Positions 1 to 64,000 of a stretch of DNA of 64,000 nt are shown here, piece by piece. The translations under genes were made by a program, and so were the position numbers. Position 1 is the stretch's first letter. Every line of letters begins with the position of its first letter. The stretch is from contig NZ_JAGSYG010000009.1 in NCBI RefSeq assembly GCF_025685655.1, positions 1 to 64,000 of the forward strand, written 5' to 3'. This DNA comes from Acidicapsa ligni. GTDB taxonomy: Bacteria > Acidobacteriota > Terriglobia > Terriglobales > Acidobacteriaceae. The notes under the pieces are model-generated. The model was given only the letters and a program-made list of their open reading frames with translations. It was not told the origin of the DNA and searched no databases.

Positions 1-447
1 GACCGTTGGAATCTCCTCGCCCGTCGTCTCCTGCGCAAGCACGGCAACGGCCGATACGGTTCGTGGATCAAGCGCCTGCGCAGTCTCCAACAACTCTCCA
101 GGACTCACGTTCGGCCAAGATCCAGTTTCATCGAAGAGGGTAACTACGATAGCCCGCCGCTACCGTCCTTGCTGGTCGCCTTCAAGGACCGCGACGCCGT
201 GACAGCGTGCTTCGACGAAGAAGGCCAGTACATGCTCGAAGGCACGTCAGAACCCGCCCTGGTCGTGTCCTTCCATCCACGAAAATCGGAAGAGGTGCGT
301 GAGGCGATTCGCGTCGTCGAACGTTTCATCCTGTTCAACCATGAACTCTTCCAGTTGGTTGAGGATCTACAGCAGTGGGAGAAGTCGGAGAACGAGAATG
401 CAGATACACGTCTCGATCGGGGAGAACCATCGCTTCGAGCTGCGTGA
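1..447 (+). CDS. PRTRC system protein F-like, C-terminal part (cut by window edge)
   Basis: The frame is open from base 1 to the stop at 445-447, so only the last 148 residues are visible and the start lies outside the window. An acidic aromatic stretch (residues 72-100, with EEGQYMLEG and EPALVVSFHP) is followed by a helix rich in E, R and F. I place it in the PRTRC set mainly because PRTRC B and ThiF follow directly; protein F is my best guess from length and neighbours. It overlaps the PRTRC B gene by 50 bp, which suggests translational coupling. The role of PRTRC proteins is unknown; they occur on plasmids and integrative elements. Confidence 0.5.
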   Translation, partial: DRWNLLARRLLRKHGNGRYGSWIKRLRSLQQLSRTHVRPRSSFIEEGNYDSPPLPSLLVAFKDRDAVTACFDEEGQYMLEGTSEPALVVSFHPRKSEEVREAIRVVERFILFNHELFQLVEDLQQWEKSENENADTRLDRGEPSLRAA

Positions 448-1105
448 GGCGCTGCTGGTCTACGGGGATCGCCAGAAGAGCTTCGTGACCCGCCACGATG
501 TGGCGCTCCAGGAGAATGCACCACCTACGCTCGGGCCGGCCCAGCCGCTCACCGTGGCTTTTGTGGAATCTCTGGTGCGCTCTCTGAGTGGAAGCTCTGA
601 CGCCGAGGTGCTGCCGGAGAGCATCCTCGCAAAGGGCGACCGCCTGATCGTTTGGTGGACACCGGCGCAACGGCGGCAGATGTTCTATGAGAACTCCGAG
701 GACAAAGCTTCGGAACTCAATGGGCTTGTCTTTCCGCAGCCGCCGCTGGTGTGGCGCGTGAAGAACGGCGATCTTATGATCCGTGCGCTCACGGAAAACA
801 AGCGTCCGCAGACAGCTACGAAGCTGGCGATCGCACCGTTTTGGAATCTCTCTGACAATGGCCGCGTCTGTACCGGCTCCATGCGCCGCCCGGACGGCGC
901 AACAGTGTCCTCGATCACCGATTGGGAACGAGGATATTACGAGAGTGCTTTCACGCACGCCAACGTGGGACGGCTGACGCGCCATCCCGGAGGCTTCGAA
1001 GGGCTGTGGACTTCACTGGCGGGCAAGCGCAAGCCGTTCCCGCTGGATACCCTGATCGGCCTGCCGCAAACTCTTGCGCAGTTCGTTCGGGGAGAGAGGG
1101 CCTGA
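398..1105 (+). CDS. PRTRC system protein B
   Basis: A 235-residue protein resembling PRTRC system protein B, a family found with ParB, ThiF and a JAB-domain protein on mobile elements; no biochemical role is established. The ATG at 398 is chosen because GGAG lies 8 bp upstream and the protein then starts with MQIHVSIG and continues into the family-like ALLVYGD strand. Recognisable later stretches are IVWWTPAQRR and FPQPPLVWRV, and the C-terminus has a TRHPGGFEGLW segment typical of this family. No signal peptide or membrane segment is visible. It overlaps the preceding gene and is followed after one base by the ThiF gene. Confidence 0.8.
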   Translation: MQIHVSIGENHRFELREALLVYGDRQKSFVTRHDVALQENAPPTLGPAQPLTVAFVESLVRSLSGSSDAEVLPESILAKGDRLIVWWTPAQRRQMFYENSEDKASELNGLVFPQPPLVWRVKNGDLMIRALTENKRPQTATKLAIAPFWNLSDNGRVCTGSMRRPDGATVSSITDWERGYYESAFTHANVGRLTRHPGGFEGLWTSLAGKRKPFPLDTLIGLPQTLAQFVRGERA

Positions 1106-1106
1106 C

Positions 1107-1913
1107 ATGAGGATCGAGCACAGAATGCCCACAGACCTGATACGCCGCGGACCAGTACATGTGTTGATCGTGGGAGCCGGTGGAACAGGAAGCGCGATGG
1201 CCATGAACCTGCCGTATCTCGACCAGGCAATGCGCGTATGGGGTCACGCAAGCGGTCTCGACGTGACCATGATGGATGCCGATACCGTGTCCGCGACGAA
1301 TTGCGTCCGCCAACCGTTCTCCGCTTCCGACATCGGCCAGAACAAGGCCACCGTATTGATCAACCGCATCAACATCTTCTGGGGAACAAAGTGGAGGGTG
1401 ATCCCCCATCGGTTTCATGCCCGCTCCTTTGAGAACGACCGCGGCAATGCCCCCGACATCGTGATCGGTTGCGTCGACACGCGGGAGGCCCGCAAGGCCA
1501 TCGAGGAATCGTTCAACCACGGTCTGAGCAAGACCTGCTATTGGCTCGATCTTGGCAACAATGCCGCCAGTGGACAGTATGTTCTCGGACAGCCGTTGAA
1601 CGGGCGAAATCGCCGGAAGGCGGAACGCCTCCGCACGGTGAGCGAGTTGTATCCGGAGATTGTGGATGTAGCTGCCGGGGAAGATCCGCTACCGAGTTGT
1701 TCCGCGGTCGAGGCATTGGATAGGCAGGAGCCGTTCATCAACCCGACGCTCGCGTTGCATGCGCTTGCGATGCTGGGGCAGCTCTTTCGCTACGGCAAGC
1801 TCAGCTACCATGGCGCATTCTTCAACGCGAGGAGCGGCCAGACGAGTGCGTTGCCGGTTGATCCGAGATTGTGGTCCAGAACGAAAAGGCGCTCACGCAA
1901 GCTCGCTACGTAG
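1107..1913 (+). CDS. PRTRC system ThiF-family protein (E1-like adenylating enzyme)
   Basis: A ThiF/MoeB/E1-like protein of 268 residues. The nucleotide-binding glycine motif VGAGGTGS lies at about residues 16-23, followed by the acidic strand MMDADTV, the SATNCVRQPF segment and the DIGQNKA segment that mark E1-type adenylation domains; IGCVDTREARKAI is the next conserved strand and helix. Family members adenylate the C-terminus of a ubiquitin-like or sulfur-carrier protein. In PRTRC operons the substrate is unknown. The ATG at 1107 is preferred over an earlier in-frame codon because GGAGAGAGGG precedes it by 6 bp and it begins right after the PRTRC B stop. Confidence 0.85.
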   Translation: MRIEHRMPTDLIRRGPVHVLIVGAGGTGSAMAMNLPYLDQAMRVWGHASGLDVTMMDADTVSATNCVRQPFSASDIGQNKATVLINRINIFWGTKWRVIPHRFHARSFENDRGNAPDIVIGCVDTREARKAIEESFNHGLSKTCYWLDLGNNAASGQYVLGQPLNGRNRRKAERLRTVSELYPEIVDVAAGEDPLPSCSAVEALDRQEPFINPTLALHALAMLGQLFRYGKLSYHGAFFNARSGQTSALPVDPRLWSRTKRRSRKLAT

Positions 1914-1978
1914 TTCCGAGAGGATGTAAGACGTCAAAGCGGCTGCGGCGGTATGGTGGAACGTACCGGAGACTGCCC

Positions 1979-2299
1979 ATGAAGATGAAGCTCGATCCCG
2001 ATCTGGCGATGGAAGCCAAAGCCCTCGTTGTTCTGGCCTTTCGCAATGGCCCTATCGAAGCCCTGCACGCGGGAAAGCCCTGCGCGGTTTGCAGCGGCCT
2101 GCCGGAGATATCTCATATCTCCGACGGCGAGATGAAGGTTGTGATGAAGTCAGCGGTCGATGCAATGTACCGCCTCCTATGGCAGCGAGACTACGATCCC
2201 GTCGCCTACAACGAAGCGCTGGCGTTCGGACGCCGCAATACCATTCACTGGGATGATCCTGAACTCAAGAAGCCGAGGAGAGGGTCACGCCCGAAGTGA
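1979..2299 (+). CDS. small conserved-looking protein in PRTRC operon
   Basis: A 106-residue protein I do not recognise by name. It begins MKMKLDPDLAMEAK, has a CAVC pair near residue 32 and a segment EISHISDGEMKVVMK, then ends in a basic KKPRRGSRPK tail. The two cysteines are too few for a classic zinc ribbon. The ATG at 1979 is used because CCGGAGA precedes it; an ATG two codons later is an alternative. It sits between ThiF and PRTRC E on the same strand with short gaps, so it is probably co-transcribed. Confidence 0.7.
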   Translation: MKMKLDPDLAMEAKALVVLAFRNGPIEALHAGKPCAVCSGLPEISHISDGEMKVVMKSAVDAMYRLLWQRDYDPVAYNEALAFGRRNTIHWDDPELKKPRRGSRPK

Positions 2300-2319
2300 C
2301 CTAACCCCGGAGAGACCCC

Positions 2320-2844
2320 ATGTTCAAGGAGCTTGCCCCCTACCTGCGGCAGCGCGCAGTCCTGCTGACCGTAACCCGCCTCGAAGACGATCAGATCAGT
2401 GTAAACATCATCCCGAAGAAGCTGCAGGATAGTGAGAACACCGCGCTGACCACTCCCTTCAAGCTCACCGGCACCGCCGAGGAACTTGACCGGGACCTGC
2501 CATCTTCGATCGTCGATTTCGTCGCGTCCCACCTGCAACTCAAGAGCACGCTTGAGCGAGCGAAGGCCGAGATGGACGCTGCCGGGAAAGCGGCTCAGGC
2601 CGAAGCGCGTGCGAAGAAGGTAGCCCCGAAGAAAGAGCAGCCCAAGGCGGAGACTGAGAAGCCTGCCACGGCCGCCAAGCCGCTCGAAGCGCCCAAGCCT
2701 GAACCGCCTAAGACCTTTAGCCTCTTCGACACGCCTACGGCAGCAACTCCTGTGGCGGAAGAGGTCGACGAGGAAGAAGAGATTCTGGCGGAGACCGCAG
2801 CCGAAGATGAAGAAGAAGACGAGGAACTGGACCAGGCGGCCTAA
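2320..2844 (+). CDS. PRTRC system protein E
   Basis: A 174-residue protein matching the PRTRC system protein E layout: an N-terminal domain (MFKELAPYLRQ, VTRLEDDQISVNIIPKK, LTGTAEELD) of about 75 residues followed by a long alanine/lysine/glutamate-rich low-complexity tail ending in an almost purely acidic run. CCGGAGAG lies 6-13 bp upstream of the ATG. In proteobacterial PRTRC loci E is usually listed ahead of F, B and ThiF; here it is downstream of them, so the order is rearranged. Function unknown; the charged tail suggests a binding role rather than catalysis. Confidence 0.8.
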   Translation: MFKELAPYLRQRAVLLTVTRLEDDQISVNIIPKKLQDSENTALTTPFKLTGTAEELDRDLPSSIVDFVASHLQLKSTLERAKAEMDAAGKAAQAEARAKKVAPKKEQPKAETEKPATAAKPLEAPKPEPPKTFSLFDTPTAATPVAEEVDEEEEILAETAAEDEEEDEELDQAA

Positions 2845-2916
2845 GCTCCACCGGCCGGTCGCAATCATGTTGCGCGGTGATGTCCGGAATGATCGAATGG
2901 TCAACAGGATCAAACT

Positions 2917-3399
2917 ATGCCCATGTCTTTCGGTCGCACCGCGCTCTCGTTTGCATTCCTTTTGCTGTTCGCGTCGCCTGTGCAGATCGTGTCCGCCCAG
3001 GCCCCTGTGCAACGGGAACTGAATACTCTCGAGATAATTGGGGATGATGTGCCGCAACCGGACCGCTCCATCCTCAAGAGATCCGTGACGCCGCAGATGG
3101 CGCAGCAAACTAGAGCCACTTGGTTGCCGCTGGTTCCGCCAGAGGCACAGCCTCCCCAACTGGCGGCCGGCATCGTCGCCATACAGTTCAATCTTCATGC
3201 CGATGGCAGCATCAGCGAGATGAAGATCGATCGCTCCACAGGGATCGTCGCGCTCGATCCGGCCGCCTGGCACGCGATCGTGGCGACCCGATTTGCGGCA
3301 TTGCCACCCGAGATGGCCTTGAAGACTGTCCGGATGCAGATGGTTTTCGTTTACAACGAAGTCGTCCCCGTTCGAGGTCCCGAGCCAGCTCTGCGATAA
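2917..3399 (+). CDS. exported TonB C-terminal-domain-like protein
   Basis: A 160-residue protein with a clear signal peptide (basic start, hydrophobic LSFAFLLLFASP core, VSAQA cleavage region near residue 28). The mature part from about residue 85 matches the TonB C-terminal fold: GIVAIQFNLHADGSI, then a DP and aromatic stretch, RFAALP, and a final VRMQMVFVYN strand. There is no N-terminal anchor or proline-rich linker, so it is not a full TonB; such short secreted TonB-C proteins are common in Acidobacteria and have unknown partners. Confidence 0.7.
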   Translation: MPMSFGRTALSFAFLLLFASPVQIVSAQAPVQRELNTLEIIGDDVPQPDRSILKRSVTPQMAQQTRATWLPLVPPEAQPPQLAAGIVAIQFNLHADGSISEMKIDRSTGIVALDPAAWHAIVATRFAALPPEMALKTVRMQMVFVYNEVVPVRGPEPALR

Positions 3400-3594
3400 C
3401 CCCAACACTAGGACGAAGTGAGACCGGGCGTCCAAGTCCTTCGGCTCGCCGCGTTGCCCATGCTTTTCTGCGACGAGCCGTGAGTGGCGTGCGATGAGAC
3501 GGCTCAACGTTCGAATACTCGAGACCTATTTAACCTTGTCACCCTATCCACCACCTCGGTGGAACGATCCCTCCAGCACAGAAACAGGAGTCTT

Positions 3595-4002
3595 ATGGCG
3601 AATTGGTATGGCAGTTCTCTCAGTAACTACTTTCGCGTGAAGGATCGCGACGCATTTCTGCGGTGGGCCGACGCGCGCGGTCTAGGTGTCTTTACGACCG
3701 AACGGGATACAGAGTCCTTCGCGATTCATGGTGGGACCTCAGAGGATGGGTCGTGGCCGAGCTACGATATGGAAAACGATACCGACATCGACTTGAGTGC
3801 CGAGCTCGCCCAACATCTGGTCACAGGGCAAATCGCGGTATTGATGGAGGTTGGAGCCGAGAAACTCCGGTATCTGACCGGTGCAGCCTTCGCGGTCAAC
3901 TCGAAAGGCCGCGTGGTCGATGTGACCCTGAGCGACATCTATCGGAAAGCGGCCCGCTTGTTTCGTATTCCAGAGGTGGAGATCACCCGGGCTGAATACT
4001 GA
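3595..4002 (+). CDS. hypothetical soluble protein
   Basis: A 135-residue protein of unknown family starting MANWYGSSLSNYFRVKD. AACAGGAG lies 4-11 bp upstream of the ATG at 3595, which is why I reject the longer in-frame start. The N-terminal half (FRVKDRDAFLRWADARGL) looks like an immunity-protein or SMI1-like alpha/beta start, but the resemblance is weak. No membrane segment or catalytic motif is seen. It is the last plus-strand gene before the oppositely oriented conflict operon. Confidence 0.6.
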   Translation: MANWYGSSLSNYFRVKDRDAFLRWADARGLGVFTTERDTESFAIHGGTSEDGSWPSYDMENDTDIDLSAELAQHLVTGQIAVLMEVGAEKLRYLTGAAFAVNSKGRVVDVTLSDIYRKAARLFRIPEVEITRAEY

Positions 4003-4383
4003 GCCTACGTCGCGCGAGCGTAAGGTTAATTGTTCTCAGTTAAGAGAATGATTCTCACGGAGGCGTTAGAAGTGGAAACTTTGCTCGAGAATCCTTATCG
4101 ATGAAAACCTAAGTCCTTCGCTTGCGTCCCAGGCGCGTGCCATTCTTATCGCATTTCTAGCCCAGACTTAGCTTGCACGATGCAATAGGCGATTGAGCAC
4201 AGTTTTGTTCCGTCGACTTACGGGGAGTTTCGATGTGGAGTCTCGGTCTCCTATATATCGTGTATGCCGTTTGCGTTCTTCTGTTGTACTTTCCGTGCCG
4301 TTGGTATGCGCGATTCAAACAGAACAGCCGCGCACAATGGCCCAAGTTGATCTAATCGAATACGTATTGAAGCAGATACTAAT
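4003..4383. other. 381-bp gap with nested palindromes
   Basis: No convincing gene here. TTCTC-N6-GAGAA (4033-4048) overlaps GAGAAT-G-ATTCTC (4044-4056), giving two interlocked inverted repeats. The gap lies between the convergent hypothetical gene and the 3' end of the conflict operon; the repeats could be an operator or a weak terminator. There is no clear T-tract. Confidence 0.45.
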
Positions 4384-7059
4384 CTATTCTGCTTGATCTT
4401 CTCCTTCCGGCTCACGCTCACCCATTGCGTTGCTGATAATTGTCTCGAATCTCTTCCGGTCCCGCGCCGGCAGTTTACTTATGTCTTGACGCAGCCTTTC
4501 CAGGAACGATTCGCCGTCGCGTTCACGGGTTAGTCTTTTGAAAACCTTGCCTAGATCTCCGGTTGGCTCGACAGCCTGAATGAGATCGGTTGGCGGCCAA
4601 TTCGACTTGAGAAATGCTTGCACGATGTTTTTCCTTGCGGTTTTACACCGATCCCAATCTACGAAGAAAAACGAAAACAGTCCCGGCGCTTCGTTTCCGA
4701 CGCGAAGCTCGGCGTAAACAATCGGGAAAGCCACCACGATCAAAGGCCCCACCGGCTTGTTCCGCTCTTCAAGAGCAAACGAAAGAACATTACCTGCCGC
4801 ATTTGTTTGGGCATGTTTGTTTACGCTCCCAGCGTCAGCTAGCATATGCGCCCAATCCGATACCAACTCCTTGGAAATCGTCTCATGTCGTCTAGCGATC
4901 AATCGGGCGCTCAGTTCCTCGATGTCAGCGAGCACTCCTGTTCGAATGTTCACATCCGCATGATTCAAGAGAGAGACATTGTCGCTCACACGCTGGGAAG
5001 GGGCATTCCATGGAATCGCCATCGCAATCAAACGATGAGTATCTAAAAAGCCGATCGATGCTGATAGCAATTCCCTAAGTGCGATGTTCTCGGAACTGCC
5101 AGCATTCGACAAGCCCAGCGTTAACATTCGCAACGCTAAGTCTGACCTCGCTCCACCTTCGATCAATGGAAGTACACGGCAACCGTGTCGCAGGAGACGT
5201 TCAACGGGGACATTTCCAGAGATGAGCACACGCGCAAGCTGCGACGCTGTTGTCGGTAGGTCCTCGGCGAGAATTGACTCTATTTTTTCACTGAGCAATT
5301 CGTCCTGCACGAGCGATTGAAGGTCTTGCTCTGACGTCCTAGAAATCACGACATTGAGTAACGTCAACCTTCTTCGAGCGGCGATGCCTTTCTCTCGGAT
5401 GAGCCAGTCGACGTCATTAGCGTTTGGGCGAATCGTAGCCAGCAAAAAGCGATCGGATGCTGGGCTTGGCTCGCTTGCCAAAATTGCTCGCCTCAATCCG
5501 ATCATGCCTTCGGTTCCGCGTGCGGCACGGCGCAGCGGCTCATCGAATTCGGCGACCGCAAACTGAGTTGAATCGCGAATCTGATCAACAACGGAAAACA
5601 GCACTTTGTTGTCGATCTCTCGTAGCGTAGCGACCAAGAGAGGTGCGTGAGCCGGAATACTCAACAGTGGTACGACGTTCCGACGGGACTTAGCCCGAAG
5701 GTCCCCGTCAGGGAACTGCAGAGCATTCGCCAGCACATCAGTCCAGAGGTTCGGCGTAGCTCGTTCTGTCGCCTGCAACACGGTTGTAGCCCATGGTCGG
5801 CTGTAGGCCAGTAACCGTAACTCGTCCTCGGGTCGGATTGAAGAGGCGAGTTTGAGAACTTCGGAGCTATCCGACAACTTTGCGAGTCCATCGCCGATCC
5901 CGGCAGTGACGATGGGTGCATGGGTTTGCTTCCCAAGATTCGGATCCAGTAATAAGGAGAGTGCAGCACCTGGATCTCTCCCCGCGATCCTGGAGAAAGC
6001 TTCCCTGATCTTGTTCAGGATGTCGATGGGAGGCCTTCGCGCCGGAAATTTTCCGCTCAAGGTCAAAAGAAAGCGCAACGCATCCGGAGAAGACATCGAT
6101 CTTTGTGCGAGATCAACCCCACGCGAGAGCAACGCTACGAACGGCAGAAACTCCTCTGGCGAACTCTTTCCCCGCGAGTTGAGAATGTCAACAAGTCCAA
6201 GGATCGCCATAGGCGACGACTCGGACTTTTCTAAGAGTTCGTTCCACAAAAGGGCCAATCTCAGACTCGACTCATCCGCTCGTTCATCGAGGCGAAGAAT
6301 GCCTAAGGCGTCTAACGACAGGAGGCTGGGGGGATCGTCTTCGAAGATGTGTTTGGCCGTGACTGCGGTCCAACGATGACGACTGATATCCTCGCGATCC
6401 GGCGATGCCTCGACAATTCTGCCTTCCCATTGAGTAAAACGCGACCGGGCTCCCTTCGGAGCGAACATGAGATCGAAAGGTCTCCCGCTCACGCTACGGG
6501 GGGACAATGCCAACGTGCAAAGGCTGAACACTCGTCTCATGCTCGGCCAAAACGAACTCAGGAGCCGTTCTGCTATGAGTGCGGACTCCATCTCGTCAAA
6601 CAAGACAATAGGCTTTCGGCTCTCGAGAAAGAGAGCCTCTACCAGGGCAGTGGTTCTCTTGGAAGCAATAGGCGGTAGAGGGACTGGATGAGTGTCGAAG
6701 TCGATTGCGCCAATCACATTCTCTTGTTTGTCAACGCGCACCAACAACTTCATCAACGATGCCGGAAACTCAAGCGCCTCCCAAATTGGCATCGGCACCA
6801 ACAAACTACGCGTGAGCACACAGCCGGCTCGCGATGCGCTTAGGTCCTGCCATGTCCTTGCCAAGACGTAAAAATCACCACTTGGAAGCGGATATGCGGT
6901 CAAATAGGGATCGAATGTTTCCGCCGGTCTCAGCGGTCCCGAGAGATCGGACAGACGATCCATAACGTCTTGGTCGCCTCGTGCAAGACGAGTCGAGGCG
7001 GCGAGCAGTTGATGACCGTTCTTATATCCGTGACATTGCTGTTCTATTCGGACATTCAT
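4384..7059 (-). CDS. GTPase-associated protein 1 (GAP1)-like scaffold of conflict system
   Basis: An 891-residue protein whose N-terminus (MNVRIEQQCHGYKNGHQLL, then SDLSGPLRP, YLTAYPLPSGDFYVLARTW and CVLTRSLLVP) matches the GAP1-N1 domain described computationally for bacterial GTPase-centred conflict systems. The remainder is long, helical and leucine-rich, with a highly charged C-terminus (DISKLPARDRKRFE near residue 865). No catalytic motif is seen. It is predicted to act with the two GTPases as a sensor, scaffold or regulator. It is the last gene of a five-gene minus-strand operon, 10 bp after the first GTPase. The family assignment is from memory of the domain; the role is inferred. Confidence 0.8.
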   Translation of the reverse strand: MNVRIEQQCHGYKNGHQLLAASTRLARGDQDVMDRLSDLSGPLRPAETFDPYLTAYPLPSGDFYVLARTWQDLSASRAGCVLTRSLLVPMPIWEALEFPASLMKLLVRVDKQENVIGAIDFDTHPVPLPPIASKRTTALVEALFLESRKPIVLFDEMESALIAERLLSSFWPSMRRVFSLCTLALSPRSVSGRPFDLMFAPKGARSRFTQWEGRIVEASPDREDISRHRWTAVTAKHIFEDDPPSLLSLDALGILRLDERADESSLRLALLWNELLEKSESSPMAILGLVDILNSRGKSSPEEFLPFVALLSRGVDLAQRSMSSPDALRFLLTLSGKFPARRPPIDILNKIREAFSRIAGRDPGAALSLLLDPNLGKQTHAPIVTAGIGDGLAKLSDSSEVLKLASSIRPEDELRLLAYSRPWATTVLQATERATPNLWTDVLANALQFPDGDLRAKSRRNVVPLLSIPAHAPLLVATLREIDNKVLFSVVDQIRDSTQFAVAEFDEPLRRAARGTEGMIGLRRAILASEPSPASDRFLLATIRPNANDVDWLIREKGIAARRRLTLLNVVISRTSEQDLQSLVQDELLSEKIESILAEDLPTTASQLARVLISGNVPVERLLRHGCRVLPLIEGGARSDLALRMLTLGLSNAGSSENIALRELLSASIGFLDTHRLIAMAIPWNAPSQRVSDNVSLLNHADVNIRTGVLADIEELSARLIARRHETISKELVSDWAHMLADAGSVNKHAQTNAAGNVLSFALEERNKPVGPLIVVAFPIVYAELRVGNEAPGLFSFFFVDWDRCKTARKNIVQAFLKSNWPPTDLIQAVEPTGDLGKVFKRLTRERDGESFLERLRQDISKLPARDRKRFETIISNAMGEREPEGEDQAE

Positions 7060-7069
7060 CGGTTCCCGT

Positions 7070-7924
7070 CTAATCCTCAGCTAACCAAGCAATTGGTAAT
7101 GTCAGGTCTTTCTCTTCGTGGGTGATCCCGTTGACCCTCTCCACAACATAGCCTGCGGTGTCAAAATCGCCATTGAAGAACCGCTGGCGAAAGTCAGGAT
7201 CAGCCTGAAGATCGCCTCCGACCACGCTTACGCCAAATACCTTTATCTCCAACGAAGTGACATCCTCGAGCCTTCCTGCGAACAGAGGGTATTCCGACTC
7301 AAGATAAGCACTCGGCCCACCCTCTTTCACTTCGGCGTCCAGTCTGTCCCACGCCGTAACCGCGATCGCGACCCGCGGGAGCCCACCGCTTGACCGAGGC
7401 CGGAGGGTCAGCTGCAGAAAACGCAACAACTCACATAAAACGACCTGAGTTGGGATGGAATCTTCCTGGTGCGGACCTGCCCAATCCATCTTCAGAAGTT
7501 CACGCGCAGTTACCCAGTCCGGCGGAGCTATATTCAACTCGGAATGCACTCGAATAAATAGGATCGCCCCGCTCGATTCCTTCAGGAGCGTCATCCATTC
7601 GGCTGGAAGCTCAGAGGAGGAGACGGCATTCTTCCATAGTTCTCCCGTGACGTCCGGCACGATCACCGATAGGCGCTTTGTCTCATCCTGAGTGGCAAGT
7701 GTCACTGTAAAGTCTCGTCTGCTCTCTTCAATGTTCTTCTCTGAGCGCGGAGCAAACGATCCTTGCAGCAGATGCGCCAGTGCATCCTCCACGTACTTAA
7801 TCTCGGGAGCTTCTACAGACTTCATACGTCCAGATCCACTTTGCAGTGCTTTCCAGAGGCGCGCTAGGTAGTTCGTCTTCCCGGAATCCGGACCTCCGAT
7901 CAACATGACCGATTGAATATTCAC
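7070..7924 (-). CDS. DO-GTPase-like P-loop GTPase of conflict system (284 aa)
   Basis: A compact P-loop GTPase. Walker A is GGPDSGKT at residues 10-17, very near the N-terminus; Walker B/G3 is the VPDVTGELW segment near residue 90; the base-specificity strand reads AIAVTAWDRLD, a TxWD variant of NKxD. This fits the paired TRAFAC-type GTPases (double-GTPase family) of conflict systems. The gene overlaps the upstream GTPase gene by 4 bp (7921-7924), typical of coupled translation. No membrane segment is seen. Predicted role: an NTP-dependent switch controlling the effector. Confidence 0.85.
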   Translation of the reverse strand: MNIQSVMLIGGPDSGKTNYLARLWKALQSGSGRMKSVEAPEIKYVEDALAHLLQGSFAPRSEKNIEESRRDFTVTLATQDETKRLSVIVPDVTGELWKNAVSSSELPAEWMTLLKESSGAILFIRVHSELNIAPPDWVTARELLKMDWAGPHQEDSIPTQVVLCELLRFLQLTLRPRSSGGLPRVAIAVTAWDRLDAEVKEGGPSAYLESEYPLFAGRLEDVTSLEIKVFGVSVVGGDLQADPDFRQRFFNGDFDTAGYVVERVNGITHEEKDLTLPIAWLAED

Positions 7925-8931
7925 GACAGCACCCTCCTGATCCGGAAGTTCAGAAACTGCCGATCTGAATTGGCGACATCCGAGTCAGGCCAGAGTGTCG
8001 CCGGCTTTGTTGGGGACTTGCTCACAAGGGACGCAGCAATCAACTCCGCAATTCCTGTTCCAGGATCGATCGCTTCATTATCGGAAAAAGATGAGACTTG
8101 GAGGATCTTGATTGGTACATTCACTCGCGCCGCCTCGGATTCAAGTTTGCGCAGGCTTGCCTCAGACGGATCACCCAAATCTTTGTGAGAAATCACCACA
8201 AAAACTGGCGGTGCCTCCGAGCCCAGGAATTCCGATACGCGCTGCAAAAGCATGCCGGTGCGGTGAAGTACTTGTTGCCGAGTTTGAGGCTGGATCAATT
8301 GCCGGCCGTCAACTGTCACCCAAATTACATCGGCGGCTTTCAAGAAATCGAGGCGGTCCACACGATTCGAATCGATCAGGGACGTTGACCACTCTCCGGG
8401 AAGATCGGGTAACAAAATATCGTGTCGGGCTCCTGACTCTTGATCGCGCAACCGCAGATGCAGAAATCCCGCACTCCGATGGTCAGGTTGCTCAGTATGA
8501 TTTGTCATCTGCTCCGGCGGTTGACCGTCATTCCAGCGTCGAGCCCCTCGACTAATCTCGTCGAACGCAAGCAAACTCATGCTGTCCGCGAACCTGAATC
8601 CCGCCAATTTATTTCGGGATAGCAGAAGATAGAGCGAGACGAGAATTGCTGTTTTTCCCGCGTCGGGGGCGCCCAGAACACCAACCATGCGAAACATGCG
8701 TCCGGCGGCTGAATCGCGGAGCGCATCAGGTGTCAATGTGAGGCTGCTTGGAAATCGCGGGTTCCGTTCGGGTGCCGACAGTGGTGGCGGAACGCTCAGA
8801 TCCCCCAGCTCGGCCACGGCAGGTTCAATCTCACTCAGCAATCTCTCGGGGCAGGCTTCTGGACTGTTGTTCAGAAGACATATTCCGGTCTGAGCGACTG
8901 TGCAATCGGCTTTCTTACATGTTATGGCCAT
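7921..8931 (-). CDS. Second DO-GTPase-like P-loop GTPase with N-terminal Cys cluster (336 aa)
   Basis: The start is the ATG at 8931, two bases after the upstream stop; the longer in-frame start would run into the neighbour. Residues 1-30 carry cysteines 5, 10, 18 and 27, a probable small metal-binding module. The P-loop GAPDAGKT is at residues 87-94, the G3-like motif is LLPDLPGEW, and the base-recognition strand is VVISHKDLGD. It is the partner of the downstream GTPase, with which it shares the GxPDxGKT loop and D-x-(T/P)-G-E-W, so the two form a paralogous pair and probably heterodimerise. Confidence 0.85.
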   Translation of the reverse strand: MAITCKKADCTVAQTGICLLNNSPEACPERLLSEIEPAVAELGDLSVPPPLSAPERNPRFPSSLTLTPDALRDSAAGRMFRMVGVLGAPDAGKTAILVSLYLLLSRNKLAGFRFADSMSLLAFDEISRGARRWNDGQPPEQMTNHTEQPDHRSAGFLHLRLRDQESGARHDILLPDLPGEWSTSLIDSNRVDRLDFLKAADVIWVTVDGRQLIQPQTRQQVLHRTGMLLQRVSEFLGSEAPPVFVVISHKDLGDPSEASLRKLESEAARVNVPIKILQVSSFSDNEAIDPGTGIAELIAASLVSKSPTKPATLWPDSDVANSDRQFLNFRIRRVLS

Positions 8932-8933
8932 CT

Positions 8934-9968
8934 CTACACCAAGTTCCGCGGAAGCCGGCCCACATGGAGAATTGCGCTTTCGAGGAGAGCGCGCGCGGCC
9001 CAATCCGAAAGATCTAACGAGTGGGCTCCAGCAGCTTTCCCTCCAGCCTTCCCTGTAATACAGGCTGATACGAGCGGGAACAACGACTCGCGGCCTGTTA
9101 GCAAATGATTGTTCTCAAAGAATGTTGCGATTCGTTCTCGTTCAACTTTGATGGAATCCAGGACTTCCTGCATGCTGGCCTTCTTGTCTTGTTTCAGTAA
9201 CCGCAGGATAAGTTGTTTGTGAGCTTCTCCGGGAATACGGCGGACAATGCTTCCAGCTTCGAGTCCAGCGACGACCACCGCAGCCGTCTCACTCAAAGCA
9301 GATAAAGACTTGCATGAAAATTTGCTCCAGTCGCTCAGAACCCACCAGAGAAGGTCGATCTCCTCACGGTCGAGCGCTGCATTCACTCGCAGAGCATCGA
9401 TTGCTTTGGCTACGCCATTCTGTATCGCGGTTACAACTTTGGCCGTGTCGTAGGCTTCTGGCATCTTTACGGTTACAGCCGGAACCTCTTGCCGTGTCCT
9501 TGCTTTCCCTGAAGAGGCAAGCACAAGGTTTCGGGCAGTGCCTAGCAACTCCAGGCGCAACGCCTCCAGACGTTCCTCCGTGCGCGGAATCTGGAATCCT
9601 AGCCCTGACCAAAGACCGAGGGCCAGGACGTCCTGTCGACTCCAAACGCCATCGGTCGGAGCAGCATCCTCCAACCACTTCAAAGCGGCTAAGAGAGCAC
9701 AGGTCAGTATCTCTAGATCCTGGCCTTCGCGGACGAAAGAAGTGCTCTTTTCCTTGATCGCCGCCTCGACTTCCGTGACCCGTGCTTCGGGTAAGCTGCC
9801 ACCTTTGGCTACGCCTTTGGTCAAGTCGGCCGCTAACAGTAAAAGGTTATCTACACTTGCAAGGTCTTTATATTTCCCCGCCAGCGTACCTATCGCTTCG
9901 GTGCGCTTTTCCACGAGTTCGTCAGTCGGCGTTTTGTCAAAAATCCGTACATGTTGTGCAATGTTCAT
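8934..9968 (-). CDS. GTPase-associated all-helical protein (GASH-like)
   Basis: A 344-residue protein, predicted almost entirely helical from its heptad-like leucine/alanine pattern, with no catalytic motif. Start MNIAQHVRIFDKTPTDELVEKR, a VDNLLLLAADL helix, and an LTGRESLFPLVSA segment near the C-terminus fit the helical component (GASH domain) that accompanies the paired GTPases and GAP1 in conflict systems. It overlaps the metallophosphoesterase gene by 4 bp (9965-9968) and is followed after 2 bp by the Cys-cluster GTPase. A shield or adaptor role between effector and GTPases is an inference from context. Confidence 0.75.
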   Translation of the reverse strand: MNIAQHVRIFDKTPTDELVEKRTEAIGTLAGKYKDLASVDNLLLLAADLTKGVAKGGSLPEARVTEVEAAIKEKSTSFVREGQDLEILTCALLAALKWLEDAAPTDGVWSRQDVLALGLWSGLGFQIPRTEERLEALRLELLGTARNLVLASSGKARTRQEVPAVTVKMPEAYDTAKVVTAIQNGVAKAIDALRVNAALDREEIDLLWWVLSDWSKFSCKSLSALSETAAVVVAGLEAGSIVRRIPGEAHKQLILRLLKQDKKASMQEVLDSIKVERERIATFFENNHLLTGRESLFPLVSACITGKAGGKAAGAHSLDLSDWAARALLESAILHVGRLPRNLV

Positions 9969-11314
9969 GAGTTCTTCTCTCCGTCGGCAGATCCACCAAG
10001 AAATTTCTGAATTTCTGTTTCAAGCGCTTCAAGTTTTCCGCTCGATCTGAGTGAGTCGAGAGCCCTCCGCTCCAGCGGATGTGTCAGCGCCCCATTCCAG
10101 TTCTTTGGCAACGCGCCCATCTCGATCAGAATCGTCAACCTCTGCGTAGCAGTAAGGTCTCGAAAAAAACGAAGCAACAGGAAAGGAAACTTGTCCTCCA
10201 TGGCGCTCCTCTCTTCCTGTGAACCTGCATCGATCATTCCGCTGTTCACAGTATCGTTGTGTACGTCTTCAGCCGCACTCGTATCCTGAGATGAGATTGA
10301 AGCCATTTCCCTTGAAAGCACTTTGTCCTGAAAATTAGGGCAGCCGAGGGAGTGAGCAATCTTTTCAGCCCCAAAAGTTTTAATATTTGGCTCGAAGGCT
10401 GTTTTTGCCTGTGACCAGACTCTCGGGTGAATGGTCACCACAAGCGCATTCGCTATTTGGTCCCAGTCGAACTGCAGCAGGTTATAGGTGAAGGTGAACT
10501 CATCGTTCTCCAATGGAGGAACCGTAGCTCCCGCTGCGATCATCAAAAGATCACAACCGCTCTGTACGGGATCCACTGTGACCTGCGGGGTGTGTTCATG
10601 GCCCGAGATGAAGACACGCGCGCGGCTGCGCACGTATTGCCTTGCCTCTTCTGAGTCGCGTAACCAGGGAAGTGGGTGATGGCAGATCACCACAAGCTCC
10701 TCGCCAACTCTTCTTGGCAAGACCCGTTGTCGTGCTCCCAACAATAGCTTGCCTTTCTCATCCTTTTTCCCGCAGCATAGTGCCGAGTTCAACCCAATGA
10801 AGCGAAGGGTGCGGCCAGGCGCGAGTTCCACTGTGCGTTCGCCAGCCGTTCCACCTTCGCGGTCAAGCGGGCAATCATACGCTTCAGCAAAGTCCCGGTA
10901 GTCCTCAAACCTTCCGTAGAAGACCTCGCGGTCTTTTTCCAGTTCAAGAAAGTAGTCCAGGCGGAGCTCTCCGTTTTGCGTGATGTCAGCGAGCATCATC
11001 TCGGATGACCGGCAAATACCGTCCCGGTTGATATCGTGGTTTCCCGGCACAACTTGGATGTCCGTAATCTGGCAGCCCGCAACGCATGCTAAACGATCGA
11101 GCCATTCGCCCGCAGTCGTATATTGCACCTTGAATCCCGCATACGCTACGTCGCCACTGACGATGATTCCGTCAATCTTTCCGTTGGGTAGCTCTTGGAC
11201 AAGACGAGTTACATCGTCAATCAATCGTTCGCGTACATCGTCGTGCGTGAAAACAAGGCCGCCTTTTTCCTGCCCGAAATGAATGTCCGACAGATGTAGG
11301 AAAGCAACCGGCAC
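9965..11314 (-). CDS. Calcineurin-like metallophosphoesterase with C-terminal adaptor region (probable effector)
   Basis: A 449-residue protein. Residues 5-300 hold all metallophosphoesterase motifs: LSDIHFG, SGDVAYAG, VPGNHDIN, ICHHPLPW and ISGHEHTP, so the dinuclear metal site should be intact. A low-complexity Ser/Asp/Glu linker follows, then a small helical domain (about residues 370-440, starting FLLLRFFRDLTATQR) resembling the death-like adaptor regions that tie effectors to conflict-system GTPases. Starting GTG at 11314. It is the first gene of the operon and the only evident enzyme besides the GTPases, so it is the likely toxic effector (nucleotide or nucleic-acid phosphoesterase). 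The substrate cannot be told from sequence. A possible -35 TTGACA lies at 11356-11361 on the minus strand. Confidence 0.85.
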   Translation of the reverse strand: MPVAFLHLSDIHFGQEKGGLVFTHDDVRERLIDDVTRLVQELPNGKIDGIIVSGDVAYAGFKVQYTTAGEWLDRLACVAGCQITDIQVVPGNHDINRDGICRSSEMMLADITQNGELRLDYFLELEKDREVFYGRFEDYRDFAEAYDCPLDREGGTAGERTVELAPGRTLRFIGLNSALCCGKKDEKGKLLLGARQRVLPRRVGEELVVICHHPLPWLRDSEEARQYVRSRARVFISGHEHTPQVTVDPVQSGCDLLMIAAGATVPPLENDEFTFTYNLLQFDWDQIANALVVTIHPRVWSQAKTAFEPNIKTFGAEKIAHSLGCPNFQDKVLSREMASISSQDTSAAEDVHNDTVNSGMIDAGSQEERSAMEDKFPFLLLRFFRDLTATQRLTILIEMGALPKNWNGALTHPLERRALDSLRSSGKLEALETEIQKFLGGSADGEKNS

Positions 11315-11555
11315 GCCAGCTCACAATTCAACGCAAAATCATAATGGAGATGCTATGTCAAGGATTGTAAATGGTTTTCCCTGCAACGTTTCGTCTCCAC
11401 ATATCCTGAAAAGTTGCCGTGTGCCATGTAGCGCTGCGCCACCGGCGCCGTGAGGGGGATCGACCGCGGCTGTGCATGCGGAGCGTACCTCTACGCGATG
11501 TTCGGGCTCGCTATTCGATCCGTTTGGTCAGATTTTGCGGCGAAAGGAAATTGAG

Positions 11556-11855
11556 ATGATAACCATCGTTTCTTGCTCGACCTCAGATGCGGATAGGCTT
11601 CTTGGCTTGGCCGATCAGTTTCTCGATGACTGGGCTGAAGATGCTGTCCAGGAAGGCAAACGGGATGAGGACTATGAACAGCGTTCGGCTGAATGGTCGG
11701 CGATCCGCCCACTCCTGATTTCGGCTCCCGCACTGCTCAAAGGGTTGAAGGAGATTGCCATTTGCTGTGAGGGATCCCCCGACCAGATAGCGATTTGTTG
11801 TGTTGAAATTGCGCGAACTGCTATGGCTGGGCTCGTGATCGAGGACCAGGTATGA
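11556..11855 (+). CDS. small phage-type hypothetical protein
   Basis: A 99-residue acidic protein starting MITIVSCSTSDADRLLGLAD; AAAGGAAA precedes the ATG at 11556. The segment RPLLISAPALLKGLKE resembles the ALLEALK helix of many short phage and plasmid proteins, but I cannot name a family. It resumes the plus-strand backbone after the conflict operon and overlaps the next gene by ATGA (11852-11855), so the two are translationally coupled. Confidence 0.65.
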   Translation: MITIVSCSTSDADRLLGLADQFLDDWAEDAVQEGKRDEDYEQRSAEWSAIRPLLISAPALLKGLKEIAICCEGSPDQIAICCVEIARTAMAGLVIEDQV

Positions 11856-12166
11856 AGCGGAAGACTGCACAATCAAACTCGAATTCAAGAACGCGCCCAT
11901 CCCAGTCGGCCTCCGCCGGTCTACAAGAGGCGATCCACGGATCGCTCTACAGCGAAGTTACGGGCAAGATCGTTGACTATATTCGGTACGCAGATCAGTC
12001 CAGCGGCTGGCCTGCGTTTGAGATCCGATTCACGGATGGGATGTTCCTTCTCATTGAGCCGCTTCCACGCGTTGAGTTTCGAGTGCGTTTCCTGAAGACC
12101 ACCGGCGGGAACATCGAGACTCTCCGAGACTACGGGGTCTTACCTGGGCCACCAAGTGGCGAATGA
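11852..12166 (+). CDS. hypothetical protein related to the gene at 18569
   Basis: A 104-residue protein with a basic, Ser-rich N-terminus and a C-terminal beta-type domain: GKIVDYIRY, FEIRFTDGMFLLIEP, then LRDYGVLP. The same succession of motifs (VVRLMTIYED, HIEFTDGTTFSA, LRDYSAP) recurs in the 73-residue protein at 18569-18790, so the two share a small unnamed domain. It ends just before a perfect bidirectional hairpin terminator. Function unknown. Confidence 0.65.
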   Translation: MKRKTAQSNSNSRTRPSQSASAGLQEAIHGSLYSEVTGKIVDYIRYADQSSGWPAFEIRFTDGMFLLIEPLPRVEFRVRFLKTTGGNIETLRDYGVLPGPPSGE

Positions 12167-12177
12167 CGCTCCGTACC

Positions 12178-12204
12178 AAAACTCGCACGACGCGTGCGAG
12201 TTTT
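12178..12204. terminator. bidirectional rho-independent terminator
   Basis: Perfect 12-bp stem AAAACTCGCACG / CGTGCGAGTTTT with a 3-nt ACG loop, with A-run and T-run flanks on both sides. It lies between the convergent genes ending at 12166 (+) and 12218 (-), so it should stop transcription from both. Confidence 0.9.
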
Positions 12205-12217
12205 GTAAACCATTCAT

Positions 12218-13279
12218 TTATAGCTTCTTAGAGAGGCCAGATTCATCCTCGAACCCGGCCAGGAGAGAGGCAACCTGATCGGGGCTCGGGAGCTGCCCCT
12301 GAAGGTCTTTGGGGACATCTGATGTGACGGAATAGGCGGACACCCCAATCGGCGCGGAGGCTTGCTTCAGAGCATACTCGACAACCGTCCGATTCTTGGA
12401 TTTGCAGAGGATGATACCGATCGAGGGCTGTTCATCGGGCAGCCGGACAGTCTCGTCAAGCACCGAGAGATAAAACTGCATCTTTCCAACGAACTCCGGC
12501 TCGAACTCTCCAATCTTTAGTTCCAAGGCGACCAACGCTCGCAACCGGCGGTGGTAGAGGAGCAGGTCGATGAAGAACTCACGCTCCCCGACCTGAACCC
12601 TGTATTGGCTGCCGGCGAAGGTGAACATGTCACCCATCTCTCGCAGAAAGTGCTCGACACGGCCTGTTAGGGCGCGCTCAAGTTCCTTCTCACTGTGTTC
12701 ATTCTCCAGATCGAGGAACGCGAAGGTGTATTCATCCTTGACCGCCAATCTTGCCTGGATGCTGACGCTCTCTGGAAGCGCTGTTTCGAAGTTGGTCTGA
12801 CTGTTCAGTGTCCGGTGAAGAACCTTGTTCTCGATCTGGTGGACGAGGACGTCGCGAGTCCAACCATATTTTCTGCAACTGCGAATGTAGAACTCTCGCT
12901 CCTCTTCGCTCTTGCACTTCTCAAGGATCGTGATGTTATGCGACCAGCCAATTTCTCGCACGAGCTGTGCGAGTTTTTCATTTGTCCCGTAAGCCTCGTA
13001 GAAAGTCTTCATGCGCCACAAGTTAGCGGCGGAGAATCCGTTCGCTCCGGGAAATTCCTCGCGGAGATCTCGGGCGAGATTGCCGACAACGGACTTGCCC
13101 CAGGTATCCCCCTGTTGCCTCTCTACGATCATGCGGCCAATGTCCATGTAAAGGGTGATCAGTCCTTGGTTGACGACGCGCAATGCGTCGAGCTGGGCGG
13201 ACCGGATTCGCTCCTTGAGAGCCCTGAGGAGCCGTTCGTATTCCTGTGGTGAAGCCAAAGTATTCGTCAAGACCGGCAA
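12218..13279 (-). CDS. YhcG/DUF1016-family PDDEXK nuclease
   Basis: A 353-residue protein. The N-terminal DUF1016 part shows GLITLYMDIGRMI, WGKSVVGNLARDL, FSAANLWRMKTFYEAY and IGWSHNITIL; the C-terminal nuclease domain has the PDDEXK pattern in FFIDLLLYHRRLRALVALELK. Members of this family are associated with restriction-type loci and genome islands and are thought to cut DNA. The start appears to be TTG at 13279, after a GGGGATGGA sequence. It is a single minus-strand gene inside plus-strand accessory DNA, with its own terminator, so it was probably inserted as cargo. Confidence 0.9.
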   Translation of the reverse strand: MPVLTNTLASPQEYERLLRALKERIRSAQLDALRVVNQGLITLYMDIGRMIVERQQGDTWGKSVVGNLARDLREEFPGANGFSAANLWRMKTFYEAYGTNEKLAQLVREIGWSHNITILEKCKSEEEREFYIRSCRKYGWTRDVLVHQIENKVLHRTLNSQTNFETALPESVSIQARLAVKDEYTFAFLDLENEHSEKELERALTGRVEHFLREMGDMFTFAGSQYRVQVGEREFFIDLLLYHRRLRALVALELKIGEFEPEFVGKMQFYLSVLDETVRLPDEQPSIGIILCKSKNRTVVEYALKQASAPIGVSAYSVTSDVPKDLQGQLPSPDQVASLLAGFEDESGLSKKL

Positions 13280-13374
13280 TCCATCCCCATTCAGTTTATC
13301 CGTAAACGCGACCTAACCCGCACACCCCTCCCTCGGGTCGAGTAAGCCTCAACTTCTACCTTCAAGGACAATCA

Positions 13375-14385
13375 ATGAAACCCTCCAAGCTCTATGAAGC
13401 GCTTCATGCGCTCATTGGCGAGCGTGTGCCCCTGCATATCTGGGGACCATGCGGCGTCGGCAAATCTCAGATCGTCGGGCAGGTTGCCGCCGACCTCAAC
13501 TACAACTTCCTCGATGTACGCGCTGTGCAGCTCGATCCCGTCGATCTTCGCGGTCTGCCGCGCATTGCGTCGGACCAGACCGAATGGGTGCCCCCTAAGT
13601 TTCTTCCCACCACCGGCAAGGGCATCCTGTTTCTCGACGAGCTGACCTCCGCGCCCCAGATGACGCAGGCAGGCTGCTATCAGCTCGTCCTCGATCGCAA
13701 GCTTGGCGAGTACGAACTGCCTGAGGGATGGGTCGTTATTGCTGCCGGAAACCCCGCCTCCGAGCGCGGCGTTCACTTCGCGATGCCGCGGCCTCTGCGC
13801 AACCGGTTCGTGCATTTGGAACTCGAGGCCGACCTCGAAGACTGGTGCAAGTGGGCGGTGAAGGCCCGCGTGCGGCCGGAGATCATCGCCTTTCTGCGTT
13901 TCAAGCCGGAGCTGCTGCATACGGCGGATACGACGGCCGACGCCAACGCGTGGCCGACTCCACGTTCCTGGGAGATGGCTTCGAATGTTCTCTGCGGAAT
14001 CGCCGGCCGGCAGAAAGCCGCCCTGCTGTCTGGAACCAGCGAGTTCGAGGCGCAGCTTCTGGACGGGACTGTCGGCGAAGCGGCAGCTTCGGAGCTTGTC
14101 GCATTCCTCCGGCTGTTTCGCCAGTTGCCCTCGATCGACGAGATTCTGCTCAACCCCACAACGGCTGTGGTGCCCACGGAGCCATCAACCCAGATCGCCA
14201 TCGCGACGGCGCTGGGGCGTGTGCTGACCGACAACTCCATCGCCAGGGGGCTCACCTATCTCGACCGCATGCCAACCGAGATGCGGGTGATGGCTGTTCG
14301 CGATGTCGCGGCGCGGGAGACCGCCATTACACATACTCCGGAGTTCATCCGCTTCGGAGTGGAATATCGGGAGGCAATTCAATGA
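13375..14385 (+). CDS. MoxR-type AAA+ ATPase
   Basis: A 336-residue AAA+ protein (AAA_5/MoxR class). Walker A is GPCGVGKS near residue 24; Walker B is GILFLDELTSAP near residue 86; sensor 1 is in VVIAAGNPASERG, followed by MPRPLRNRFVHLELE with the arginine finger. MoxR ATPases act as chaperones with VWA-domain proteins to mature or remodel complexes. Here the VWA partner is encoded two genes downstream. The stop overlaps the next start (ATGA, 14382-14385), so the trio is one translational unit. Confidence 0.9.
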   Translation: MKPSKLYEALHALIGERVPLHIWGPCGVGKSQIVGQVAADLNYNFLDVRAVQLDPVDLRGLPRIASDQTEWVPPKFLPTTGKGILFLDELTSAPQMTQAGCYQLVLDRKLGEYELPEGWVVIAAGNPASERGVHFAMPRPLRNRFVHLELEADLEDWCKWAVKARVRPEIIAFLRFKPELLHTADTTADANAWPTPRSWEMASNVLCGIAGRQKAALLSGTSEFEAQLLDGTVGEAAASELVAFLRLFRQLPSIDEILLNPTTAVVPTEPSTQIAIATALGRVLTDNSIARGLTYLDRMPTEMRVMAVRDVAARETAITHTPEFIRFGVEYREAIQ

Positions 14386-15320
14386 TTACGGAACGCGCTA
14401 TGCTCGCGGCGGTTCATATCAGCATCTGGACCGCCGTCAAACACGACCGCAAAGTCAGCCGCGATGTCGCCGATCAACATGGGGCGCACCAGAGCGCCGG
14501 CCGATACAACAAGCAACTCCTCCGCGGCGCGGACAAGCTCGATGACCTGCGCACGCTCGCCGGTCAGATACGTCAGCATTTCTACAAGATCACCCTGCCT
14601 TGGTCCGATGAGGGCTTTCGGCTGTTGCCGTCCAACTTCTACTTCGACCTGATGGAGAGGATGCGCGAGTTCGAGGCCAGCTTCGAGCAGGGCGTGGATA
14701 GCTTCCTTGCGGTATATCCCCAGTACATCGACCAGGTGCGCCCTGAGTTGAACGGGCTCTTTCGAGAGGAGGACTATCCCTCAGCCGAGAAACTGCGGGC
14801 GAAGTTCGGCGTCAAGCTGGAGATTCTGCCGATCCCCTCCGGTACGGACTTTCGGGTCCAGATGTCGGCGGATGAACAGGCCCGCGTCTCGCGCGAGATC
14901 GATGCCAACGTCCGCCAGTCACTGACCCGAGGCACTGAGGACCTATGGAAGAGGCTTCGCGAAGTCGTCTCCCACATGGTTGACCGCCTGAATGAGCCTG
15001 AATCACGCTTTCACGGATCTCTGGTCACGAACGTCTTCGATCTGGTGGAGATTCTTCCGCGCCTTAATGTCAACGGGGACGAAGATCTGAACCGGTTCGC
15101 GGAGCAGGTGAAGCAGAGACTCTGCAACTATTCCGCGCAGGACCTCAAGAAACACGACCTCCTTCGCGTAACGACCGCAGCCGACGCGGCGAACATCGTC
15201 GCGCAGATGGACGGCCTCCTTCAGAACCGCGAGGTACTCGCGCAACCCGAGGTCGATGAAGGGCCAAGCGTCGAGAGCATCTTTACCCACATGTCGGCCT
15301 ACATGGAGGCGGCGGCATGA
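14382..15320 (+). CDS. DUF3150-like protein
   Basis: A 312-residue protein beginning MITERAMLAAVHISIW, followed by a helical region with RDVADQHGAHQSAGRYNKQL and later LWKRLREVVSHMVDRL and FHGSLVTNVFDLVEILP. This matches my memory of DUF3150, a family of phages and mobile elements repeatedly encoded beside a MoxR ATPase and a VWA protein. No catalytic motif is visible. Overlaps with both neighbours by 4 bp indicate stoichiometric co-translation, so it is probably a structural or adaptor subunit of the MoxR/VWA assembly. Confidence 0.75.
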   Translation: MITERAMLAAVHISIWTAVKHDRKVSRDVADQHGAHQSAGRYNKQLLRGADKLDDLRTLAGQIRQHFYKITLPWSDEGFRLLPSNFYFDLMERMREFEASFEQGVDSFLAVYPQYIDQVRPELNGLFREEDYPSAEKLRAKFGVKLEILPIPSGTDFRVQMSADEQARVSREIDANVRQSLTRGTEDLWKRLREVVSHMVDRLNEPESRFHGSLVTNVFDLVEILPRLNVNGDEDLNRFAEQVKQRLCNYSAQDLKKHDLLRVTTAADAANIVAQMDGLLQNREVLAQPEVDEGPSVESIFTHMSAYMEAAA

Positions 15321-16504
15321 AGGCTCAGACAATCATCGAGCAGCGCCTCCAGAAGGCGCGCACCATTCTGTTGCTAGACCATCCGTTCTTTGGTTCACTC
15401 CTGTTCCGCTTGAAGGGACGGGAGAGCCGTGCCATCAAGACAATGGCGACGGATGGTATCTCGATCTACTACAACCCCGACTTTGTGGAGACCCTCAACG
15501 CAGCTACCCTCTGCGGGACGCTGGCCCACGAGGTTTTGCATCCCGCCCTCCATCATCATGTACGTCGTTCCGGGCGCGATCCCAAGCGGTGGAACGAGGC
15601 TTGCGACTATGCGATCAATCCGCTGCTCCTCGATGCCGGACTTCATCTGCCTGAGCGAGTCTTGGTAGAAGATCGCTTCCGTGGGATGAGTGCCGAGCAG
15701 ATCTACAACCAGCTCCAGACCGAGGCTGAACAAGAGCCCGGAGATTCGGACAAAGGGGGCGATTCTGGCGGAAACGGAACTGGCGATTCTGGAGAGATTT
15801 CCGCTCCGGTCACGGAAGGGGGCATTGGGCAGGTTCTCGATGCGCCGGTAGGTGACGATGGAACGCCCTCGGTTGAAGAGCAGGCGCGGGAGTGGAGCGT
15901 TGCCGTCAACCAGGCAGCCACGCTTGCAAAACAGGCCGGCAAGGTTCCCGCAGGCATCGGACGAGCGCTTGAGGGAGCGGCCGAAGCGACGGTCGATTGG
16001 CGGGAGCTGCTGCGCCGGCTTTGGTCCGAGACCACACCCGCGGACTATAGCTGGATGCGCCCCAACCGTCGCCACATCTGGGCCGGCCTGTATCTGCCCG
16101 GCGTATTCCGGGAGGGCGTGGGTGAAGTGGCCGTCGCAGTCGATTGCTCGGGTTCGGTGAACTCGCGGCAGTTGCGTCTCTTCGAGGCAGAGCTTCGTTC
16201 TATTCTCGAGGGGCAGCGCCCGGAACGGGTCTACGTCCTCTATTTCGACGCCGTTGTGCAGAACGTGGAGATCTTCGAAGCGGGACAAGGGGTATCCCTC
16301 AACCCAGTGGGAGGCGGGGGCACCGAGTTCAGGCCATGCTTTGATTGGCTCGAAGAGCACGGCATAGTTCCCCAGACGCTTGTGTTTCTCACCGACTTGT
16401 ATGGATCGTTTCCAGATTCCGAACCGTCGTATCCGGTCCTGTGGGCATCGACGGGCGGGCGCCGAGCCCCTTTCGGCGAGGTCGTTCCGATACAAGCCGC
16501 GTGA
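15317..16504 (+). CDS. VWA-like protein with metallopeptidase-like N-terminus (DUF2201)
   Basis: A 395-residue two-domain protein. The N-terminal domain carries the zincin-like motif LAHEVLHPALHHH near residues 70-80 (DUF2201_N type). A Gly/Asp/Ser-rich linker follows (about 140-190), then a VWA-like domain with VAVAVDCSGSVNS as the metal-ion-dependent adhesion motif, VYVLYFDA and the TLVFLTDLYG strand. It is the third gene of the MoxR / DUF3150 / VWA unit (ATGA overlap). VWA partners usually recruit substrates for MoxR ATPases; a peptidase activity of the N-terminal domain is possible but unproven. Confidence 0.88.
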   Translation: MKAQTIIEQRLQKARTILLLDHPFFGSLLFRLKGRESRAIKTMATDGISIYYNPDFVETLNAATLCGTLAHEVLHPALHHHVRRSGRDPKRWNEACDYAINPLLLDAGLHLPERVLVEDRFRGMSAEQIYNQLQTEAEQEPGDSDKGGDSGGNGTGDSGEISAPVTEGGIGQVLDAPVGDDGTPSVEEQAREWSVAVNQAATLAKQAGKVPAGIGRALEGAAEATVDWRELLRRLWSETTPADYSWMRPNRRHIWAGLYLPGVFREGVGEVAVAVDCSGSVNSRQLRLFEAELRSILEGQRPERVYVLYFDAVVQNVEIFEAGQGVSLNPVGGGGTEFRPCFDWLEEHGIVPQTLVFLTDLYGSFPDSEPSYPVLWASTGGRRAPFGEVVPIQAA

Positions 16505-16553
16505 TCCTTTCAGATCGACTGACAGTACGCGTGACTCTACAAAGGAGGGTCCA

Positions 16554-17012
16554 ATGGACAAGGTATGTCAGATCTTCACCGACGGTTCCGCTATCGGTAA
16601 TCCCGGGCCCTCCGGATGGGGTGCGGTCATCATCCAGGGGAAAGAGCGGCGCGAGCTGTCCGGTGGATTTCCGTGGGCCACTATCTCTGAGATGGAACTT
16701 CTCGCCGCGGTTGAGGCCCTGCGTTCGATCCCGCATGGAACACGCGTCGAGCTGCACTCTGACTCCGAACTCCTGATCCACGGGATGCGGGGTTTCGTCT
16801 TTCGCTGGCGGAGTCAAGGATGGAAAAACCGTCGCGGTGCGCCGCTTCACCATCGAGACCTCTGGATGCAGCTCATTGAGTTGGATGGGCGGTTTCGCAT
16901 TCAGTGGCGATGGCTGCGGGGCCACAACGGACACCCATTGCAGTGCCGTGCCGATGCTCTAGCCTACGGAGCGGCTAGAAGCCTCGCGTTCACGCAGCGC
17001 CTTGCGGCTTGA
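16554..17012 (+). CDS. rnhA: Ribonuclease HI
   Basis: A 152-residue RNase HI that cleaves the RNA strand of RNA/DNA hybrids. All acidic catalytic positions are visible: FTDGSAIGNPGPSGWG (first Asp), ISEMELLAAVEAL (Glu), LHSDSELLIHGM (second Asp) and CRADALAYGA (last Asp). The ATG at 16554 has AAAGGAGGG 6 bp upstream. Being in the accessory block rather than beside housekeeping genes, it is probably an element-borne copy used in plasmid or phage replication. The usual C-terminal WVxGHxG is present as WLRGHNGHP. Confidence 0.92.
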   Translation: MDKVCQIFTDGSAIGNPGPSGWGAVIIQGKERRELSGGFPWATISEMELLAAVEALRSIPHGTRVELHSDSELLIHGMRGFVFRWRSQGWKNRRGAPLHHRDLWMQLIELDGRFRIQWRWLRGHNGHPLQCRADALAYGAARSLAFTQRLAA

Positions 17013-17083
17013 CCCCGCATTTTCCTCTGCCGTCCTGGCTTGTGCTGAAGGGCAACCACAATCTTTGAAATGGAGAATTTGCG

Positions 17084-17689
17084 ATGAGCACCATTGTTGA
17101 ATCCATCTCGTTGTTTGAAATCGACATGGAACTGGACGACCTTCTCGAGCAGATCGAGGAGCAGGTCGAATCGGAAGGAGAACCGTCCGAGGAGTTGCTG
17201 TTCCGTTTCCGCCAGTTCTGCGAGGCGCACGGAGAGAAGGTCGATCGGATCGGACGTTTCGTGCGGATGATGGAAGCCCGGGAACAATACTGCCGTGCCG
17301 AGGCCGCACGACTTGGCGAGAGGGCTCGCTCTACGGCGAACAAAGTGGACCGCACCAAGTCGATGGTCCTGTTTTACCTGATGAGCCGTGAACTGAGAAA
17401 GCTCGAGGGGCGGGAGTTCACTCTCCGCATCCAAAAGAACAGCCAGGATTCCGTGCGCATTCTCGATGATCCTGCACTGCCGATGGCTTACCGCAAAGTG
17501 GAGGCCCGGATCGGCGGGGTGCTATGGGAGACGATCCTTGCGTATCTGCCGGAAGAGCTGGAACGCTCTCTGTCCGCCTGCGTTCATGAAACGAAGCCGG
17601 ACACCGACGCGATCAAGGCGGCGGTGCTACGCCAGGAACAAGTGGCGGGTGCCGAGGTGAGGCGAGGTTCTCACCTGCGTGTGGCTTGA
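17084..17689 (+). CDS. Siphovirus Gp157-family protein
   Basis: A 201-residue acidic, coiled-coil-rich protein matching the phage Gp157 family: long N-terminal helices (DDLLEQIEEQVESEGE), KVDRIGRFVRMMEAREQYCRAEA, then the signature KSMVLFYLMSRELRKLEG and FTLRIQKNSQDSVRI strand with the DDPALPMAYRK segment. The family occurs in phages and plasmids; one streptococcal member has been linked to phage resistance. It is the last plus-strand gene before two small minus-strand genes. Confidence 0.88.
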   Translation: MSTIVESISLFEIDMELDDLLEQIEEQVESEGEPSEELLFRFRQFCEAHGEKVDRIGRFVRMMEAREQYCRAEAARLGERARSTANKVDRTKSMVLFYLMSRELRKLEGREFTLRIQKNSQDSVRILDDPALPMAYRKVEARIGGVLWETILAYLPEELERSLSACVHETKPDTDAIKAAVLRQEQVAGAEVRRGSHLRVA

Positions 17690-17692
17690 TGC

Positions 17693-17929
17693 CTACTTCG
17701 CCTTCGTGGTTTTCTTTGCTTCGGCCCACCGCTTCAACTGCCCCTGGCGCATTCGCTCTCTTGCCTCTGGGCTAACGAATCTCTTTTTAGCGACGATAGC
17801 CTTTGTTGATGGGACAGAGGGCTTCTTTGCGGGCCGGCCGCGTTTTGGCCGGTCATTGACTAACAATGCCCGGACCTGCTGAAGGCGGGAAATTTCCACG
17901 TCTATCTCTGCAATGATCGACTCAATCAA
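17693..17929 (-). CDS. small basic protein with AT-hook-like motif
   Basis: A 78-residue, lysine/arginine-rich protein. The N-terminal 20 residues form an amphipathic helix (IESIIAEIDVEISRLQQ), the centre has KRGRPAKKP, an AT-hook-like GRP core, and the C-terminus has a SPEARERMRQGQLKRWAEAKK helix often seen in small DNA-binding proteins. The TTG start at 17929 is supported by AAGGAG 5 bp upstream. It is probably a nucleoid-associated or H-NS-like small protein; no named family is claimed. Confidence 0.65.
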   Translation of the reverse strand: MIESIIAEIDVEISRLQQVRALLVNDRPKRGRPAKKPSVPSTKAIVAKKRFVSPEARERMRQGQLKRWAEAKKTTKAK

Positions 17930-18116
17930 GAGTTCTCCTTAGCACCAGCTCCTCGCTAAGCCTATACGAACGGCTCAGCGGGGTCGGCACCCAAAGGGCC
18001 AAATGCGGACAGTGATTCTCCATCTCGACAGTTTTCGCGCGCGAGCTAGCTGCGTTCAGGATCTCGGACTGGACTTTTTCAGGCGCGGTTCGAGGGGGGA
18101 TGGGTTCGGCGATTGC

Positions 18117-18341
18117 TCATCTTCCTTTGACGCCTTTGAGGAACTCGCTGAGCGACATCTCGAAGGCTGCCGCCAGAGCGGCCAGGTGACGCAGACCGAC
18201 CTCCCGTGCGCCGCGCTCGAGGTCGGAGATATGAACCTCGTGGATCCCAGACTGTTCGGCAAGGTCGATCTGCCGCCAACTCCGTTTCTTGCGGAGTTGC
18301 CGGATTTTCTCGCCAAGTTGGATGCAAACATCAGGCGGCAT
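18117..18341 (-). CDS. XRE-family transcriptional regulator
   Basis: A 74-residue Cro/CI-type helix-turn-helix protein covering a single domain: LGEKIRQLRKKRSWRQIDLAEQ, SGIHEVHISDLERGAREV, LRHLAALAAAFEMSLSEFL. It probably controls the accessory block. Two copies of AGTG-N4-CACT lie 16-47 bp upstream of the start, over the presumed promoter, so it is likely autorepressed. Confidence 0.9.
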   Translation of the reverse strand: MPPDVCIQLGEKIRQLRKKRSWRQIDLAEQSGIHEVHISDLERGAREVGLRHLAALAAAFEMSLSEFLKGVKGR

Positions 18342-18356
18342 TCATCCAGCATTGAC

Positions 18357-18388
18357 TTAGTGGAAGCACTATATTTAGTGGATGCACT
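18357..18388. promoter_or_regulatory. doubled palindromic operator of the XRE gene
   Basis: TTAGTGGAAGCACT (18357-18370) and TTAGTGGATGCACT (18375-18388) differ at one base and are 18 bp apart start to start. Each contains the inverted repeat AGTG-N4-CACT. On the minus strand TATAGT at the first copy could be a -10 element. The position upstream of the XRE start suggests cooperative autoregulation. Confidence 0.7.
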
Positions 18389-18568
18389 CTCTCGCGACGC
18401 TCGAGCCGACGCTAAGGACCGGGTTTCGCGTATTGGGCCTGTATGCCGATCGCGTCAACAACGTCAAGGTCGCGGCAGGACGCCAGACCAAATGAAAATT
18501 TCAATGAAGTCTTCAACCAGGAAAGGGATCGCGGCTATGCGCTGTGGTCTTCTTAGGAAGACGGGTTA

Positions 18569-18790
18569 ATGATGATCCATTGTAAAGAACTGACCGATAA
18601 AGTCGTCCGTCTCATGACCATCTACGAAGATGGTACATACGGCCCTGAGGTGCACATCGAATTTACCGATGGCACAACGTTCTCTGCATGTCTGAAGACC
18701 AACGTATCGATCGAGGCGAAGTACATCCACGATCAAGGCGGGGAGCCCTGTATTCTTCGTGACTACTCTGCGCCGACAATTGCGCGTTAA
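18569..18790 (+). CDS. hypothetical small protein sharing a domain with the gene at 11852
   Basis: A 73-residue protein, MMIHCKELTDKVVRLMTIYED followed by the strand pair VHIEFTDGTTFSACL and a LRDYSAP terminus. It has the same motif order as the C-terminal domain of the protein at 11852-12166, without that protein's basic N-terminal extension. The start is ATG 18569 or the next codon. No function can be assigned. It closes the recognisable accessory block. Confidence 0.6.
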   Translation: MMIHCKELTDKVVRLMTIYEDGTYGPEVHIEFTDGTTFSACLKTNVSIEAKYIHDQGGEPCILRDYSAPTIAR

Positions 18791-19367
18791 GCCTCGAAGA
18801 CGCTTCAGGATCTGAGCTAGAAATTATCTCGCGGGCGGGGCCTATCGAAATAGCCCGGTGCGCCTTGTCGTGAAGTCCGACCTGGGTTCCGCGGCCTCAG
18901 TGGATCAATTGAGCTACCGGATGCAACCGGAATCCCAAACCCCAACGGCTCATCTGCAGTATTGTCGTGATCGCCCCACTTGGCACAGGCCCTTCATACA
19001 GCTATCAACCCGACAGGAAGTACGCAGGATTTCATTGGACCGACGACCCGGACCCGGAGTGGCCTTGCGGCTCACCGGACTAGATTTGCTTTTGACACAG
19101 GCGTTTCGGCCAGCGGCCTTCTTATAGAAACCTATAATTGTGTCCCGCTGGCCGGCGTGTGCATAGTGATGTATCCGCTGATGGAAGTGCTTCCGAGCGT
19201 CTCTTGGGGCAGATCGGCATTGGAGACTGGCTCGCTTTCGGTCGGGCAAAGCGCTTTCAGATCAAGAGTTCAGCAGGTGACCAATAAGGTCTGGGCTCTC
19301 ATCGAGACCGTTGCCTTAGTAGAGACGTCATGCTGCGGATGGATGAACCGACGACGAAAGGGCTCTG
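18791..19367 (+). other. 577-bp stretch without a supported gene
   Basis: Only short ORFs without recognisable features. It contains the perfect palindrome at 19122-19137 described separately and a TTGACA at 19092-19097. It separates the accessory block from the mandelate racemase-like gene. Confidence 0.5.
19122..19137. promoter_or_regulatory. TTATAG-N4-CYATAA palindrome, copy 1
   Basis: TTATAGAAACCTATAA, a perfect 6-bp inverted repeat with a 4-bp spacer. It lies 230 bp upstream of the mandelate racemase-like gene and is one of four near-identical sites. Its right half contains TATAAT if read one base further, so part of it might be a -10 element. Confidence 0.6.
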
Positions 19368-20462
19368 ATGGTTAACTTGGGCGGCATCAAGAGAGCGAAT
19401 ATCCGAGCTGTGATCGTACCTCTGCGAAGGCCGGTGATTGCCGACATCGGTGAGTTCCGCCAGTGGCCTCTGATCCTCGTAGACCTAGAACTAGCCGATG
19501 GCATAGTCGGCTCAAGCTATATAGCGCCCTATCGTGCCAGCGCGATTTCTTCGGTCGTTGCCGAAATCCGCGACATCGTTCATCAAATGGAGGACCGCAC
19601 CGGCCCATTCGATGCATTTCAGACCGCGCGGAAGGCGCTCAATGTCATCGGGGTAAGTGGTGTATCAACACTCGCTTTGGCTGCGGTCGACATGGCTCTA
19701 TGGGATGCGTTGGCAAAGCAGGCCGGACTGCCTCTCGCGTGCCTGCTGGGAGGAACCGTCGGCGCCGTTCGTGCCTACAATAGCAACGGACTTTGGCGGC
19801 ACCGAGTAGACACATTGGGGACCGAGGCGCGCGAGTTGCTGGGAGAGGGCGGCTTCACCGCACTCAAACTCCGTCTCGGAAACGAACGTCTTCAAGACGA
19901 CCTAGCTGCGATAAACGAAGTGCGAAACGCTGTTGGCTCCCACATCGACATCATGGTCGACTTCAATCAAGCCCTCGGACTGGGGGATGCGATACGACGA
20001 TGCTGCGGCCTTGACGACCAAGGTCTCTATTGGATTGAAGAACCGATCATCTACAACAATATCGCTGGATACGCTGAGATCGCGAAGCGGGTCAGGACGC
20101 CGTTGCAGATGGGTGAAAACCTTTACGGCGAACGCGACTTGATGAACTTCGTCCAGGCAAAGGCAGTGCACTATGTCATGCCCGACCTCATGCGCATCGG
20201 TGGAATTAGCGGTTGGCTACGCACATCCGGCGTGGCATCGGCAGCGGGAATTCAGATGTCGAACCATCTTTATCCAGAAATCTGCGCTCATCTCCTGCGC
20301 GTCACGCCAACGGCTCACTGGCTCGAGTATGTAGATTGGGCGAGCCCGATTCTTGCAGAGCCCCTGACGCCGATCAAAGGAGAAATCTCCGCAATCAACA
20401 GGCCAGGAATTGGCATCTCGTGGAATGAAGAAGCCGTCACCAAATATGCAATCCCTGTCTAA
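19368..20462 (+). CDS. Mandelate racemase homologue with KxR instead of KxK
   Basis: A 364-residue enolase-superfamily protein closely resembling Pseudomonas mandelate racemase from memory. Metal ligands and partners are visible in IMVDFNQ, WIEEP, MGENLYG and MPDLMRIGG; the Asp-His dyad is D273/H300 (SNHLYPEICAHLL) and the WLE glutamate follows. The strand that holds the S-specific base reads ALKLRLG: K167 is kept but the second lysine (K166 of the reference enzyme) is R169. The benzoylformate decarboxylase homologue follows, so a mandelate-type pathway is likely. AAAGGG precedes the ATG. Confidence 0.85.
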   Translation: MVNLGGIKRANIRAVIVPLRRPVIADIGEFRQWPLILVDLELADGIVGSSYIAPYRASAISSVVAEIRDIVHQMEDRTGPFDAFQTARKALNVIGVSGVSTLALAAVDMALWDALAKQAGLPLACLLGGTVGAVRAYNSNGLWRHRVDTLGTEARELLGEGGFTALKLRLGNERLQDDLAAINEVRNAVGSHIDIMVDFNQALGLGDAIRRCCGLDDQGLYWIEEPIIYNNIAGYAEIAKRVRTPLQMGENLYGERDLMNFVQAKAVHYVMPDLMRIGGISGWLRTSGVASAAGIQMSNHLYPEICAHLLRVTPTAHWLEYVDWASPILAEPLTPIKGEISAINRPGIGISWNEEAVTKYAIPV

Positions 20463-20516
20463 TTAGTCCTTCGTAGATATTCCGATCGCTGCACCACCAA
20501 ACAAGTGAGGTAACGA

Positions 20517-22151
20517 ATGGCAACCGTAAGGGAAGTTCTTTTCGATTTGATGCGGCAACTCGGCATGACGAAGATCTTTGGCAACGTAGGCTCGACGGAA
20601 GAACCGATGCTGAAAAGCTTCCCAAGAGACTTCGAATACATCCTCGCGCTTCAGGAGTCGGTCGCTGTCGCGATGGGAGACGCCTATGCCCAAGTCTCCG
20701 GCAAAGTTGCACATGTCAATCTGCACACGGCTGCGGGCAGCGGCAATGGCATGGGAAACATTGAGACCGCATTCTACAATCGAACACCCATGATCATCAC
20801 TGCAGGTCAACACATGCGCGAGATGCTCATCCATGAGCCCTATTTGACCAATAAGAACCCGTATAAACAGGCTGAACCATGGGTGAAATGGAGCTATGAG
20901 CCAGCCCGCGCCGAGGACGTGCCTGCGGCTTTTCTAAGGGCATACGTCACTGCCATTCAGGCTCCCGCTGGGCCGGTATACCTTTCGCTTCCGATGGATG
21001 ACATGGACAGGGAGTGTGCTGGACTTCCTCTCCCACGAAAGATCGAAGCTCGACTCTCTGCGGGAAAAGATGTGTTGCAGACGGTTGCCGACGCACTCGC
21101 AGAGTCAAAGACACCCGCCCTGGTCTTTGGCGGCGCAGTGGACCAGACTGGCGGCTGGTACGACGCGGTCGCGCTCGCCGAGAAGCTGAATGCGGCAGTA
21201 TGGGCGGCCCCCTTCGAAGGACGGCCGGGCTTCCCAGAGAATCATCCTCTCTTCCGCGGCGGGCTCCTCAGCGGCATGAGTTCTATATGCAAGCAGCTCG
21301 AGGGGTATGACCTGGTTGTGGTCATCGGGGCGCCCGTGTTTCGTTACTATCCCTACGCTCCAGGCGCTCCCTTACCGAAAGGCACACGGCTTTTCCATCT
21401 GACCGACAGTGCAGAGGAATCTGCCCGCGCTGTCGTGGGAGATAGCATCGTCTGTGATCCTGCACGCGCATGCGCGACACTCGTTGAGCTTTTGCCCGCT
21501 ACGTTTCGGAGTGCTCCCGAACCGGTGCCGCCGTCCCCAGAGGCCGCCGCTGGGGAGACTATTACAGCGGACTACCTTTACTACCTCGTTGGCAAACTTC
21601 GTCCAAATGATTCGGTGATTGCACAAGAATCACTCTCGACGCTTGGCCAGCTCAAAGATCGTATTCGCACGACTGAGCCTCGGTCGTTCTTCTCTATGTT
21701 CAGTGGTGTGCTCGGATATGGCTTGCCAGCCGCTGGCGGTTTGGCACTAGCAGAACGAGAGCTGGGCACAAATCGGAAGGTGATTTGCCTGGTGGGTGAT
21801 GGAGCGGCCCAATACGTCATCCAGTCTTTTTGGACAGCAGCCCAGCACGAGTTGCCAGTTCTTTACATCGTGCTGCGTAACCATGCGTATAACATTCTCA
21901 AATCGTTTAGCAAGTACCTCGTTGCGCCGGAGGTTCCAGGCTTTGATCTACCGGGCATCGACATCGTACAAATCGCGAAAGGGTACGGATGCAATGGTGC
22001 CTATTGCTCGAAGCCGTCTGAATTAGAAGACGCGATCATCGAAGGGCTTCAGTCGCCTCTTCCCTATGTTCTCCAAATAGAGATCGATGCCACTGTTCCG
22101 GCGCTACTAGGGAAGATTGGACCCGAAACGCAGTACGAGCTTCCGAGGTAG
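20517..22151 (+). CDS. mdlC: Benzoylformate decarboxylase homologue (ThDP-dependent)
   Basis: A 544-residue thiamine-diphosphate enzyme. Numbering runs level with Pseudomonas benzoylformate decarboxylase at S26 (GNVGST), E47 (ALQESVAVAMGDAY) and H70 (NLHTAAGSGNGMG); the ThDP motif is VGDGAAQYVIQ through RNHAYNI. The second catalytic histidine of the reference (H281, in FRYHQY) is replaced by Y278 (FRYYPY). The expected reaction is decarboxylation of an aryl 2-oxoacid to an aldehyde. It lies 54 bp after the racemase homologue, probably in one transcript. Confidence 0.88.
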   Translation: MATVREVLFDLMRQLGMTKIFGNVGSTEEPMLKSFPRDFEYILALQESVAVAMGDAYAQVSGKVAHVNLHTAAGSGNGMGNIETAFYNRTPMIITAGQHMREMLIHEPYLTNKNPYKQAEPWVKWSYEPARAEDVPAAFLRAYVTAIQAPAGPVYLSLPMDDMDRECAGLPLPRKIEARLSAGKDVLQTVADALAESKTPALVFGGAVDQTGGWYDAVALAEKLNAAVWAAPFEGRPGFPENHPLFRGGLLSGMSSICKQLEGYDLVVVIGAPVFRYYPYAPGAPLPKGTRLFHLTDSAEESARAVVGDSIVCDPARACATLVELLPATFRSAPEPVPPSPEAAAGETITADYLYYLVGKLRPNDSVIAQESLSTLGQLKDRIRTTEPRSFFSMFSGVLGYGLPAAGGLALAERELGTNRKVICLVGDGAAQYVIQSFWTAAQHELPVLYIVLRNHAYNILKSFSKYLVAPEVPGFDLPGIDIVQIAKGYGCNGAYCSKPSELEDAIIEGLQSPLPYVLQIEIDATVPALLGKIGPETQYELPR

Positions 22152-22236
22152 AGATCTGAGATCAAGAACGGGGAGAGGGACTTCGACGGCCATTGAGTCA
22201 AATGCCGCCGGCGCTCAACGTTGACTCGCCCACGGA

Positions 22237-22827
22237 TTATGCGCCGTCTCGCGCTACGATGCCCTCCTGTTGCAAGAGCAGAGTCAGCTTCCGCCGGAAC
22301 TCCACCTGGCCCCCTCGCGCAGGATGGTTGATTGGCTCCCGGTTCAAGATGCGGATCCCTTCATTGCGAAGTGGCTCCGCGCAGACCGTATACGTGAGAA
22401 CGCCTATCAAGATGACGGGAGTCTGTGTAACGCCGACGAGTGCCTTTACTTCTCTACGCGTGATCGGCAATGTCGCTTCCAATCGCCGGCGCTTCGCGAC
22501 GGTGCTCGCTGCCTCCGGCATCGGCTGATCGGAGGCATCAATGAGATAAAAGCCGTCGTCTTGAAATCTCTTCAGCCAGCGGGCTTTCGTCCTTCTGATG
22601 TCTGCCACCCGGATCCTCTCATTTCTCTCATCCGATTCGCGATCGTTTGTTCCGAAGTACAAGACCTTCATCATTTCGAGAAAAAGAGTATCGGCTCGAT
22701 GAACATCCGGGAAATAGAAGAATCTTCCAGTTTCAAATGCAGGAGGCGCTTCTGCGACGAAAACAGCGCGGAACTGTAGAGGTCGATATCTTCGCAGAGC
22801 CGCCTCGAAATGTGACGCGTAGGCCAT
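22237..22827 (-). CDS. hypothetical protein, uracil-DNA-glycosylase-like motifs
   Basis: A 196-residue protein. The strand RAVFVAEAPP resembles the GEAPG motif of uracil-DNA glycosylases, FYLIDAS could be the following strand, and INHPARGG near the C-terminus resembles the HPS-type motif. Spacing is unusual and I cannot place it in a named group, so DNA-glycosylase function is only a suggestion. It is transcribed opposite to its neighbours and starts close to palindrome copy 2. Confidence 0.55.
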   Translation of the reverse strand: MAYASHFEAALRRYRPLQFRAVFVAEAPPAFETGRFFYFPDVHRADTLFLEMMKVLYFGTNDRESDERNERIRVADIRRTKARWLKRFQDDGFYLIDASDQPMPEAASTVAKRRRLEATLPITRREVKALVGVTQTPVILIGVLTYTVCAEPLRNEGIRILNREPINHPARGGQVEFRRKLTLLLQQEGIVARDGA

Positions 22828-22925
22828 GACGAACTAAGGATAAGCTTTGTTCCACTATCGTTGGAATCGGATGATTAACCAAAGCGTCAGATGTGAGCCA
22901 ACGTACAAGCCAGTTTTCGACGGCA

Positions 22926-22941
22926 CTATAGAAAACCATAA
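22926..22941. promoter_or_regulatory. TTATAG-N4-CYATAA palindrome, copy 2
   Basis: CTATAGAAAACCATAA, one of four related sites, in the divergent region between the minus-strand gene at 22827 and the small membrane protein at 23091. One mismatch in each arm relative to the perfect copy. Confidence 0.6.
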
Positions 22942-23090
22942 TAGGATTCGGTGAAGGTCCGCACTATGATGCTTGCGATACGCAAGAAGTGTATGGCCGC
23001 AACCTCTCTCCCTCAGTTCTTCCTTGCCCGAAGCCGTCTGAATGCGAACGCCGAGCTCTCTTGCCTATTCATGTCTTCCATACAGGTGCA

Positions 23091-23318
23091 ATGACAATGA
23101 ACGATCAGGAAGTTGGAGAATCGCTTGGTCCCATCGACAAGCCGGGTAGACTTACTCTCCTGTTGGAGTGGCTAGCCAGAGGGTTCATCGATACGTTCGG
23201 AATTACTCACCCGAAGCCCCGCGAGGAGAAGAGAGCAGCGTACTTTATCGTGTCCGTACTCATCCTCGGGCTCGGGCTGATCGCATTCGTGTTCTTCGTC
23301 GTCGTGCGGCGAATGTAG
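23091..23318 (+). CDS. small single-pass membrane protein
   Basis: A 75-residue protein with one C-terminal hydrophobic segment (AAYFIVSVLILGLGLIAFVFFVVV) followed by RRM, and a soluble, charged N-terminus. The ATG at 23091 is two codons before another ATG (23097); either could be used. Nothing else is recognisable. It sits between palindrome copies 2 and 3 and upstream of Dps, so it may belong to a stress set. Confidence 0.6.
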   Translation: MTMNDQEVGESLGPIDKPGRLTLLLEWLARGFIDTFGITHPKPREEKRAAYFIVSVLILGLGLIAFVFFVVVRRM

Positions 23319-23366
23319 CAGTTAGCCTTCGACCTTCGCTCGGAGCGGAGTGCGAACGTTTCTACG

Positions 23367-23382
23367 TTATAGAAACCCATAA
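23367..23382. promoter_or_regulatory. TTATAG-N4-CYATAA palindrome, copy 3
   Basis: TTATAGAAACCCATAA, 60 bp upstream of the Dps start chosen here. An in-frame ATG at 23382 overlaps its last base, one reason for rejecting that start. Confidence 0.6.
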
Positions 23383-23441
23383 TGGCGCTCGAGCGATCCG
23401 TTACCGCATATTCGCTAGAGCGAATCGCCACAGGGGGATCA

Positions 23442-23960
23442 ATGGAAACTGGGAAGGTGAGTGCAAGTGCAACGCAGAGTTCGGGATCGCCTCTGACGGA
23501 AAGCTCGGGTGAATCAGCTGCTGCAATTGGCGAGGCACTGCGTTATCTCTTGGCGGATGTCTTTACGCTCTATCTGAAGACGAAGAACTTCCATTGGCAT
23601 ATGAGCGGACCATATTTTCGCGATTACCACCTGCTACTGGATGAGCATGGTGATCAATTGTTTGCTATGACAGATCCGATTGCAGAACGCGGCCGAAAAC
23701 TTGGAACTCTCACACTGCATTCCATCGGCGAGGTGGGCCGTCTGCAGCGAATCAGGGACGATGACTCGAGCCGGGTCGACGCGCCGACGATGTTGTCATT
23801 GCTCTGCGTGGACGAGCGGCACCTGGCATCGTCGATGCGCGCCGTGCACACTCTCTGTGATCAATCCGGAGATGTGGCGACCGCCAGTCTTCTCGAAAAC
23901 TGGATTGACGAAAGCGAGCGCCGTTCCTGGTTCCTGGATGAGATCACGAGTCGTTCCTAA
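23442..23960 (+). CDS. dps: Dps-family ferritin-like protein
   Basis: A 172-residue Dps miniferritin that stores iron and protects DNA against peroxide. The core helix has LYLKTKNFHWHMSGPYFRDYHLLLDEH and ends IAERGRKLG. The ferroxidase His and Asp residues are present; the usual Glu four residues after the Asp is Asp here (LLLDEHGDQLF). The first 25 residues are Ser/Thr/Ala-rich, as in DNA-binding N-termini. The ATG at 23442 has AGGGGGATCA upstream and lies 60 bp after palindrome copy 3. Confidence 0.9.
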   Translation: METGKVSASATQSSGSPLTESSGESAAAIGEALRYLLADVFTLYLKTKNFHWHMSGPYFRDYHLLLDEHGDQLFAMTDPIAERGRKLGTLTLHSIGEVGRLQRIRDDDSSRVDAPTMLSLLCVDERHLASSMRAVHTLCDQSGDVATASLLENWIDESERRSWFLDEITSRS

Positions 23961-24178
23961 TATCCGTTCGAGAGAGTTGCGGTGAGAATCCAGAAAAACA
24001 GGCAAGTGCGTCTCAGATCTCGGCCGACTGGGCCAGCTCAGTCGGGAACCCTTATTTCGCTTACCGCTAGAATCATTGAGTAGGCATGCAATTGAGATGG
24101 CGGAAATCAAATTGACGCCCACGTCTCCGGTAACTCGGGACGCACAAGTCCGAACACTTCAGTTCGGGGGGTGAAGAG

Positions 24179-24823
24179 ATGCAAAATGTAGAAGGCTCGA
24201 TCTGTTTGGTTGACGATGATCTCGGCTTTCGCGAGGCTTTGACGGAACAGTTGTATTCACTGGGATTCGTCATTACCTCTTACGGGTCTGCCGCTGAGTA
24301 CCTCAGTGCCCGGACTGACGCGGCAGTTTCCTGTCTTATCCTGGATCTCCATTTGCCCGATATCAACGGGCTTGAGTTGCAGCGTCAACTCGCATCCGGG
24401 GAAGCTCCACAGATCGTGTTCATTAGCGGCCGAGGTGATATTCCATCGAGCGTCCGGGCGATGAAGGCAGGCGCCGTCGAGTTCCTCACGAAACCCATCG
24501 ATGAAGACGCCCTCCTAAAAGCAATCCATGCGGCATTGGCAAAATTCCGAAGGCAAAAAAGGCATCGGGACATCTTCCTCTCATTGAAGCAACGTTTCGA
24601 TTCGTTGACGCCGCGGGAAAAAGAAGTGTTTCCTTTGATCATCGGCGGAGCGCTCAATAAACAGGCGGCTGCAGCATTAGGCATCCAAGAAGTGACGATT
24701 CAAGTACACAGGTCACAGATCATGAGAAAGATGGAAGCGGCCAGCTTTGCGGACTTGGTGAGAATGGGAGTCAAACTCGGCATTTCTCCGACTCGGCTGT
24801 CCCCAACGCTTCAAAGCCGCTAA
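24179..24823 (+). CDS. FixJ-type response regulator (receiver + LuxR HTH)
   Basis: A 214-residue two-domain regulator. The receiver (about residues 7-125) has VDDD at the acidic pocket, LILDLHLPDINGLEL with the phospho-accepting Asp, FISGRGD with the Ser switch and FLTKPID with the Lys. The LuxR-type output domain runs LTPREKEVFPLIIGGALNKQAAAALGIQEVTIQVHRSQIMRKM. Its partner kinase may be the PAS kinase at 33686-36088, which is not adjacent. It lies in the middle of the four-palindrome region, so it is one candidate for binding these sites. Confidence 0.9.
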   Translation: MQNVEGSICLVDDDLGFREALTEQLYSLGFVITSYGSAAEYLSARTDAAVSCLILDLHLPDINGLELQRQLASGEAPQIVFISGRGDIPSSVRAMKAGAVEFLTKPIDEDALLKAIHAALAKFRRQKRHRDIFLSLKQRFDSLTPREKEVFPLIIGGALNKQAAAALGIQEVTIQVHRSQIMRKMEAASFADLVRMGVKLGISPTRLSPTLQSR

Positions 24824-24889
24824 GTGAATTCGTATATACCAGCAGCATCAACGTGCCAGTGCTCGGAAGTTGTGCGGGAGGCGTCCCAC

Positions 24890-25255
24890 ATGATAGCGAT
24901 TGTCGATGATGACTTCCGGATTCGTGAGTCTCTCGTAAATTTGCTTGAGGCTGAAGAATACGCCGTGAAAGCCTATTCATCTGCCGAAGAATTTATCGCA
25001 GATAACGAACGTACCGTCGTGGATTGCTTAATTTCCGATATCTCTATGCCGGGCATTGGAGGATTGGAATTACTACAACGGATGCGGTCAGAGCATCCTG
25101 CGATTCCGGTCATTATGATTACGGCACGCGGCCGTCGATTTGATGAAGAGCCCTTCATAAAGGCCGGAGCACAAGCCATTCTTCACAAACCCTTTGATTG
25201 TGCCGAACTCCTTCATGCGGTTACGAACGCTTTGGCCGCACGGCGTCGCCAGTAG
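24890..25255 (+). CDS. single-domain response regulator
   Basis: A 121-residue stand-alone receiver: IVDDDFRIRESL, CLISDISMPGIGGLELLQRM with the phospho-Asp, VIMITARG with the Thr switch, and ILHKPFD with the Lys, so it should be phosphorylatable. It is probably co-transcribed with the FixJ-type gene 66 bp upstream; an in-frame GTG start at 24824 exists, but GGGAGG 8 bp before the ATG at 24890 supports the shorter form. Without an output domain it may act as a phosphate sink or protein-binding switch. Confidence 0.85.
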   Translation: MIAIVDDDFRIRESLVNLLEAEEYAVKAYSSAEEFIADNERTVVDCLISDISMPGIGGLELLQRMRSEHPAIPVIMITARGRRFDEEPFIKAGAQAILHKPFDCAELLHAVTNALAARRRQ

Positions 25256-25595
25256 GTCGGCCCCCTTTCTGCGGAGCGGATAGGTCTGACGACGAGCGCT
25301 CAACTCGTGAGCAGGATAACCGTGAATGCTGGATAAATTTACATCGAGGCGGACGAGGAGACTACCTTCGCGAACCGATATTCAAGCGTTCTTATAGAAA
25401 ACCATAATGGTTCGCCGTGGCCGACTACAGTTAGGATCGCTTCATCAATGCATCGATGCGGTCTCATGCACGAGAGACCGCCTTGCAGTGATGGCAGTTT
25501 ACCCAGTCAAGTGATTGCGGAAGACGCAACAACTCATCCGTAAGATTGACCCGGCTGCTGACCTTACACGACCAGCAGTTCGGCAAAGGAGCGAG
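25256..25595 (+). other. 340-bp leader region of the hydrolase gene
   Basis: No supported gene. It contains palindrome copy 4 at 25392-25407 and a hairpin-like GTCTC-atgcac-GAGAC at 25460-25475. It is presumably the promoter and leader of the hydrolase gene at 25596. Confidence 0.5.
25392..25407. promoter_or_regulatory. TTATAG-N4-CYATAA palindrome, copy 4
   Basis: TTATAGAAAACCATAA, followed by TGG as at copy 3. It lies 189 bp upstream of the exported alpha/beta hydrolase start. Confidence 0.6.
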
Positions 25596-26591
25596 ATGAA
25601 CAACGATTCCAAGGGCAATCTTCCAGAAACTCCTGCATTCACTCGACGCTCAGTTCTCGTTGGCGGTGCCATGCTCGCTGCCTCAACACAGCTCCCGGGC
25701 ATAGCCTTTGCTCAGTCAAGCCACATTGCGGGCGCTCCCGGCACCAATCACAATGCTTCAGGAGGAAATCAAATGAGCTATATCACGACGAAAGACGGGA
25801 CTTCGATTTACTACAAGGACTGGGGTAAAGGACCCGTGATTACCTTCTCTCACGGCTGGCCCCTTAACGCCGATGCATGGGATGGCCAGATGCTCTTCCT
25901 GGTGCAAAACGGCTACCGCTGCGTTGCACATGACAGACGCGGCCACGGCCGGTCCAGTCAGGCCGCTACCGGCAATGATATGAATGGCTATGCCGACGAT
26001 CTAGCCGCCGTCATTGAGCATCTCGATCTCAAGGACGCGACTCTCATCGGTCATTCGACCGGTGGCGGAGAAGTCGCACGGTATGTGGGTCGGCATGGGA
26101 CCAAGAGGGTGAAAAAGCTCGTTCTGCTGTCCGCCGTACCGCCAGTCATGCTCAAGAGTGATTCCAACCCCGACGGCCTGCCTATGGAGGTCTTCGACGG
26201 AATCCGTAAGAGCACATTTGACGATCGCTCTCAATTCTGGAAGGACCTGGCGGTGACGTTCTTTGGGGCGAACAAGGGCACCAAAGTCTCGCAGGGGCTC
26301 ATCGACGAGTTCTGGCTATGGGGCATGCAATGCGGCCTCTTGAATGCGTATGAGAGCATCAAGGCCTTTTCCGAGACAGACATGACCGAGGATTTGAAGA
26401 AGATCGACGTGCCGACCCTCGTGTTGCACGGAGAGGCTGACCAGATCGTCCCCATCACGGATTCTGCGTATAAATCAGCCAAACTGATCAAGGGCGTCAA
26501 GGAAATTTATTGGCCCGGCGCGCCCCATGGGATGTTCGCTACCCATCAAGATCAGGTTAACGCCGCCTTGCTTGAGTTCATTCGCAGCTAA
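25596..26591 (+). CDS. Exported alpha/beta hydrolase (non-haem haloperoxidase-like)
   Basis: A 331-residue protein with a twin-arginine signal ([16 protein letters not shown], cleavage near AFA-QSS) followed by an alpha/beta hydrolase domain. The catalytic triad is S in GHSTGGG, D in HGEADQIVP and H in [23 protein letters not shown] and DRRGHGRS are typical of the cofactor-free chloroperoxidase/esterase group. These enzymes act as esterases or perhydrolases. AGGAG lies upstream of the ATG at 25596. It is the first gene of a long same-strand run of redox and hydrolytic genes. Confidence 0.88.
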
Positions 26592-26600
26592 GGGACTTCA

Positions 26601-26639
26601 CTGTGAGGCTGGTCTCAGTAATGGAGATCAGCCTCACAG
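26601..26639 (+). terminator. 16-bp hairpin after the hydrolase gene
   Basis: CTGTGAGGCTGGTCTC pairs with GAGATCAGCCTCACAG (one G-T wobble) around a 7-nt loop, 9 bp after the stop of the hydrolase. No T-tract follows, so it may be an mRNA-stabilising or attenuating hairpin rather than a strong terminator. Confidence 0.65.
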
Positions 26640-26672
26640 CTTCAGCGCCGGATCAACCATCTGAGGATTGCT

Positions 26673-27695
26673 ATGAAAGCTGTCGGTTACAAGAAGCCAT
26701 TACCTATCTCCGATCCGGCGTCGCTGCTGGACGTCGAGATCGCTGAGCCCACTGCTGAAGGTAGGGACCTGCTCGTGGAGATCCGAGCGGTATCTGTAAA
26801 CCCGGTTGATGTTAAGGTCCGGGCAAGCGCTGTCGTTCCGGAGGGCGCCGACTACAAAATCTTAGGTTGGGATGCCGCCGGGATTGTGCGGTCGGTCGGC
26901 CCTAAAGCGACCCTGTTCAAACCAGGCGATGAAGTCTTCTATGCGGGGTCCTTAACAAGACCTGGCACGAATGCAGAACTCCATCTCGTCGATGAGCGAA
27001 TTGTTGGCCGAAAGCCGAAATCCATCTCCTTTGCGCAGGCCGCTGCTTTGCCTCTGACCACCATCACGGCGTGGGAGCTGCTCTTCGATCGGCTCGGTGT
27101 GCGGCGGGGTGGAGGCACGACCGACGGCAGTCTCCTCATCATCGGAGGCAGCGGAGGGGTTGGGTCGATTCTCATTCAACTAGCAGCCAAGCTGACGACA
27201 TTGAATGTCATTGCGACTGCGTCCAGACCCGAAACCCAGAAGTGGTGCCTCGACCTAGGAGCGCATTTTGTCATCGACCATTCCAAGCCGCTCGCAGCGC
27301 AACTGCTGCAATTGGGAACGCCGCAGGTCGAACTGATTGCTAGCCTAACCGCGACGGAGAGTCACTATCCTGGCCTTGTCGAGGTCCTGGCCCCTCAAGG
27401 ACGATTCGGTCTGATCGACGATCCGAAATCCCTCGACGCCACTCCTCTTAAGCGGAAGTGCGCCTCGCTGCATTGGGAATTCATGTTTGCTCGCTCGATG
27501 TTCGATACGCCCGACGTGATGGAACAATATGCCCTGCTCAATGAAGCCGCCGATTTGATCGACTCCGGAAAGTTGCGGACGACGCTATCGAACGTCTTCG
27601 GAACGATCAACGCCACAAATCTTCGCCGCGCACATGAGTTGATCGAGAGCGGCCGCGCACACGGGAAGATCGTACTAGAGGGTTTCGATAAGTAG
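26673..27695 (+). CDS. Zinc-type/quinone-oxidoreductase-like MDR dehydrogenase
   Basis: A 340-residue medium-chain dehydrogenase/reductase of the zinc-binding alcohol dehydrogenase (ZADH/quinone reductase) group. Visible: MKAVGYKKPL start, VSVNPVDVKVRA, LGWDAAGIV, the GDEVFYAG strand, and the NAD(P)-binding turn LLIIGGSGGVGSILIQLA. No structural zinc cysteines are present, so it is a non-zinc NADPH-dependent reductase of quinones or enones. GAGGA lies upstream of the ATG. It stands between two hairpins and upstream of the cupin gene. Confidence 0.88.
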   Translation: MKAVGYKKPLPISDPASLLDVEIAEPTAEGRDLLVEIRAVSVNPVDVKVRASAVVPEGADYKILGWDAAGIVRSVGPKATLFKPGDEVFYAGSLTRPGTNAELHLVDERIVGRKPKSISFAQAAALPLTTITAWELLFDRLGVRRGGGTTDGSLLIIGGSGGVGSILIQLAAKLTTLNVIATASRPETQKWCLDLGAHFVIDHSKPLAAQLLQLGTPQVELIASLTATESHYPGLVEVLAPQGRFGLIDDPKSLDATPLKRKCASLHWEFMFARSMFDTPDVMEQYALLNEAADLIDSGKLRTTLSNVFGTINATNLRRAHELIESGRAHGKIVLEGFDK

Positions 27696-27698
27696 GAT

Positions 27699-27716
27699 AG
27701 CCGGCTCTATCCGGCT
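27699..27716 (+). terminator. short hairpin after the MDR gene
   Basis: AGCCGG-CTCTAT-CCGGCT, a perfect 6-bp GC-rich stem with a 6-nt loop, starting just after the MDR stop codon. There is no T-tract; low confidence as a terminator, possibly a processing or stability element before the cupin gene. Confidence 0.4.
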
Positions 27717-27734
27717 GGTCCTTATGGAGGATGT

Positions 27735-28160
27735 ATGGCAGACCTGGATGAAACAATCAAGTCGGCACGGTTCGATGTCTTCGATCTCGTGAAAGAGTTT
27801 CCCGAAAACGCGGATACGCTCCTGGTGGACCGCTACCTAGTCAGCCGGCAAACGGCGAGCGCAAGGATCTTCCGGGTCTACCGCGGGACACCGCCGCACT
27901 ATCACGAACAGTGCGACGAGTTCCTTTACGTTTTGTCCGGCCGTGGCACTTTTTGGATGGAGACGCCGGAGAACGGTGGTGAGTTTGCACCAGGTAGCTT
28001 CCTCTTCTTTCGAAAGCACACCATCCATGCGTTGCCTGAAATTCTCGAAGGACCGGTGGAGTTTCTTTCCATCGATACTCCGCGGCGGGATCCGAAAGAC
28101 ATTCACTTCGTGAACCCGGAAGATGGCACTCCAGAAAGCTTCATCCAGGCAGTCAAATGA
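27735..28160 (+). CDS. Cupin-domain protein
   Basis: A 141-residue single-domain cupin. Motif 1 is PPHYHEQCDEFLYVLSGRG (His, His and Glu metal ligands); motif 2 is PGSFLFFRKHTIHAL, with a His near the end. GGAGG precedes the ATG. Single-domain cupins bind a metal and act as isomerases, epimerases or small-molecule sensors; the substrate cannot be told here. Its stop overlaps the ATG of the next gene (28157-28160), so it is coupled to the exported MRJP-like protein. Confidence 0.85.
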   Translation: MADLDETIKSARFDVFDLVKEFPENADTLLVDRYLVSRQTASARIFRVYRGTPPHYHEQCDEFLYVLSGRGTFWMETPENGGEFAPGSFLFFRKHTIHALPEILEGPVEFLSIDTPRRDPKDIHFVNPEDGTPESFIQAVK

Positions 28161-29248
28161 AAGGCTCTCTAATGCGCAAAGCCCTAATTGCGGCTGTGTC
28201 ATTGGGTTCCGGCGTGGCCTTAGCAGCCCAATCACCCACGTACGGATTGACGGTCGCCTATCGGCTGCAGGACGCCGTCACTGGTGTTACGACAACTGAC
28301 TACGGTAGAGTCTTTGTGCTGTATCCCCATCTGGATGGTGCTGCAGGGATTCGCATTGCCGAGCTGGGCAGCGACGGAACGCCCCGGCCCTACCCGGACA
28401 GCCGATGGAACGACTGGAAGCCCGGAGATGATCCGGCTAAGAGCTTTCTCGGTACGAACTCACTTCGTATAGGGCCTGACGGCCGACTGTGGGTGGTCGA
28501 TACTGGGACTCGCGGATTTGGAGCTCAGGTCATACCCCATGGCGCGAAACTGATTGCCATCAATGTCAAGACGAACACAGTAGAGCGCGTCTATCCGCTC
28601 GAAACCGCTATAACCCCGACAAGTTATGTGGATGACGTTCGATTCAACAAGAGCCACGCATACCTGACTGACGCGGGAACTCCCGGGATCATCGTGCTCG
28701 ATTTGGGATCGGGGTCTACGCGCCGCGTCCTGGACCACGACAAGTCCACAACGGCGCAGGTTCCGGTCTCCGCCAGTGGTTCGACTTTAGTAGCCAATCA
28801 GAAGCCCGTCCGTATCAACGCGGATCAACTCGAAATTTCTCCGGATCGCAAATGGTTCTACTACCAGCCGGCATGTGGGCCGCTATACCGCATTGAAACA
28901 CGGTACCTCGATGATCCACGCATCAGTGCTGAAGAGCTTTCGCGAAATGCTAAGCTTTGGGTGAAGACGCCGTCAACGGGCGGAACAGCAATGGACGCCC
29001 AAGGCAACATCTACCTCTCCGACGTCAACGCTCGTCGCATTCTGAAGATAACCCCGGCAGGCGTTACGACCACCCTTTTAAAAGACACAAGATTGGATTG
29101 GGTGGATGCCATGTGGATCGATAAGAAGGGCACTCTCTGGATGCCCACCGCGCAACTCGATCGTCTGCCGATGTTCCATGCTGGCAAGTCTCAGCTAAAG
29201 CTGCCGGTCGTTATCTATACCACTGAGCTTGGGGTGCGGCCAGAGTAG
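28157..29248 (+). CDS. Exported MRJP/yellow-family beta-propeller protein
   Basis: A 363-residue secreted protein with a signal peptide (MRKALIAAVSLGSGVALAA, from the second ATG at 28172, also a plausible start). The mature part resembles the major-royal-jelly/yellow (dopachrome-conversion-like) propeller: WNDWKPGDDPAKSFLG, GPDGRLWVVDTG, YVDDVRFNKSHAYLTDAG, LEISPDRKWFYY and AMDAQGNIYLSD. Bacterial members are periplasmic and of unknown substrate, often annotated as gluconolactonase-like. It is coupled to the cupin gene by a 4-bp overlap. Confidence 0.85.
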   Translation: MKGSLMRKALIAAVSLGSGVALAAQSPTYGLTVAYRLQDAVTGVTTTDYGRVFVLYPHLDGAAGIRIAELGSDGTPRPYPDSRWNDWKPGDDPAKSFLGTNSLRIGPDGRLWVVDTGTRGFGAQVIPHGAKLIAINVKTNTVERVYPLETAITPTSYVDDVRFNKSHAYLTDAGTPGIIVLDLGSGSTRRVLDHDKSTTAQVPVSASGSTLVANQKPVRINADQLEISPDRKWFYYQPACGPLYRIETRYLDDPRISAEELSRNAKLWVKTPSTGGTAMDAQGNIYLSDVNARRILKITPAGVTTTLLKDTRLDWVDAMWIDKKGTLWMPTAQLDRLPMFHAGKSQLKLPVVIYTTELGVRPE

Positions 29249-29275
29249 AAGATCCGTAGCAGAAGGCGGCAGATA

Positions 29276-30247
29276 GTGAACGAAACCATGACACGAAGAG
29301 AACTCATTAAATCCGGAGCTCTTGCAGCGGCAGCATCGCAAATCCCGGCGATCGCTACTGCGCAGACCCAACCCCCGCCGACAAAGGAGTTACGCATGCC
29401 CCAATCAGGACCGTTTTGGCCGAACGACGCTCGCCTTGTGATTTCGGTCTCGATGCAGATGGAAGGGGGAGCCCAACCGGAGAGCGGCGCGGAAAGCCCG
29501 ATGCCGAAGATCGATCCCAAATATCCCGACATACCCGCCAGCAAGTGGTATGACTACGGCTATAAAGAAGGACTTCCGCGGCTTCTCGACATGTTCGATA
29601 GAAGGAACGTAAAAGTGACTTCGCACATGGTTGGCGTAGCCGTCGAGAAGCATCCCGCACTCGCAAAGGAGATCGTGCAAAGAGGGCACGAGGCTTCAGG
29701 ACATGGGCAGACCTGGACCGCGCAATATTCGATGACGCCCGAAGAAGAGCGCCATGCCTACCAGCAGAGTATTGAAACGATCGAACGGGCTACAGGGACT
29801 CGGCCGCTTGGGTTCAATGCCTTCTGGCTGCGCGGCACGCCACATACGCTCGAGATTCTCCAGTCGCTCGGCTTCATTTACCACATCGATGATGTCAGCC
29901 GCGACGAACCGTTCCTGGTCAATGTGAAGGACAAGCCATTCGCTGTAGTCCCATACACGTTGCACATGAATGACATCGTGAACTACGAATCGCGCTACTT
30001 CAACGTCTCGATGTATGCGGACGATCTCAAGATGGAATTCGACGCCTTATACGAAGAGGCTGGTCACCGGCGCAGGATGATGTCGGTGAGCGCTCACGAC
30101 CGTATTGCGGGTCGGCCATCGCGTGCCAAGGTTCTCGAAGAGTTCATTACATACGCGCAGTCCCACCCTGGGGTCGTATTCATGCGCAAAGACGAAATTG
30201 CAAAGTTTGCTCTGCGAGAGCCCAGCATCGTGCGCGAGAACATTTGA
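29276..30247 (+). CDS. Exported polysaccharide deacetylase-family protein (PuuE-like)
   Basis: A 323-residue protein with a Tat-like leader (MTRRELIKSGALAAAASQIPAIATA). The core is a carbohydrate esterase-4-like barrel: RLVISVSMQMEGG, LLDMFDRRNVKVTSHMVG, QRGHEASGHGQTW (His of the metal site), and FNAFWLRGTPHTLEILQSLGF. The first conserved Asp of the standard NodB motif is not obvious, as in the PuuE/urate-related subgroup. The GTG at 29276 has AAGGCGG upstream; an ATG four codons later is an alternative. Confidence 0.8.
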   Translation: MNETMTRRELIKSGALAAAASQIPAIATAQTQPPPTKELRMPQSGPFWPNDARLVISVSMQMEGGAQPESGAESPMPKIDPKYPDIPASKWYDYGYKEGLPRLLDMFDRRNVKVTSHMVGVAVEKHPALAKEIVQRGHEASGHGQTWTAQYSMTPEEERHAYQQSIETIERATGTRPLGFNAFWLRGTPHTLEILQSLGFIYHIDDVSRDEPFLVNVKDKPFAVVPYTLHMNDIVNYESRYFNVSMYADDLKMEFDALYEEAGHRRRMMSVSAHDRIAGRPSRAKVLEEFITYAQSHPGVVFMRKDEIAKFALREPSIVRENI

Positions 30248-30273
30248 CCCGACCTGAAAGGACCACAAGCTCT

Positions 30274-30984
30274 ATGAAAACACTCAAAGATCAACGCGTA
30301 CTTGTCGTCGGTGGAAGCTCCGGAATCGGGCTGGCCACAGCGGCTGCTGCCCTCGCGGCTGGCGCCCATGTGACGATTGCGTCTCATGACGCGAGCAAAT
30401 TGAAGGATGCACAATCCCGGTTGGGCGAGGTCGAGGTATACAACGTCGACACCCGCGACAATGACAGCATCGAGGCCATGTTCACGCAATTGGGGGCTTT
30501 TGATCACATCGTTGTGTCCGCCGCAGCGACGAAGGGCGGCCCGGTTCGAGAGCTTGCCTTGGAGGATGCCTATTCCTCCATGGAATCCAAGTTCTGGGGC
30601 GCATATCGAATTGCCCGCTCCGCTCCGATCAAAGAAGACGGCTCTCTTACCTTGATCTCTGGCTTTCTCAGCCGGAGACCGAGCCCGACCTCAGTCTTAC
30701 AAGGAGCCATCAATGCCGCCCTCGAAGCGCTCGTCCGGGGACTGGCTTTGGAAATTGCCCCAATCCGCGTGAATGCAGTCTCCCCTGGATTGATCGACAC
30801 CCCTCTCTACGCGAAGTTGCCGGAGGACAAGCGCAATGCGATGTTTGAGGCGACCAAGCAACGTCTTCCCCTCCGGCGAATTGGGGCGCCGGAAGATATC
30901 GCCCAAGCTGCGCTCTTCCTGGCGACGAATCCGTTTGTGACCGGAACGGTCATCACTGTCGATGGCGGCGCAACAATCGCCTAA
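30274..30984 (+). CDS. SDR-fold protein lacking the YxxxK pair
   Basis: A 236-residue Rossmann protein of the short-chain dehydrogenase family. The cofactor loop VVGGSSGIGLATAA is normal, the terminal VTGTVITVDGG is typical, and the NPG-like turn is AVSPGLIDTPL. The active-site helix that should contain YxxxK instead reads SVLQGAINAALEAL, with neither Tyr nor Lys, so classical reductase chemistry is doubtful. A subgroup of SDRs has this change. It follows the deacetylase with AAAGGA upstream, same strand, probably in the same transcript. Confidence 0.85.
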   Translation: MKTLKDQRVLVVGGSSGIGLATAAAALAAGAHVTIASHDASKLKDAQSRLGEVEVYNVDTRDNDSIEAMFTQLGAFDHIVVSAAATKGGPVRELALEDAYSSMESKFWGAYRIARSAPIKEDGSLTLISGFLSRRPSPTSVLQGAINAALEALVRGLALEIAPIRVNAVSPGLIDTPLYAKLPEDKRNAMFEATKQRLPLRRIGAPEDIAQAALFLATNPFVTGTVITVDGGATIA

Positions 30985-30996
30985 AAGCGAAAGGAT

Positions 30997-31557
30997 ATGA
31001 TGAAATCCACAAATCTCTATCGAGCGCGATTACTAGGATCATGTGCCTGCCTGATCTTCGGTGTTAACGCATTCGCACAGCAACCAGGTCATACCGTTCT
31101 TGGAAAGCCTGACGTCTTGATCGTCGCTGGGGATCTGGCGCCGCAACAGCGTGACCAGTTGTTGGAGGCGGCGAGGAAGTTCTACGAGTTCTGGAACACC
31201 GCCGATCCGGCCACCCTACAGTCGGTGATTTCACCGAGGTTTGTGGATCGAGCGCTGCCTGCGGGAAGACCACAAGGGCCAACAGGCCCGCTCATTGCGA
31301 TTCAGAATTTCAAAAGGGCTGTCCCTGATCTCCGTTGCGAAATCACCCAGCAGATCGTGGTATCCGATCGAGTCGTCTCGCACCTGCGGTTCACCGGTCA
31401 TTTCAGCGGTACCTTCGCCGGCACGAAGGGGCAGGGACAAACGGTCGATTTCATCGCGACTGACATTCTTCGGATCCAACAGGGCCGCATTACTGACAAC
31501 TGGCACCTGGAGGACAACTTGACCTTCCTGCAACAGATCGGACAAGTCAAACATTGA
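30997..31557 (+). CDS. Exported SnoaL-like ester cyclase-type protein
   Basis: A 186-residue protein with a signal peptide (LLGSCACLIFGVNAFA, cleavage near AFA-QQP) followed by a SnoaL/NTF2-like cone fold: ARKFYEFWNTADPATLQSVISPRFVDRAL, a central IQNFKRAVPDLRCEITQQIV strand pair, GHFSGTFAG and the closing DILRIQQGRITDNWHLED. Members of this group (ester cyclase / SnoaL) include polyketide cyclases, but many are uncharacterised. It lies between the SDR and the SGNH esterase on the same strand. Confidence 0.85.
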   Translation: MMKSTNLYRARLLGSCACLIFGVNAFAQQPGHTVLGKPDVLIVAGDLAPQQRDQLLEAARKFYEFWNTADPATLQSVISPRFVDRALPAGRPQGPTGPLIAIQNFKRAVPDLRCEITQQIVVSDRVVSHLRFTGHFSGTFAGTKGQGQTVDFIATDILRIQQGRITDNWHLEDNLTFLQQIGQVKH

Positions 31558-31570
31558 GGTTGGACAGTTG

Positions 31571-32836
31571 ATGATCGGACATACCAACATCTTCCGGGCC
31601 GAACCAGGCAAGCATCTGAAGGTGGCTTATAGAACGGCCGCATTCTTGTGCCTATTGCTACCGACGATGTTCGCGTTTGGTCAGGATCATTGGGTGACCA
31701 CGTGGGCGGCTGCAATGATGCAGCAAACTCCATTGTCGGCCGGAACGACCCTAGGCGTAAGCAATCAGACTGTGCGCAACGTCGTTCACTTATCGATCGG
31801 CGGCAAGGTGCTTCGTATCCGCTTTGCGAACACCTACGGATCAGCGCCATTGGTTATCGGCGAGGCGCACGTCGCCCTCAGGAGAGAGAGTGGAACGATT
31901 GAACCAGGTACAGACCATGTCCTTACGTTCGGCGGAAGCAAATCGATTCAAATTCCAGTAGGCGCGCCAATCCTCAGCGATCCGATTTCTATGGATACGC
32001 CGGCTGATTCGGATCTGGCGGTTAGCGTCTTTGTCCCAGGCTCTGTACCGACGCCAACGATCCATGAACTGGCTAGGCAGACAACATACGTATCGGGAAC
32101 AGGCAATTTCACTGGTTCAGCAGAGATACCCAAGTTCACCACGCAGCAATCGTGGTATTTCCTCCAAAGCGTTGAAGTCCTTGCTCCGAAACGGACATCT
32201 GTCATCGTCGCCTTCGGCGACTCGATCACGGATGGAGCAGCTTCCACAATCGACGCGAACCGACGCTGGCCAAACTTTCTTGAGAGCCGATTGCGGAGCA
32301 TCGGGGGGAAGACAGCCCCGGCGGTCATTGATGAAGGAATCGCGGGCAACCGGTTGCTGCATGACGGATGGGGACCAAACGCGCTAGCACGATTCGATAG
32401 AGATGTACTGGCCCACAGCGGCGTTTCTTCCGTTGTGATCTTGGAGGGAATCAACGATCTGGGCTTTCCCCGGTGGACAGCCACGCCCATGTATGCGCAG
32501 GAAGAGGTTAGCGTAGAAAACATCATCACGGCTTATAAGCAGCTCATCGCGAGAGCACATGCCCGTGGCATCCCTGTTTATATCGGCACGATGACGCCCT
32601 TCGAAGGAAGCTTTTATTTCTCCGCGGACGAGCAAACAAAGCGACAAGCGCTCAATGATTGGATACGTTCGTCCGGTTCGGCCGATGGCACCATCGACTT
32701 CGATGCTGCCGTTCGCGATCCCTCGCATCCGAGCCGATTGCTGCCTCTCTACGATAGTGGCGACCACCTCCATCTGAACGACGCAGGCTACGAGAGGATG
32801 GCGAACGCGATCGACCTACGCTTTTTTAAGCACTAG
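31571..32836 (+). CDS. Exported SGNH/GDSL hydrolase
   Basis: A 421-residue esterase with a signal peptide (TAAFLCLLLPTMFAFG). A beta-rich N-terminal region of about 190 residues precedes the SGNH domain: block I VAFGDSITDGA, block III LEGINDLG and block V DHLHLNDAGY with Asp-His. The Gly of block II lies in IAGNRLL. The organisation with an N-terminal accessory sandwich is that of secreted acyl or carbohydrate esterases. An in-frame TTG precedes the ATG used here. Confidence 0.9.
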   Translation: MIGHTNIFRAEPGKHLKVAYRTAAFLCLLLPTMFAFGQDHWVTTWAAAMMQQTPLSAGTTLGVSNQTVRNVVHLSIGGKVLRIRFANTYGSAPLVIGEAHVALRRESGTIEPGTDHVLTFGGSKSIQIPVGAPILSDPISMDTPADSDLAVSVFVPGSVPTPTIHELARQTTYVSGTGNFTGSAEIPKFTTQQSWYFLQSVEVLAPKRTSVIVAFGDSITDGAASTIDANRRWPNFLESRLRSIGGKTAPAVIDEGIAGNRLLHDGWGPNALARFDRDVLAHSGVSSVVILEGINDLGFPRWTATPMYAQEEVSVENIITAYKQLIARAHARGIPVYIGTMTPFEGSFYFSADEQTKRQALNDWIRSSGSADGTIDFDAAVRDPSHPSRLLPLYDSGDHLHLNDAGYERMANAIDLRFFKH

Positions 32837-32868
32837 AGATTCACGAGCAGTTCCATATGGAGGGTCAA

Positions 32869-33648
32869 ATGGACCTTGAATTGGTAGGCAAAAGGGCAAT
32901 CGTAACAGGTGGCACCGCAGGCATCGGCTTGGCGATTGCGAAGGCACTCAGTGAAGAGGGTGTTGAGGTCGTTATACCGGGCCGCGATAGCACCAAGCTC
33001 AAGCAGGCGTTGGGCACGCTGGCCGTAAAAGGTCGGGGGATCGAAGCCGATCTGGGAACCTCACAAGGCGCGACAAAGCTAATCGCTGAAATTCCCGACA
33101 CCGACATTCTTGTAAACAATCTCGGAATTTACGAAGCCAAGCCCTTCGCTGAGATCACCGATGAGGAGTGGCTGAAGATCTTCGAGGTAAACGTCTTGAG
33201 TGGCGTGCGCCTATCCCGCCACTACTTCCCAAAGATGCTTGCAAGGAACGAGGGCCGCATCATCTTCATCTCCAGTGAGTCCGGGATTCTGACCCCGGGG
33301 GAGATGGTGCATTACGGCATGACGAAGTCAGCTCAATTGGCAATCTCCAGGGGAATGGCGGAGTTGACGAAAGGAACCTCTGTCACAGTGAATTCGATTC
33401 TTCCCGGCCCAACGCGGTCGGAGGGCATCGTTGCCTTCCTGCAGGGCATGTCCTCACTCGACAACCCATCGCCCGAGCAAGCAGAAAAGGAGTTCTTCGA
33501 GAAGCATCGAAGCAGCTCTCTGCTGCAGCGGTTGATCGAGGATCGTGAGATCGCAAAACTCGCCGTCTTTATCGCAAGCCCTGCATCTGCTGCTACGAAC
33601 GGGTCGGCTCTGAGGGCTGAGGGCGGTCTTGTCAGGTCAATCTTCTGA
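32869..33648 (+). CDS. Short-chain dehydrogenase/reductase
   Basis: A 259-residue classical SDR. Cofactor loop VTGGTAGIGLAIAK; NNLGIYEAKPF; the catalytic Ser in IIFISSESG and Tyr-Lys in VHYGMTKSAQLA are all present, so it should be an active NAD(P)-dependent oxidoreductase. The later SILPGPTRSEGI segment matches many fatty-acyl or sugar SDRs. The ATG at 32869 is chosen because GGAGGG lies 5 bp upstream, inside the longer ORF that begins 12 bp earlier. It ends the metabolic run. Confidence 0.9.
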   Translation: MDLELVGKRAIVTGGTAGIGLAIAKALSEEGVEVVIPGRDSTKLKQALGTLAVKGRGIEADLGTSQGATKLIAEIPDTDILVNNLGIYEAKPFAEITDEEWLKIFEVNVLSGVRLSRHYFPKMLARNEGRIIFISSESGILTPGEMVHYGMTKSAQLAISRGMAELTKGTSVTVNSILPGPTRSEGIVAFLQGMSSLDNPSPEQAEKEFFEKHRSSSLLQRLIEDREIAKLAVFIASPASAATNGSALRAEGGLVRSIF

Positions 33649-33685
33649 GTCCAATGCCGGTGGCTACTTAGATAGCGGAGCGGGT

Positions 33686-36088
33686 TCAGTACAAAGGTAA
33701 CGTAAAAAAGAATGCCGCCCCGTTCGGCTCGTTGTTAGCGGCCCAAAGCTTTCCTTCATGGGCCTCGATGATGGACCGGGAAATCGCTAGGCCCATTCCC
33801 ATCCCGTTCTCTTTTGTCGTCACAAAAGCTTCGAACAGGTTCTCCGTGCCATTCAATCCTGCCCCGTTGTCCCGAACCCCAACTGTAAGTTGGGAGCCAT
33901 TCCAGCGCGACTCGATCATGATGGCCGGCTTTTGAGGGGGATTGTCCTGTAGCGCATCCAGGGCATTCTGTATCAGGTTGATGATGACCTGCTGAACTTG
34001 AACACGATCGGCACGCACGAGTGGCAGATCTTCCTGCAAATCTCTCCTCAACACGACCTTACTTGTTGCCCTCTGCGCCCGCATAAGCCGTAAGACCTCT
34101 TCGATCAGGTCTTCGAAATCGAAGGACGTCATGCGGGGCGTCGCATTCTTAAAAAGGGCCTGGATGCGATGTACGATGTCCGCTGCCCGTTTGCCATCCC
34201 GAATAATACGTTCAGCGCTAAGCCGCGCACGGTCGATGTTGGCATGCTCGTTCTGCAACCACTTACTGCAGGCATATCCATTCGCAACAATCGCCGCAAG
34301 GGGTTGGTTGATCTCATGTGCAATCGACGCCGAAGCTTCGGCTATCGCGACGAGTTGAGAAGTCTTGGCTAATTTCGCATGGGTACGATAGAGACTTTCG
34401 GCAGCATTCTTACGATCCGTTATGTCGGTATTGAGTCCATACCAATGCACGACGTTTCCTTGGCTGTCCATCAAGGGTTCACAGCGAACATGAAACCACC
34501 GATATGTGCCATCGAATCTCAAAAGCCGATGCTCAATCTCGTAAACCTCGCCTGTTTGAATCGATCGCTCCCAGGCTGCAATCGTCACATCGAGGTCATC
34601 CGGATGAATCATCGTGTGCCAACTTGAGGTGAAGTACGCTAGATCTCGCCCCGTGTATTCGACGACTCGCCGATTCAAGTAGCTGGGGGTTCCATTCGGG
34701 AAGGATGACCAGACAAGACCCGGCAACGTATCGGTCACCAGTTGGATATGCTTATCGCGCTCACGCAGAGCCTCCTGGGCTCGTTTGGTCTCATCAATGT
34801 CGAGGTTTATCCCGTACCAGCGCAGAATTTCGCCGGTCTCGCCGAATACCGGCTCCGCTCGAACATGAACCCATCGATAGACTCCATCGAATCGTCTGAG
34901 TCGATGTTCAGAGTCGTACAGAATTCCTTTTTTCATCGCATTTCGATAGATCAGTCCGGTCGCCTGCAGGTCATCAGGATGGATGTATTTAGCCCACCCC
35001 GATGCTCTGATTTCACTCAACGTGTGCCCTGTAAAATCCAGCACTCTTTGGCTGATGTAGTCGGGCTCGCCGTCGGCTGCCGCGGTCCAGACCATTGCAG
35101 GCAGAGTCTCCAAAAGCCGGCGGAGCTGGATCGTGCTTTGTTCGACAGCTTGCTGTGCACTGCGTGTTGCTTCAACGTCCAGAAGCAGCGCATACCATTT
35201 GAGAACTTCTCCGTCGAGGCCAAGAACAGGCTGATTCAGAACCTCGAACCATCGGTATTCCCCGTCAAAGCGCCGCAGGCGGAAAGATTCATACTGTGGA
35301 CGCTTGTACTCGATGCAGTCCAACCATCCACGTACGATTCGCTCTTTGTCGTCAGGATGTAAGCGCTCTGCCCACCCAAGAGCGCGAAGTTCAGATATGT
35401 CCGCGCCCACGTAGTCGAGCACCTGTTTGTTGACATAATCGAGTTCGCCACTGGCATCATTGACGACGATCATGCCGGGAATTCTCTCTAGCGTCAGCCG
35501 GAGTTCCTGCTCATTACGCTCGAGGGCAACTTCCATTTGCTTCCGATCTTCGATATCGGTGGTGACGGTGTACCACCGAAGCACCTCTCCGTTGCGGCCG
35601 TGGAGTGGTTCAGTGCGTGAATGAAACCATCGGTAGACGCCATCGTGACGACGTATGCGTAGATCATGCTCCTGGGGTGAGCCCGATTCTCTTAGAACTT
35701 GCCACGTATGGTCCCGGACAGCAGCGTCATCCGGGTGAACGCATGCGCGCCAATCGTTCCTGATCGTCTCAGCGGTCTTGCCAATGTAGGTGCACACGTT
35801 GGGGCTGATGTAGCCAATGTTTCCCTGTGCGTCCGCACTCCAAAAGAAGCCCGGCAACATCTCAATCGGCAGGCTATCTTCGCGACCCTTTTTATGTGTC
35901 CTCGCTGTGACCCATCCGATGCAAAACGATACGAAGCCGACGAGTGCAAGAACCGCCACGAGGGAGAAGGTTTCGCGTTCCGAGAGCCGTTGGCTCAACT
36001 GGACCAAAGCATTCAAGCAGGACCTCCTTTGTCCGTCGATGTCCCGAACAACTGGCTCATCGTGGATGCAGACGTGCTCCCATACCAC
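33686..36088 (-). CDS. Multi-PAS sensor histidine kinase
   Basis: An 800-residue kinase. A single hydrophobic segment (LVAVLALVGFVSFCIGWVTA) near residues 42-62 anchors it; four tandem PAS/PAC units follow (each with HPDD and RRFDG-YRWFH-type signatures), then HisKA with ASIAHEINQPLAAI near residue 590 and the ATPase lobe with IINLIQNALDAL, RDNGAGL and GMGMGLAISRSI. PAS repeats suggest sensing of redox, oxygen or small ligands. The start is a GTG at 36088 and is uncertain. No response regulator is adjacent; the FixJ-type one at 24179 is a candidate partner. Confidence 0.9.
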   Translation of the reverse strand: MVWEHVCIHDEPVVRDIDGQRRSCLNALVQLSQRLSERETFSLVAVLALVGFVSFCIGWVTARTHKKGREDSLPIEMLPGFFWSADAQGNIGYISPNVCTYIGKTAETIRNDWRACVHPDDAAVRDHTWQVLRESGSPQEHDLRIRRHDGVYRWFHSRTEPLHGRNGEVLRWYTVTTDIEDRKQMEVALERNEQELRLTLERIPGMIVVNDASGELDYVNKQVLDYVGADISELRALGWAERLHPDDKERIVRGWLDCIEYKRPQYESFRLRRFDGEYRWFEVLNQPVLGLDGEVLKWYALLLDVEATRSAQQAVEQSTIQLRRLLETLPAMVWTAAADGEPDYISQRVLDFTGHTLSEIRASGWAKYIHPDDLQATGLIYRNAMKKGILYDSEHRLRRFDGVYRWVHVRAEPVFGETGEILRWYGINLDIDETKRAQEALRERDKHIQLVTDTLPGLVWSSFPNGTPSYLNRRVVEYTGRDLAYFTSSWHTMIHPDDLDVTIAAWERSIQTGEVYEIEHRLLRFDGTYRWFHVRCEPLMDSQGNVVHWYGLNTDITDRKNAAESLYRTHAKLAKTSQLVAIAEASASIAHEINQPLAAIVANGYACSKWLQNEHANIDRARLSAERIIRDGKRAADIVHRIQALFKNATPRMTSFDFEDLIEEVLRLMRAQRATSKVVLRRDLQEDLPLVRADRVQVQQVIINLIQNALDALQDNPPQKPAIMIESRWNGSQLTVGVRDNGAGLNGTENLFEAFVTTKENGMGMGLAISRSIIEAHEGKLWAANNEPNGAAFFFTLPLY

Positions 36089-36157
36089 GATAGTCGCTCG
36101 ACGCGCCGGGCTTCATAAATATGACAGCTACCAAATTGCAAGCAGAATGTGGCTCGC

Positions 36158-36928
36158 TCATACAGTCTTGGGTGCAGACGCGTGTGGCTTGGCCCGATTC
36201 ACCGTTCTCTTCTCTAGCTCTTTACCTTTCCGTCTGTCCAATACCGGGGACGCTCCATTACCACGCAACTTCACACTCTTAGGTTCTTCCGCATCAACCG
36301 AGGCGACCGCCCTTATTTCGGGGACCATTAAGGCATCGAAAATTCGCTCCATGAGCAGGGCTTGACGGTGGGCGGTGAATAGCTTCGGGCGGATCTCCCC
36401 TTCCAACGCAAGGACCGACACAATTGGCGCGAGCGACCCCAATGAAGTTGCCATCCCTATCAGATCGTCGGCAGCCCTGATTCCGAGTGCCGAGATCATA
36501 TTGCCTTCGAAATTCCAAGCTCCCATAAGCCTTTGAGTTCGGCCAAATTTCAACTTGGACTCTGGATGCCGCATCGCAAACAGTTTGAATTCCAGGACCA
36601 GGAGCGGCAAAGCCTTATCGCGCACTCGCTCAAGATAGAAGGACCGCAACACATCCAAACGTTCCTCTACCGGAACCCCATCGATCCGTTCACGAATCTC
36701 GCGGGCAAAGCCCGACATCCGATCTTCGAACAGCGCCAGAAACAAATCCTCCTTGTCGCGGAAATGCGCATACACGGCACCCTTGGTTCGGCTCGCGGCG
36801 GCGGCAATCTCAGCCACCTGCGCCTTTTCGTATCCGTCGCGGACGAATACCCGTTCGGCGGCCTCCAGTAGGAGCCTGTGCGTGCGTTCGGTACGCGGCT
36901 GGGTCGATTTACGAGGGACCTTATTCAT
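36158..36928 (-). CDS. TetR-family repressor
   Basis: A 256-residue TetR regulator. The N-terminal HTH (LLEAAERVFVRDGYEKAQVAEIAAAASRTKGAVYAHFRDKEDLFLALF) is typical; the C-terminal ligand domain continues to about residue 210 and ends in a basic, Pro/Lys-rich tail unusual for the family. It faces a palindrome at 36962-36975 in the divergent region with the gene at 37061, and so probably represses itself and that gene. Confidence 0.92.
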   Translation of the reverse strand: MNKVPRKSTQPRTERTHRLLLEAAERVFVRDGYEKAQVAEIAAAASRTKGAVYAHFRDKEDLFLALFEDRMSGFAREIRERIDGVPVEERLDVLRSFYLERVRDKALPLLVLEFKLFAMRHPESKLKFGRTQRLMGAWNFEGNMISALGIRAADDLIGMATSLGSLAPIVSVLALEGEIRPKLFTAHRQALLMERIFDALMVPEIRAVASVDAEEPKSVKLRGNGASPVLDRRKGKELEKRTVNRAKPHASAPKTV

Positions 36929-36961
36929 GCGGCAATCAACAAGAATCTGCTTTTATGAAAC

Positions 36962-36975
36962 ATACCCTATGGTAT
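36962..36975. promoter_or_regulatory. probable TetR operator
   Basis: ATACC-CTAT-GGTAT, a perfect 5-bp inverted repeat in the divergent promoter region, 33 bp upstream of the TetR start. A second GGTAT half-site lies at 37000-37004. Confidence 0.6.
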
Positions 36976-37060
36976 ATTGTCCATAGAAAGATACTTCCGG
37001 GTATATTCTGCGCCGGGGCATCTTAAGGCTTCGCGAGGTTCTCTGAAAGCAGGCAATTCG

Positions 37061-38080
37061 ATGTCCTCATGCTCTGCGTCGGTCGTTTTTCGTACGATCC
37101 GCACACCCGCTGCGATTCTGATCGGTTGCATCCTGGCGCACCGACCTGTCTCAGCGCAGCAAGTAGTTCCGCCTCATCAACCGAATAAGGTCACACAGCT
37201 TTTCGGCCTTCCTGACATACCGCGGAACAGCCACGGAGCTCTTTCCGTCACGGATGCGACGGTCGCCTTTGATTCTCCACATGGAGAGGCGGAACTCCGA
37301 AGAGCCGACATCATCAGTGTGACTCCCGGCAGCGAACCAGGAGAAATCTGGGGTACAACGGGCCAACTCATTCGAATGGCTCTTCCCTACGGGGGCGGAA
37401 AGGTTGCCGCTCAAATCATGCGAAAGAAACGAAACTTTCTAACGCTTGAGTATCGAGACGAAAAGGGTGCCTATCACGGAGCTGTCTTCTCGACGGACGC
37501 TAAGACTGCATTTGTGAATGACGTTAAGAGTTTGGATCAAAACTCGAGCGAGCCAGTTGAATCCCAGGCAGAACTTTCCGATCATTCCTCTCTGGTATGT
37601 GAGGGGGAGACTTCCGGACCGGCTGCAGTGCGGTTGATGCGAATCCGGGTTGACGACTCTGTTGCCCTGCCGGCGGAAGACCGCGCAATGATCTACGAAG
37701 ACATCGTTCGGCAGCTATCCAAGAATCAATCGGTCGGACAGGTCTTCAGAGATGGCGACCGTGGCCACGCCGCTGCTTGTGCACCGTTCTCGGTTGTCGT
37801 TGCTGTCCAATCATTCAAGAAAGGTAGCCAAGTGACGCGGGCATTCCTTGGGCCACTCGGCATGATCATCGCGCATACATCCCTCCATTACACGGTCTCG
37901 GTTCAAGACCGAGGCGGCAAAGACATTCTCGAGCGTCGGCTTAGGAATTTGGAACTTCGAGATGTGGACAGCATGAGCATTACGGGGGCTGTGGGAAGAT
38001 CGGTTGCAAAGGCGATCAAAAAGCAGCATCTCACCGAACCTGCCGATAAGCAGATTGCGAATACCCCACAAGGCCTGTGA
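37061..38080 (+). CDS. exported protein of unknown function
   Basis: A 339-residue protein. A hydrophobic stretch (TPAAILIGCILAHRPVSA) near residues 15-32 looks like a signal peptide. The mature part is mixed alpha/beta without recognised catalytic motifs; stretches such as SVTPGSEPGEIWGTTGQLIRMALPYGG and VRLMRIRVDDSVALPAEDRAMIYEDIVRQL are distinctive. It starts 133 bp from the divergent TetR gene and is its likely target. The ATG at 37061 is chosen over a longer ORF because the signal peptide then begins near the start. Confidence 0.7.
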   Translation: MSSCSASVVFRTIRTPAAILIGCILAHRPVSAQQVVPPHQPNKVTQLFGLPDIPRNSHGALSVTDATVAFDSPHGEAELRRADIISVTPGSEPGEIWGTTGQLIRMALPYGGGKVAAQIMRKKRNFLTLEYRDEKGAYHGAVFSTDAKTAFVNDVKSLDQNSSEPVESQAELSDHSSLVCEGETSGPAAVRLMRIRVDDSVALPAEDRAMIYEDIVRQLSKNQSVGQVFRDGDRGHAAACAPFSVVVAVQSFKKGSQVTRAFLGPLGMIIAHTSLHYTVSVQDRGGKDILERRLRNLELRDVDSMSITGAVGRSVAKAIKKQHLTEPADKQIANTPQGL

Positions 38081-38305
38081 CGCAAGGCCGAGGGGAGAAG
38101 CTTAGGACGCGAAATACCGCCGCGAAAGGTCGGTATCCTGCCGGTTCTTATTGGAAAGCATAATAGCCAACTGCCCTATATACACCTATCCTCATTGTTA
38201 AGAACGGCAGTCCCAGAAATGGATAGTCCTGGACGAAGAACGCCCTCTGGCGACGCCGCCGGGGATGGACCTTGTTGAAGATGCATTCTGAGTATTCCGC
38301 CTTGA

Positions 38306-38503
38306 ATGAGTGCCAAGCCCCCAGAATCGAACGAGAATCAGCACTGGAAGAGCGTGCATGCCTGTCCAAAGTGTGATCACGCTTTGGATCTGGCCGCGAT
38401 CAACCTAAAAGCTGTCACCACTGGAATCGTTCGTTGTCCAAACTGCGGCTGGGTGGGGCCGATAGAAATTCGCATTGTAGAACGCGATCCCTTAGAGCCG
38501 TGA
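38306..38503 (+). CDS. small zinc-ribbon protein
   Basis: A 65-residue protein with two Cys pairs, ACPKCDHA near residue 20 and RCPNCGWVG near residue 44, separated by about 22 residues: a four-cysteine zinc ribbon. No other domain is present. Such short ribbons are often nucleic-acid or protein-binding accessory proteins; no partner is visible here. Confidence 0.65.
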   Translation: MSAKPPESNENQHWKSVHACPKCDHALDLAAINLKAVTTGIVRCPNCGWVGPIEIRIVERDPLEP

Positions 38504-38553
38504 CTCTAGCTATCGGATGCGTCAAATTGCTGACGTACGGGTGATAGTAAGTC

Positions 38554-39510
38554 TTAGAGGGTTCCGGCACCGGTCTGACGCTCGAAAGGAGACTGGTTTG
38601 GCGCACGCACTTGGAAGCGGTCCAGCCTACGCATAAAGGATCTAACGAGTGCGCTCATCATCTTTGATCGATTGTCTGATCTCGAAATCAAATAGGTCTT
38701 CAAGGAGAGTGGGTCTTCCGCAAGGGGACGCACCGTCACACCATCACGCGCGATGCGGAGGGCACCAGTTTTTACAACGAAGGCGACGCAATCCCCCTCG
38801 GATACGAACGGGAATGCCTCTTCTGGCGCCGTGATGTGCTGAATCTTATGGGGCATGCTCCCTTTGACTTCCGCCGCGATCATCACGTTGTCGTAGAGCG
38901 TCGGATGTAGTCGTCGCTCGAACAGAATCCAGCACCGATCAGCCAGTTGCTCGAAAGTGACATAGGCATGACGCGCCAGGACATCATCTACTGACATCGC
39001 GATATAGAAGGGGACCTCTGCGATCTTGGCCGTTGTCAGCAGCGGTGATTCCGGAGGCTCTGTGGCGATAGCCAGATCGAGTGCTCCGGCAAGGACTTCA
39101 TGGGTCAAATCGAACGAGTATTGGCTCGAGAGTTCAATTCTCATTTGAGGGAATCGCGAGCGTTGAACCGAGAACAGCGTCGAGGACAGGAAGGGATCGG
39201 TATAGGGGGACCTGCCGACATGAAGGATCAGATCTGCACCTTGCATTGCGGCACGGGCGGCTGTGAACGCTCGATCACTATAAAGAAGTGCGACGCGCGC
39301 GTGTTCGACATAGGCGCGGCCCGCTTTGTTGAGTTGTACCCTCTTACGGTCCCGGTCGAAGAGTCGTCCTCCCAGCTTCGCCTCGAGATCCGCTATATTG
39401 CGCGAAATCACCGGTTGGCTGACATGCACTTTTTGTGCTGCCAGAGTGAAGTTCAGCTCTTCCGCTAGCGCAATGACCGATTCCATATCCCTTGTTTCGT
39501 TGCGTGCCAT
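38554..39510 (-). CDS. LysR-family transcriptional regulator
   Basis: A 318-residue LysR regulator. HTH: MESVIALAEELNFTLAAQKVHVSQPVISRNIADLEAKLGGRLFDRDRKRVQLNKAG; effector domain with ILHVGRSPYTD and AGALDLAIATEPPESPLL. The ATG at 39510 has GGGAGG 7 bp upstream, so the much longer in-frame extension is rejected. It lies beside unrelated genes; a target may be the divergent stretch to its right, though no gene starts there for 550 bp. Confidence 0.9.
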   Translation of the reverse strand: MARNETRDMESVIALAEELNFTLAAQKVHVSQPVISRNIADLEAKLGGRLFDRDRKRVQLNKAGRAYVEHARVALLYSDRAFTAARAAMQGADLILHVGRSPYTDPFLSSTLFSVQRSRFPQMRIELSSQYSFDLTHEVLAGALDLAIATEPPESPLLTTAKIAEVPFYIAMSVDDVLARHAYVTFEQLADRCWILFERRLHPTLYDNVMIAAEVKGSMPHKIQHITAPEEAFPFVSEGDCVAFVVKTGALRIARDGVTVRPLAEDPLSLKTYLISRSDNRSKMMSALVRSFMRRLDRFQVRAPNQSPFERQTGAGTL

Positions 39511-40066
39511 ATCCCAACCTCCCATTGCTACTCGACGGTTTGTGGGATGAGACGAAACTGGCTGCTTTGTCTGGACATCGGTATTTGGAATCACCTGGGA
39601 ACGTCCTACAAGGTCTTGCGGATACGTGGCAAACAATCGGTCTAAACTGTGGTTTGCTCGGAGACAAAGGCCATCCCATCGCCGGATGACAATGTACTTT
39701 AGACGCACGCAAATGGCCCTGGGACACTAAAGATAACGTCAGGAAAGGGCTCTTATACCCTGTCGCTATAACAGACCCTCAAATCTGCATTGGACTTCGT
39801 TGCGGCGATGGAGAATCGTATTCCTAAAGAGTGCGGTAAGGCTGCCTGCCAGGGAATCAGCCCTCCAAGATGTTCGATCAGGGCATTCAGTAGTGGCATG
39901 AATCTCCGGCTTTGTGGCCAGCACTCCCTGGAGAAAGGTCATGTCGCAACACAGCGCATCTGTGCGCCATACCCTTTCTAATTCAGCATCCACTGCCGGA
40001 ATCCTCGACTACCGGCGCACTAAGACCACCCTGTTGCTGGTGGTGCTAACGATGTAGGACTCCTCT
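39511..40066 (+). other. 556-bp stretch without a supported gene
   Basis: No recognisable coding sequence; short ORFs on both strands look random. TTATA-N9-TATAA at 39753-39771 is a loose inverted repeat that may hold a promoter (TATAAC) for the gene at 40067 or a regulator site. Confidence 0.45.
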
Positions 40067-40846
40067 ATGGCGACCCTTCCCAATTCCTCCGAGAGTTTCC
40101 CCGACTGGAGCCCGAAAGCCAAGGAGATGGCAGCCGAGGCCAAGGTCCTCTCTGGCAACAAGCTTGAGCAACTCGTGATTCGTATCCAACGGCACACCGG
40201 GCGTCCGAAAGACACTTGTTGGCGGTTCGTTATCCAGTACGGAATCAAGAACAAGCCGGAATATCGACGATGGACCGATCTCGAGTTTGAGCTCGTGCGG
40301 GAGGAGTTGGTGAAATCGACTGTCGAGCAGGTCGCCAAAAAGCTGAACCGAACCGCTAAGGCGATTCGCAACATGCTCCGCAGGAACCATCTGAGCTTGC
40401 GGGACATTCGTTGCGATCTTTTTTCCGTGGAAAGCCTCGCTACCGTGCTTCGTGTTCGCAAGAGTGAGATCGTTCACTGGATTGAGCAAGGGTGGCTGGA
40501 GGCGAGCGTCGGGAGCCGCGGAAAGCGGCATTTCTACATCATCACGCCCGAGGCTCTGACAAAACTTTACAAGCAGCATCAACACGACCTCTTGAAGCGC
40601 GGAATCCGCAATCAATCGCTCTTCGAGGCTTATCTCCAGTATTGCTTTTCACCGAAGCACACGATCGGAGAACAACTGCTGGATGTTCGGCGGGACAAGC
40701 GGGAACGTGCTGCCTTTGCAGCCGCAAACGCTGTGGACAGCGATCCCGGCGAGGAGGATGAGGAGGATGAAGATGAACACGATGAAGAAGAGCGTGGTCC
40801 GAGTCTCGTCGATCTTGAAGAGTTGGATGAAGCCGACGAAGACTGA
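40067..40846 (+). CDS. DNA-binding protein with SANT-like and MerR-like HTH regions
   Basis: A 259-residue protein. Residues 80-110 (WTDLEFELVREELVKS followed by RTAKAIRNMLRRNHLS) look like a Myb/SANT or sigma-4-like helix-turn-helix; residues 115-165 (FSVESLATVLRVRKSEIVHWIEQGWLEA, then GKRHFYIITPEAL) resemble an excisionase/MerR-type HTH with a wing. The C-terminus is an unusually acidic tail of Glu, Asp and a few His. It overlaps the next small membrane gene. Role unknown; probably sequence-specific DNA binding. Confidence 0.75.
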   Translation: MATLPNSSESFPDWSPKAKEMAAEAKVLSGNKLEQLVIRIQRHTGRPKDTCWRFVIQYGIKNKPEYRRWTDLEFELVREELVKSTVEQVAKKLNRTAKAIRNMLRRNHLSLRDIRCDLFSVESLATVLRVRKSEIVHWIEQGWLEASVGSRGKRHFYIITPEALTKLYKQHQHDLLKRGIRNQSLFEAYLQYCFSPKHTIGEQLLDVRRDKRERAAFAAANAVDSDPGEEDEEDEDEHDEEERGPSLVDLEELDEADED

Positions 40847-41075
40847 CGAAAAGGTCGTAAACGATGTATGCCCTTGCTGCGGAGTCAGTGGCTATACCTA
40901 TGCGCCACGGACGACCGCGAAGGATGTCGCCATCACTATCCTCTGCTCCATCTTGCTGCTAGCGATCGCGGTTCCGGCCGCGTGGGCCACGGAACAATGG
41001 ATGGAGCGGGAGGGCCAGAAGATCACTCATCACAGGATGCTCTGGCATGAGCCCGTTGAGAGTTGGGATCAATGA
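40827..41075 (+). CDS. small CxxC membrane protein
   Basis: An 82-residue protein with a CPCCGVSGY zinc-finger-like segment near residue 15 and one hydrophobic helix (VAITILCSILLLAIAVPAAWA) near residues 32-52, ending in a polar tail. Start uncertain: ATGs further upstream in the same frame overlap the neighbour more deeply. It overlaps the 3' end of the DNA-binding gene by 20 bp. No homologue recognised. Confidence 0.5.
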   Translation: MKPTKTDEKVVNDVCPCCGVSGYTYAPRTTAKDVAITILCSILLLAIAVPAAWATEQWMEREGQKITHHRMLWHEPVESWDQ

Positions 41076-41227
41076 ATCCCGGACGGCTCTCAGAACTCGC
41101 CGATCTCAAACGATTGCCCAGCCTGCCGGACAGCGGCTCTATTGTGGTAGGTTGTCTCCTGTATCAGGGTGGGTTGCAGGTTTTTGTTTGGGATCTTTGA
41201 TCGTTGTGAACGGTACTCTATAGCGGA

Positions 41228-41818
41228 CTAATGAAAGTCGTGAGAAGCGAGCGCCAATCCATTGTTCGATAGCTGAATAATTCGCTTCGCCTGGACGTGG
41301 ACCACATTATCTTCGCTCTGCAGCTTTCCTTCGACCAGGAAGAACTTGCACCGCTCGACAGTCAATTTGTTCTTCTCGAAAAAGTCCTTGCTCACGATGA
41401 TGTTGAAGATTCCCGTCTCGTCCGCCGCCGACATGAAGACCACGCCTTTCGCTGTGCCGGGGCGCTGCTTCACGATGGCGAGCCCGGCCGTCTTCACGTA
41501 CTCTCCATTGCGACGTTTCTGCAATTCGCTGGCGGTGAGCACTCCCTGAAGACGGAAGGTATGCCGCCAGTAGTGCATGGGATGTTTTCCAATCGTCAGC
41601 CCCGTGCCTCCATAGTCCGCGACCAGACGCTCTTCCACATTCATCTGTTGGAGAGGTTGCGATTGCGCATCCTCTTGTAACCATTCGCTGCGCTGCCGGA
41701 AGAGAGGGCCTTCCATCTTGCCTGCACGTTCCACCTGCCATAACGCATCGCGGCGATGCGCCACTCCATCTATGGTGTTGAGTGCACCAACGCGAGCGAG
41801 AATGGTAACCCTGAACAA
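41228..41818 (-). pseudogene. dnaE2 (imuC) 3' remnant
   Basis: Only the last roughly 190 residues of an error-prone DNA polymerase III alpha subunit (a full DnaE2 is about 1,050 residues). Recognisable parts: LARVGALN, AHRRDALWQVERA, ERLVADYGGTGLTIGKHPM, TAKGVVFMSAADETGIFNIIV, LLVEG-like FFLVEGKLQ and the family C-terminus ASHDFH. The polymerase and PHP domains are missing, so it cannot work. At its 5' end it abuts a fragment of an exonuclease III gene on the opposite strand, marking a rearrangement breakpoint. Confidence 0.85.
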
Positions 41819-41859
41819 GCCGTCGAATCACACGCCGATCGTTGTAACTCTGGAGTAGC
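41817..41859 (+). pseudogene. exonuclease III C-terminal remnant
   Basis: Translates as KPSNHTPIVVTLE then stop, matching the end of the exonuclease III gene at 58827-59591 (KPSDHTPIIVRLA). The metal-site Asp is Asn. It precedes a 2-hydroxyacid dehydrogenase, exactly as at 59591-59641, so this is the edge of a duplicated segment. Confidence 0.8.
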
Positions 41860-41916
41860 GGTGAGCTGAAACGAACTGCAAAGAATGCTTCAGAGAATTG
41901 GTGACGAGGAGACGCG

Positions 41917-42897
41917 ATGGCGAAGGTAGCAGTATTGGATGATTGGCAAGGCGTTGCAAAGAGCAGCACAGATTGGTCGGCGTTGTCCGCGATCGCCGAT
42001 GTCATCTTTTTCGAACGCGCATTTCAGAACGAAGACGATACAGCTGCGGCACTCTCAGACTTCGAGGTAGTGCTTTCCATGCGCGAACGTACGCCGCTCC
42101 CGGCCTCGCTGATCAACAGGCTTCCCAATCTGCGAATGCTCGGCATCACAGGCTCGTCGAATGCAGTGCTCAATCTTGCAGCCTGCACAGCGAAAAACAT
42201 TGTTGTGAGCAACACAACCGGTCATGGCGGAAGCGAGGCATCCACTGCGGAGTTGGCTCTCGGTCTTCTTCTTGCGGCAGCTCGCGCCATACCTGCTGCC
42301 GATGCCAATATGCGAGCAGGCTACTTTCAGGAAGATCTGCCGGTGGGTATTTCTCTGGCAGGAAAGACAATCGGAATCCTCGGGCTTGGACGGCTTGGCT
42401 CGCACATGGCCCGCTATTGTCAGGCTCTCAATATGACGGTGGTGGCGTGGAGCGAGAATCTTACCGTAGAGAAGGCGCGAGCAGCAGGCGTTGCTCTCGT
42501 CTCGAAAGAGGAATTGTTCTCGACCTCCACTGCCATCAGCATCCATCTTGTACTTTCGCCGCGTACGCGTGGTCTGATCAATGCGTCCGATCTGGCTCGG
42601 ATGAAGCCGGGAGCAATCCTGATCAATACTTCCCGCGGTCCTATCGTGAACGAGACGGCTCTCGTTGAGGCGGTGCAGGCGCGTCGCATCATCGCAGCTC
42701 TCGATGTATATGACCGTGAACCGCTGCCTCAAGACCATCCTTTGAGGAGTGCTCCCAACACGGTCCTCACGCCGCACCTCGGCTACGGTGTGCAGGAGGT
42801 ATGGAGAGAGTTCTACGGGCAGAGCGTCGAGAACGCGCTGGCGTTCCTCAAAGGAAAACCTGTACGTGTCGTGAACGCCGAAGTTCTTCGAGCCTGA
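41917..42897 (+). CDS. D-2-hydroxyacid dehydrogenase, copy 1
   Basis: A 326-residue NAD-dependent D-2-hydroxyacid dehydrogenase. The cofactor loop is GILGLGRLGSHMARYCQ; catalytic residues are R in INTSRGPIVNE, E in YDREPLP and H in LTPHLGYG. It is collinear with the protein at 59641-60621, with about 80% identity by hand count and no gaps, so the two are recent paralogues. The start has GAGGAGACGCG upstream, also shared with the second copy. The upstream exonuclease remnant shows that the duplicated unit was longer than the gene. Confidence 0.92.
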   Translation: MAKVAVLDDWQGVAKSSTDWSALSAIADVIFFERAFQNEDDTAAALSDFEVVLSMRERTPLPASLINRLPNLRMLGITGSSNAVLNLAACTAKNIVVSNTTGHGGSEASTAELALGLLLAAARAIPAADANMRAGYFQEDLPVGISLAGKTIGILGLGRLGSHMARYCQALNMTVVAWSENLTVEKARAAGVALVSKEELFSTSTAISIHLVLSPRTRGLINASDLARMKPGAILINTSRGPIVNETALVEAVQARRIIAALDVYDREPLPQDHPLRSAPNTVLTPHLGYGVQEVWREFYGQSVENALAFLKGKPVRVVNAEVLRA

Positions 42898-43076
42898 TAG
42901 ACATTCGGCTACAGGGAGTCTTGGTCGGGGACTCGAATTCAACGCCTTAGAATCGAGGACCGCCCTTTCCAACCCTTGCCGCCTCTAAAACGGCTTACAG
43001 AGACTTGGCTAGAGCGGGTCGCACAACGTTATGAAAGGGGCCGACCGAGTCGCCAACCCGGCTCTCGATCAAATCT

Positions 43077-44006
43077 TCAGTCTTGCGCTTGATGGAGGCC
43101 TGAACTGGCGAAGACTCTGAATTGTAGGCACCGTTGAAGCCCTCCAGGATCGAAGAAAAGCGGATACACGCAGAGCATGTCCCACTGGAACATCGGAATG
43201 TTTAATGCGTATTCCAGTGAGAGGTGGAAGAGCAGGCCCGCTATGAGCAACGGTGTGCGAAACGGCTTGAACCAGACGAGGAGAGGAAATACAAGCTCGA
43301 AGCACAATGCAAGCCATGTGCCTAGATGCAAAGCCCACGATTGGAGGATGAAGGCCGGCAGGGGAAATCGTGCTATCTCCCGAAGGTGCACGACGTAGAA
43401 CAGGGCCGTTCCGTTGCGCCATGCCGCTCCCTTCAGCTTCCAACAGAAGCCGGCGAGGTACACAATCGCCAGTTGAAACTGGATTAGGCGTTGTGCCCAG
43501 GGAGGGTAAAGCCGTCCTTTCGCGCCGGGCCCGGATGCGTGGCGTCGCCGCAGTACGCTGTCCAGTGACAGCGCCGCTCCGGCTGGAGCGAAGACCAAAA
43601 AGAATGCCACGGCCCGCAGCAGCGTGTCACCACCATGCAGGATCAGTGGGTTTCTTTGGTTTAGAGAGTTGAGACCGAGATATACGATTACCGTGCTTAG
43701 CCGTGTTGCGAGGCCGAGCGTTAATGCAATAGAGGCGGCGAGAAGGAGCCAGTAAAGTCCGACCACCCAGCGATCGTCGCGGGGGATCAATGGAAAGAGG
43801 TCGAGGCGGAAGCCCGATTCTGCCTTGCCAATCGTCTCCATGCTAACCCAGCCTTCGACGCCAAACCAAGCGAGCCAATCGCGATGAAGAAACAGGAGTG
43901 TGGCTCCGACACAAAAGCCGAAGAGTATTCGGAAGAGGCCCAGAGGGTATGGTGAGATTGGCTTGAAAAAGAAGTCGGCGAGTATGGAGGGGCTGCGTTT
44001 GTTCAT
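43077..44006 (-). CDS. HTTM-domain membrane protein
   Basis: A 309-residue integral membrane protein of the HTTM family (related to vitamin K-dependent gamma-carboxylase), with about seven hydrophobic segments; PLGLFRILFGFCVGATLLFLHRD, STVIVYLGLNSLNQRNPLILHGGDTLLR and WDMLCVYPLFFDP are typical. Bacterial members are linked with DCC-type or fatty-acid-modifying partners; function unknown. The gene overlaps its upstream neighbour by ATGA (44003-44006), so the two are a translational pair. Confidence 0.85.
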   Translation of the reverse strand: MNKRSPSILADFFFKPISPYPLGLFRILFGFCVGATLLFLHRDWLAWFGVEGWVSMETIGKAESGFRLDLFPLIPRDDRWVVGLYWLLLAASIALTLGLATRLSTVIVYLGLNSLNQRNPLILHGGDTLLRAVAFFLVFAPAGAALSLDSVLRRRHASGPGAKGRLYPPWAQRLIQFQLAIVYLAGFCWKLKGAAWRNGTALFYVVHLREIARFPLPAFILQSWALHLGTWLALCFELVFPLLVWFKPFRTPLLIAGLLFHLSLEYALNIPMFQWDMLCVYPLFFDPGGLQRCLQFRVFASSGLHQAQD

Positions 44007-44599
44007 CGCTGGTCCTCCGGCTCGAGGCTCTGTTGGGAAACAATGGTCGGCTTAGCGCCGGCTTCGTTCCCAACTAGACCTTTGGCAGGATCAATCGGCG
44101 AATCAAACCTAACGAGAATCACCCGGTCAGGCGGATCGGATGGGCTCATGGACACACGCCGCGCCGCTTCCTTCTCTATGTCCGGCCAAAGGCCCGAACA
44201 GTCCTTGCACAGAACACTCTCTACAAATTTGCGGTAACGCTCTTGGCTGTACCGCTGCCAAAGAGATAGGTCTTCCATCCTCGGGAACGAGTAGACCTCC
44301 ATGTTTCCGCTTCGGGCAAACACGATCGCCTTGAGAAACTCTTCCTCTGATTTGGGATTTGGGGCAAAGGTATCGTACATCTCGTTCAGACCCACGCACC
44401 GGGTGTAAGGGGAGAGGAAAGCCAGCAAGTACGCAGGAACGACACCGAGCGGGAGTGCGAAGGCCAGAATAGCGACCAGGTGGAAAGCCACAAATAGGGT
44501 TGTAACGACTCGGACAATACGACGGGAATCGCTGCTCGCCCCGTTTCGGGAATCATTGGGCTTTGGTGTGTGACTCTTTTGCGATCTCGCCAGCTTCAT
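44003..44599 (-). CDS. membrane-anchored partner of the HTTM protein
   Basis: A 198-residue protein with one N-terminal hydrophobic segment (VVTTLFVAFHLVAILAFAL) and a C-terminal extracytoplasmic domain containing a CxxC pair (LCKDCSGLWPDIEK). The order partner-HTTM with ATGA overlap suggests a two-component membrane system. The ATG at 44599 is used; an in-frame ATG seven codons earlier is an alternative. No named family. Confidence 0.75.
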   Translation of the reverse strand: MKLARSQKSHTPKPNDSRNGASSDSRRIVRVVTTLFVAFHLVAILAFALPLGVVPAYLLAFLSPYTRCVGLNEMYDTFAPNPKSEEEFLKAIVFARSGNMEVYSFPRMEDLSLWQRYSQERYRKFVESVLCKDCSGLWPDIEKEAARRVSMSPSDPPDRVILVRFDSPIDPAKGLVGNEAGAKPTIVSQQSLEPEDQR

Positions 44600-45042
44600 A
44601 TCTCTCGTCGTCCTTCGCATTGTGGTGAACCGGATAGCTGCGAAGGCACAGACGAATGGCCGGCGTTCCGATGGAGTCCCGTGCTTGCAGGCGCCACGGA
44701 GCTGTTTGGCTAGGGTTGGACGAAAAAACTGCTATTCCGGCGGCCATCGATTCTTCAACCAATAGAGACTTTAGGTCGCTGATCATTTGTTGTTCCCACC
44801 GCACGGGTATAACGTACCATCCGGATGGAGGCCGCACCATTATGTCTTCCTATACCTACCCGCCCGCGGCACTGGTTCGGCGGACGGCGAGTGCGGATCC
44901 GGAGGCGCAACAATTTACTTGGCCGTAACGTTAGTGTTCTTCCGGCATGATTGTCTTGGGACGCACAACTGGTTGGGTTGAATCGAAAGGATGCATTCCC
45001 AGCCGGGACGATAACCGATCCGGTATGGCCTCTACGAGCTGG
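44600..45042 (+). other. about 440-bp stretch without a supported gene
   Basis: Short ORFs on both strands show no motif, signal peptide or ribosome-binding support. The stretch lies between the HTTM pair and the Rrf2 gene, both transcribed leftward, so it may carry the promoter of the HTTM pair. Confidence 0.4.
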
Positions 45043-45519
45043 TCATCGGTGCGCCTGAGTGTGTGACGGAGTTGCAGTATCCCCCGCAAGCGTTCGGAGA
45101 TCGTGGAGGGCCTGAAGCAATGTAGACTTCCCCAGCATCGATAGGACCGCTTCTTCCGCATCGTCGACGAGCTTCTCGAAATAGCCTTGGACGTTCGCAC
45201 TGACCAGGCAGCGGTGTGGGATGCCCGTGCGGGCGGCCCAAATCTTCTTGTCCGCCACGATCGAACGGTATATCTCTGCCAGCGTGATCTTCGCCGCAGG
45301 GCGAGCCAGACGAACACCACCGGCCTTTCCCATGGAGGACGAAACCAGTTTGTCCCTTACAAGCGGGACAAGTAGCTTCCGCACGAAGCTTGCGTTCGCT
45401 CCCAGACTTTCGGCGATTTGAGACGAGCTGAGATGGGAGACGGACTCTTCTTGCGCCAGCGCGAGACTGAGCATGAGTTGAAGCGCGGTGGGGAAACGAA
45501 CGTCGATCATGTCGGCCAC
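45043..45519 (-). CDS. Rrf2-family transcriptional regulator
   Basis: A 158-residue Rrf2 protein: FPTALQLMLSLALAQ, SSSQIAESLGANASFVRKLLVPLVRDKLVSSSMGKAGGVRLAR, the winged HTH of the family, then a helical C-terminus. The three-cysteine iron-sulfur motif of IscR/NsrR is not present (only one Cys, in HRCLVSANV), so it probably senses by another route. The start is GTG 45519 or ATG 45510. It is divergent from the SnoaL gene at 45636, a common regulator-target arrangement. Confidence 0.88.
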   Translation of the reverse strand: MADMIDVRFPTALQLMLSLALAQEESVSHLSSSQIAESLGANASFVRKLLVPLVRDKLVSSSMGKAGGVRLARPAAKITLAEIYRSIVADKKIWAARTGIPHRCLVSANVQGYFEKLVDDAEEAVLSMLGKSTLLQALHDLRTLAGDTATPSHTQAHR

Positions 45520-45635
45520 ATGTCCTTTCGCCTTGGGACTCCGATCTAAGTGTATCGGTCATAGTTGCACTGAAATGGCTCAATATGCTCCAATCATGGA
45601 TACAGTTAAAGAAATTCTGCATGATCGGAGTAGGA

Positions 45636-46118
45636 ATGAGCGACGAGCGAACAATTCAGCAGGTACTTGCAAAATATGTGAGAGGCGCGGATCGTCGGGA
45701 CGGGGCGGCTGTTGCCGAACTGTTTACCGACGACGGAAAGGTAGAGATCTTCTATAGCAACTCCGGCAATCCCGAGCCCATGGGGGAGATTGTTGGGCCA
45801 GGGCCGATTGCGACCGCAGTATCGCAGATGATGCGGCCCCATCCACCTGGGGGCTGGAGTCATCACACTACCCACGATCCAATCATTGAGGTCATTGGAG
45901 ATCGGGCCACTCTTGACGCCCAGTTCATCGTCTTCAGCGTTCAAGCCAAAGAAAAGCCGGAGGGCGGTTGGCCTGCAGACGCGCTCGGAGTTCAGGGCAG
46001 CGTGACGCCGATCGAATCGGGTTACTATCGTCCGATCCTGCATCGCGTCGGAGGCGGCTGGAAGATCCAGACTCTCCGGATTGTGATGGATATGCCGATA
46101 GCATTTCCCCGTCATTGA
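45636..46118 (+). CDS. SnoaL-like (NTF2-fold) protein
   Basis: A 160-residue SnoaL-like protein: QQVLAKYVRGADRRDGAAVAELFTDDGKVEI, MRPHPPGGWSHHTTHDPIIEV and the closing RVGGGWKIQTLRIVMDM strand. No signal peptide; CGGAGTAGGA supports the ATG at 45636. The fold is used by ketosteroid isomerase-like and dehydratase-like enzymes; the HHTTHD run offers possible catalytic histidines. Regulation by the divergent Rrf2 is likely. Confidence 0.85.
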   Translation: MSDERTIQQVLAKYVRGADRRDGAAVAELFTDDGKVEIFYSNSGNPEPMGEIVGPGPIATAVSQMMRPHPPGGWSHHTTHDPIIEVIGDRATLDAQFIVFSVQAKEKPEGGWPADALGVQGSVTPIESGYYRPILHRVGGGWKIQTLRIVMDMPIAFPRH

Positions 46119-46246
46119 AGGGTAATTGTCCGCCTTTTATCGCAAATAGATTGGGCTGGATTCCGCTGCGCTGGCGACATGTACGTACCGTGGCCATGAG
46201 CATACGTCACCTATGATCCATACAATCCTCGAGGGGTGAAAGGGCA

Positions 46247-46654
46247 TTGATCCCTCTCGATTTGAAGGAGAACGTTATTCTCGATCACATCATTCTTACG
46301 GTCAGCAATGTCGAACGCTCGCTGGAGTTCTATGAAGCGGCTTTGAAACCTCTGAAGATCAAATTCTTCCTACCCTACAAGGGCGAACACGGTCATCCTG
46401 ATCTCTGGGGATTCGGCGATGGAAAGCGAGCATTCTTCTGGCTGAAGCAGGGAAAGCCCGATCCTGCTTCGATTCACTGGGGCTTCATGGCCGAGAGCAA
46501 CGAAAAGGTCGATGAGTTTTACGAGGCTGCAATGTCCGCCGGCGCGAAAGACAATATCTCACCGCGGGCTCGAACCGAATACTATTCCGGTTACTACGCC
46601 GCTGATGTGTTTGATCCGGATGGATACTCGTTTGAAGTCGTCCATAAAAGCTAA
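46247..46654 (+). CDS. VOC-family (glyoxalase-like) protein
   Basis: A 135-residue single VOC domain: LDHIILTVSNVERSLEFYEAAL at the start and AADVFDPDGYSFEVVHKS at the end, with metal-binding His near residue 14 and Glu near the C-terminus. The likely start is TTG at 46247, after GAGGGGTGAAAGGG. Such proteins are lactoylglutathione lyase/dioxygenase-like; substrate unknown. Confidence 0.85.
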   Translation: MIPLDLKENVILDHIILTVSNVERSLEFYEAALKPLKIKFFLPYKGEHGHPDLWGFGDGKRAFFWLKQGKPDPASIHWGFMAESNEKVDEFYEAAMSAGAKDNISPRARTEYYSGYYAADVFDPDGYSFEVVHKS

Positions 46655-46877
46655 GCATGAAGCCTGACGGCTTTGGTTTCGAGCCGCAATGCCCGGCTCG
46701 CGAAGACGTGTAAGTGTGGCTTTCCTGCTTGGCACGCGCCGACGCCTTCGGCTTCGGGCCACGTGGCGCACCCGTGGGCATAGTCGTTTGATATGTGACT
46801 TAGACCACGAGTGCGCTCCATCGCGCGAAATCACGATGTTCGCTAAGGTAAGAACCGCGGGCGTCAGCGTACGCCTC

Positions 46878-49565
46878 CTATTCAACTGGAGAGGTAAGCG
46901 TGAGATCGCGTGATGAGGCACCAACGAGGACTCGACGAGGACCTCCGAGAACCCAGGTGTGCTCATTCTCAGACCAGTATTGAAGGCTGCGCTTTCCTAT
47001 GTTCAGGGTTATTGTTTTGTTTTCTCCGGGTTTGAGGTTGATCCGCTCGAACGCTGCTAATGTTTTCTGAGCAAATTGGATCCCGGTGGGTCGATCCTTT
47101 GGAGCTTCGAGGTAGACCTGCGGGATCTCATCCCCGTCGACTTTGCCGACATTCTTTACCTGAAACTCCACATCTAGGCCCCCATCACCGGCCGGTCGGA
47201 CAACCAGGTTCGAGTAAGCGAACTGTGTGTAAGAAAGCCCAAAGCCGAATGGAAACAAAGGGGCAATGTTCTGGCTATCGAACCAACGGTAGCCGACGTT
47301 GACGCCTTCCGAATAGGTGGTTTTACCGTTCACGCCTTTTGAGGAACGCTCTGGATGTGCTGGGTCCGTTGCTGGGTAGTCCTCGAGACGCTTGGCCCAC
47401 GTAAATGGTAGTCTGCCAGCGGGATCCACCTCTCCGAGCAGGACATTCGCCGTTGCCCACCCACCCTCGTCCCCTGGCCACCACATCTGGAGGACGGCTT
47501 TTACCTTATTGAGCCAAGGCAATACCACCGGTTGGGAGACATTCAGTACGACAATCGTGTTTGGATTGACGGCGGCTATCTCATCTATTAGTTTGTCTTG
47601 TTCTCCCGGAAGACCAAAGTCAGGCTTGCCTTTTGTCCAAAGAAACACAATGGCTGTGTGGGCATGTCTTGCTGCCTCGATGGCGCGCTGATGATCGCTG
47701 ATCCGTTGGTCTGGAGTCATCCAACTGAGCCGTACCTGTTCGGGATTATTGGATGTATCCGGGGTGACTTCAACGGATATGGAATGCCTACCCTTGGTGA
47801 GTTCGATAGAGCGTCGCACGTTGTCCAATCCATCGACTGTGGGAAGGCCGTTGTCCTGGGTTGCGTGCTGCACGTCCCCATGCACTGTCCCCTTGAGGGC
47901 GCCGGTCCGTCCGAGTTCCTTGCCGTCAATAATCATGACACCGCGGGCACCCAACACCTGCAAGTACATCCAGTAGCTGCCGCTCTTAGGGACGGTGAGT
48001 GTTCCTGACCATTTGAACGAACTGTTCGCTGGCAGCGATCTCTGATTGGAATTGGTGAAGTTGATTTCAGGATCGACAGAAGTATGTCCGCTCTCACTCG
48101 TGCGCAGGAGACCCGGGCGGCCATCATGAGAAAGCGTCTCTTTCTGAATTGGGGAACCCGTCATGTCATCGTCGACTGCGAACGCGATGTGGGCTCCGGG
48201 AGCCGTCCTTCGTAGCGCATCGAGAGGACTGACCTGTCGCTCAGTCAGCCCTGGAGAGCGCTCTCCGAAGGTGCCGATTGCCGCCACCTGGCCGGCGGTC
48301 GGACCGATCAAAACTAGCGAGTCCAGATCGTCCTGCCGCAATGGAAGCGCGCCATCGTTCTTGAGGAGCACAGCAGCGTGCTCGGCTGTTCTCCGAATGA
48401 CCTCGGCATTGGCCTCAACATCTTGAGGGGTAATCGAATGCTTTTGCTTCCCGTCGAGGTAGCCGAACCTGTCGATCTCGTAGAGAACACGACGAACTGC
48501 CGCAGTGACCGTCGCTTCGCTCACTGTCCGATCCTTCAGAACATCTTGCATTCTTCGCGGATCAGTATCCGTTGGAAATGCGCTCATATCCAGGGAGCCA
48601 TTGTCCGGCTCCTCCGGAAGGCGGCCACCGAGTATTCCAGCAAGCTGCTCCCCGGTCACTTTCGACCGTGGCCCGGTAGGAAGTGGCAAGGTCTGAAAGT
48701 ACGTCCGCATCACAAGCGCCATGGGGCTGTCCGGCTGCATGACGCCAGGCATCTCCATATCCAACCCATGATTGATGAAATCCACGTTGTGGACCCCACC
48801 CCAATCGGACGTGACAAAACCTTTGAACCCCATCTCCACCTTGAGCAGTGATTTCAACGTATCCGAATTACCGCAGGCAAATGGGCCATTGATGTGGTTG
48901 TAGGAGCACATGACTGAAGACACTCCAGCCTTGATCGCGGCCTCGAAGGGAGCGGCATATACCTCGTGGAGAGTCTGTGCATCGATAAACGTGTTGTACG
49001 ACTCGCTATCGTAACCAATGAAATGCTTGGCCTGCGCCATGACATCTTGAGCCTGCGTGCCGCGGATCTGAGCCGCTCCCATGACACTCGTTAGAAACGG
49101 ATCTTCGCCAAAAGTGTTGTAGCCGCGGCTGAATGTGATATCTCGATCGATATTGATGAACGGCTGGAGAACGACATCGATTCCAAGAGAACGCGCTTCG
49201 CGACCAATGACCGCCCCATTGTCCTCGGCGTCCTTGACGCTGAAGGTCGCTGCCACTCCCATCGTGGCCGTCTCGGCTTGGGAAGGAATTCGTGTCAAAA
49301 TGCCCGGCGGTCCGTCTGCCATGCGTAGAGAGGGAATGTGCAGTCTCGGAACTCCGGGTACAAATCCCGCCTGTCCCTGATAGGTCGAACTGTCCTCGAT
49401 TCCCCCACGTATGAGGTTCATCTTCTCTTCGAGCGTCATTTGACCCAGAAGTTGATCGATTCGTGCCTCGTTTGCGATCTCCGGTAGAACTGTCTGTGAA
49501 AAGCCAAGACGGCACGCGCTCTCGCATAACGCAACTAGAAGGATTAGCTTATTTACTCTCTTCAT
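46878..49565 (-). CDS. Glycoside hydrolase family 3 beta-glucosidase with PA14 insertion
   Basis: An 895-residue exported enzyme (signal peptide KLILLVALCESACRLGFS). N-terminal GH3 barrel: GQMTLEEKMNLIRGG, ADGPPGILTR, RGYNTFGEDPFL, AKHFIGYDSE, with the catalytic nucleophile Asp in VTSDWGGVHN. The C-terminal alpha/beta sandwich holds a PA14 domain (near residues 480-640, PKSGSYWMYLQVLGARGVMI, HSISVEVTPDTSNNPEQVRL) and a terminal fibronectin III-like domain. It should release terminal beta-glucose or xylose from plant polysaccharides. Confidence 0.92.
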   Translation of the reverse strand: MKRVNKLILLVALCESACRLGFSQTVLPEIANEARIDQLLGQMTLEEKMNLIRGGIEDSSTYQGQAGFVPGVPRLHIPSLRMADGPPGILTRIPSQAETATMGVAATFSVKDAEDNGAVIGREARSLGIDVVLQPFINIDRDITFSRGYNTFGEDPFLTSVMGAAQIRGTQAQDVMAQAKHFIGYDSESYNTFIDAQTLHEVYAAPFEAAIKAGVSSVMCSYNHINGPFACGNSDTLKSLLKVEMGFKGFVTSDWGGVHNVDFINHGLDMEMPGVMQPDSPMALVMRTYFQTLPLPTGPRSKVTGEQLAGILGGRLPEEPDNGSLDMSAFPTDTDPRRMQDVLKDRTVSEATVTAAVRRVLYEIDRFGYLDGKQKHSITPQDVEANAEVIRRTAEHAAVLLKNDGALPLRQDDLDSLVLIGPTAGQVAAIGTFGERSPGLTERQVSPLDALRRTAPGAHIAFAVDDDMTGSPIQKETLSHDGRPGLLRTSESGHTSVDPEINFTNSNQRSLPANSSFKWSGTLTVPKSGSYWMYLQVLGARGVMIIDGKELGRTGALKGTVHGDVQHATQDNGLPTVDGLDNVRRSIELTKGRHSISVEVTPDTSNNPEQVRLSWMTPDQRISDHQRAIEAARHAHTAIVFLWTKGKPDFGLPGEQDKLIDEIAAVNPNTIVVLNVSQPVVLPWLNKVKAVLQMWWPGDEGGWATANVLLGEVDPAGRLPFTWAKRLEDYPATDPAHPERSSKGVNGKTTYSEGVNVGYRWFDSQNIAPLFPFGFGLSYTQFAYSNLVVRPAGDGGLDVEFQVKNVGKVDGDEIPQVYLEAPKDRPTGIQFAQKTLAAFERINLKPGENKTITLNIGKRSLQYWSENEHTWVLGGPRRVLVGASSRDLTLTSPVE

Positions 49566-49731
49566 GATCGTTCTTCCTTTCGTCGACTGGTCCCTTTAGC
49601 AGCGCTTCCACAGGAGGACAGTCCGGGTAATCACTGGATGGATCGTGGGCTTAGAAGTGCCGCTCTATGTCTTGATCCTCATCTTGCGATTCGGATCGCT
49701 TGCGTTGAGAAACTCAAGAGCATCGTTGTAT

Positions 49732-51159
49732 TCACCTCCAGCCGCCTCCCAGCGCACCGTAGAGGTTCACAAGGGTGAGCGCCTCAATTTGCTGGATCGT
49801 TGTCAGGTTAAGTTGAGCTGAGAAGAGGTTTGAGTCGGTCGTAAGCACCTCAAGATAGCTTGTCGCGCCGCTTGCGTAACGTGCTCTCGCGAGCCGCGTG
49901 GCATCCTCAGCTGCAGCTACGAGCAATTCCTGTTGCTCCCTGGCGTCGCGTTGTTTACGAGCCGCTATCAGCGCATTGGAAACATCACGGAAGGCTGTGT
50001 AGATGGTTTTGAGGTAGTTCGCGACCATCTCATCTTTCTGCCTCTGGGAGAGAGTCAATTGGCCGCGAAGTCTGCCACCCTCAAACAGAGGCTGCGTTAG
50101 CGAACCAATTCCGTAAATGGTCCGGGCTGATGGATTGAAAAGGGACGAGAGCGTGTCTCCTCCGACTCCCCCGGATGCACTGATAGACACCTGAGGGAAA
50201 AACTGAGCCTTGGCTACTCCGACCTGGGCATTCGCCGCACGCAATTTGGCTTCTGCTTGCTGGATGTCGGGTCTTCGCTCAAGCAACTCAGAAGGTACGC
50301 CCGTCGGAAGCTTTTCAGGGGGTGGGCTCAAAGCATGAGGGGCAGTGTGGAGAACAACGCCCGGTTCCTGCGCAAGCAGGAGCCGCATTGCATTCTCATT
50401 TTGTTGTATCTGTTGCTCGATTTCTGGAATCTGCGTCGTGGCTGTATAAAGCAGTTGTTCGGCCTGACGTACATCTGAGAGTGGTGCATCGCCAGCTTCT
50501 TCCAGCCTGCGGGTCAGATCAGCGGAATTTCGACGCGCTTCCACTGTCCTTCGGGTGATCTCTAATTGGCGATCAAGGGCTCGCAGCTGGATATAAGTCG
50601 TCGCCACCTGCTGCACGAGGCTCACTCTCACTGCGCGTTGAGCCCAGACCTGAGCCATCATTTGTTCTCGTGCTGCTTCGGTTTGCCTTCTATAGAGTCC
50701 CCAAAAGTCAGGCGTCCAACTCGTCGAAAGGCTCAAACTACCGTCGGCCAGAGGACTCTCCACGATGTTGTTCAGTGAGTTCCCCAAGTTGGCTCCGAGA
50801 CCAGTTCCTCCGACCGTAATCTGAGGAAATGCCTGGGAGCGTGTGATCTGGACCTGTGCCCGCGCCTCGAGCACGCGCTCCGCGGCGATCCGAAGGTCGA
50901 AATTATTCGCCAATGCAGCCCGAATCACATCTTGTAGCTCTGGCTCGCGGAAGATGTCTGACCATTGCTGGTCTCCCAATGAATCTTTTGTGTCGTTGGA
51001 TGTCTGCGCATTATCGACGGCCCGGAAGGCCGGCGGCGGTTGGATCTGCGGTCTTACGTATTTTGGACCGACGGTGCAGCCGGTCGCCCCAAGGAGTACC
51101 AACAGTGAAGCCTTCGCAAGCCGATCCCGCGTTGCAATGATCCTTCCTGTCGCGGTCAA
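49732..51159 (-). CDS. RND efflux outer-membrane lipoprotein (NodT/OprM family)
   Basis: A 475-residue TolC-like lipoprotein. The N-terminus ends in a lipobox (LLGATGC, Cys near residue 28) followed by TVGPKYVRP. The two repeats of the OEP family are seen in DLRIAAERVLEARAQ and AEAKLRAANAQVGVAKAQFFPQVS, with FEGGRLRGQLTLSQ and SYLEVLTTDSNLFSAQLNLT near the end. It forms the outer-membrane duct of the RND pump encoded upstream. The start is TTG at 51159, overlapping the permease stop by 4 bp. Confidence 0.93.
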   Translation of the reverse strand: MTATGRIIATRDRLAKASLLVLLGATGCTVGPKYVRPQIQPPPAFRAVDNAQTSNDTKDSLGDQQWSDIFREPELQDVIRAALANNFDLRIAAERVLEARAQVQITRSQAFPQITVGGTGLGANLGNSLNNIVESPLADGSLSLSTSWTPDFWGLYRRQTEAAREQMMAQVWAQRAVRVSLVQQVATTYIQLRALDRQLEITRRTVEARRNSADLTRRLEEAGDAPLSDVRQAEQLLYTATTQIPEIEQQIQQNENAMRLLLAQEPGVVLHTAPHALSPPPEKLPTGVPSELLERRPDIQQAEAKLRAANAQVGVAKAQFFPQVSISASGGVGGDTLSSLFNPSARTIYGIGSLTQPLFEGGRLRGQLTLSQRQKDEMVANYLKTIYTAFRDVSNALIAARKQRDAREQQELLVAAAEDATRLARARYASGATSYLEVLTTDSNLFSAQLNLTTIQQIEALTLVNLYGALGGGWR

Positions 51160-54100
51160 CGCAGACCTCCCTCGAGTTGAGGCGGACGCTGCTCACCGCT
51201 GTGAAGTGGTTCTGGTGCGTGGGCAGAGTCCATGCTGATGCCTTTCCCTCCGCGTTTCAGACGATGCGAGATGTATTCGACGATCGAGAAGGTGACCGGA
51301 ATCAGAAGGATTCCAAAGAGTGTCGCCAACAACATTCCGCCGACAACGACACTGCCAAGCACTCTGCGTGCAACTGCTCCAGCACCACTGGCGAACCAAA
51401 GCGGCAGACACCCAAAGATGAATGCCAGAGCCGTCATGACAATTGGCCTAAAGCGGAGCCGGGCTGCATGGAGCGCAGCATCGTTGATAGATTGTCCGCT
51501 TTTGTAATTTTTGACTGCGAACTCGACAATCAGAATCGCATTCTTAGCGGACAGTCCGATCAGCATGATCAATCCGATCGTCGCAAAAATGTCATTCTCG
51601 AGCGAACGCGCGGCCAGGGCCAGATAAGCGCCGAGAATCGCAACCGGGGTGCTGAGCAGAACGCTGAAGGGTAGAGACCAACTCTCATACAGAGCCGCCA
51701 GAATCAGAAAGACAAAGAGTAGGGACAAGCCGAAAACAGCCCATGTTGGCACGCCTTGGGCGGCACGTTGTTCCTGAAAGCTCATTCCCTGGTAGTCGTA
51801 TCCCATGCCCCGGGGCATCGTTTCGTGAAAGACCTGTTCGAGCGCTTCACGGACCTGCCCTGAACTGTATCCGGGAGCACCTGCGATGTTGATCTGCGCC
51901 GCATTGTGCTCGTTGAAGCGCAAAACAAACTCCGGTCCTGTAGCTTGGCTCACATGTACCAGCGAAGAGAGTGGCACCTGACTTCCATTGGCACTTCGGA
52001 CATAGAACTGGTTGATGCTCTCGATCTTCGTTCGTGACTTGCCGTCAGCTTGAACAAACGTCTGCCATTGTCGGCCGAATCGATTGAAGTAGTTCACGAG
52101 GTAGCCGCCCATGAAGGTCTGCAGCGTCGCATAGATGTTGCTAAGGTCGACCTGTTGTTGCGATGCTTTTTCGCGATCGACGTCGACGTAGAGCTGGGGG
52201 ACCGCGGGGAGATAAGACGGTATAGCGCCCGCGATCTCTTTACGCTTCGAGACAGTGTCGAGGTACTTCAGCAAATTCTTCATTAGAAATGTAGGGTCGT
52301 CGGTTCCGGAGCGATCTTCAAGGATCATCGTCACTCCACCAGAGGTACCGATACCCGGAATCGCTGGAGGAGGAAAGCTGAAGGCGACCCCGTCGTTGAC
52401 AGCGCCAAGTTGCTTCTGAAGGCTGGCTTCAATCGCTTCGATCTGCTCCTGCCTTGATTTGCGAGCTTCCCAGGGTTTCAGAGACACAAAGAAGAATGCG
52501 GCATTTGTGCTCTGCGTCTGTGTCAATAGGTTGAGACCGTTCACCTGAACTACAGCACCAACGCCCGGTGTCTTCCGAAGGCTGGAAGCGAGTTGCTGGG
52601 CCGCAGCATCCGTACGCTGGAGGCTGGCGACGTCAGGAAGCTGGAGGGCGGCGTATAGATATCCCTGATCTTCCTGGGGAATGAAGCCTGCAGGAAGACG
52701 ATTTCCCAATAGGAGAGCGGCTCCCGCAATTACGGCCAGGCCGAGGAAAGCTGCAACGGATTTATGGATGAGGATTCCGCAGGTTTTTACATACTTCTCC
52801 GTTGTCCAACCGAAGAACGAGTTGAAGCGACTAAAGAAGGACGCTTGCCAGTTATGGGCTTTGCCTTTGGTGCGGGGCTTCAGGAGCAGAGCTGCGAGAG
52901 CTGGACTTAACGTGAGCGCGTTGAAGGCAGATATCGCAACAGAGATCGCGATGGTAATCGCAAACTGTTGGTACAGTCGGCCCGTGATGCCTGGTATAGC
53001 GGCCGTCGGGATGAAAACAGCGGCCAGAATTAGAGCGATTGCCACAACGGGGCCACCCACTTCCTCCATTGCCTTGATCGTCGCCTCCTGCGGAGCAAGG
53101 CCCCCTTCAATGTGATGTTCCACCGCCTCTACGACGATGATCGCGTCATCTACTACCAGCCCGATCGCAAGCACCAAGCCGAACAATGACAGGGTGTTGA
53201 TCGAGAAGCCGAGGAATGGGAAGACGATGAATGTACCTATGAGAGACACCGGTACAGCCATAAGCGGAATCAACGTAGCGCGCCAGCCTTGCAGGAAAAG
53301 GTAGACTACCAGGATCACGAGCACGAGCGCGATAATCAGCGTTTCAAGAATTTCGTGGATTCCTGCGTCCACCGCCTTCGTTGTGTCCAGCGGCACATCG
53401 TAGCGCAGTCCAGGAGGGAAGGTTGATTGGAGTTCATCAAGTCGTTGGCGTACCGCGCGAGCAACGTCCACAGCGTTCGAACCTGGTAGCTGATAGACGC
53501 CGAAAACTCCCGCCGGCGAACCGTTGAAGCGTGCCGTCATGGTGTACGACTGCGTGCCAAGCTCGATGCTGGCAACATCACTCAAATGAAGAACCGAGCC
53601 GTCGGGATTTGACCGCAGAATGATGTTCCCGAACTGTTCAGGGGTGATCAATCGACCTTGCGTGCGAACTGTGTAGGTGAGTTGCTGGCCCAGGGGTACC
53701 GGCTCGGCTCCGATTTGCCCCACCGGGTTAACGTTGTTCTGAACTCCGAGAGCGTTGATGACGTCGGTTGCAGTCACCCCAAGCTGTGCGAGCTTGTCGG
53801 GATGCACCCAGATCCGCAAGGCATACTGGCCGCCGAATATTTGAACGCGGCTAACGCCCGGCACGCGGGTCAACTCATCTTGCAGATTGATGATGGCGTA
53901 GTTCGTGAGAAAGTCTGCACCATACTGTCCTGTAGGCGACGATAGAGCGACAACCATCAGAGGAGAATTCTGAGACTTCTGCACGGTGACGCCGGCGGTG
54001 TTCACTTCTGGAGGCAATTGTGCCTGAGCCTGGGAAACCCGCAGTTGAGAAAGGACCTGATCGGTGTCTGGATTCGTCTTCACATCGAAATCAACATACA

Positions 54101-54368
54101 GCGTTGTTTGTCCGTTGTTCGCGTTCACGGAAAACATGTAAAGCATGTTGTCGACACCGTTGGTCTGCTGCTCGAGTGGAGTCGCAACCGCCTGTTCAAG
54201 CGTATGTGCATCGGCGCCGGGATAGGTGGCCTGGACCTGAATTTCGGGAGGCACGATATCTGGATACTCGGAAGTAGGCAGATAGGCCAGCGATACCAGA
54301 CCAATGACAACCGTGAGGATAGCGATGACGATGGCAACGATGGGGCGACGGATGAAAAACTTGGACAT
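51156..54368 (-). CDS. RND efflux permease (HAE1/AcrB-like)
   Basis: A 1,070-residue inner-membrane proton-driven drug transporter. It has the first helix (MSKFFIRRPIVAIVIAILTVV), the two periplasmic loops, FGLVLAIGLVVDDAIIVVEAV with the Asp-Asp proton relay, and GLSAKNAILIVEFA with the Lys of the relay. Length is that of AcrB/MexB. The ATG is preceded by GGGGGGGAGG. It is encoded between the adaptor (3-bp gap) and the outer-membrane factor, so the whole tripartite pump is in one operon. Confidence 0.95.
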   Translation of the reverse strand: MSKFFIRRPIVAIVIAILTVVIGLVSLAYLPTSEYPDIVPPEIQVQATYPGADAHTLEQAVATPLEQQTNGVDNMLYMFSVNANNGQTTLYVDFDVKTNPDTDQVLSQLRVSQAQAQLPPEVNTAGVTVQKSQNSPLMVVALSSPTGQYGADFLTNYAIINLQDELTRVPGVSRVQIFGGQYALRIWVHPDKLAQLGVTATDVINALGVQNNVNPVGQIGAEPVPLGQQLTYTVRTQGRLITPEQFGNIILRSNPDGSVLHLSDVASIELGTQSYTMTARFNGSPAGVFGVYQLPGSNAVDVARAVRQRLDELQSTFPPGLRYDVPLDTTKAVDAGIHEILETLIIALVLVILVVYLFLQGWRATLIPLMAVPVSLIGTFIVFPFLGFSINTLSLFGLVLAIGLVVDDAIIVVEAVEHHIEGGLAPQEATIKAMEEVGGPVVAIALILAAVFIPTAAIPGITGRLYQQFAITIAISVAISAFNALTLSPALAALLLKPRTKGKAHNWQASFFSRFNSFFGWTTEKYVKTCGILIHKSVAAFLGLAVIAGAALLLGNRLPAGFIPQEDQGYLYAALQLPDVASLQRTDAAAQQLASSLRKTPGVGAVVQVNGLNLLTQTQSTNAAFFFVSLKPWEARKSRQEQIEAIEASLQKQLGAVNDGVAFSFPPPAIPGIGTSGGVTMILEDRSGTDDPTFLMKNLLKYLDTVSKRKEIAGAIPSYLPAVPQLYVDVDREKASQQQVDLSNIYATLQTFMGGYLVNYFNRFGRQWQTFVQADGKSRTKIESINQFYVRSANGSQVPLSSLVHVSQATGPEFVLRFNEHNAAQINIAGAPGYSSGQVREALEQVFHETMPRGMGYDYQGMSFQEQRAAQGVPTWAVFGLSLLFVFLILAALYESWSLPFSVLLSTPVAILGAYLALAARSLENDIFATIGLIMLIGLSAKNAILIVEFAVKNYKSGQSINDAALHAARLRFRPIVMTALAFIFGCLPLWFASGAGAVARRVLGSVVVGGMLLATLFGILLIPVTFSIVEYISHRLKRGGKGISMDSAHAPEPLHSGEQRPPQLEGGLR

Positions 54369-54371
54369 CGT

Positions 54372-55637
54372 TTACCTCCCCCCCGCAGTAGTTTCAGTCG
54401 TCGATGTTTGGCCAACGGCTGCACTGAGCGAGATTTCTGTCGCTTCTACTAAGAGGCCTTCGCTCAGCTTCTGGAGGTTGCTGGTTATGACGCGTGCGCC
54501 TGCTTGAACACCCAAGGTGACGATGAAGTTTGTACCGATTTGAGGCCCGAGGACAACGTTGACGACATGGACATGATTCCGATCGTCTACCGTCTCGACT
54601 TCCTTCACCCCTTGAATTTCGAGAACAGCGGTTTGAGGAATCAGTAGCGCATGAGGAACAACCTCTGCGGTCGCGGTGATTCTTCCGTACTGCCCGGGTC
54701 TCAAGAGAGCGTGAGGATTCGGGAAGGCGGCCGCTACACGGATAGCGCCTGTCTGCTGATTGATTTGACGATCTACAAAAATAATGTGGCCCGGATAGGT
54801 ATAGGTATCTCCGTCAGCGAGTTGCAAAGTGAGAGGAAGCTTGTCTGCAATCTGCAAAAGGCTTTGACCGCCCTGTTCGGCTCTCTTGCTCAGGCGCAGA
54901 TAATCCCGGTCACTGATCGAAAAATAAGCCTTGATAGGATCGAGTTGAGAGACGGACGTGAGAGTCGATTGGGGGCCGACCAAATTGCCAACCTGTGTCG
55001 TGGCTTGACCGGCGACTCCGGTGATCAGCGATTTGACTTGCGTGAAGCCAAGATTAAGCTTCGCCGCTGAGACATTGGCATTTGCTGTAGCGATTGCCTC
55101 GAGAGAGGTTTTCGCGGCGGCCTGAGCTTGAGCCAATTGCTGCTTCTCGTTGTCTAGTTGGCTTTGAGATATCGCCCTTTGTTGGGCGAGCGGTGCATCG
55201 CGCTCAACGTTGATTTCGGCTAGGCGTAGCTGTGCCTGCGTTTGTTCAAACTGTCCTCTTGCCTGTCCGACTTGCCCTTCAGCCTGTTCCAAGGCGGCTT
55301 CGAAAGGACGCCGATCAATTTCAAAAAGAATCTGGCCTTTGGTGACCTTGGATCCTTCCCGATATTTCTGCGCTACGAGATATCCACTTACCTGAGGTTG
55401 TATCTGGGCGTTGACATATCCATCGAGTGTTCCGACCCAGTCTCCCCTAAGCGGCACATCTACCGGCGTTACGCGGACGCAGTTGACGGGAAGCGGTTTC
55501 GATGTCGCTGATTGGCTGGTCCTGGAAGCATGGCAGCCGAGCAGGATCAGGAGCATCGACGAAAGGGTAACGGCGCGAACTTTTCGCACGAAGAGGTCGC
55601 GAAGATCCCTGTTGTTTTGTGGTGGAGACTGGGACAT
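54372..55637 (-). CDS. RND periplasmic adaptor (AcrA-like lipoprotein)
   Basis: A 421-residue membrane-fusion protein. The lipobox LLILLGC is near residue 35. The lipoyl halves are GYVNAQIQPQVSGYLVAQKYREGSKVTKGQILFEID and a partner later; the coiled coil runs about residues 115-180 (LEQAEGQVGQARGQFEQTQAQL, SQLDNEKQQLAQAQ); the beta-barrel and membrane-proximal parts follow (PGQYGRITATAEV, PQTAVLEIQG). It links permease and outer-membrane duct. Confidence 0.93.
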   Translation of the reverse strand: MSQSPPQNNRDLRDLFVRKVRAVTLSSMLLILLGCHASRTSQSATSKPLPVNCVRVTPVDVPLRGDWVGTLDGYVNAQIQPQVSGYLVAQKYREGSKVTKGQILFEIDRRPFEAALEQAEGQVGQARGQFEQTQAQLRLAEINVERDAPLAQQRAISQSQLDNEKQQLAQAQAAAKTSLEAIATANANVSAAKLNLGFTQVKSLITGVAGQATTQVGNLVGPQSTLTSVSQLDPIKAYFSISDRDYLRLSKRAEQGGQSLLQIADKLPLTLQLADGDTYTYPGHIIFVDRQINQQTGAIRVAAAFPNPHALLRPGQYGRITATAEVVPHALLIPQTAVLEIQGVKEVETVDDRNHVHVVNVVLGPQIGTNFIVTLGVQAGARVITSNLQKLSEGLLVEATEISLSAAVGQTSTTETTAGGR

Positions 55638-55643
55638 GGCCTG

Positions 55644-56534
55644 TTACCTTGCTCGTTCCGTCAAAGTTTCTTGGTTCTGCCAGGGATAGGCGATTTCCAC
55701 GGGCTCGCATTCGAAATCGGTAGAAATGCTTAGCGAACGCCACTCTTCGTCTTCCCGAATTCGCTCGCGACTGGTCTTTTCAGCCAAGTCGACTGCGTCA
55801 CTGCCGAGCAATAGCCGCAATGGCGGCTTTTGGATGGTGGCCAGATTGAGGATGACCTTAGCTGCGCGTGAGGGGTCGCCGGGCTGCTTGCCGCTGTTTT
55901 GCCTTAGGTAGTCAGCCACCACACCGACTGTCGGTCGATACTCCTGCCGGATCGAACCGACGGTCATCGAGCTTCCAGCCCAATCGGTTCGAAAACCGCC
56001 GGGCTCGACGATCGTGATCTCGATCCCCAAGGGTGCGACCTCTTTGGAGAGGGCCTCGGAAAACCCTTCGACCGCCCACTTCGCTGCTTGGTATGCGGCG
56101 ATGCCAGGCGTTCCCAACCGAGCGCCGATCGAGGATATTTGGAGGATGCGTCCCTCACCACGCAGTCTCATGTGCGGCAGGACCGCCTTGGTCACATGGA
56201 CCACACCAAAGAAGTTCGTTTCCATTTGTGCGTGCAGATCGTCGAGCCTGAGATCTTCGACCGGGCTTACATTGCCGTAGCCGGCGTTATTGACAACAAC
56301 GTCGATTGAACCGAAGACTGCGATCGCACGAGCGATTGCTGTGTCAACTGCCCGAGCATCAGTGACGTTGAGAGCAATGGTTTCGACTTGGGATCCATAC
56401 TTTTCCTTGAGCGCCCATAATTGGCCCGGATCTCTCGCGGTGGCTGCGACTTTGAATCCGTTTGCGAGGGCCTCCTCGGTGATTGCTCTCCCTAGCCCTC
56501 TAGAACATCCGGTGATGAACCAAACCTGCTCCAT
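55644..56534 (-). CDS. Classical SDR oxidoreductase
   Basis: A 296-residue SDR: cofactor loop FITGCSRGLGRAI, NNAGYGNVSP, Ser in LQISSIGARLG and Tyr-Lys in AYQAAKWAVEGFSEAL, and PGGFRTDWA. Catalytic residues are intact; the length and C-terminal part resemble oxidoreductases acting on small ketones, quinones or retinol-type substrates. GGAGGAGTT precedes the ATG at 56534 in place of a longer in-frame start. It heads the RND operon, 6 bp ahead of the adaptor gene; the divergent HxlR is the probable regulator. Confidence 0.9.
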   Translation of the reverse strand: MEQVWFITGCSRGLGRAITEEALANGFKVAATARDPGQLWALKEKYGSQVETIALNVTDARAVDTAIARAIAVFGSIDVVVNNAGYGNVSPVEDLRLDDLHAQMETNFFGVVHVTKAVLPHMRLRGEGRILQISSIGARLGTPGIAAYQAAKWAVEGFSEALSKEVAPLGIEITIVEPGGFRTDWAGSSMTVGSIRQEYRPTVGVVADYLRQNSGKQPGDPSRAAKVILNLATIQKPPLRLLLGSDAVDLAEKTSRERIREDEEWRSLSISTDFECEPVEIAYPWQNQETLTERAR

Positions 56535-56594
56535 GAACTCCTCCGTTGATGCACAAAGTAACGGAGTTGGTATCAAAATGGAAGAAGGAACCAG

Positions 56595-56613
56595 TTGGTT
56601 CTATACAAACCAA
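56595..56613. promoter_or_regulatory. probable HxlR operator
   Basis: TTGGTT-CTATACA-AACCAA, a perfect 6-bp inverted repeat with 7-bp spacer, in the divergent region between the SDR/RND operon and the HxlR gene. A TTAGTTAG direct repeat follows at 56614-56621. Confidence 0.65.
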
Positions 56614-56761
56614 TTAGTTAGTTATTGCAAAATGAATAGGATAGGTCGATCACGTCGGAGACGCAATTTGAATAAGTATGAGGTAGGCCGCCCCGCAGCC
56701 TCGGTGTCCGATAAGCACCTAAAGCCGAGTGGTGCTATACATACTGGGGAGGAACCAAGCC

Positions 56762-57205
56762 TTGGATGCCCAGCAAAATCCGGATTTTTGTGACTCTCTT
56801 ACTGACGAACAGGATGAGGCGGCCCGTCAACTTCTCGAGACAGTAGCGGCGAAATGGCCTATGGCAGTTCTTTACGAGTTGGTCTGTGCGGGTGGCCCCG
56901 TCCGTTTCAGCCGAATCCGTGACCGGGTCGATGGGATTAGCCAAAAGGTCTTGGCCCAGACTCTACGCACTCTGGAGTCATACCGGCTTATCACGCGGAA
57001 GGTCTATCCGGAAGTTCCACCACGGGTGGAATACCAAGCAACGTCGCTGGGCCATAAGCTTCAGCAACAGTTCGTTCCCGTCTGGGCCTGGATTGTGGAA
57101 CACCTCGATGACTTCCAGGGTGTCGCAATCATCACTCCGAAAGTCGATGATCGGGCAGACCTCGAGCACTCGACTTCCGCTTCAGAGCTGATCGCACGAC
57201 ACTGA
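56762..57205 (+). CDS. HxlR-family transcriptional regulator
   Basis: A 147-residue winged-helix HxlR protein: ETVAAKWPMAVLYELVCAGGPVRFSRIRDRVDGISQKVLAQTLRTLESYRLITRKVYPEVPPRVEYQAT, then a PVWAWIVEHL helix. The likely start is TTG at 56762, 7 bp after GGGGAGGA. HxlR regulators respond to quinones, aldehydes or formaldehyde-type electrophiles. Divergent to the SDR/RND operon and convergent with the PRISE gene. Confidence 0.9.
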   Translation: MDAQQNPDFCDSLTDEQDEAARQLLETVAAKWPMAVLYELVCAGGPVRFSRIRDRVDGISQKVLAQTLRTLESYRLITRKVYPEVPPRVEYQATSLGHKLQQQFVPVWAWIVEHLDDFQGVAIITPKVDDRADLEHSTSASELIARH

Positions 57206-57240
57206 CGTAATTGGCCTGTGTTTGGAATCGCAGGTAGGCG

Positions 57241-58302
57241 TTACTTCGTCGTGCCTACCCTAAGTTCACTCAGCTTCCGGAAAAATTGGCGGAACATGTC
57301 CTCCGTGTCGATGCAGCCGTGGAACCCCGCTCGCCTTGCTTTTATTGTGCTGCTGATGTTGTCGAACTCGGTATTGAAGATGAAGTCTCCAAACTCCCAT
57401 GATGCGATGGCGTCGTACGGAATTTGCTGCAGATTGTGCTTCTTCACGATCGCTTCCCACAGAGGAGCTTTGTCGGCCATGTAGACCTTTAGCGGCATCG
57501 GAATAGGATCGGCCACTTCCATGTCGAACATCCTCGCGATGCGAGGCCACATGTGCTGCCAGCGGAAGTAGTCACCATTTGTGATGTTGAAGATCGAATT
57601 CTTGGCGGCGTCCGCCGTTCCTGCCCAAATCGAGGCATCAGCCAGAATGTCGGCCGATGTGACTTGATAGAGTGCGCGATATGCCCGTTCGGTTCCCGGA
57701 AATCGAAGCGGCAATCGAAGTTCTTTCGAGATCATCGCGTAAACCGCTATCACCATAGCGAGATTCATCGGATTGCCTATCGCATATCCGCAGATCGCTT
57801 CCGGGCGTAGGGCCGACCAAGACCAATGCTTGCCGTGTTGCCTTGCCCGAAGAAAATTCTCCTGGTCGTAGTAAAAGTTCGGCGGCATCAGACGTGGATC
57901 GTCCTCGCGTGCCGGAGTCTTGAAAGGTCCGAGGTCGGCGCCATAAGCTTTGCCGCCTTGATAGAAAGTCACATGTCGGAGTGCCGGTGATGTGACCTCA
58001 ACAACATCGAGCAGGTTCTTGAGGATGGCCACATTTACCTCGGACCTTTCCGCGGCGGTCGCCTTTTCAATGTAAGCGCCGAATACGATATGTGTGACCC
58101 CAGGAATTGACGTCAGCTTCTCTCTAACATCCTCTGCATCCAACAGATCCACGGCGACAGACCGAACCCCCTCGGACACCGGTGCGGTTCGACGGGATAA
58201 TCCGTAGACTTCCGTATTGGGAAATGCGTTCCAACGCTCTGCCGCTGCTCTGCCACTTACCCCATGAACTCCGGCTATCACAACCACATTTTTCTCTGAC
58301 AT
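57241..58302 (-). CDS. PRISE-like SDR (progesterone 5-beta-reductase/iridoid synthase-like)
   Basis: A 353-residue extended SDR. The cofactor loop is VVVIAGVHGVSGRAAAERW; the family hallmarks FYYDQENFLRARQ (Tyr of the active site), SWSALRPEAICGYAIG and FNITNGDYFRWQHMWP are all visible. PRISE enzymes reduce activated C=C bonds of enones. The ATG at 58302 has GGGAG about 6 bp upstream. Convergent with HxlR; it may share the enone/quinone theme of the adjacent operon. Confidence 0.9.
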   Translation of the reverse strand: MSEKNVVVIAGVHGVSGRAAAERWNAFPNTEVYGLSRRTAPVSEGVRSVAVDLLDAEDVREKLTSIPGVTHIVFGAYIEKATAAERSEVNVAILKNLLDVVEVTSPALRHVTFYQGGKAYGADLGPFKTPAREDDPRLMPPNFYYDQENFLRARQHGKHWSWSALRPEAICGYAIGNPMNLAMVIAVYAMISKELRLPLRFPGTERAYRALYQVTSADILADASIWAGTADAAKNSIFNITNGDYFRWQHMWPRIARMFDMEVADPIPMPLKVYMADKAPLWEAIVKKHNLQQIPYDAIASWEFGDFIFNTEFDNISSTIKARRAGFHGCIDTEDMFRQFFRKLSELRVGTTK

Positions 58303-58459
58303 TTCGGCTCCCACTTCAGCCTAGCGCCAATCACACGCCAGCACCAAAACTCTGGCGAGAACTCTTGTCGAAGGTATGGGTATAGGGAACGAACTCAGAG
58401 TTCAATGGCGCAATGCGAAAGTCGAGGTTGGTGTGACTTTGCATCCAACTGATTGGCCT

Positions 58460-58836
58460 ATGACAACAAAGAAACTCATCTCTGCGAACTCTAAGACGCG
58501 ATCTTCCGCAACTCGACAACCATCCCTATACCATCGTGTCGCCACACTGCTACACACGATGCGCCGTATTGCTCAATATGAGGATGCCCTGTGTGAACTG
58601 TCCCATGAACTGAAGGGACAGGTGTTCTTTCTGAAGAAGTTGGAAATGAGCTGCGCGACATCCTCGAGAAGATCCCATCACATGATTACTTGGTAGATCT
58701 TGACGCGGTGAGAAACATCCTCGCTGATCACCGGCCGTCGAAACCTTCAAGTTCGAAAAAGGCTGGTAAGTCAACGACGATTCATAGGGGTTCCGCTCCG
58801 CCGAAGAAGAAGTTCCGGAGGACGTCATCGAAATAG
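58460..58836 (+). pseudogene. small gene interrupted by a frameshift
   Basis: Reading from ATG 58460 gives MTTKKLISANS through RIAQYEDALCELSHELKGQ, then the frame runs into unrelated residues. Shifting frame at about 58620-58624 gives a continuous, sensible continuation VLSEEVGNELRDILEKIPS through LVDLDAVRNIL to a basic Ser/Lys-rich tail and a TAG at 58834-58836. One base appears lost. The product has no recognised family. It overlaps the exonuclease III start by a few bases. Confidence 0.6.
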
Positions 58837-59591
58837 CAAGCTGGAACGTGAATTCGATCCGTGCGCGCGCCGAACATGTCAAAATCTGGCTGGAGGCGAA
58901 AAAGCCGGACGTGCTGATGCTCCAGGAGCTAAAGGGTACGGAGTTTCCCACGCTGTTTTTCAAAGAGCTGGGATATCATTCTTCTTCCGTGACGCAGAAA
59001 ACCTACAACGGCGTCGCCATTCTCACCCGTAGTCCGATAAAGATTGTCAGCACAACTTTGCCCGGTGATGAGGCAGACAGTCACGCGCGGTTTCTTGAAG
59101 TGATAATTGAGAACATCCGCATGGTGAACATCTACTTGCCGAATGGAAACCCGGTGGGCACGGCAAAATTCGAGTACAAACTCGCGTGGATGGACCGCCT
59201 CAAGCAGCAGATGAAGCTCTGGCTAGAAAGCGATGTGCCAACGTTAATCGGCGGAGACTTCAACGTCATTCCGGAAGATATCGACTGCCACAAGCCCGCG
59301 TCTTGGATTCACGACGCACTCTTTCAGCCTGAACCGCGTACCCGCTATAGGGCAATGCTCGAACTTGGTTACACCGATGCTTTTCGCTTGCTTCACCCCG
59401 GTATCGGTGGACAGTTCACGTTTTGGGACTATTTCCGGCAAGCGTTTGAACATAATCGTGGTATCCGGATTGATCACTTTCTGCTCGCGCCGAATCTAGT
59501 GAAGCGTCTACAAAGCTGTGAGATCGATAAACGACCCCGTGCCTTGGAAAAGCCCTCAGATCACACGCCGATCATCGTACGCCTCGCGTAG
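58827..59591 (+). CDS. xth: Exodeoxyribonuclease III
   Basis: An AP-endonuclease/3' exonuclease of about 254 residues. Catalytic signatures: ASWNVNSIRAR (Asn), LMLQELKG (Glu), VNIYLPNGNPV (Tyr), IGGDFNVIPEDIDC (Asp, Asn), IDHFLLAP (Asp) and KPSDHTPI (Asp-His). No ATG/GTG/TTG exists upstream of the essential N-terminal Asn: the frame is open back to 58788 without a standard start. GGAGG at 58817-58821 points to ATC at 58827, a non-standard start; GTG at 58848 would delete the first catalytic Asn. Either a rare start or a mutated start codon. Confidence 0.85.
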   Translation: MEIASWNVNSIRARAEHVKIWLEAKKPDVLMLQELKGTEFPTLFFKELGYHSSSVTQKTYNGVAILTRSPIKIVSTTLPGDEADSHARFLEVIIENIRMVNIYLPNGNPVGTAKFEYKLAWMDRLKQQMKLWLESDVPTLIGGDFNVIPEDIDCHKPASWIHDALFQPEPRTRYRAMLELGYTDAFRLLHPGIGGQFTFWDYFRQAFEHNRGIRIDHFLLAPNLVKRLQSCEIDKRPRALEKPSDHTPIIVRLA

Positions 59592-59640
59592 CCGCGTTCC
59601 TGTCATCGGATGCTGAGAGAATAGAGGCTAAGGAGACGCG

Positions 59641-60621
59641 ATGACGAAGGTAGCAGTGTTGGATGACTGGCAGGGTATTGCGAAGAGCAGCACCGATTGG
59701 TCGGCACTGTTTGCTGTAGCGGAGGTGGTCTTCTTCGAGCAGGCTTTCCGGGACGAAAATGATGCGGCTGAGAAGCTCGCGGATTTCGACGTCGTGTTAT
59801 CGATGCGTGAGCGAACGGCACTTCCTGGTTCATTGATCGATCGTTTGCCTAAGTTGTGCCTGTTGGGCATTACGGGCTCCTCCAATGCAACACTCGATCT
59901 TGCTGCCTGTACGGCGAAAAAGATTATCGTCTGCAACACCATCGGTCATGGCGGTACCGAGGCTGCTACCGCTGAGTTGGCGCTAGGCCTCCTTTTAGCG
60001 GCCGCCCGTGCCATTCCTGCTGCCGACGCCAATATGCGTGCGGGCTACTTCCAGGAAGACTTGCCGATCGGAATCTCTTTGGCCGGCAAGACCATGGGAA
60101 TTGTCGGGCTCGGGCGTCTGGGATCGCACATGGCGCGTTACTGTCAGGCGCTCAATATGAAAGTTGTGGCATGGAGCGAGAACCTCACCACGGAGAAGGC
60201 CGAAGCAGTAGGAACGACTCTCGTAACTAAAGACGAGTTGTTCTCGAACGCTGATGCCGTCAGCATTCACCTGGTGCTTTCGCCACGCACACGCGGGCTG
60301 ATCGATGCTTCTGCTCTGGGACAGATGAAGCAGGGCGCGATCCTCATCAATACCTCCCGTGGTCCCATCGTCAATGAAGCCGCGTTGCTTGAGGCGGTGG
60401 AATCGCGCCAGATCATTGCGGCTCTCGATGTCTATGATCGTGAGCCTTTGCCGTCAGATCATCCTCTGAGAAGGGCTTCCCATACGGTCTTGACTCCGCA
60501 TCTCGGATACGGGGTTCAGGAGACGTGGAGAGAGTTCTACGGACAGAGCGTTGAGAATGCCCTTGCTTTCATCAACGGACATCCAGTGCGCGTCATCAAT
60601 CCGGAGGCTTTTCGGGCATGA
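59641..60621 (+). CDS. D-2-hydroxyacid dehydrogenase, copy 2
   Basis: A 326-residue D-2-hydroxyacid dehydrogenase, paralogue of the protein at 41917-42897. GIVGLGRLGSHMARYCQ is the NAD loop; R in INTSRGPIVNE, E in YDREPLP and H in LTPHLGYG are the catalytic residues. AAGGAGACGCG precedes the ATG. It follows the full-length exonuclease III gene by 49 bp and precedes a decayed SRAP gene, so it is probably the parent copy. Confidence 0.92.
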   Translation: MTKVAVLDDWQGIAKSSTDWSALFAVAEVVFFEQAFRDENDAAEKLADFDVVLSMRERTALPGSLIDRLPKLCLLGITGSSNATLDLAACTAKKIIVCNTIGHGGTEAATAELALGLLLAAARAIPAADANMRAGYFQEDLPIGISLAGKTMGIVGLGRLGSHMARYCQALNMKVVAWSENLTTEKAEAVGTTLVTKDELFSNADAVSIHLVLSPRTRGLIDASALGQMKQGAILINTSRGPIVNEAALLEAVESRQIIAALDVYDREPLPSDHPLRRASHTVLTPHLGYGVQETWREFYGQSVENALAFINGHPVRVINPEAFRA

Positions 60622-60763
60622 GCGGGGCGCGGTCGAACACCAATACATCTTCAGCGGTGTGAGTGATCCTGTAGCGTGACTGGTCTCTGACGAGATCCGC
60701 ACATAGACTATTCGGCTCGCGATCCGGCGACATCCCTTTGCGTAATACGGCCGATGATTCTCT

Positions 60764-61354
60764 GTGAGTGCGGGTTTGGATGAGACGTTCTTCGAACCTG
60801 AAGACGATCTCAGACCACAATCCATGCAACCCGTCATCTATCTGAACGAGGATGGTGAACGGAAGATCGAGCTGATGCGCTGGGCGTTCAAGTTGCCGGA
60901 CCGGCTTCTCTTCAATGCCCGATCGAAAGGAATTGAGCGCTCCACGTTTTGGGTGGACGCCTTCCTGAATGGCCGAGTCATCGTGCCCGGAGACGCAATT
61001 TACGAATGGCAGGAAGCCTAGAAGGGAAAGAAGAAGCCGAAGTACGAGTTTGTCGTTCGTGGCCAAAGGCCGTTTGGCATGGCGGGTGTCTCGAAGCTCT
61101 GGAAGAACCCGAAGACAAACCTGTGGGAACGGACTTTTGCGATTCTTACCGGCGAGCCGAACGAATTGATGACCCCGATCCACGACCGTATGACTACCTT
61201 TCTTATGCCGAAGGACTACGCTGAGTATCTGGAACCGACCGAAAGGCCTCCGGTTCATCTTCTCCGCATTCTTCCGGCAGAGCAGATGGAAGCCACTCTG
61301 GTCGAGACAACGCCCATCACCAACCGGCAGGTGAGCCTCTTCGACAGCCAATGA
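60764..61354 (+). pseudogene. SRAP (YedK/HMCES-like) gene, degenerate
   Basis: SOS-response-associated peptidase-family gene, whose active form cross-links abasic sites through Cys2. The frame has an internal TAG at 61019-61021, right after GDAIYEWQEA, and resumes with KPKYEFVVRGQRPFGMAGVSKLW. The N-terminal MCGR with the catalytic Cys is absent: a TGCGGG lies upstream in another frame (60767). NARSKGIE, YEWQE and TPIHDRM remain. It is inactive unless read-through and frameshifting occur. Confidence 0.8.
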
Positions 61355-61437
61355 ACAAAACCACGGACGTCTGAGCATTGCCCGAAGGCTCCCGCATACC
61401 TTACACTGGGAATCGACCCTGCAGCGATTCGCTGTAC

Positions 61438-61514
61438 GGGCGGTTAGCTCAGCTGGTTAGAGCGCCTGCTTCACACGCAGGAGGTCGGGGGTTCGAGTCC
61501 CTCACCGCCCACCA
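61438..61514 (+). tRNA. tRNA-Val (anticodon CAC)
   Basis: Complete cloverleaf: acceptor GGGCGGT pairs with ACCGCCC, D arm GCTC...GAGC, anticodon stem CCTGC/GCAGG with loop TTCACAC (anticodon CAC), T arm GGGGGTTCGAGTCCCT, and an encoded CCA at the end. It reads GTG codons. Confidence 0.95.
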
Positions 61515-61561
61515 ATCCTATTCAGGTCAATCCCAGATTCAAAACTGAAGCGGTGCGCCTT

Positions 61562-61590
61562 GCAACCCGGACTGGGTTGCATTTCATTTT
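61562..61590 (+). terminator. possible terminator after tRNA-Val
   Basis: GCAACCC-GGACT-GGGTTGC, a perfect 7-bp stem, followed by the T-rich ATTTCATTTT. It lies 48 bp after the tRNA and would fit its transcript end. Confidence 0.6.
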
Positions 61591-61681
61591 GGGGCCGTTC
61601 CACCACGAGCAGCCCCGTCACCCGCGGGTTTATAGTTGGTTCATGCTTGGCGGCATTTTGTTGGCAAATAGCGCCGATTGG

Positions 61682-61706
61682 GCCGGTTTTGCCGGTTTTG
61701 CCGGTT
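61682..61706. repeat. 9-bp tandem repeat GCCGGTTTT
   Basis: GCCGGTTTT occurs twice perfectly and a third time as GCCGGTT, in the spacer between the complete tRNA-Val and the tRNA fragment. Confidence 0.75.
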
Positions 61707-61744
61707 CATAAGTCCTTTGCCGTCAATTAAATGCCCCACGATTG

Positions 61745-61794
61745 CTACCTTCACACGGTGGAAGTCGCAGGTTCGAATCCTGCATCGCCCACCA
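61745..61794 (+). pseudogene. 3' half of a second tRNA-Val(CAC)
   Basis: Anticodon arm CTACC-TTCACAC-GGTGG, variable loop, T arm GCAGGTTCGAATCCTGC, acceptor 3' strand ATCGCCC and CCA are intact; the D arm and 5' acceptor strand are absent upstream. It differs from the complete gene at 61438 at many positions, so it is not a simple repeat. tRNA 3' halves are classic integrase attachment scars. Confidence 0.75.
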
Positions 61795-61911
61795 GATAAA
61801 TAACTGTTTTAAGAGCTGAGCCACCCCTGATCCATCTTTTCCATGCAAACTAAGGGTATTCAATTCCTGAAAGTAAACACCAGGCATAAAATGGAACTTA
61901 GGTTCCCCGCC

Positions 61912-62298
61912 ATGAAAAACGAGAGAAAAAAAGTCCTGCTCATTGACATGGACGACGGTCGCCGTGAGACGCGAATCAAGCTGCTCAATGGCGCTGGCTA
62001 TGAAGTAGATGTGCGCAAGGACTTCCAGGCCGCTGAGCGAATCGACGACGAGGGAGAATATGACCTCGTCATCCTGGCCCTGCATTTTCACCCGGGAGAA
62101 GCCGCCAGCTACAGCGATGAACTGTCAAAGCGAAACCCCGGCCTGCCCATCCTGCTGCTCACCGACTACGGTGTGTTCGTACCTCGCGGAACCCTGAGCA
62201 AGGGCATGGAATCCGGAAGCCCTATGTCGCTGATGAAAGAAGTAGCGAAAATGCTCGCAGGAAGCTCGCACATCAAAGAAGTTCCCGCAGCAAAATAG
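61912..62298 (+). CDS. degenerate receiver-like protein
   Basis: A 128-residue CheY-fold protein: KKVLLIDMDDGRRETRIKLLNGAGYEVD resembles a receiver start, but where the phospho-Asp strand should read LDL it reads LVILALHFHPGE, with Ala in place of Asp. LPILLLTDYG keeps the Thr switch. It probably works without phosphorylation, as a protein-binding pseudo-receiver. The ATG at 61912 is the shortest reasonable start. First gene after the tRNA remnant. Confidence 0.75.
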   Translation: MKNERKKVLLIDMDDGRRETRIKLLNGAGYEVDVRKDFQAAERIDDEGEYDLVILALHFHPGEAASYSDELSKRNPGLPILLLTDYGVFVPRGTLSKGMESGSPMSLMKEVAKMLAGSSHIKEVPAAK

Positions 62299-62331
62299 TG
62301 GCCCGAAACGAATCAGGATCACTTAGAGTTT

Positions 62332-62673
62332 TCAGTGAGATTTGTCTATATCTTCCACAGCAAATCTACCCAGTGAAAATGGATGTGAGATCGCAGGCTT
62401 TCCGCCCGCCGTTTGCGAAATCGGGTAAGAGTTATTGTTATAAGTCGGAAAACCCCAGATGTTACCCGTATTGAGATCAACCGCTACTTTCCCCAGCACC
62501 TGTCCGCCCTGCGGAAGCAGCAGCACCTGGACTCCCGGCTCTATGTACCATGAGGCATTCGCAGTAGTCTGCGCCTGTACCGATACCGGCTGGCTGTAAG
62601 GTCTAAATGCGATGACCGTCACTGCAACCGCGATCACAAGTAAGAGCAGGTTCGTTACCTTGTTTGAATTCAT
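62332..62673 (-). CDS. small membrane-anchored hypothetical protein
   Basis: A 113-residue protein with one N-terminal transmembrane segment (VTNLLLLVIAVAVTVIAF) and a short periplasmic domain containing GQVLGKVAVDLNTGNIWGFPT. AAGGTG precedes the ATG at 62673. No family recognised; similar short proteins are widespread in Acidobacteria by my recollection. Confidence 0.7.
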   Translation of the reverse strand: MNSNKVTNLLLLVIAVAVTVIAFRPYSQPVSVQAQTTANASWYIEPGVQVLLLPQGGQVLGKVAVDLNTGNIWGFPTYNNNSYPISQTAGGKPAISHPFSLGRFAVEDIDKSH

Positions 62674-62775
62674 GAGGCACCTTCCGTCAACCACCGACTT
62701 GGAGTTACAGATCTCCCCAAAATATATAGGAAGGGCAATCTATAGGAAGGAAAGTTATTTACGACGAGCGATTCC

Positions 62776-63198
62776 CTAGAAATTTAACTTACGACTGCTG
62801 CGACGGCGCTCCACGCTACCGCGAATAACCGAATACACTTCGCTCATCGCCACCGGGTATGTCAGGAAGGCATCTGCCTCGTGACGCGAGCCCGGCACCG
62901 AGCCCTGCGCGGTGTGAAAAACAATAGCAATGTGAGCTGTCTTAGGGTCGCGGCGAAGTCTGCGGCAGACCTCGAAGCCGTTCATGTCCGGCAGGTTCAT
63001 ATCGAGCAGCACCGCATCCGGCGCGTCTCTTCGAGCCTTCTCGATTCCATCGCTGCCAGTAAGAACGTGCGAAGCATCGAAGCCCGCCAATTGAAGCAAT
63101 TCAGCCAAACCTTCGGCATGAGCCTTGTTGTCATCGATGACGAGGACTTTAAGAGCAGCGGTTGTCGGCGGTTCGTTTAGCGATGCTAGCGTTTCCAT
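62776..63198 (-). CDS. response regulator receiver protein
   Basis: A 140-residue single receiver: LKVLVIDDNKAHAEGLAELLQLAGF, AVLLDMNLPDMNGFEVCRRL (phospho-Asp present), IVFHTAQG (Thr switch); at the expected Lys of the KP turn it reads FLTYPVA, Tyr-Pro. The loss of Lys may weaken signalling. It ends with a basic ERRRSSRK tail. No kinase is adjacent. Confidence 0.82.
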   Translation of the reverse strand: METLASLNEPPTTAALKVLVIDDNKAHAEGLAELLQLAGFDASHVLTGSDGIEKARRDAPDAVLLDMNLPDMNGFEVCRRLRRDPKTAHIAIVFHTAQGSVPGSRHEADAFLTYPVAMSEVYSVIRGSVERRRSSRKLNF

Positions 63199-63566
63199 AC
63201 TTGAGAGGCCCGTCTACAAGCATAACCTCCTATTGAGAATAACGGCGGACAATGCCTGGCAACTATACAAATCTTCGATAGAACGCTTGAAATCGTCATG
63301 CCACCCAACGTTCAGCCGGTGGCGCTCCCTGAATCAGGAGCAACCATTTTTCGGCGGAGCCCATTCCAATGCCCGTCTCGCGTAGATGAAACCCGCCAAT
63401 AAAACCATCGATTGAATACATGACACCAAAAGCAACTGCGATCGACTTTGAGGCTTCTATACAAGAGAACGTTGAGCTTCCTCGAACGGTGCTTCCCTGA
63501 ACGCGTTGGCAGGAATACGATTCAGGTTGGGCTCATGCTAAACAACCACACAACTGGAAGGAATCC
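63199..63566 (+). other. 368-bp intergenic region
   Basis: No supported gene. It carries the promoter region of the PA2169-type gene; I see no clear operator. GGAAGGAATCC directly before 63567 supplies its ribosome-binding site. Confidence 0.45.
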
Positions 63567-64000
63567 ATGTCAAACACATCCAACAGCCTGCTCGAAGTTG
63601 AAGAAGCATTGCGCTTAGTCATCGACAACCTGATCGACGGTCAGGAAGGTATGCAGAAGATTGGCGAAGAGTTGAAAGACGAACAGCTCAAGCGCTACTT
63701 CCTTGCCGAATCGCTCAGGCGCGCGTCATTCCGCGGCGATCTGGAAACAGTTCTGCACCAGGAAGGTGTACACGACATCAAGGAGCATGGCTCCGTAACC
63801 GGGACCGTACAGCGGGTCTGGGTCAGCCTCAAGTCCAAACTTGGCGGCGGTGATCACACCCTGCTTGAAACCGCCGAACAAGGCGAAGATGCCGCCAAGG
63901 CTGCCTATGAAGATGCGCTCAACCGCGAGCTGCCTTTGCCCATCCGGCAACTCCTCGTCACCCAGGCCGCGCATATTCAGGCATCCCACGACTACGTCAA
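63567..64000 (+). CDS. PA2169-family four-helix-bundle protein (truncated by window end)
   Basis: A ferritin-like four-helix-bundle protein of the DUF2383/PA2169 family; the frame is open to the end of the window (144 complete codons visible). Segments: VEEALRLVIDNLIDGQEGMQKIGEEL, FRGDLETVLHQEG, SVTGTVQRVWVSLKSKLGGGDHTLLETAEQGEDAAKAAYEDAL. Members occur with stress and envelope genes; role unknown. GGAAGGAATCC lies before the ATG. Confidence 0.88.
   Translation, partial: MSNTSNSLLEVEEALRLVIDNLIDGQEGMQKIGEELKDEQLKRYFLAESLRRASFRGDLETVLHQEGVHDIKEHGSVTGTVQRVWVSLKSKLGGGDHTLLETAEQGEDAAKAAYEDALNRELPLPIRQLLVTQAAHIQASHDYV

Follow-up and report, generated by a model that had tools for sequence, protein, structure and literature searches.

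In a gene cluster of Acidicapsa ligni, a PAS-type sensor kinase and a FixJ-type response regulator very probably activate a private local regulon through their own operator, a TATAG-N4-CYATA dyad. The DNA analyzed comprises positions 1-64,000 of contig NZ_JAGSYG010000009.1 (assembly GCF_025685655.1, genome size 5.68 Mb), and this whole stretch of 64,000 nucleotides is called the window. Binding, activation, the kinase partner and the signal are what we infer from the comparisons below. In the mechanism that we propose, the PAS kinase would phosphorylate the FixJ-type regulator encoded in the cluster, for which the dyad would be the operator. A dimer of its GerE domain would bind just 5' of promoters in which a -10-like hexamer is seen and no -35 element is recognizable, and the phosphorylated regulator would recruit RNA polymerase (class II activation). 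This would switch on a private, local, stress-type regulon composed of dps, an exported hydrolase, a small membrane protein, a racemase/decarboxylase pair and probably an operon near 44 kb. The gene content points to oxidative or electrophile stress as the likely signal. An earlier sequence-only reading had proposed a regulon of the FixJ-type protein; this is supported by the confinement of the copies to the cluster, by co-occurrence in other genomes and by the FixJ tree, with binding as a prediction.

Candidate operators in the gene cluster

The genes concerned are the following.

19368-20462, + strand: mandelate racemase/muconate lactonizing enzyme family protein (Pfam MR_MLE_N, MR_MLE_C)
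20517-22151, + strand: benzoylformate decarboxylase-type ThDP enzyme (NCBIfam NF005485; score 609 bits, cut-off 493)
23091-23318, + strand: 75-aa protein with one hydrophobic stretch near the C-terminus, no Pfam match
23442-23960, + strand: Dps-like ferritin-fold protein (Pfam Ferritin; NCBIfam Dps models match below their cut-offs)
24179-24823, + strand: FixJ-type response regulator, the proposed binder (Pfam Response_reg PF00072, 2e-22; GerE PF00196, 1.1e-15)
24824-25255, + strand: CheY-like single receiver (Pfam Response_reg); in relatives this gene lies directly behind the operator
25596-26591, + strand: alpha/beta hydrolase (Pfam Abhydrolase_1), predicted to be exported from an N-terminal export-type signal read by eye
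33686-36088, - strand: multi-PAS sensor histidine kinase, the proposed partner (Pfam PAS, HisKA, HATPase_c)

With a GerE (LuxR-type) helix-turn-helix behind its receiver domain, the regulator belongs to the FixJ/NarL family; against the NCBIfam FixJ model (NF006900) it scores 168.3 bits, below the cut-off of 255. The kinase gene lies 9 kb away from fixJ. Its relatives adjoin fixJ in five other genomes, and it shares about 40% identity with the kinase encoded beside fixJ in locus L009. The decarboxylase gene probably forms one operon with the racemase-family gene, and the 75-aa protein is predicted from its hydrophobic stretch to sit in the membrane. Two closely similar genes elsewhere in the window (41917-42897 and 59641-60621, + strand, 326 aa each) resemble D-2-hydroxyacid dehydrogenases by eye, and three genes at 49732-55637 (- strand) resemble, again by eye, an RND efflux system with outer membrane factor, pump and adaptor.

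Four sites upstream of these genes are candidate operators.

19122-19137, + strand: site 1, TTATAGAAACCTATAA, a perfect 6-4-6 palindrome, 5' of the racemase-family and benzoylformate decarboxylase genes
22926-22941, + strand: site 2, CTATAGAAAACCATAA, first base C instead of T, 5' of the gene for the 75-aa putative membrane protein
23367-23382, + strand: site 3, TTATAGAAACCCATAA, 5' of dps
25392-25407, + strand: site 4, TTATAGAAAACCATAA, 5' of the gene for the alpha/beta hydrolase with predicted export

The sequence-only reading had placed all four in gaps upstream of genes, and they were found there again, each 5' of a plus-strand gene. Since a T follows each site, the four have the 16-mer TATAGAAAMCYATAAT in common. 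The genome-wide scan that this reading had called for returned four exact copies in 5.68 Mb, all within one 6.3-kb stretch of the window and all on the plus strand, in the same direction as the plus-strand genes downstream. The copies are thus not spread at random through coding DNA. With up to two mismatches allowed, four additional matches appear outside the cluster, and a reversed control pattern likewise gives four. A first-order Markov model with the composition of the window predicts 8.6e-6 exact copies of the shared element per 64 kb and 7.6e-4 per 5.68 Mb. When TTATAGNNNNCYATAA is searched in the window with up to two mismatches, 12 matches are obtained, each of the four sites contributing on either strand; 100 shuffles give 1.76 on average and never more than 6. 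Together, shuffles, genome scan and Markov expectation rule out a chance origin of the sites. The related pattern TATAGAAANCYRTAAT, with at most one mismatch, recovers the four sites and one copy with one mismatch on another contig (C2:74165), where the hexamer described below is absent.

In the family sample of 200 genomes the exact element is present only in the genome of the window and absent from the other 199. This disposes of the concern that it is merely a common promoter element, an explanation that the genome scan and the lack of TTGACA/TATAAT pairs rule out as well. The same count gave a first hint that the motif is confined to the Acidicapsa ligni genome, an idea that was dropped after one base had been relaxed and the relatives of FixJ had been traced.

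Promoter architecture

A -10-like hexamer follows 22-23 nt past the last base of each of the four sites.

19162-19167, + strand: hexamer of site 1, CATAGT, spacer 23 nt, predicted start about 19174
22965-22970, + strand: hexamer of site 2, TATGAT, spacer 22 nt, predicted start about 22977
23407-23412, + strand: hexamer of site 3, CATATT, spacer 23 nt, predicted start about 23419
25432-25437, + strand: hexamer of site 4, TAGGAT, spacer 23 nt, predicted start about 25444

With the hexamer set as -12 to -7, the center of the 14-bp dyad is computed to lie at -43.5 (22-nt spacer) or -44.5 (23-nt spacer) relative to these predicted starts. This is the position at which NarL-type activators sit, and the element appears directional and placed as the operator of a class II activator would be; such operators adjoin or overlap the -35 region, with centers around -41.5 to -44.5. 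Between 18900 and 26700 no sigma-70 pair (TTGACA, 16-18 nt, TATAAT) was found, against 4.3 in shuffles, and no -35 element is recognizable. An ATG at 23382 overlaps the 3' end of site 3, yet it precedes the predicted start at about 23419; the start codon of dps is likely the ATG at 23442, which follows a GGGGG stretch. For site 2, the sequence-only reading had left the choice between the membrane-protein gene and a UDG-like gene (22237-22827, - strand), whose 196-aa product has no Pfam match at E 0.01. The direction of the hexamer favors the membrane-protein gene, and the UDG-like gene was rejected as a target because the hexamer faces the opposite way.

The same reading had seen no copy elsewhere in the window. 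This holds for exact copies; a fifth, degenerate site keeps the downstream spacing of the other four.

44839-44854, - strand: probable weak fifth site, TATAGGAAGACATAAT; its hexamer TACGTT (44811-44816) follows after 22 nt
43077-44786, - strand: possible operon behind site 5 (77-aa ORF, 205-aa ORF, HTTM-domain protein)

The pattern TATAG-N7-TAAT-N22/23-YANNNT has five matches in the whole genome, all of them in the window: the four sites and 44839-44854, which is, judged from this layout, probably a weak fifth operator of the same kind. In G183, G044, G102 and G131, four further genomes from the genus, the pattern has no match. Over ten genomes it gives 18 matches, of which 14 lie in FixJ clusters and the other 4 outside them; controls give 3. 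With four matches outside clusters and three in controls over ten genomes, one chance match per genome is possible; that it should fall inside the window is unlikely, as the window makes up about 1% of the genome.

Operator and regulator in other genomes

Among the best 80 of 519 relatives of the FixJ-type regulator, the TATAGAAA form of the operator was found in only three loci, and these belong to the closest relatives (L009, L010 and L011, all acidobacterial assemblies, with 63, 60 and 59% identity). In all three it lies at the end of fixJ, 5' of the CheY-like gene, and a second copy lies 5' of an araC gene. These two copies are the only ones that TATAGAAANCYRTAAT with at most one mismatch finds in each of the three genomes. 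The operator overlaps the stop codon of fixJ in L009 (10604-10619), L010 (7742-7757) and L137 (3643-3658), and in L010 and L137 the stop codon is the TAG of TATAG. When up to three mismatches were allowed and the five loci with the window's own sites were left out, the loci of the FixJ relatives gave 15 matches against 6 in the control. A match with two mismatches occurs once each in L051 and L074, that of L074 being the TATAC-type site after its fixJ.

In a class sample of 399 genomes, 11 contain TATAGAAANCYRTAAT, and the control matches once. These 11 are the genome of the window; G484, which is counted as one with G534 (the genome of L009), since the match lies at the same coordinates in both; G504; G321; and seven genomes in which the copy is unlinked. 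In G504 and G321 the operator lies beside FixJ, CheY and kinase genes; in the seven others, no FixJ, CheY or kinase gene occurs within the 1.6-3 kb fetched. All 12 linked sites from six genomes (10 exact, two with one mismatch) have YANNNT at 22-23 nt, and ten have TANNNT. This count leaves out site 5 of the window and G504 6161746, both of which were found through the spacing. The seven unlinked exact copies of the class sample have TANNNT at this distance in no case and YANNNT in one (CAAAAT, L126).

The sequence-only reading had linked the FixJ-type protein to the sites by position; this link gains strength from five other genomes in which the operator occurs together with the closest relatives of the protein, and from the FixJ tree. 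In all, the operator accompanies a clustered FixJ-type regulator in six genomes, and these regulators belong to one clade.

The genes behind the sites are arranged differently in the window and in the relatives. The sites of the five related genomes stand 5' of cheY-like genes and, in four of these genomes (L009, L010, L137, G504), of araC as well. At the fixJ-cheY junction of the window itself, no such site is present. A dps gene (54-55% identity; L009, L137) and the hydrolase gene (61-64%; L009, L010, L137, L135) are part of the relatives' cluster, and no such site was found 5' of either; for the window hydrolase, identity is 61% to that of L009 and 64% to that of L011. The gene order suggests that dps and the hydrolase gene are under direct control in the window and are controlled via AraC in the relatives. 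If this is true, the two genes bear the operator themselves in the window, and an araC gene bears it in the relatives.

Variant arms and a shared layout

When 75 FixJ relatives are placed in a tree, the six operator-linked regulators fall into one clade of 12 rows (support 100/99). For five rows of this clade (L012, L104, L144, L150, L161), scans of 3.6 to 20 kb revealed no operator of the TATAG type, and one extra row is a second FixJ of the G504 cluster, which lies about 4 kb from its operator.

Elements of the same design with other arms adjoin other FixJ genes. Between about 20 nt before and 170 nt after the ends of 121 distinct FixJ-like matches, NATA-N7-RTAAT occurs 18 times. TANNNT follows at 22-23 nt in 14 of these cases, and all other offsets from 8 to 45 together yield 3 matches. 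The variants include full dyads with altered arms (TATACCAAAGTATAAT, TATACGCAAGTATAAT) and less symmetric forms (TATATGAAGACATAAT, AATACAAAACGATAAT). The arms are of the TATAC type in G183, a genome of the same genus, and G188, and of the TATAT type in G066 and G119, with the spacing unchanged. The pattern TATA-N7-RTAAT-N22/23-TANNNT matches three times each in G000, G183 and G504, and all nine matches lie about 21 kb or less from FixJ genes on the same contig. No match was found in five other genomes of the genus, and controls gave 0. Local arrays are also seen with the loose pattern, with six matches plus two CATAG-type elements on the 34-kb contig of G066 that holds its FixJ gene, and four matches within 11 kb in G188.

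At the scale of the class, the loose family-wide pattern is not specific. It gives 64 matches against about 52 in the control and was for this reason not used as a sole detector. Of the 27 new loci that it yielded (L188-L214), each fetched as roughly 1.7-3 kb of sequence, 11 contain a match to FixJ or CheY and the remaining 16 do not. In 1.65 Mb of loci, TANNNT stands at 22-23 nt in 30 of 63 loose elements (14/18 after fixJ, 16/45 elsewhere), a figure that is biased, since four of the 16 come from loci fetched with the spacing itself, and that is not used as a count.

Several of the genes behind variant sites were identified: a DUF417 gene in G504, a DUF1348 gene in G183 and, in G066, also a 2-hydroxyacid dehydrogenase gene. 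On contig G066:C7 (L215, L216), genes for encapsulin, a Dyp-type peroxidase and a YflT-domain stress protein stand behind TATAT-type sites, and a FixJ gene lies midway along the contig. On G188:C20 (L217), four TATAC-type sites lie 5' of SnoaL-like, alpha/beta hydrolase, multicopper oxidase and CheY-like genes, and a FixJ/kinase module adjoins them. In locus L139 (G000 C1), a minus-strand CATATAAATACATAAT element near 9348 is followed after 22 nt by TAGAGT and lies about 1.3 kb from a FixJ paralogue of this genome; of the ORFs close by on its downstream side, the longest resembles a sigma factor by eye.

The letters of the recognition helix, VTLQVHRGQIMRK in four close relatives, suggest that a recognition code may exist. 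L090 and L016 have nearly the same helix and yet TATAC-type sites, and we therefore claim no rule that links helix and operator. On balance we lean slightly towards a general reading, in which FixJ-type regulators of this bacterial group would govern local regulons through one layout (dyad, 22-23 nt, -10) with arms private to each clade, the window being one diverged instance. If this is true, several paralogous kinase/FixJ systems could share one cell without cross-talk.

Alternative explanations

The FixJ-type protein might bind as a repressor, so that the stress genes stay silent until release, or have another main role such as autoregulation. Placement next to a promoter fits this too, and NarL-family proteins can repress. 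The absence of a recognizable -35 element, however, suits activation, and known regulators activate from like positions: StyR-P activates from a high-affinity site at about -40 (PMC2442086), and NarL at E. coli ogt is bound at -44.5 of the promoter that it activates (PMC7419079). We regard repression or another main role as improbable. It is also quite improbable that RNA polymerase with an alternative (ECF-type) sigma factor reads the element directly as a core promoter, no response regulator being involved. Such a promoter would account for a directional site 5' of genes, for the -10-like right end CYATAAT and for the lack of an ordinary sigma-70 pair, but it would leave unexplained the distinct -10-like hexamer 22-23 nt beyond the site. 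Moreover, the factor common to the loci with the TATAG form, in the scans made, is the FixJ/CheY module, variant elements adjoin other FixJ genes, and no sigma-factor gene was recognized among the annotated cluster genes, a subset of the ORFs.

An AraC-type or LysR-type regulator is a very unlikely binder. The araC gene behind one copy in L009, L010, L137 and G504 speaks for the former and a LysR gene in the window (38554-39708) for the latter; yet neither the window nor the 16 kb read from G321 contains a match to that AraC at E 1e-10, and both have a FixJ-type gene. Finally, near-identical copies in a small region might be remnants of a small dispersed repeat with no regulatory meaning. This is scarcely credible, as the flanks of the four sites are unlike each other apart from the hexamer, exact copies are absent from the rest of the genome, and the element recurs at promoters in other genomes. 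Activation by the PAS kinase/FixJ-type pair thus remains our preferred reading.

Comparison with known systems

The search of open-licence papers (subscription journals were outside its scope) found no published description of the motif, and the motif string is absent from the texts searched. Searches of these papers for StyR, TodT, NodW, ErbR and NarL boxes gave no operator that matches the element, and for NodW they gave no operator. Nor was an open-licence paper found that treats FixJ together with CheY-like, Dps and PAS proteins.

The combination of a PAS-type kinase with a receiver-GerE regulator resembles StyS/StyR and TodS/TodT, the Pseudomonas systems of the FixJ/NarL family for aromatic catabolism. 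StyR and TodT boxes have ATAAAC arms, and the window system differs from both in operator sequence and in targets. It shares with NarX/NarL of E. coli a GerE-domain dimer, predicted here, on an inverted repeat just 5' of the promoter. The NarL operator is of the 7-2-7 type with the consensus TACYYMT-N2-AKRRGTA, whereas the sites of the window, with TATAG and CYATA arms four bases apart, do not fit it. In addition, the NarL regulon is global and that of the window is local. NodW-type regulators of rhizobia are also close, since plasmid matches at 53-57% identity include a gene annotated nodW. From FixJ proper the window protein is set apart by its score under the NCBIfam cut-off. In Caulobacter FixL/FixJ, the kinase is subject to feedback from FixT, a single-domain receiver (PMC7078487). 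The window likewise pairs a FixJ-type regulator with a single-domain receiver, and in the relatives the operator is directly 5' of the CheY-like gene. By analogy, the CheY-like receiver might exert a FixT-like feedback.

Judged against these systems, the cluster appears to hold a new regulon of a known kind, for which the computational case is clear and of which the spacing rule and the clade-specific operators are the most interesting part. A sequence oddity thereby becomes a testable regulatory unit. The spacing rule makes it easier to spot the promoters that FixJ-type regulators would control in the neighborhood of the regulator genes, and the clades offer natural pairs of regulator and operator for the study of shifts in GerE-domain recognition.
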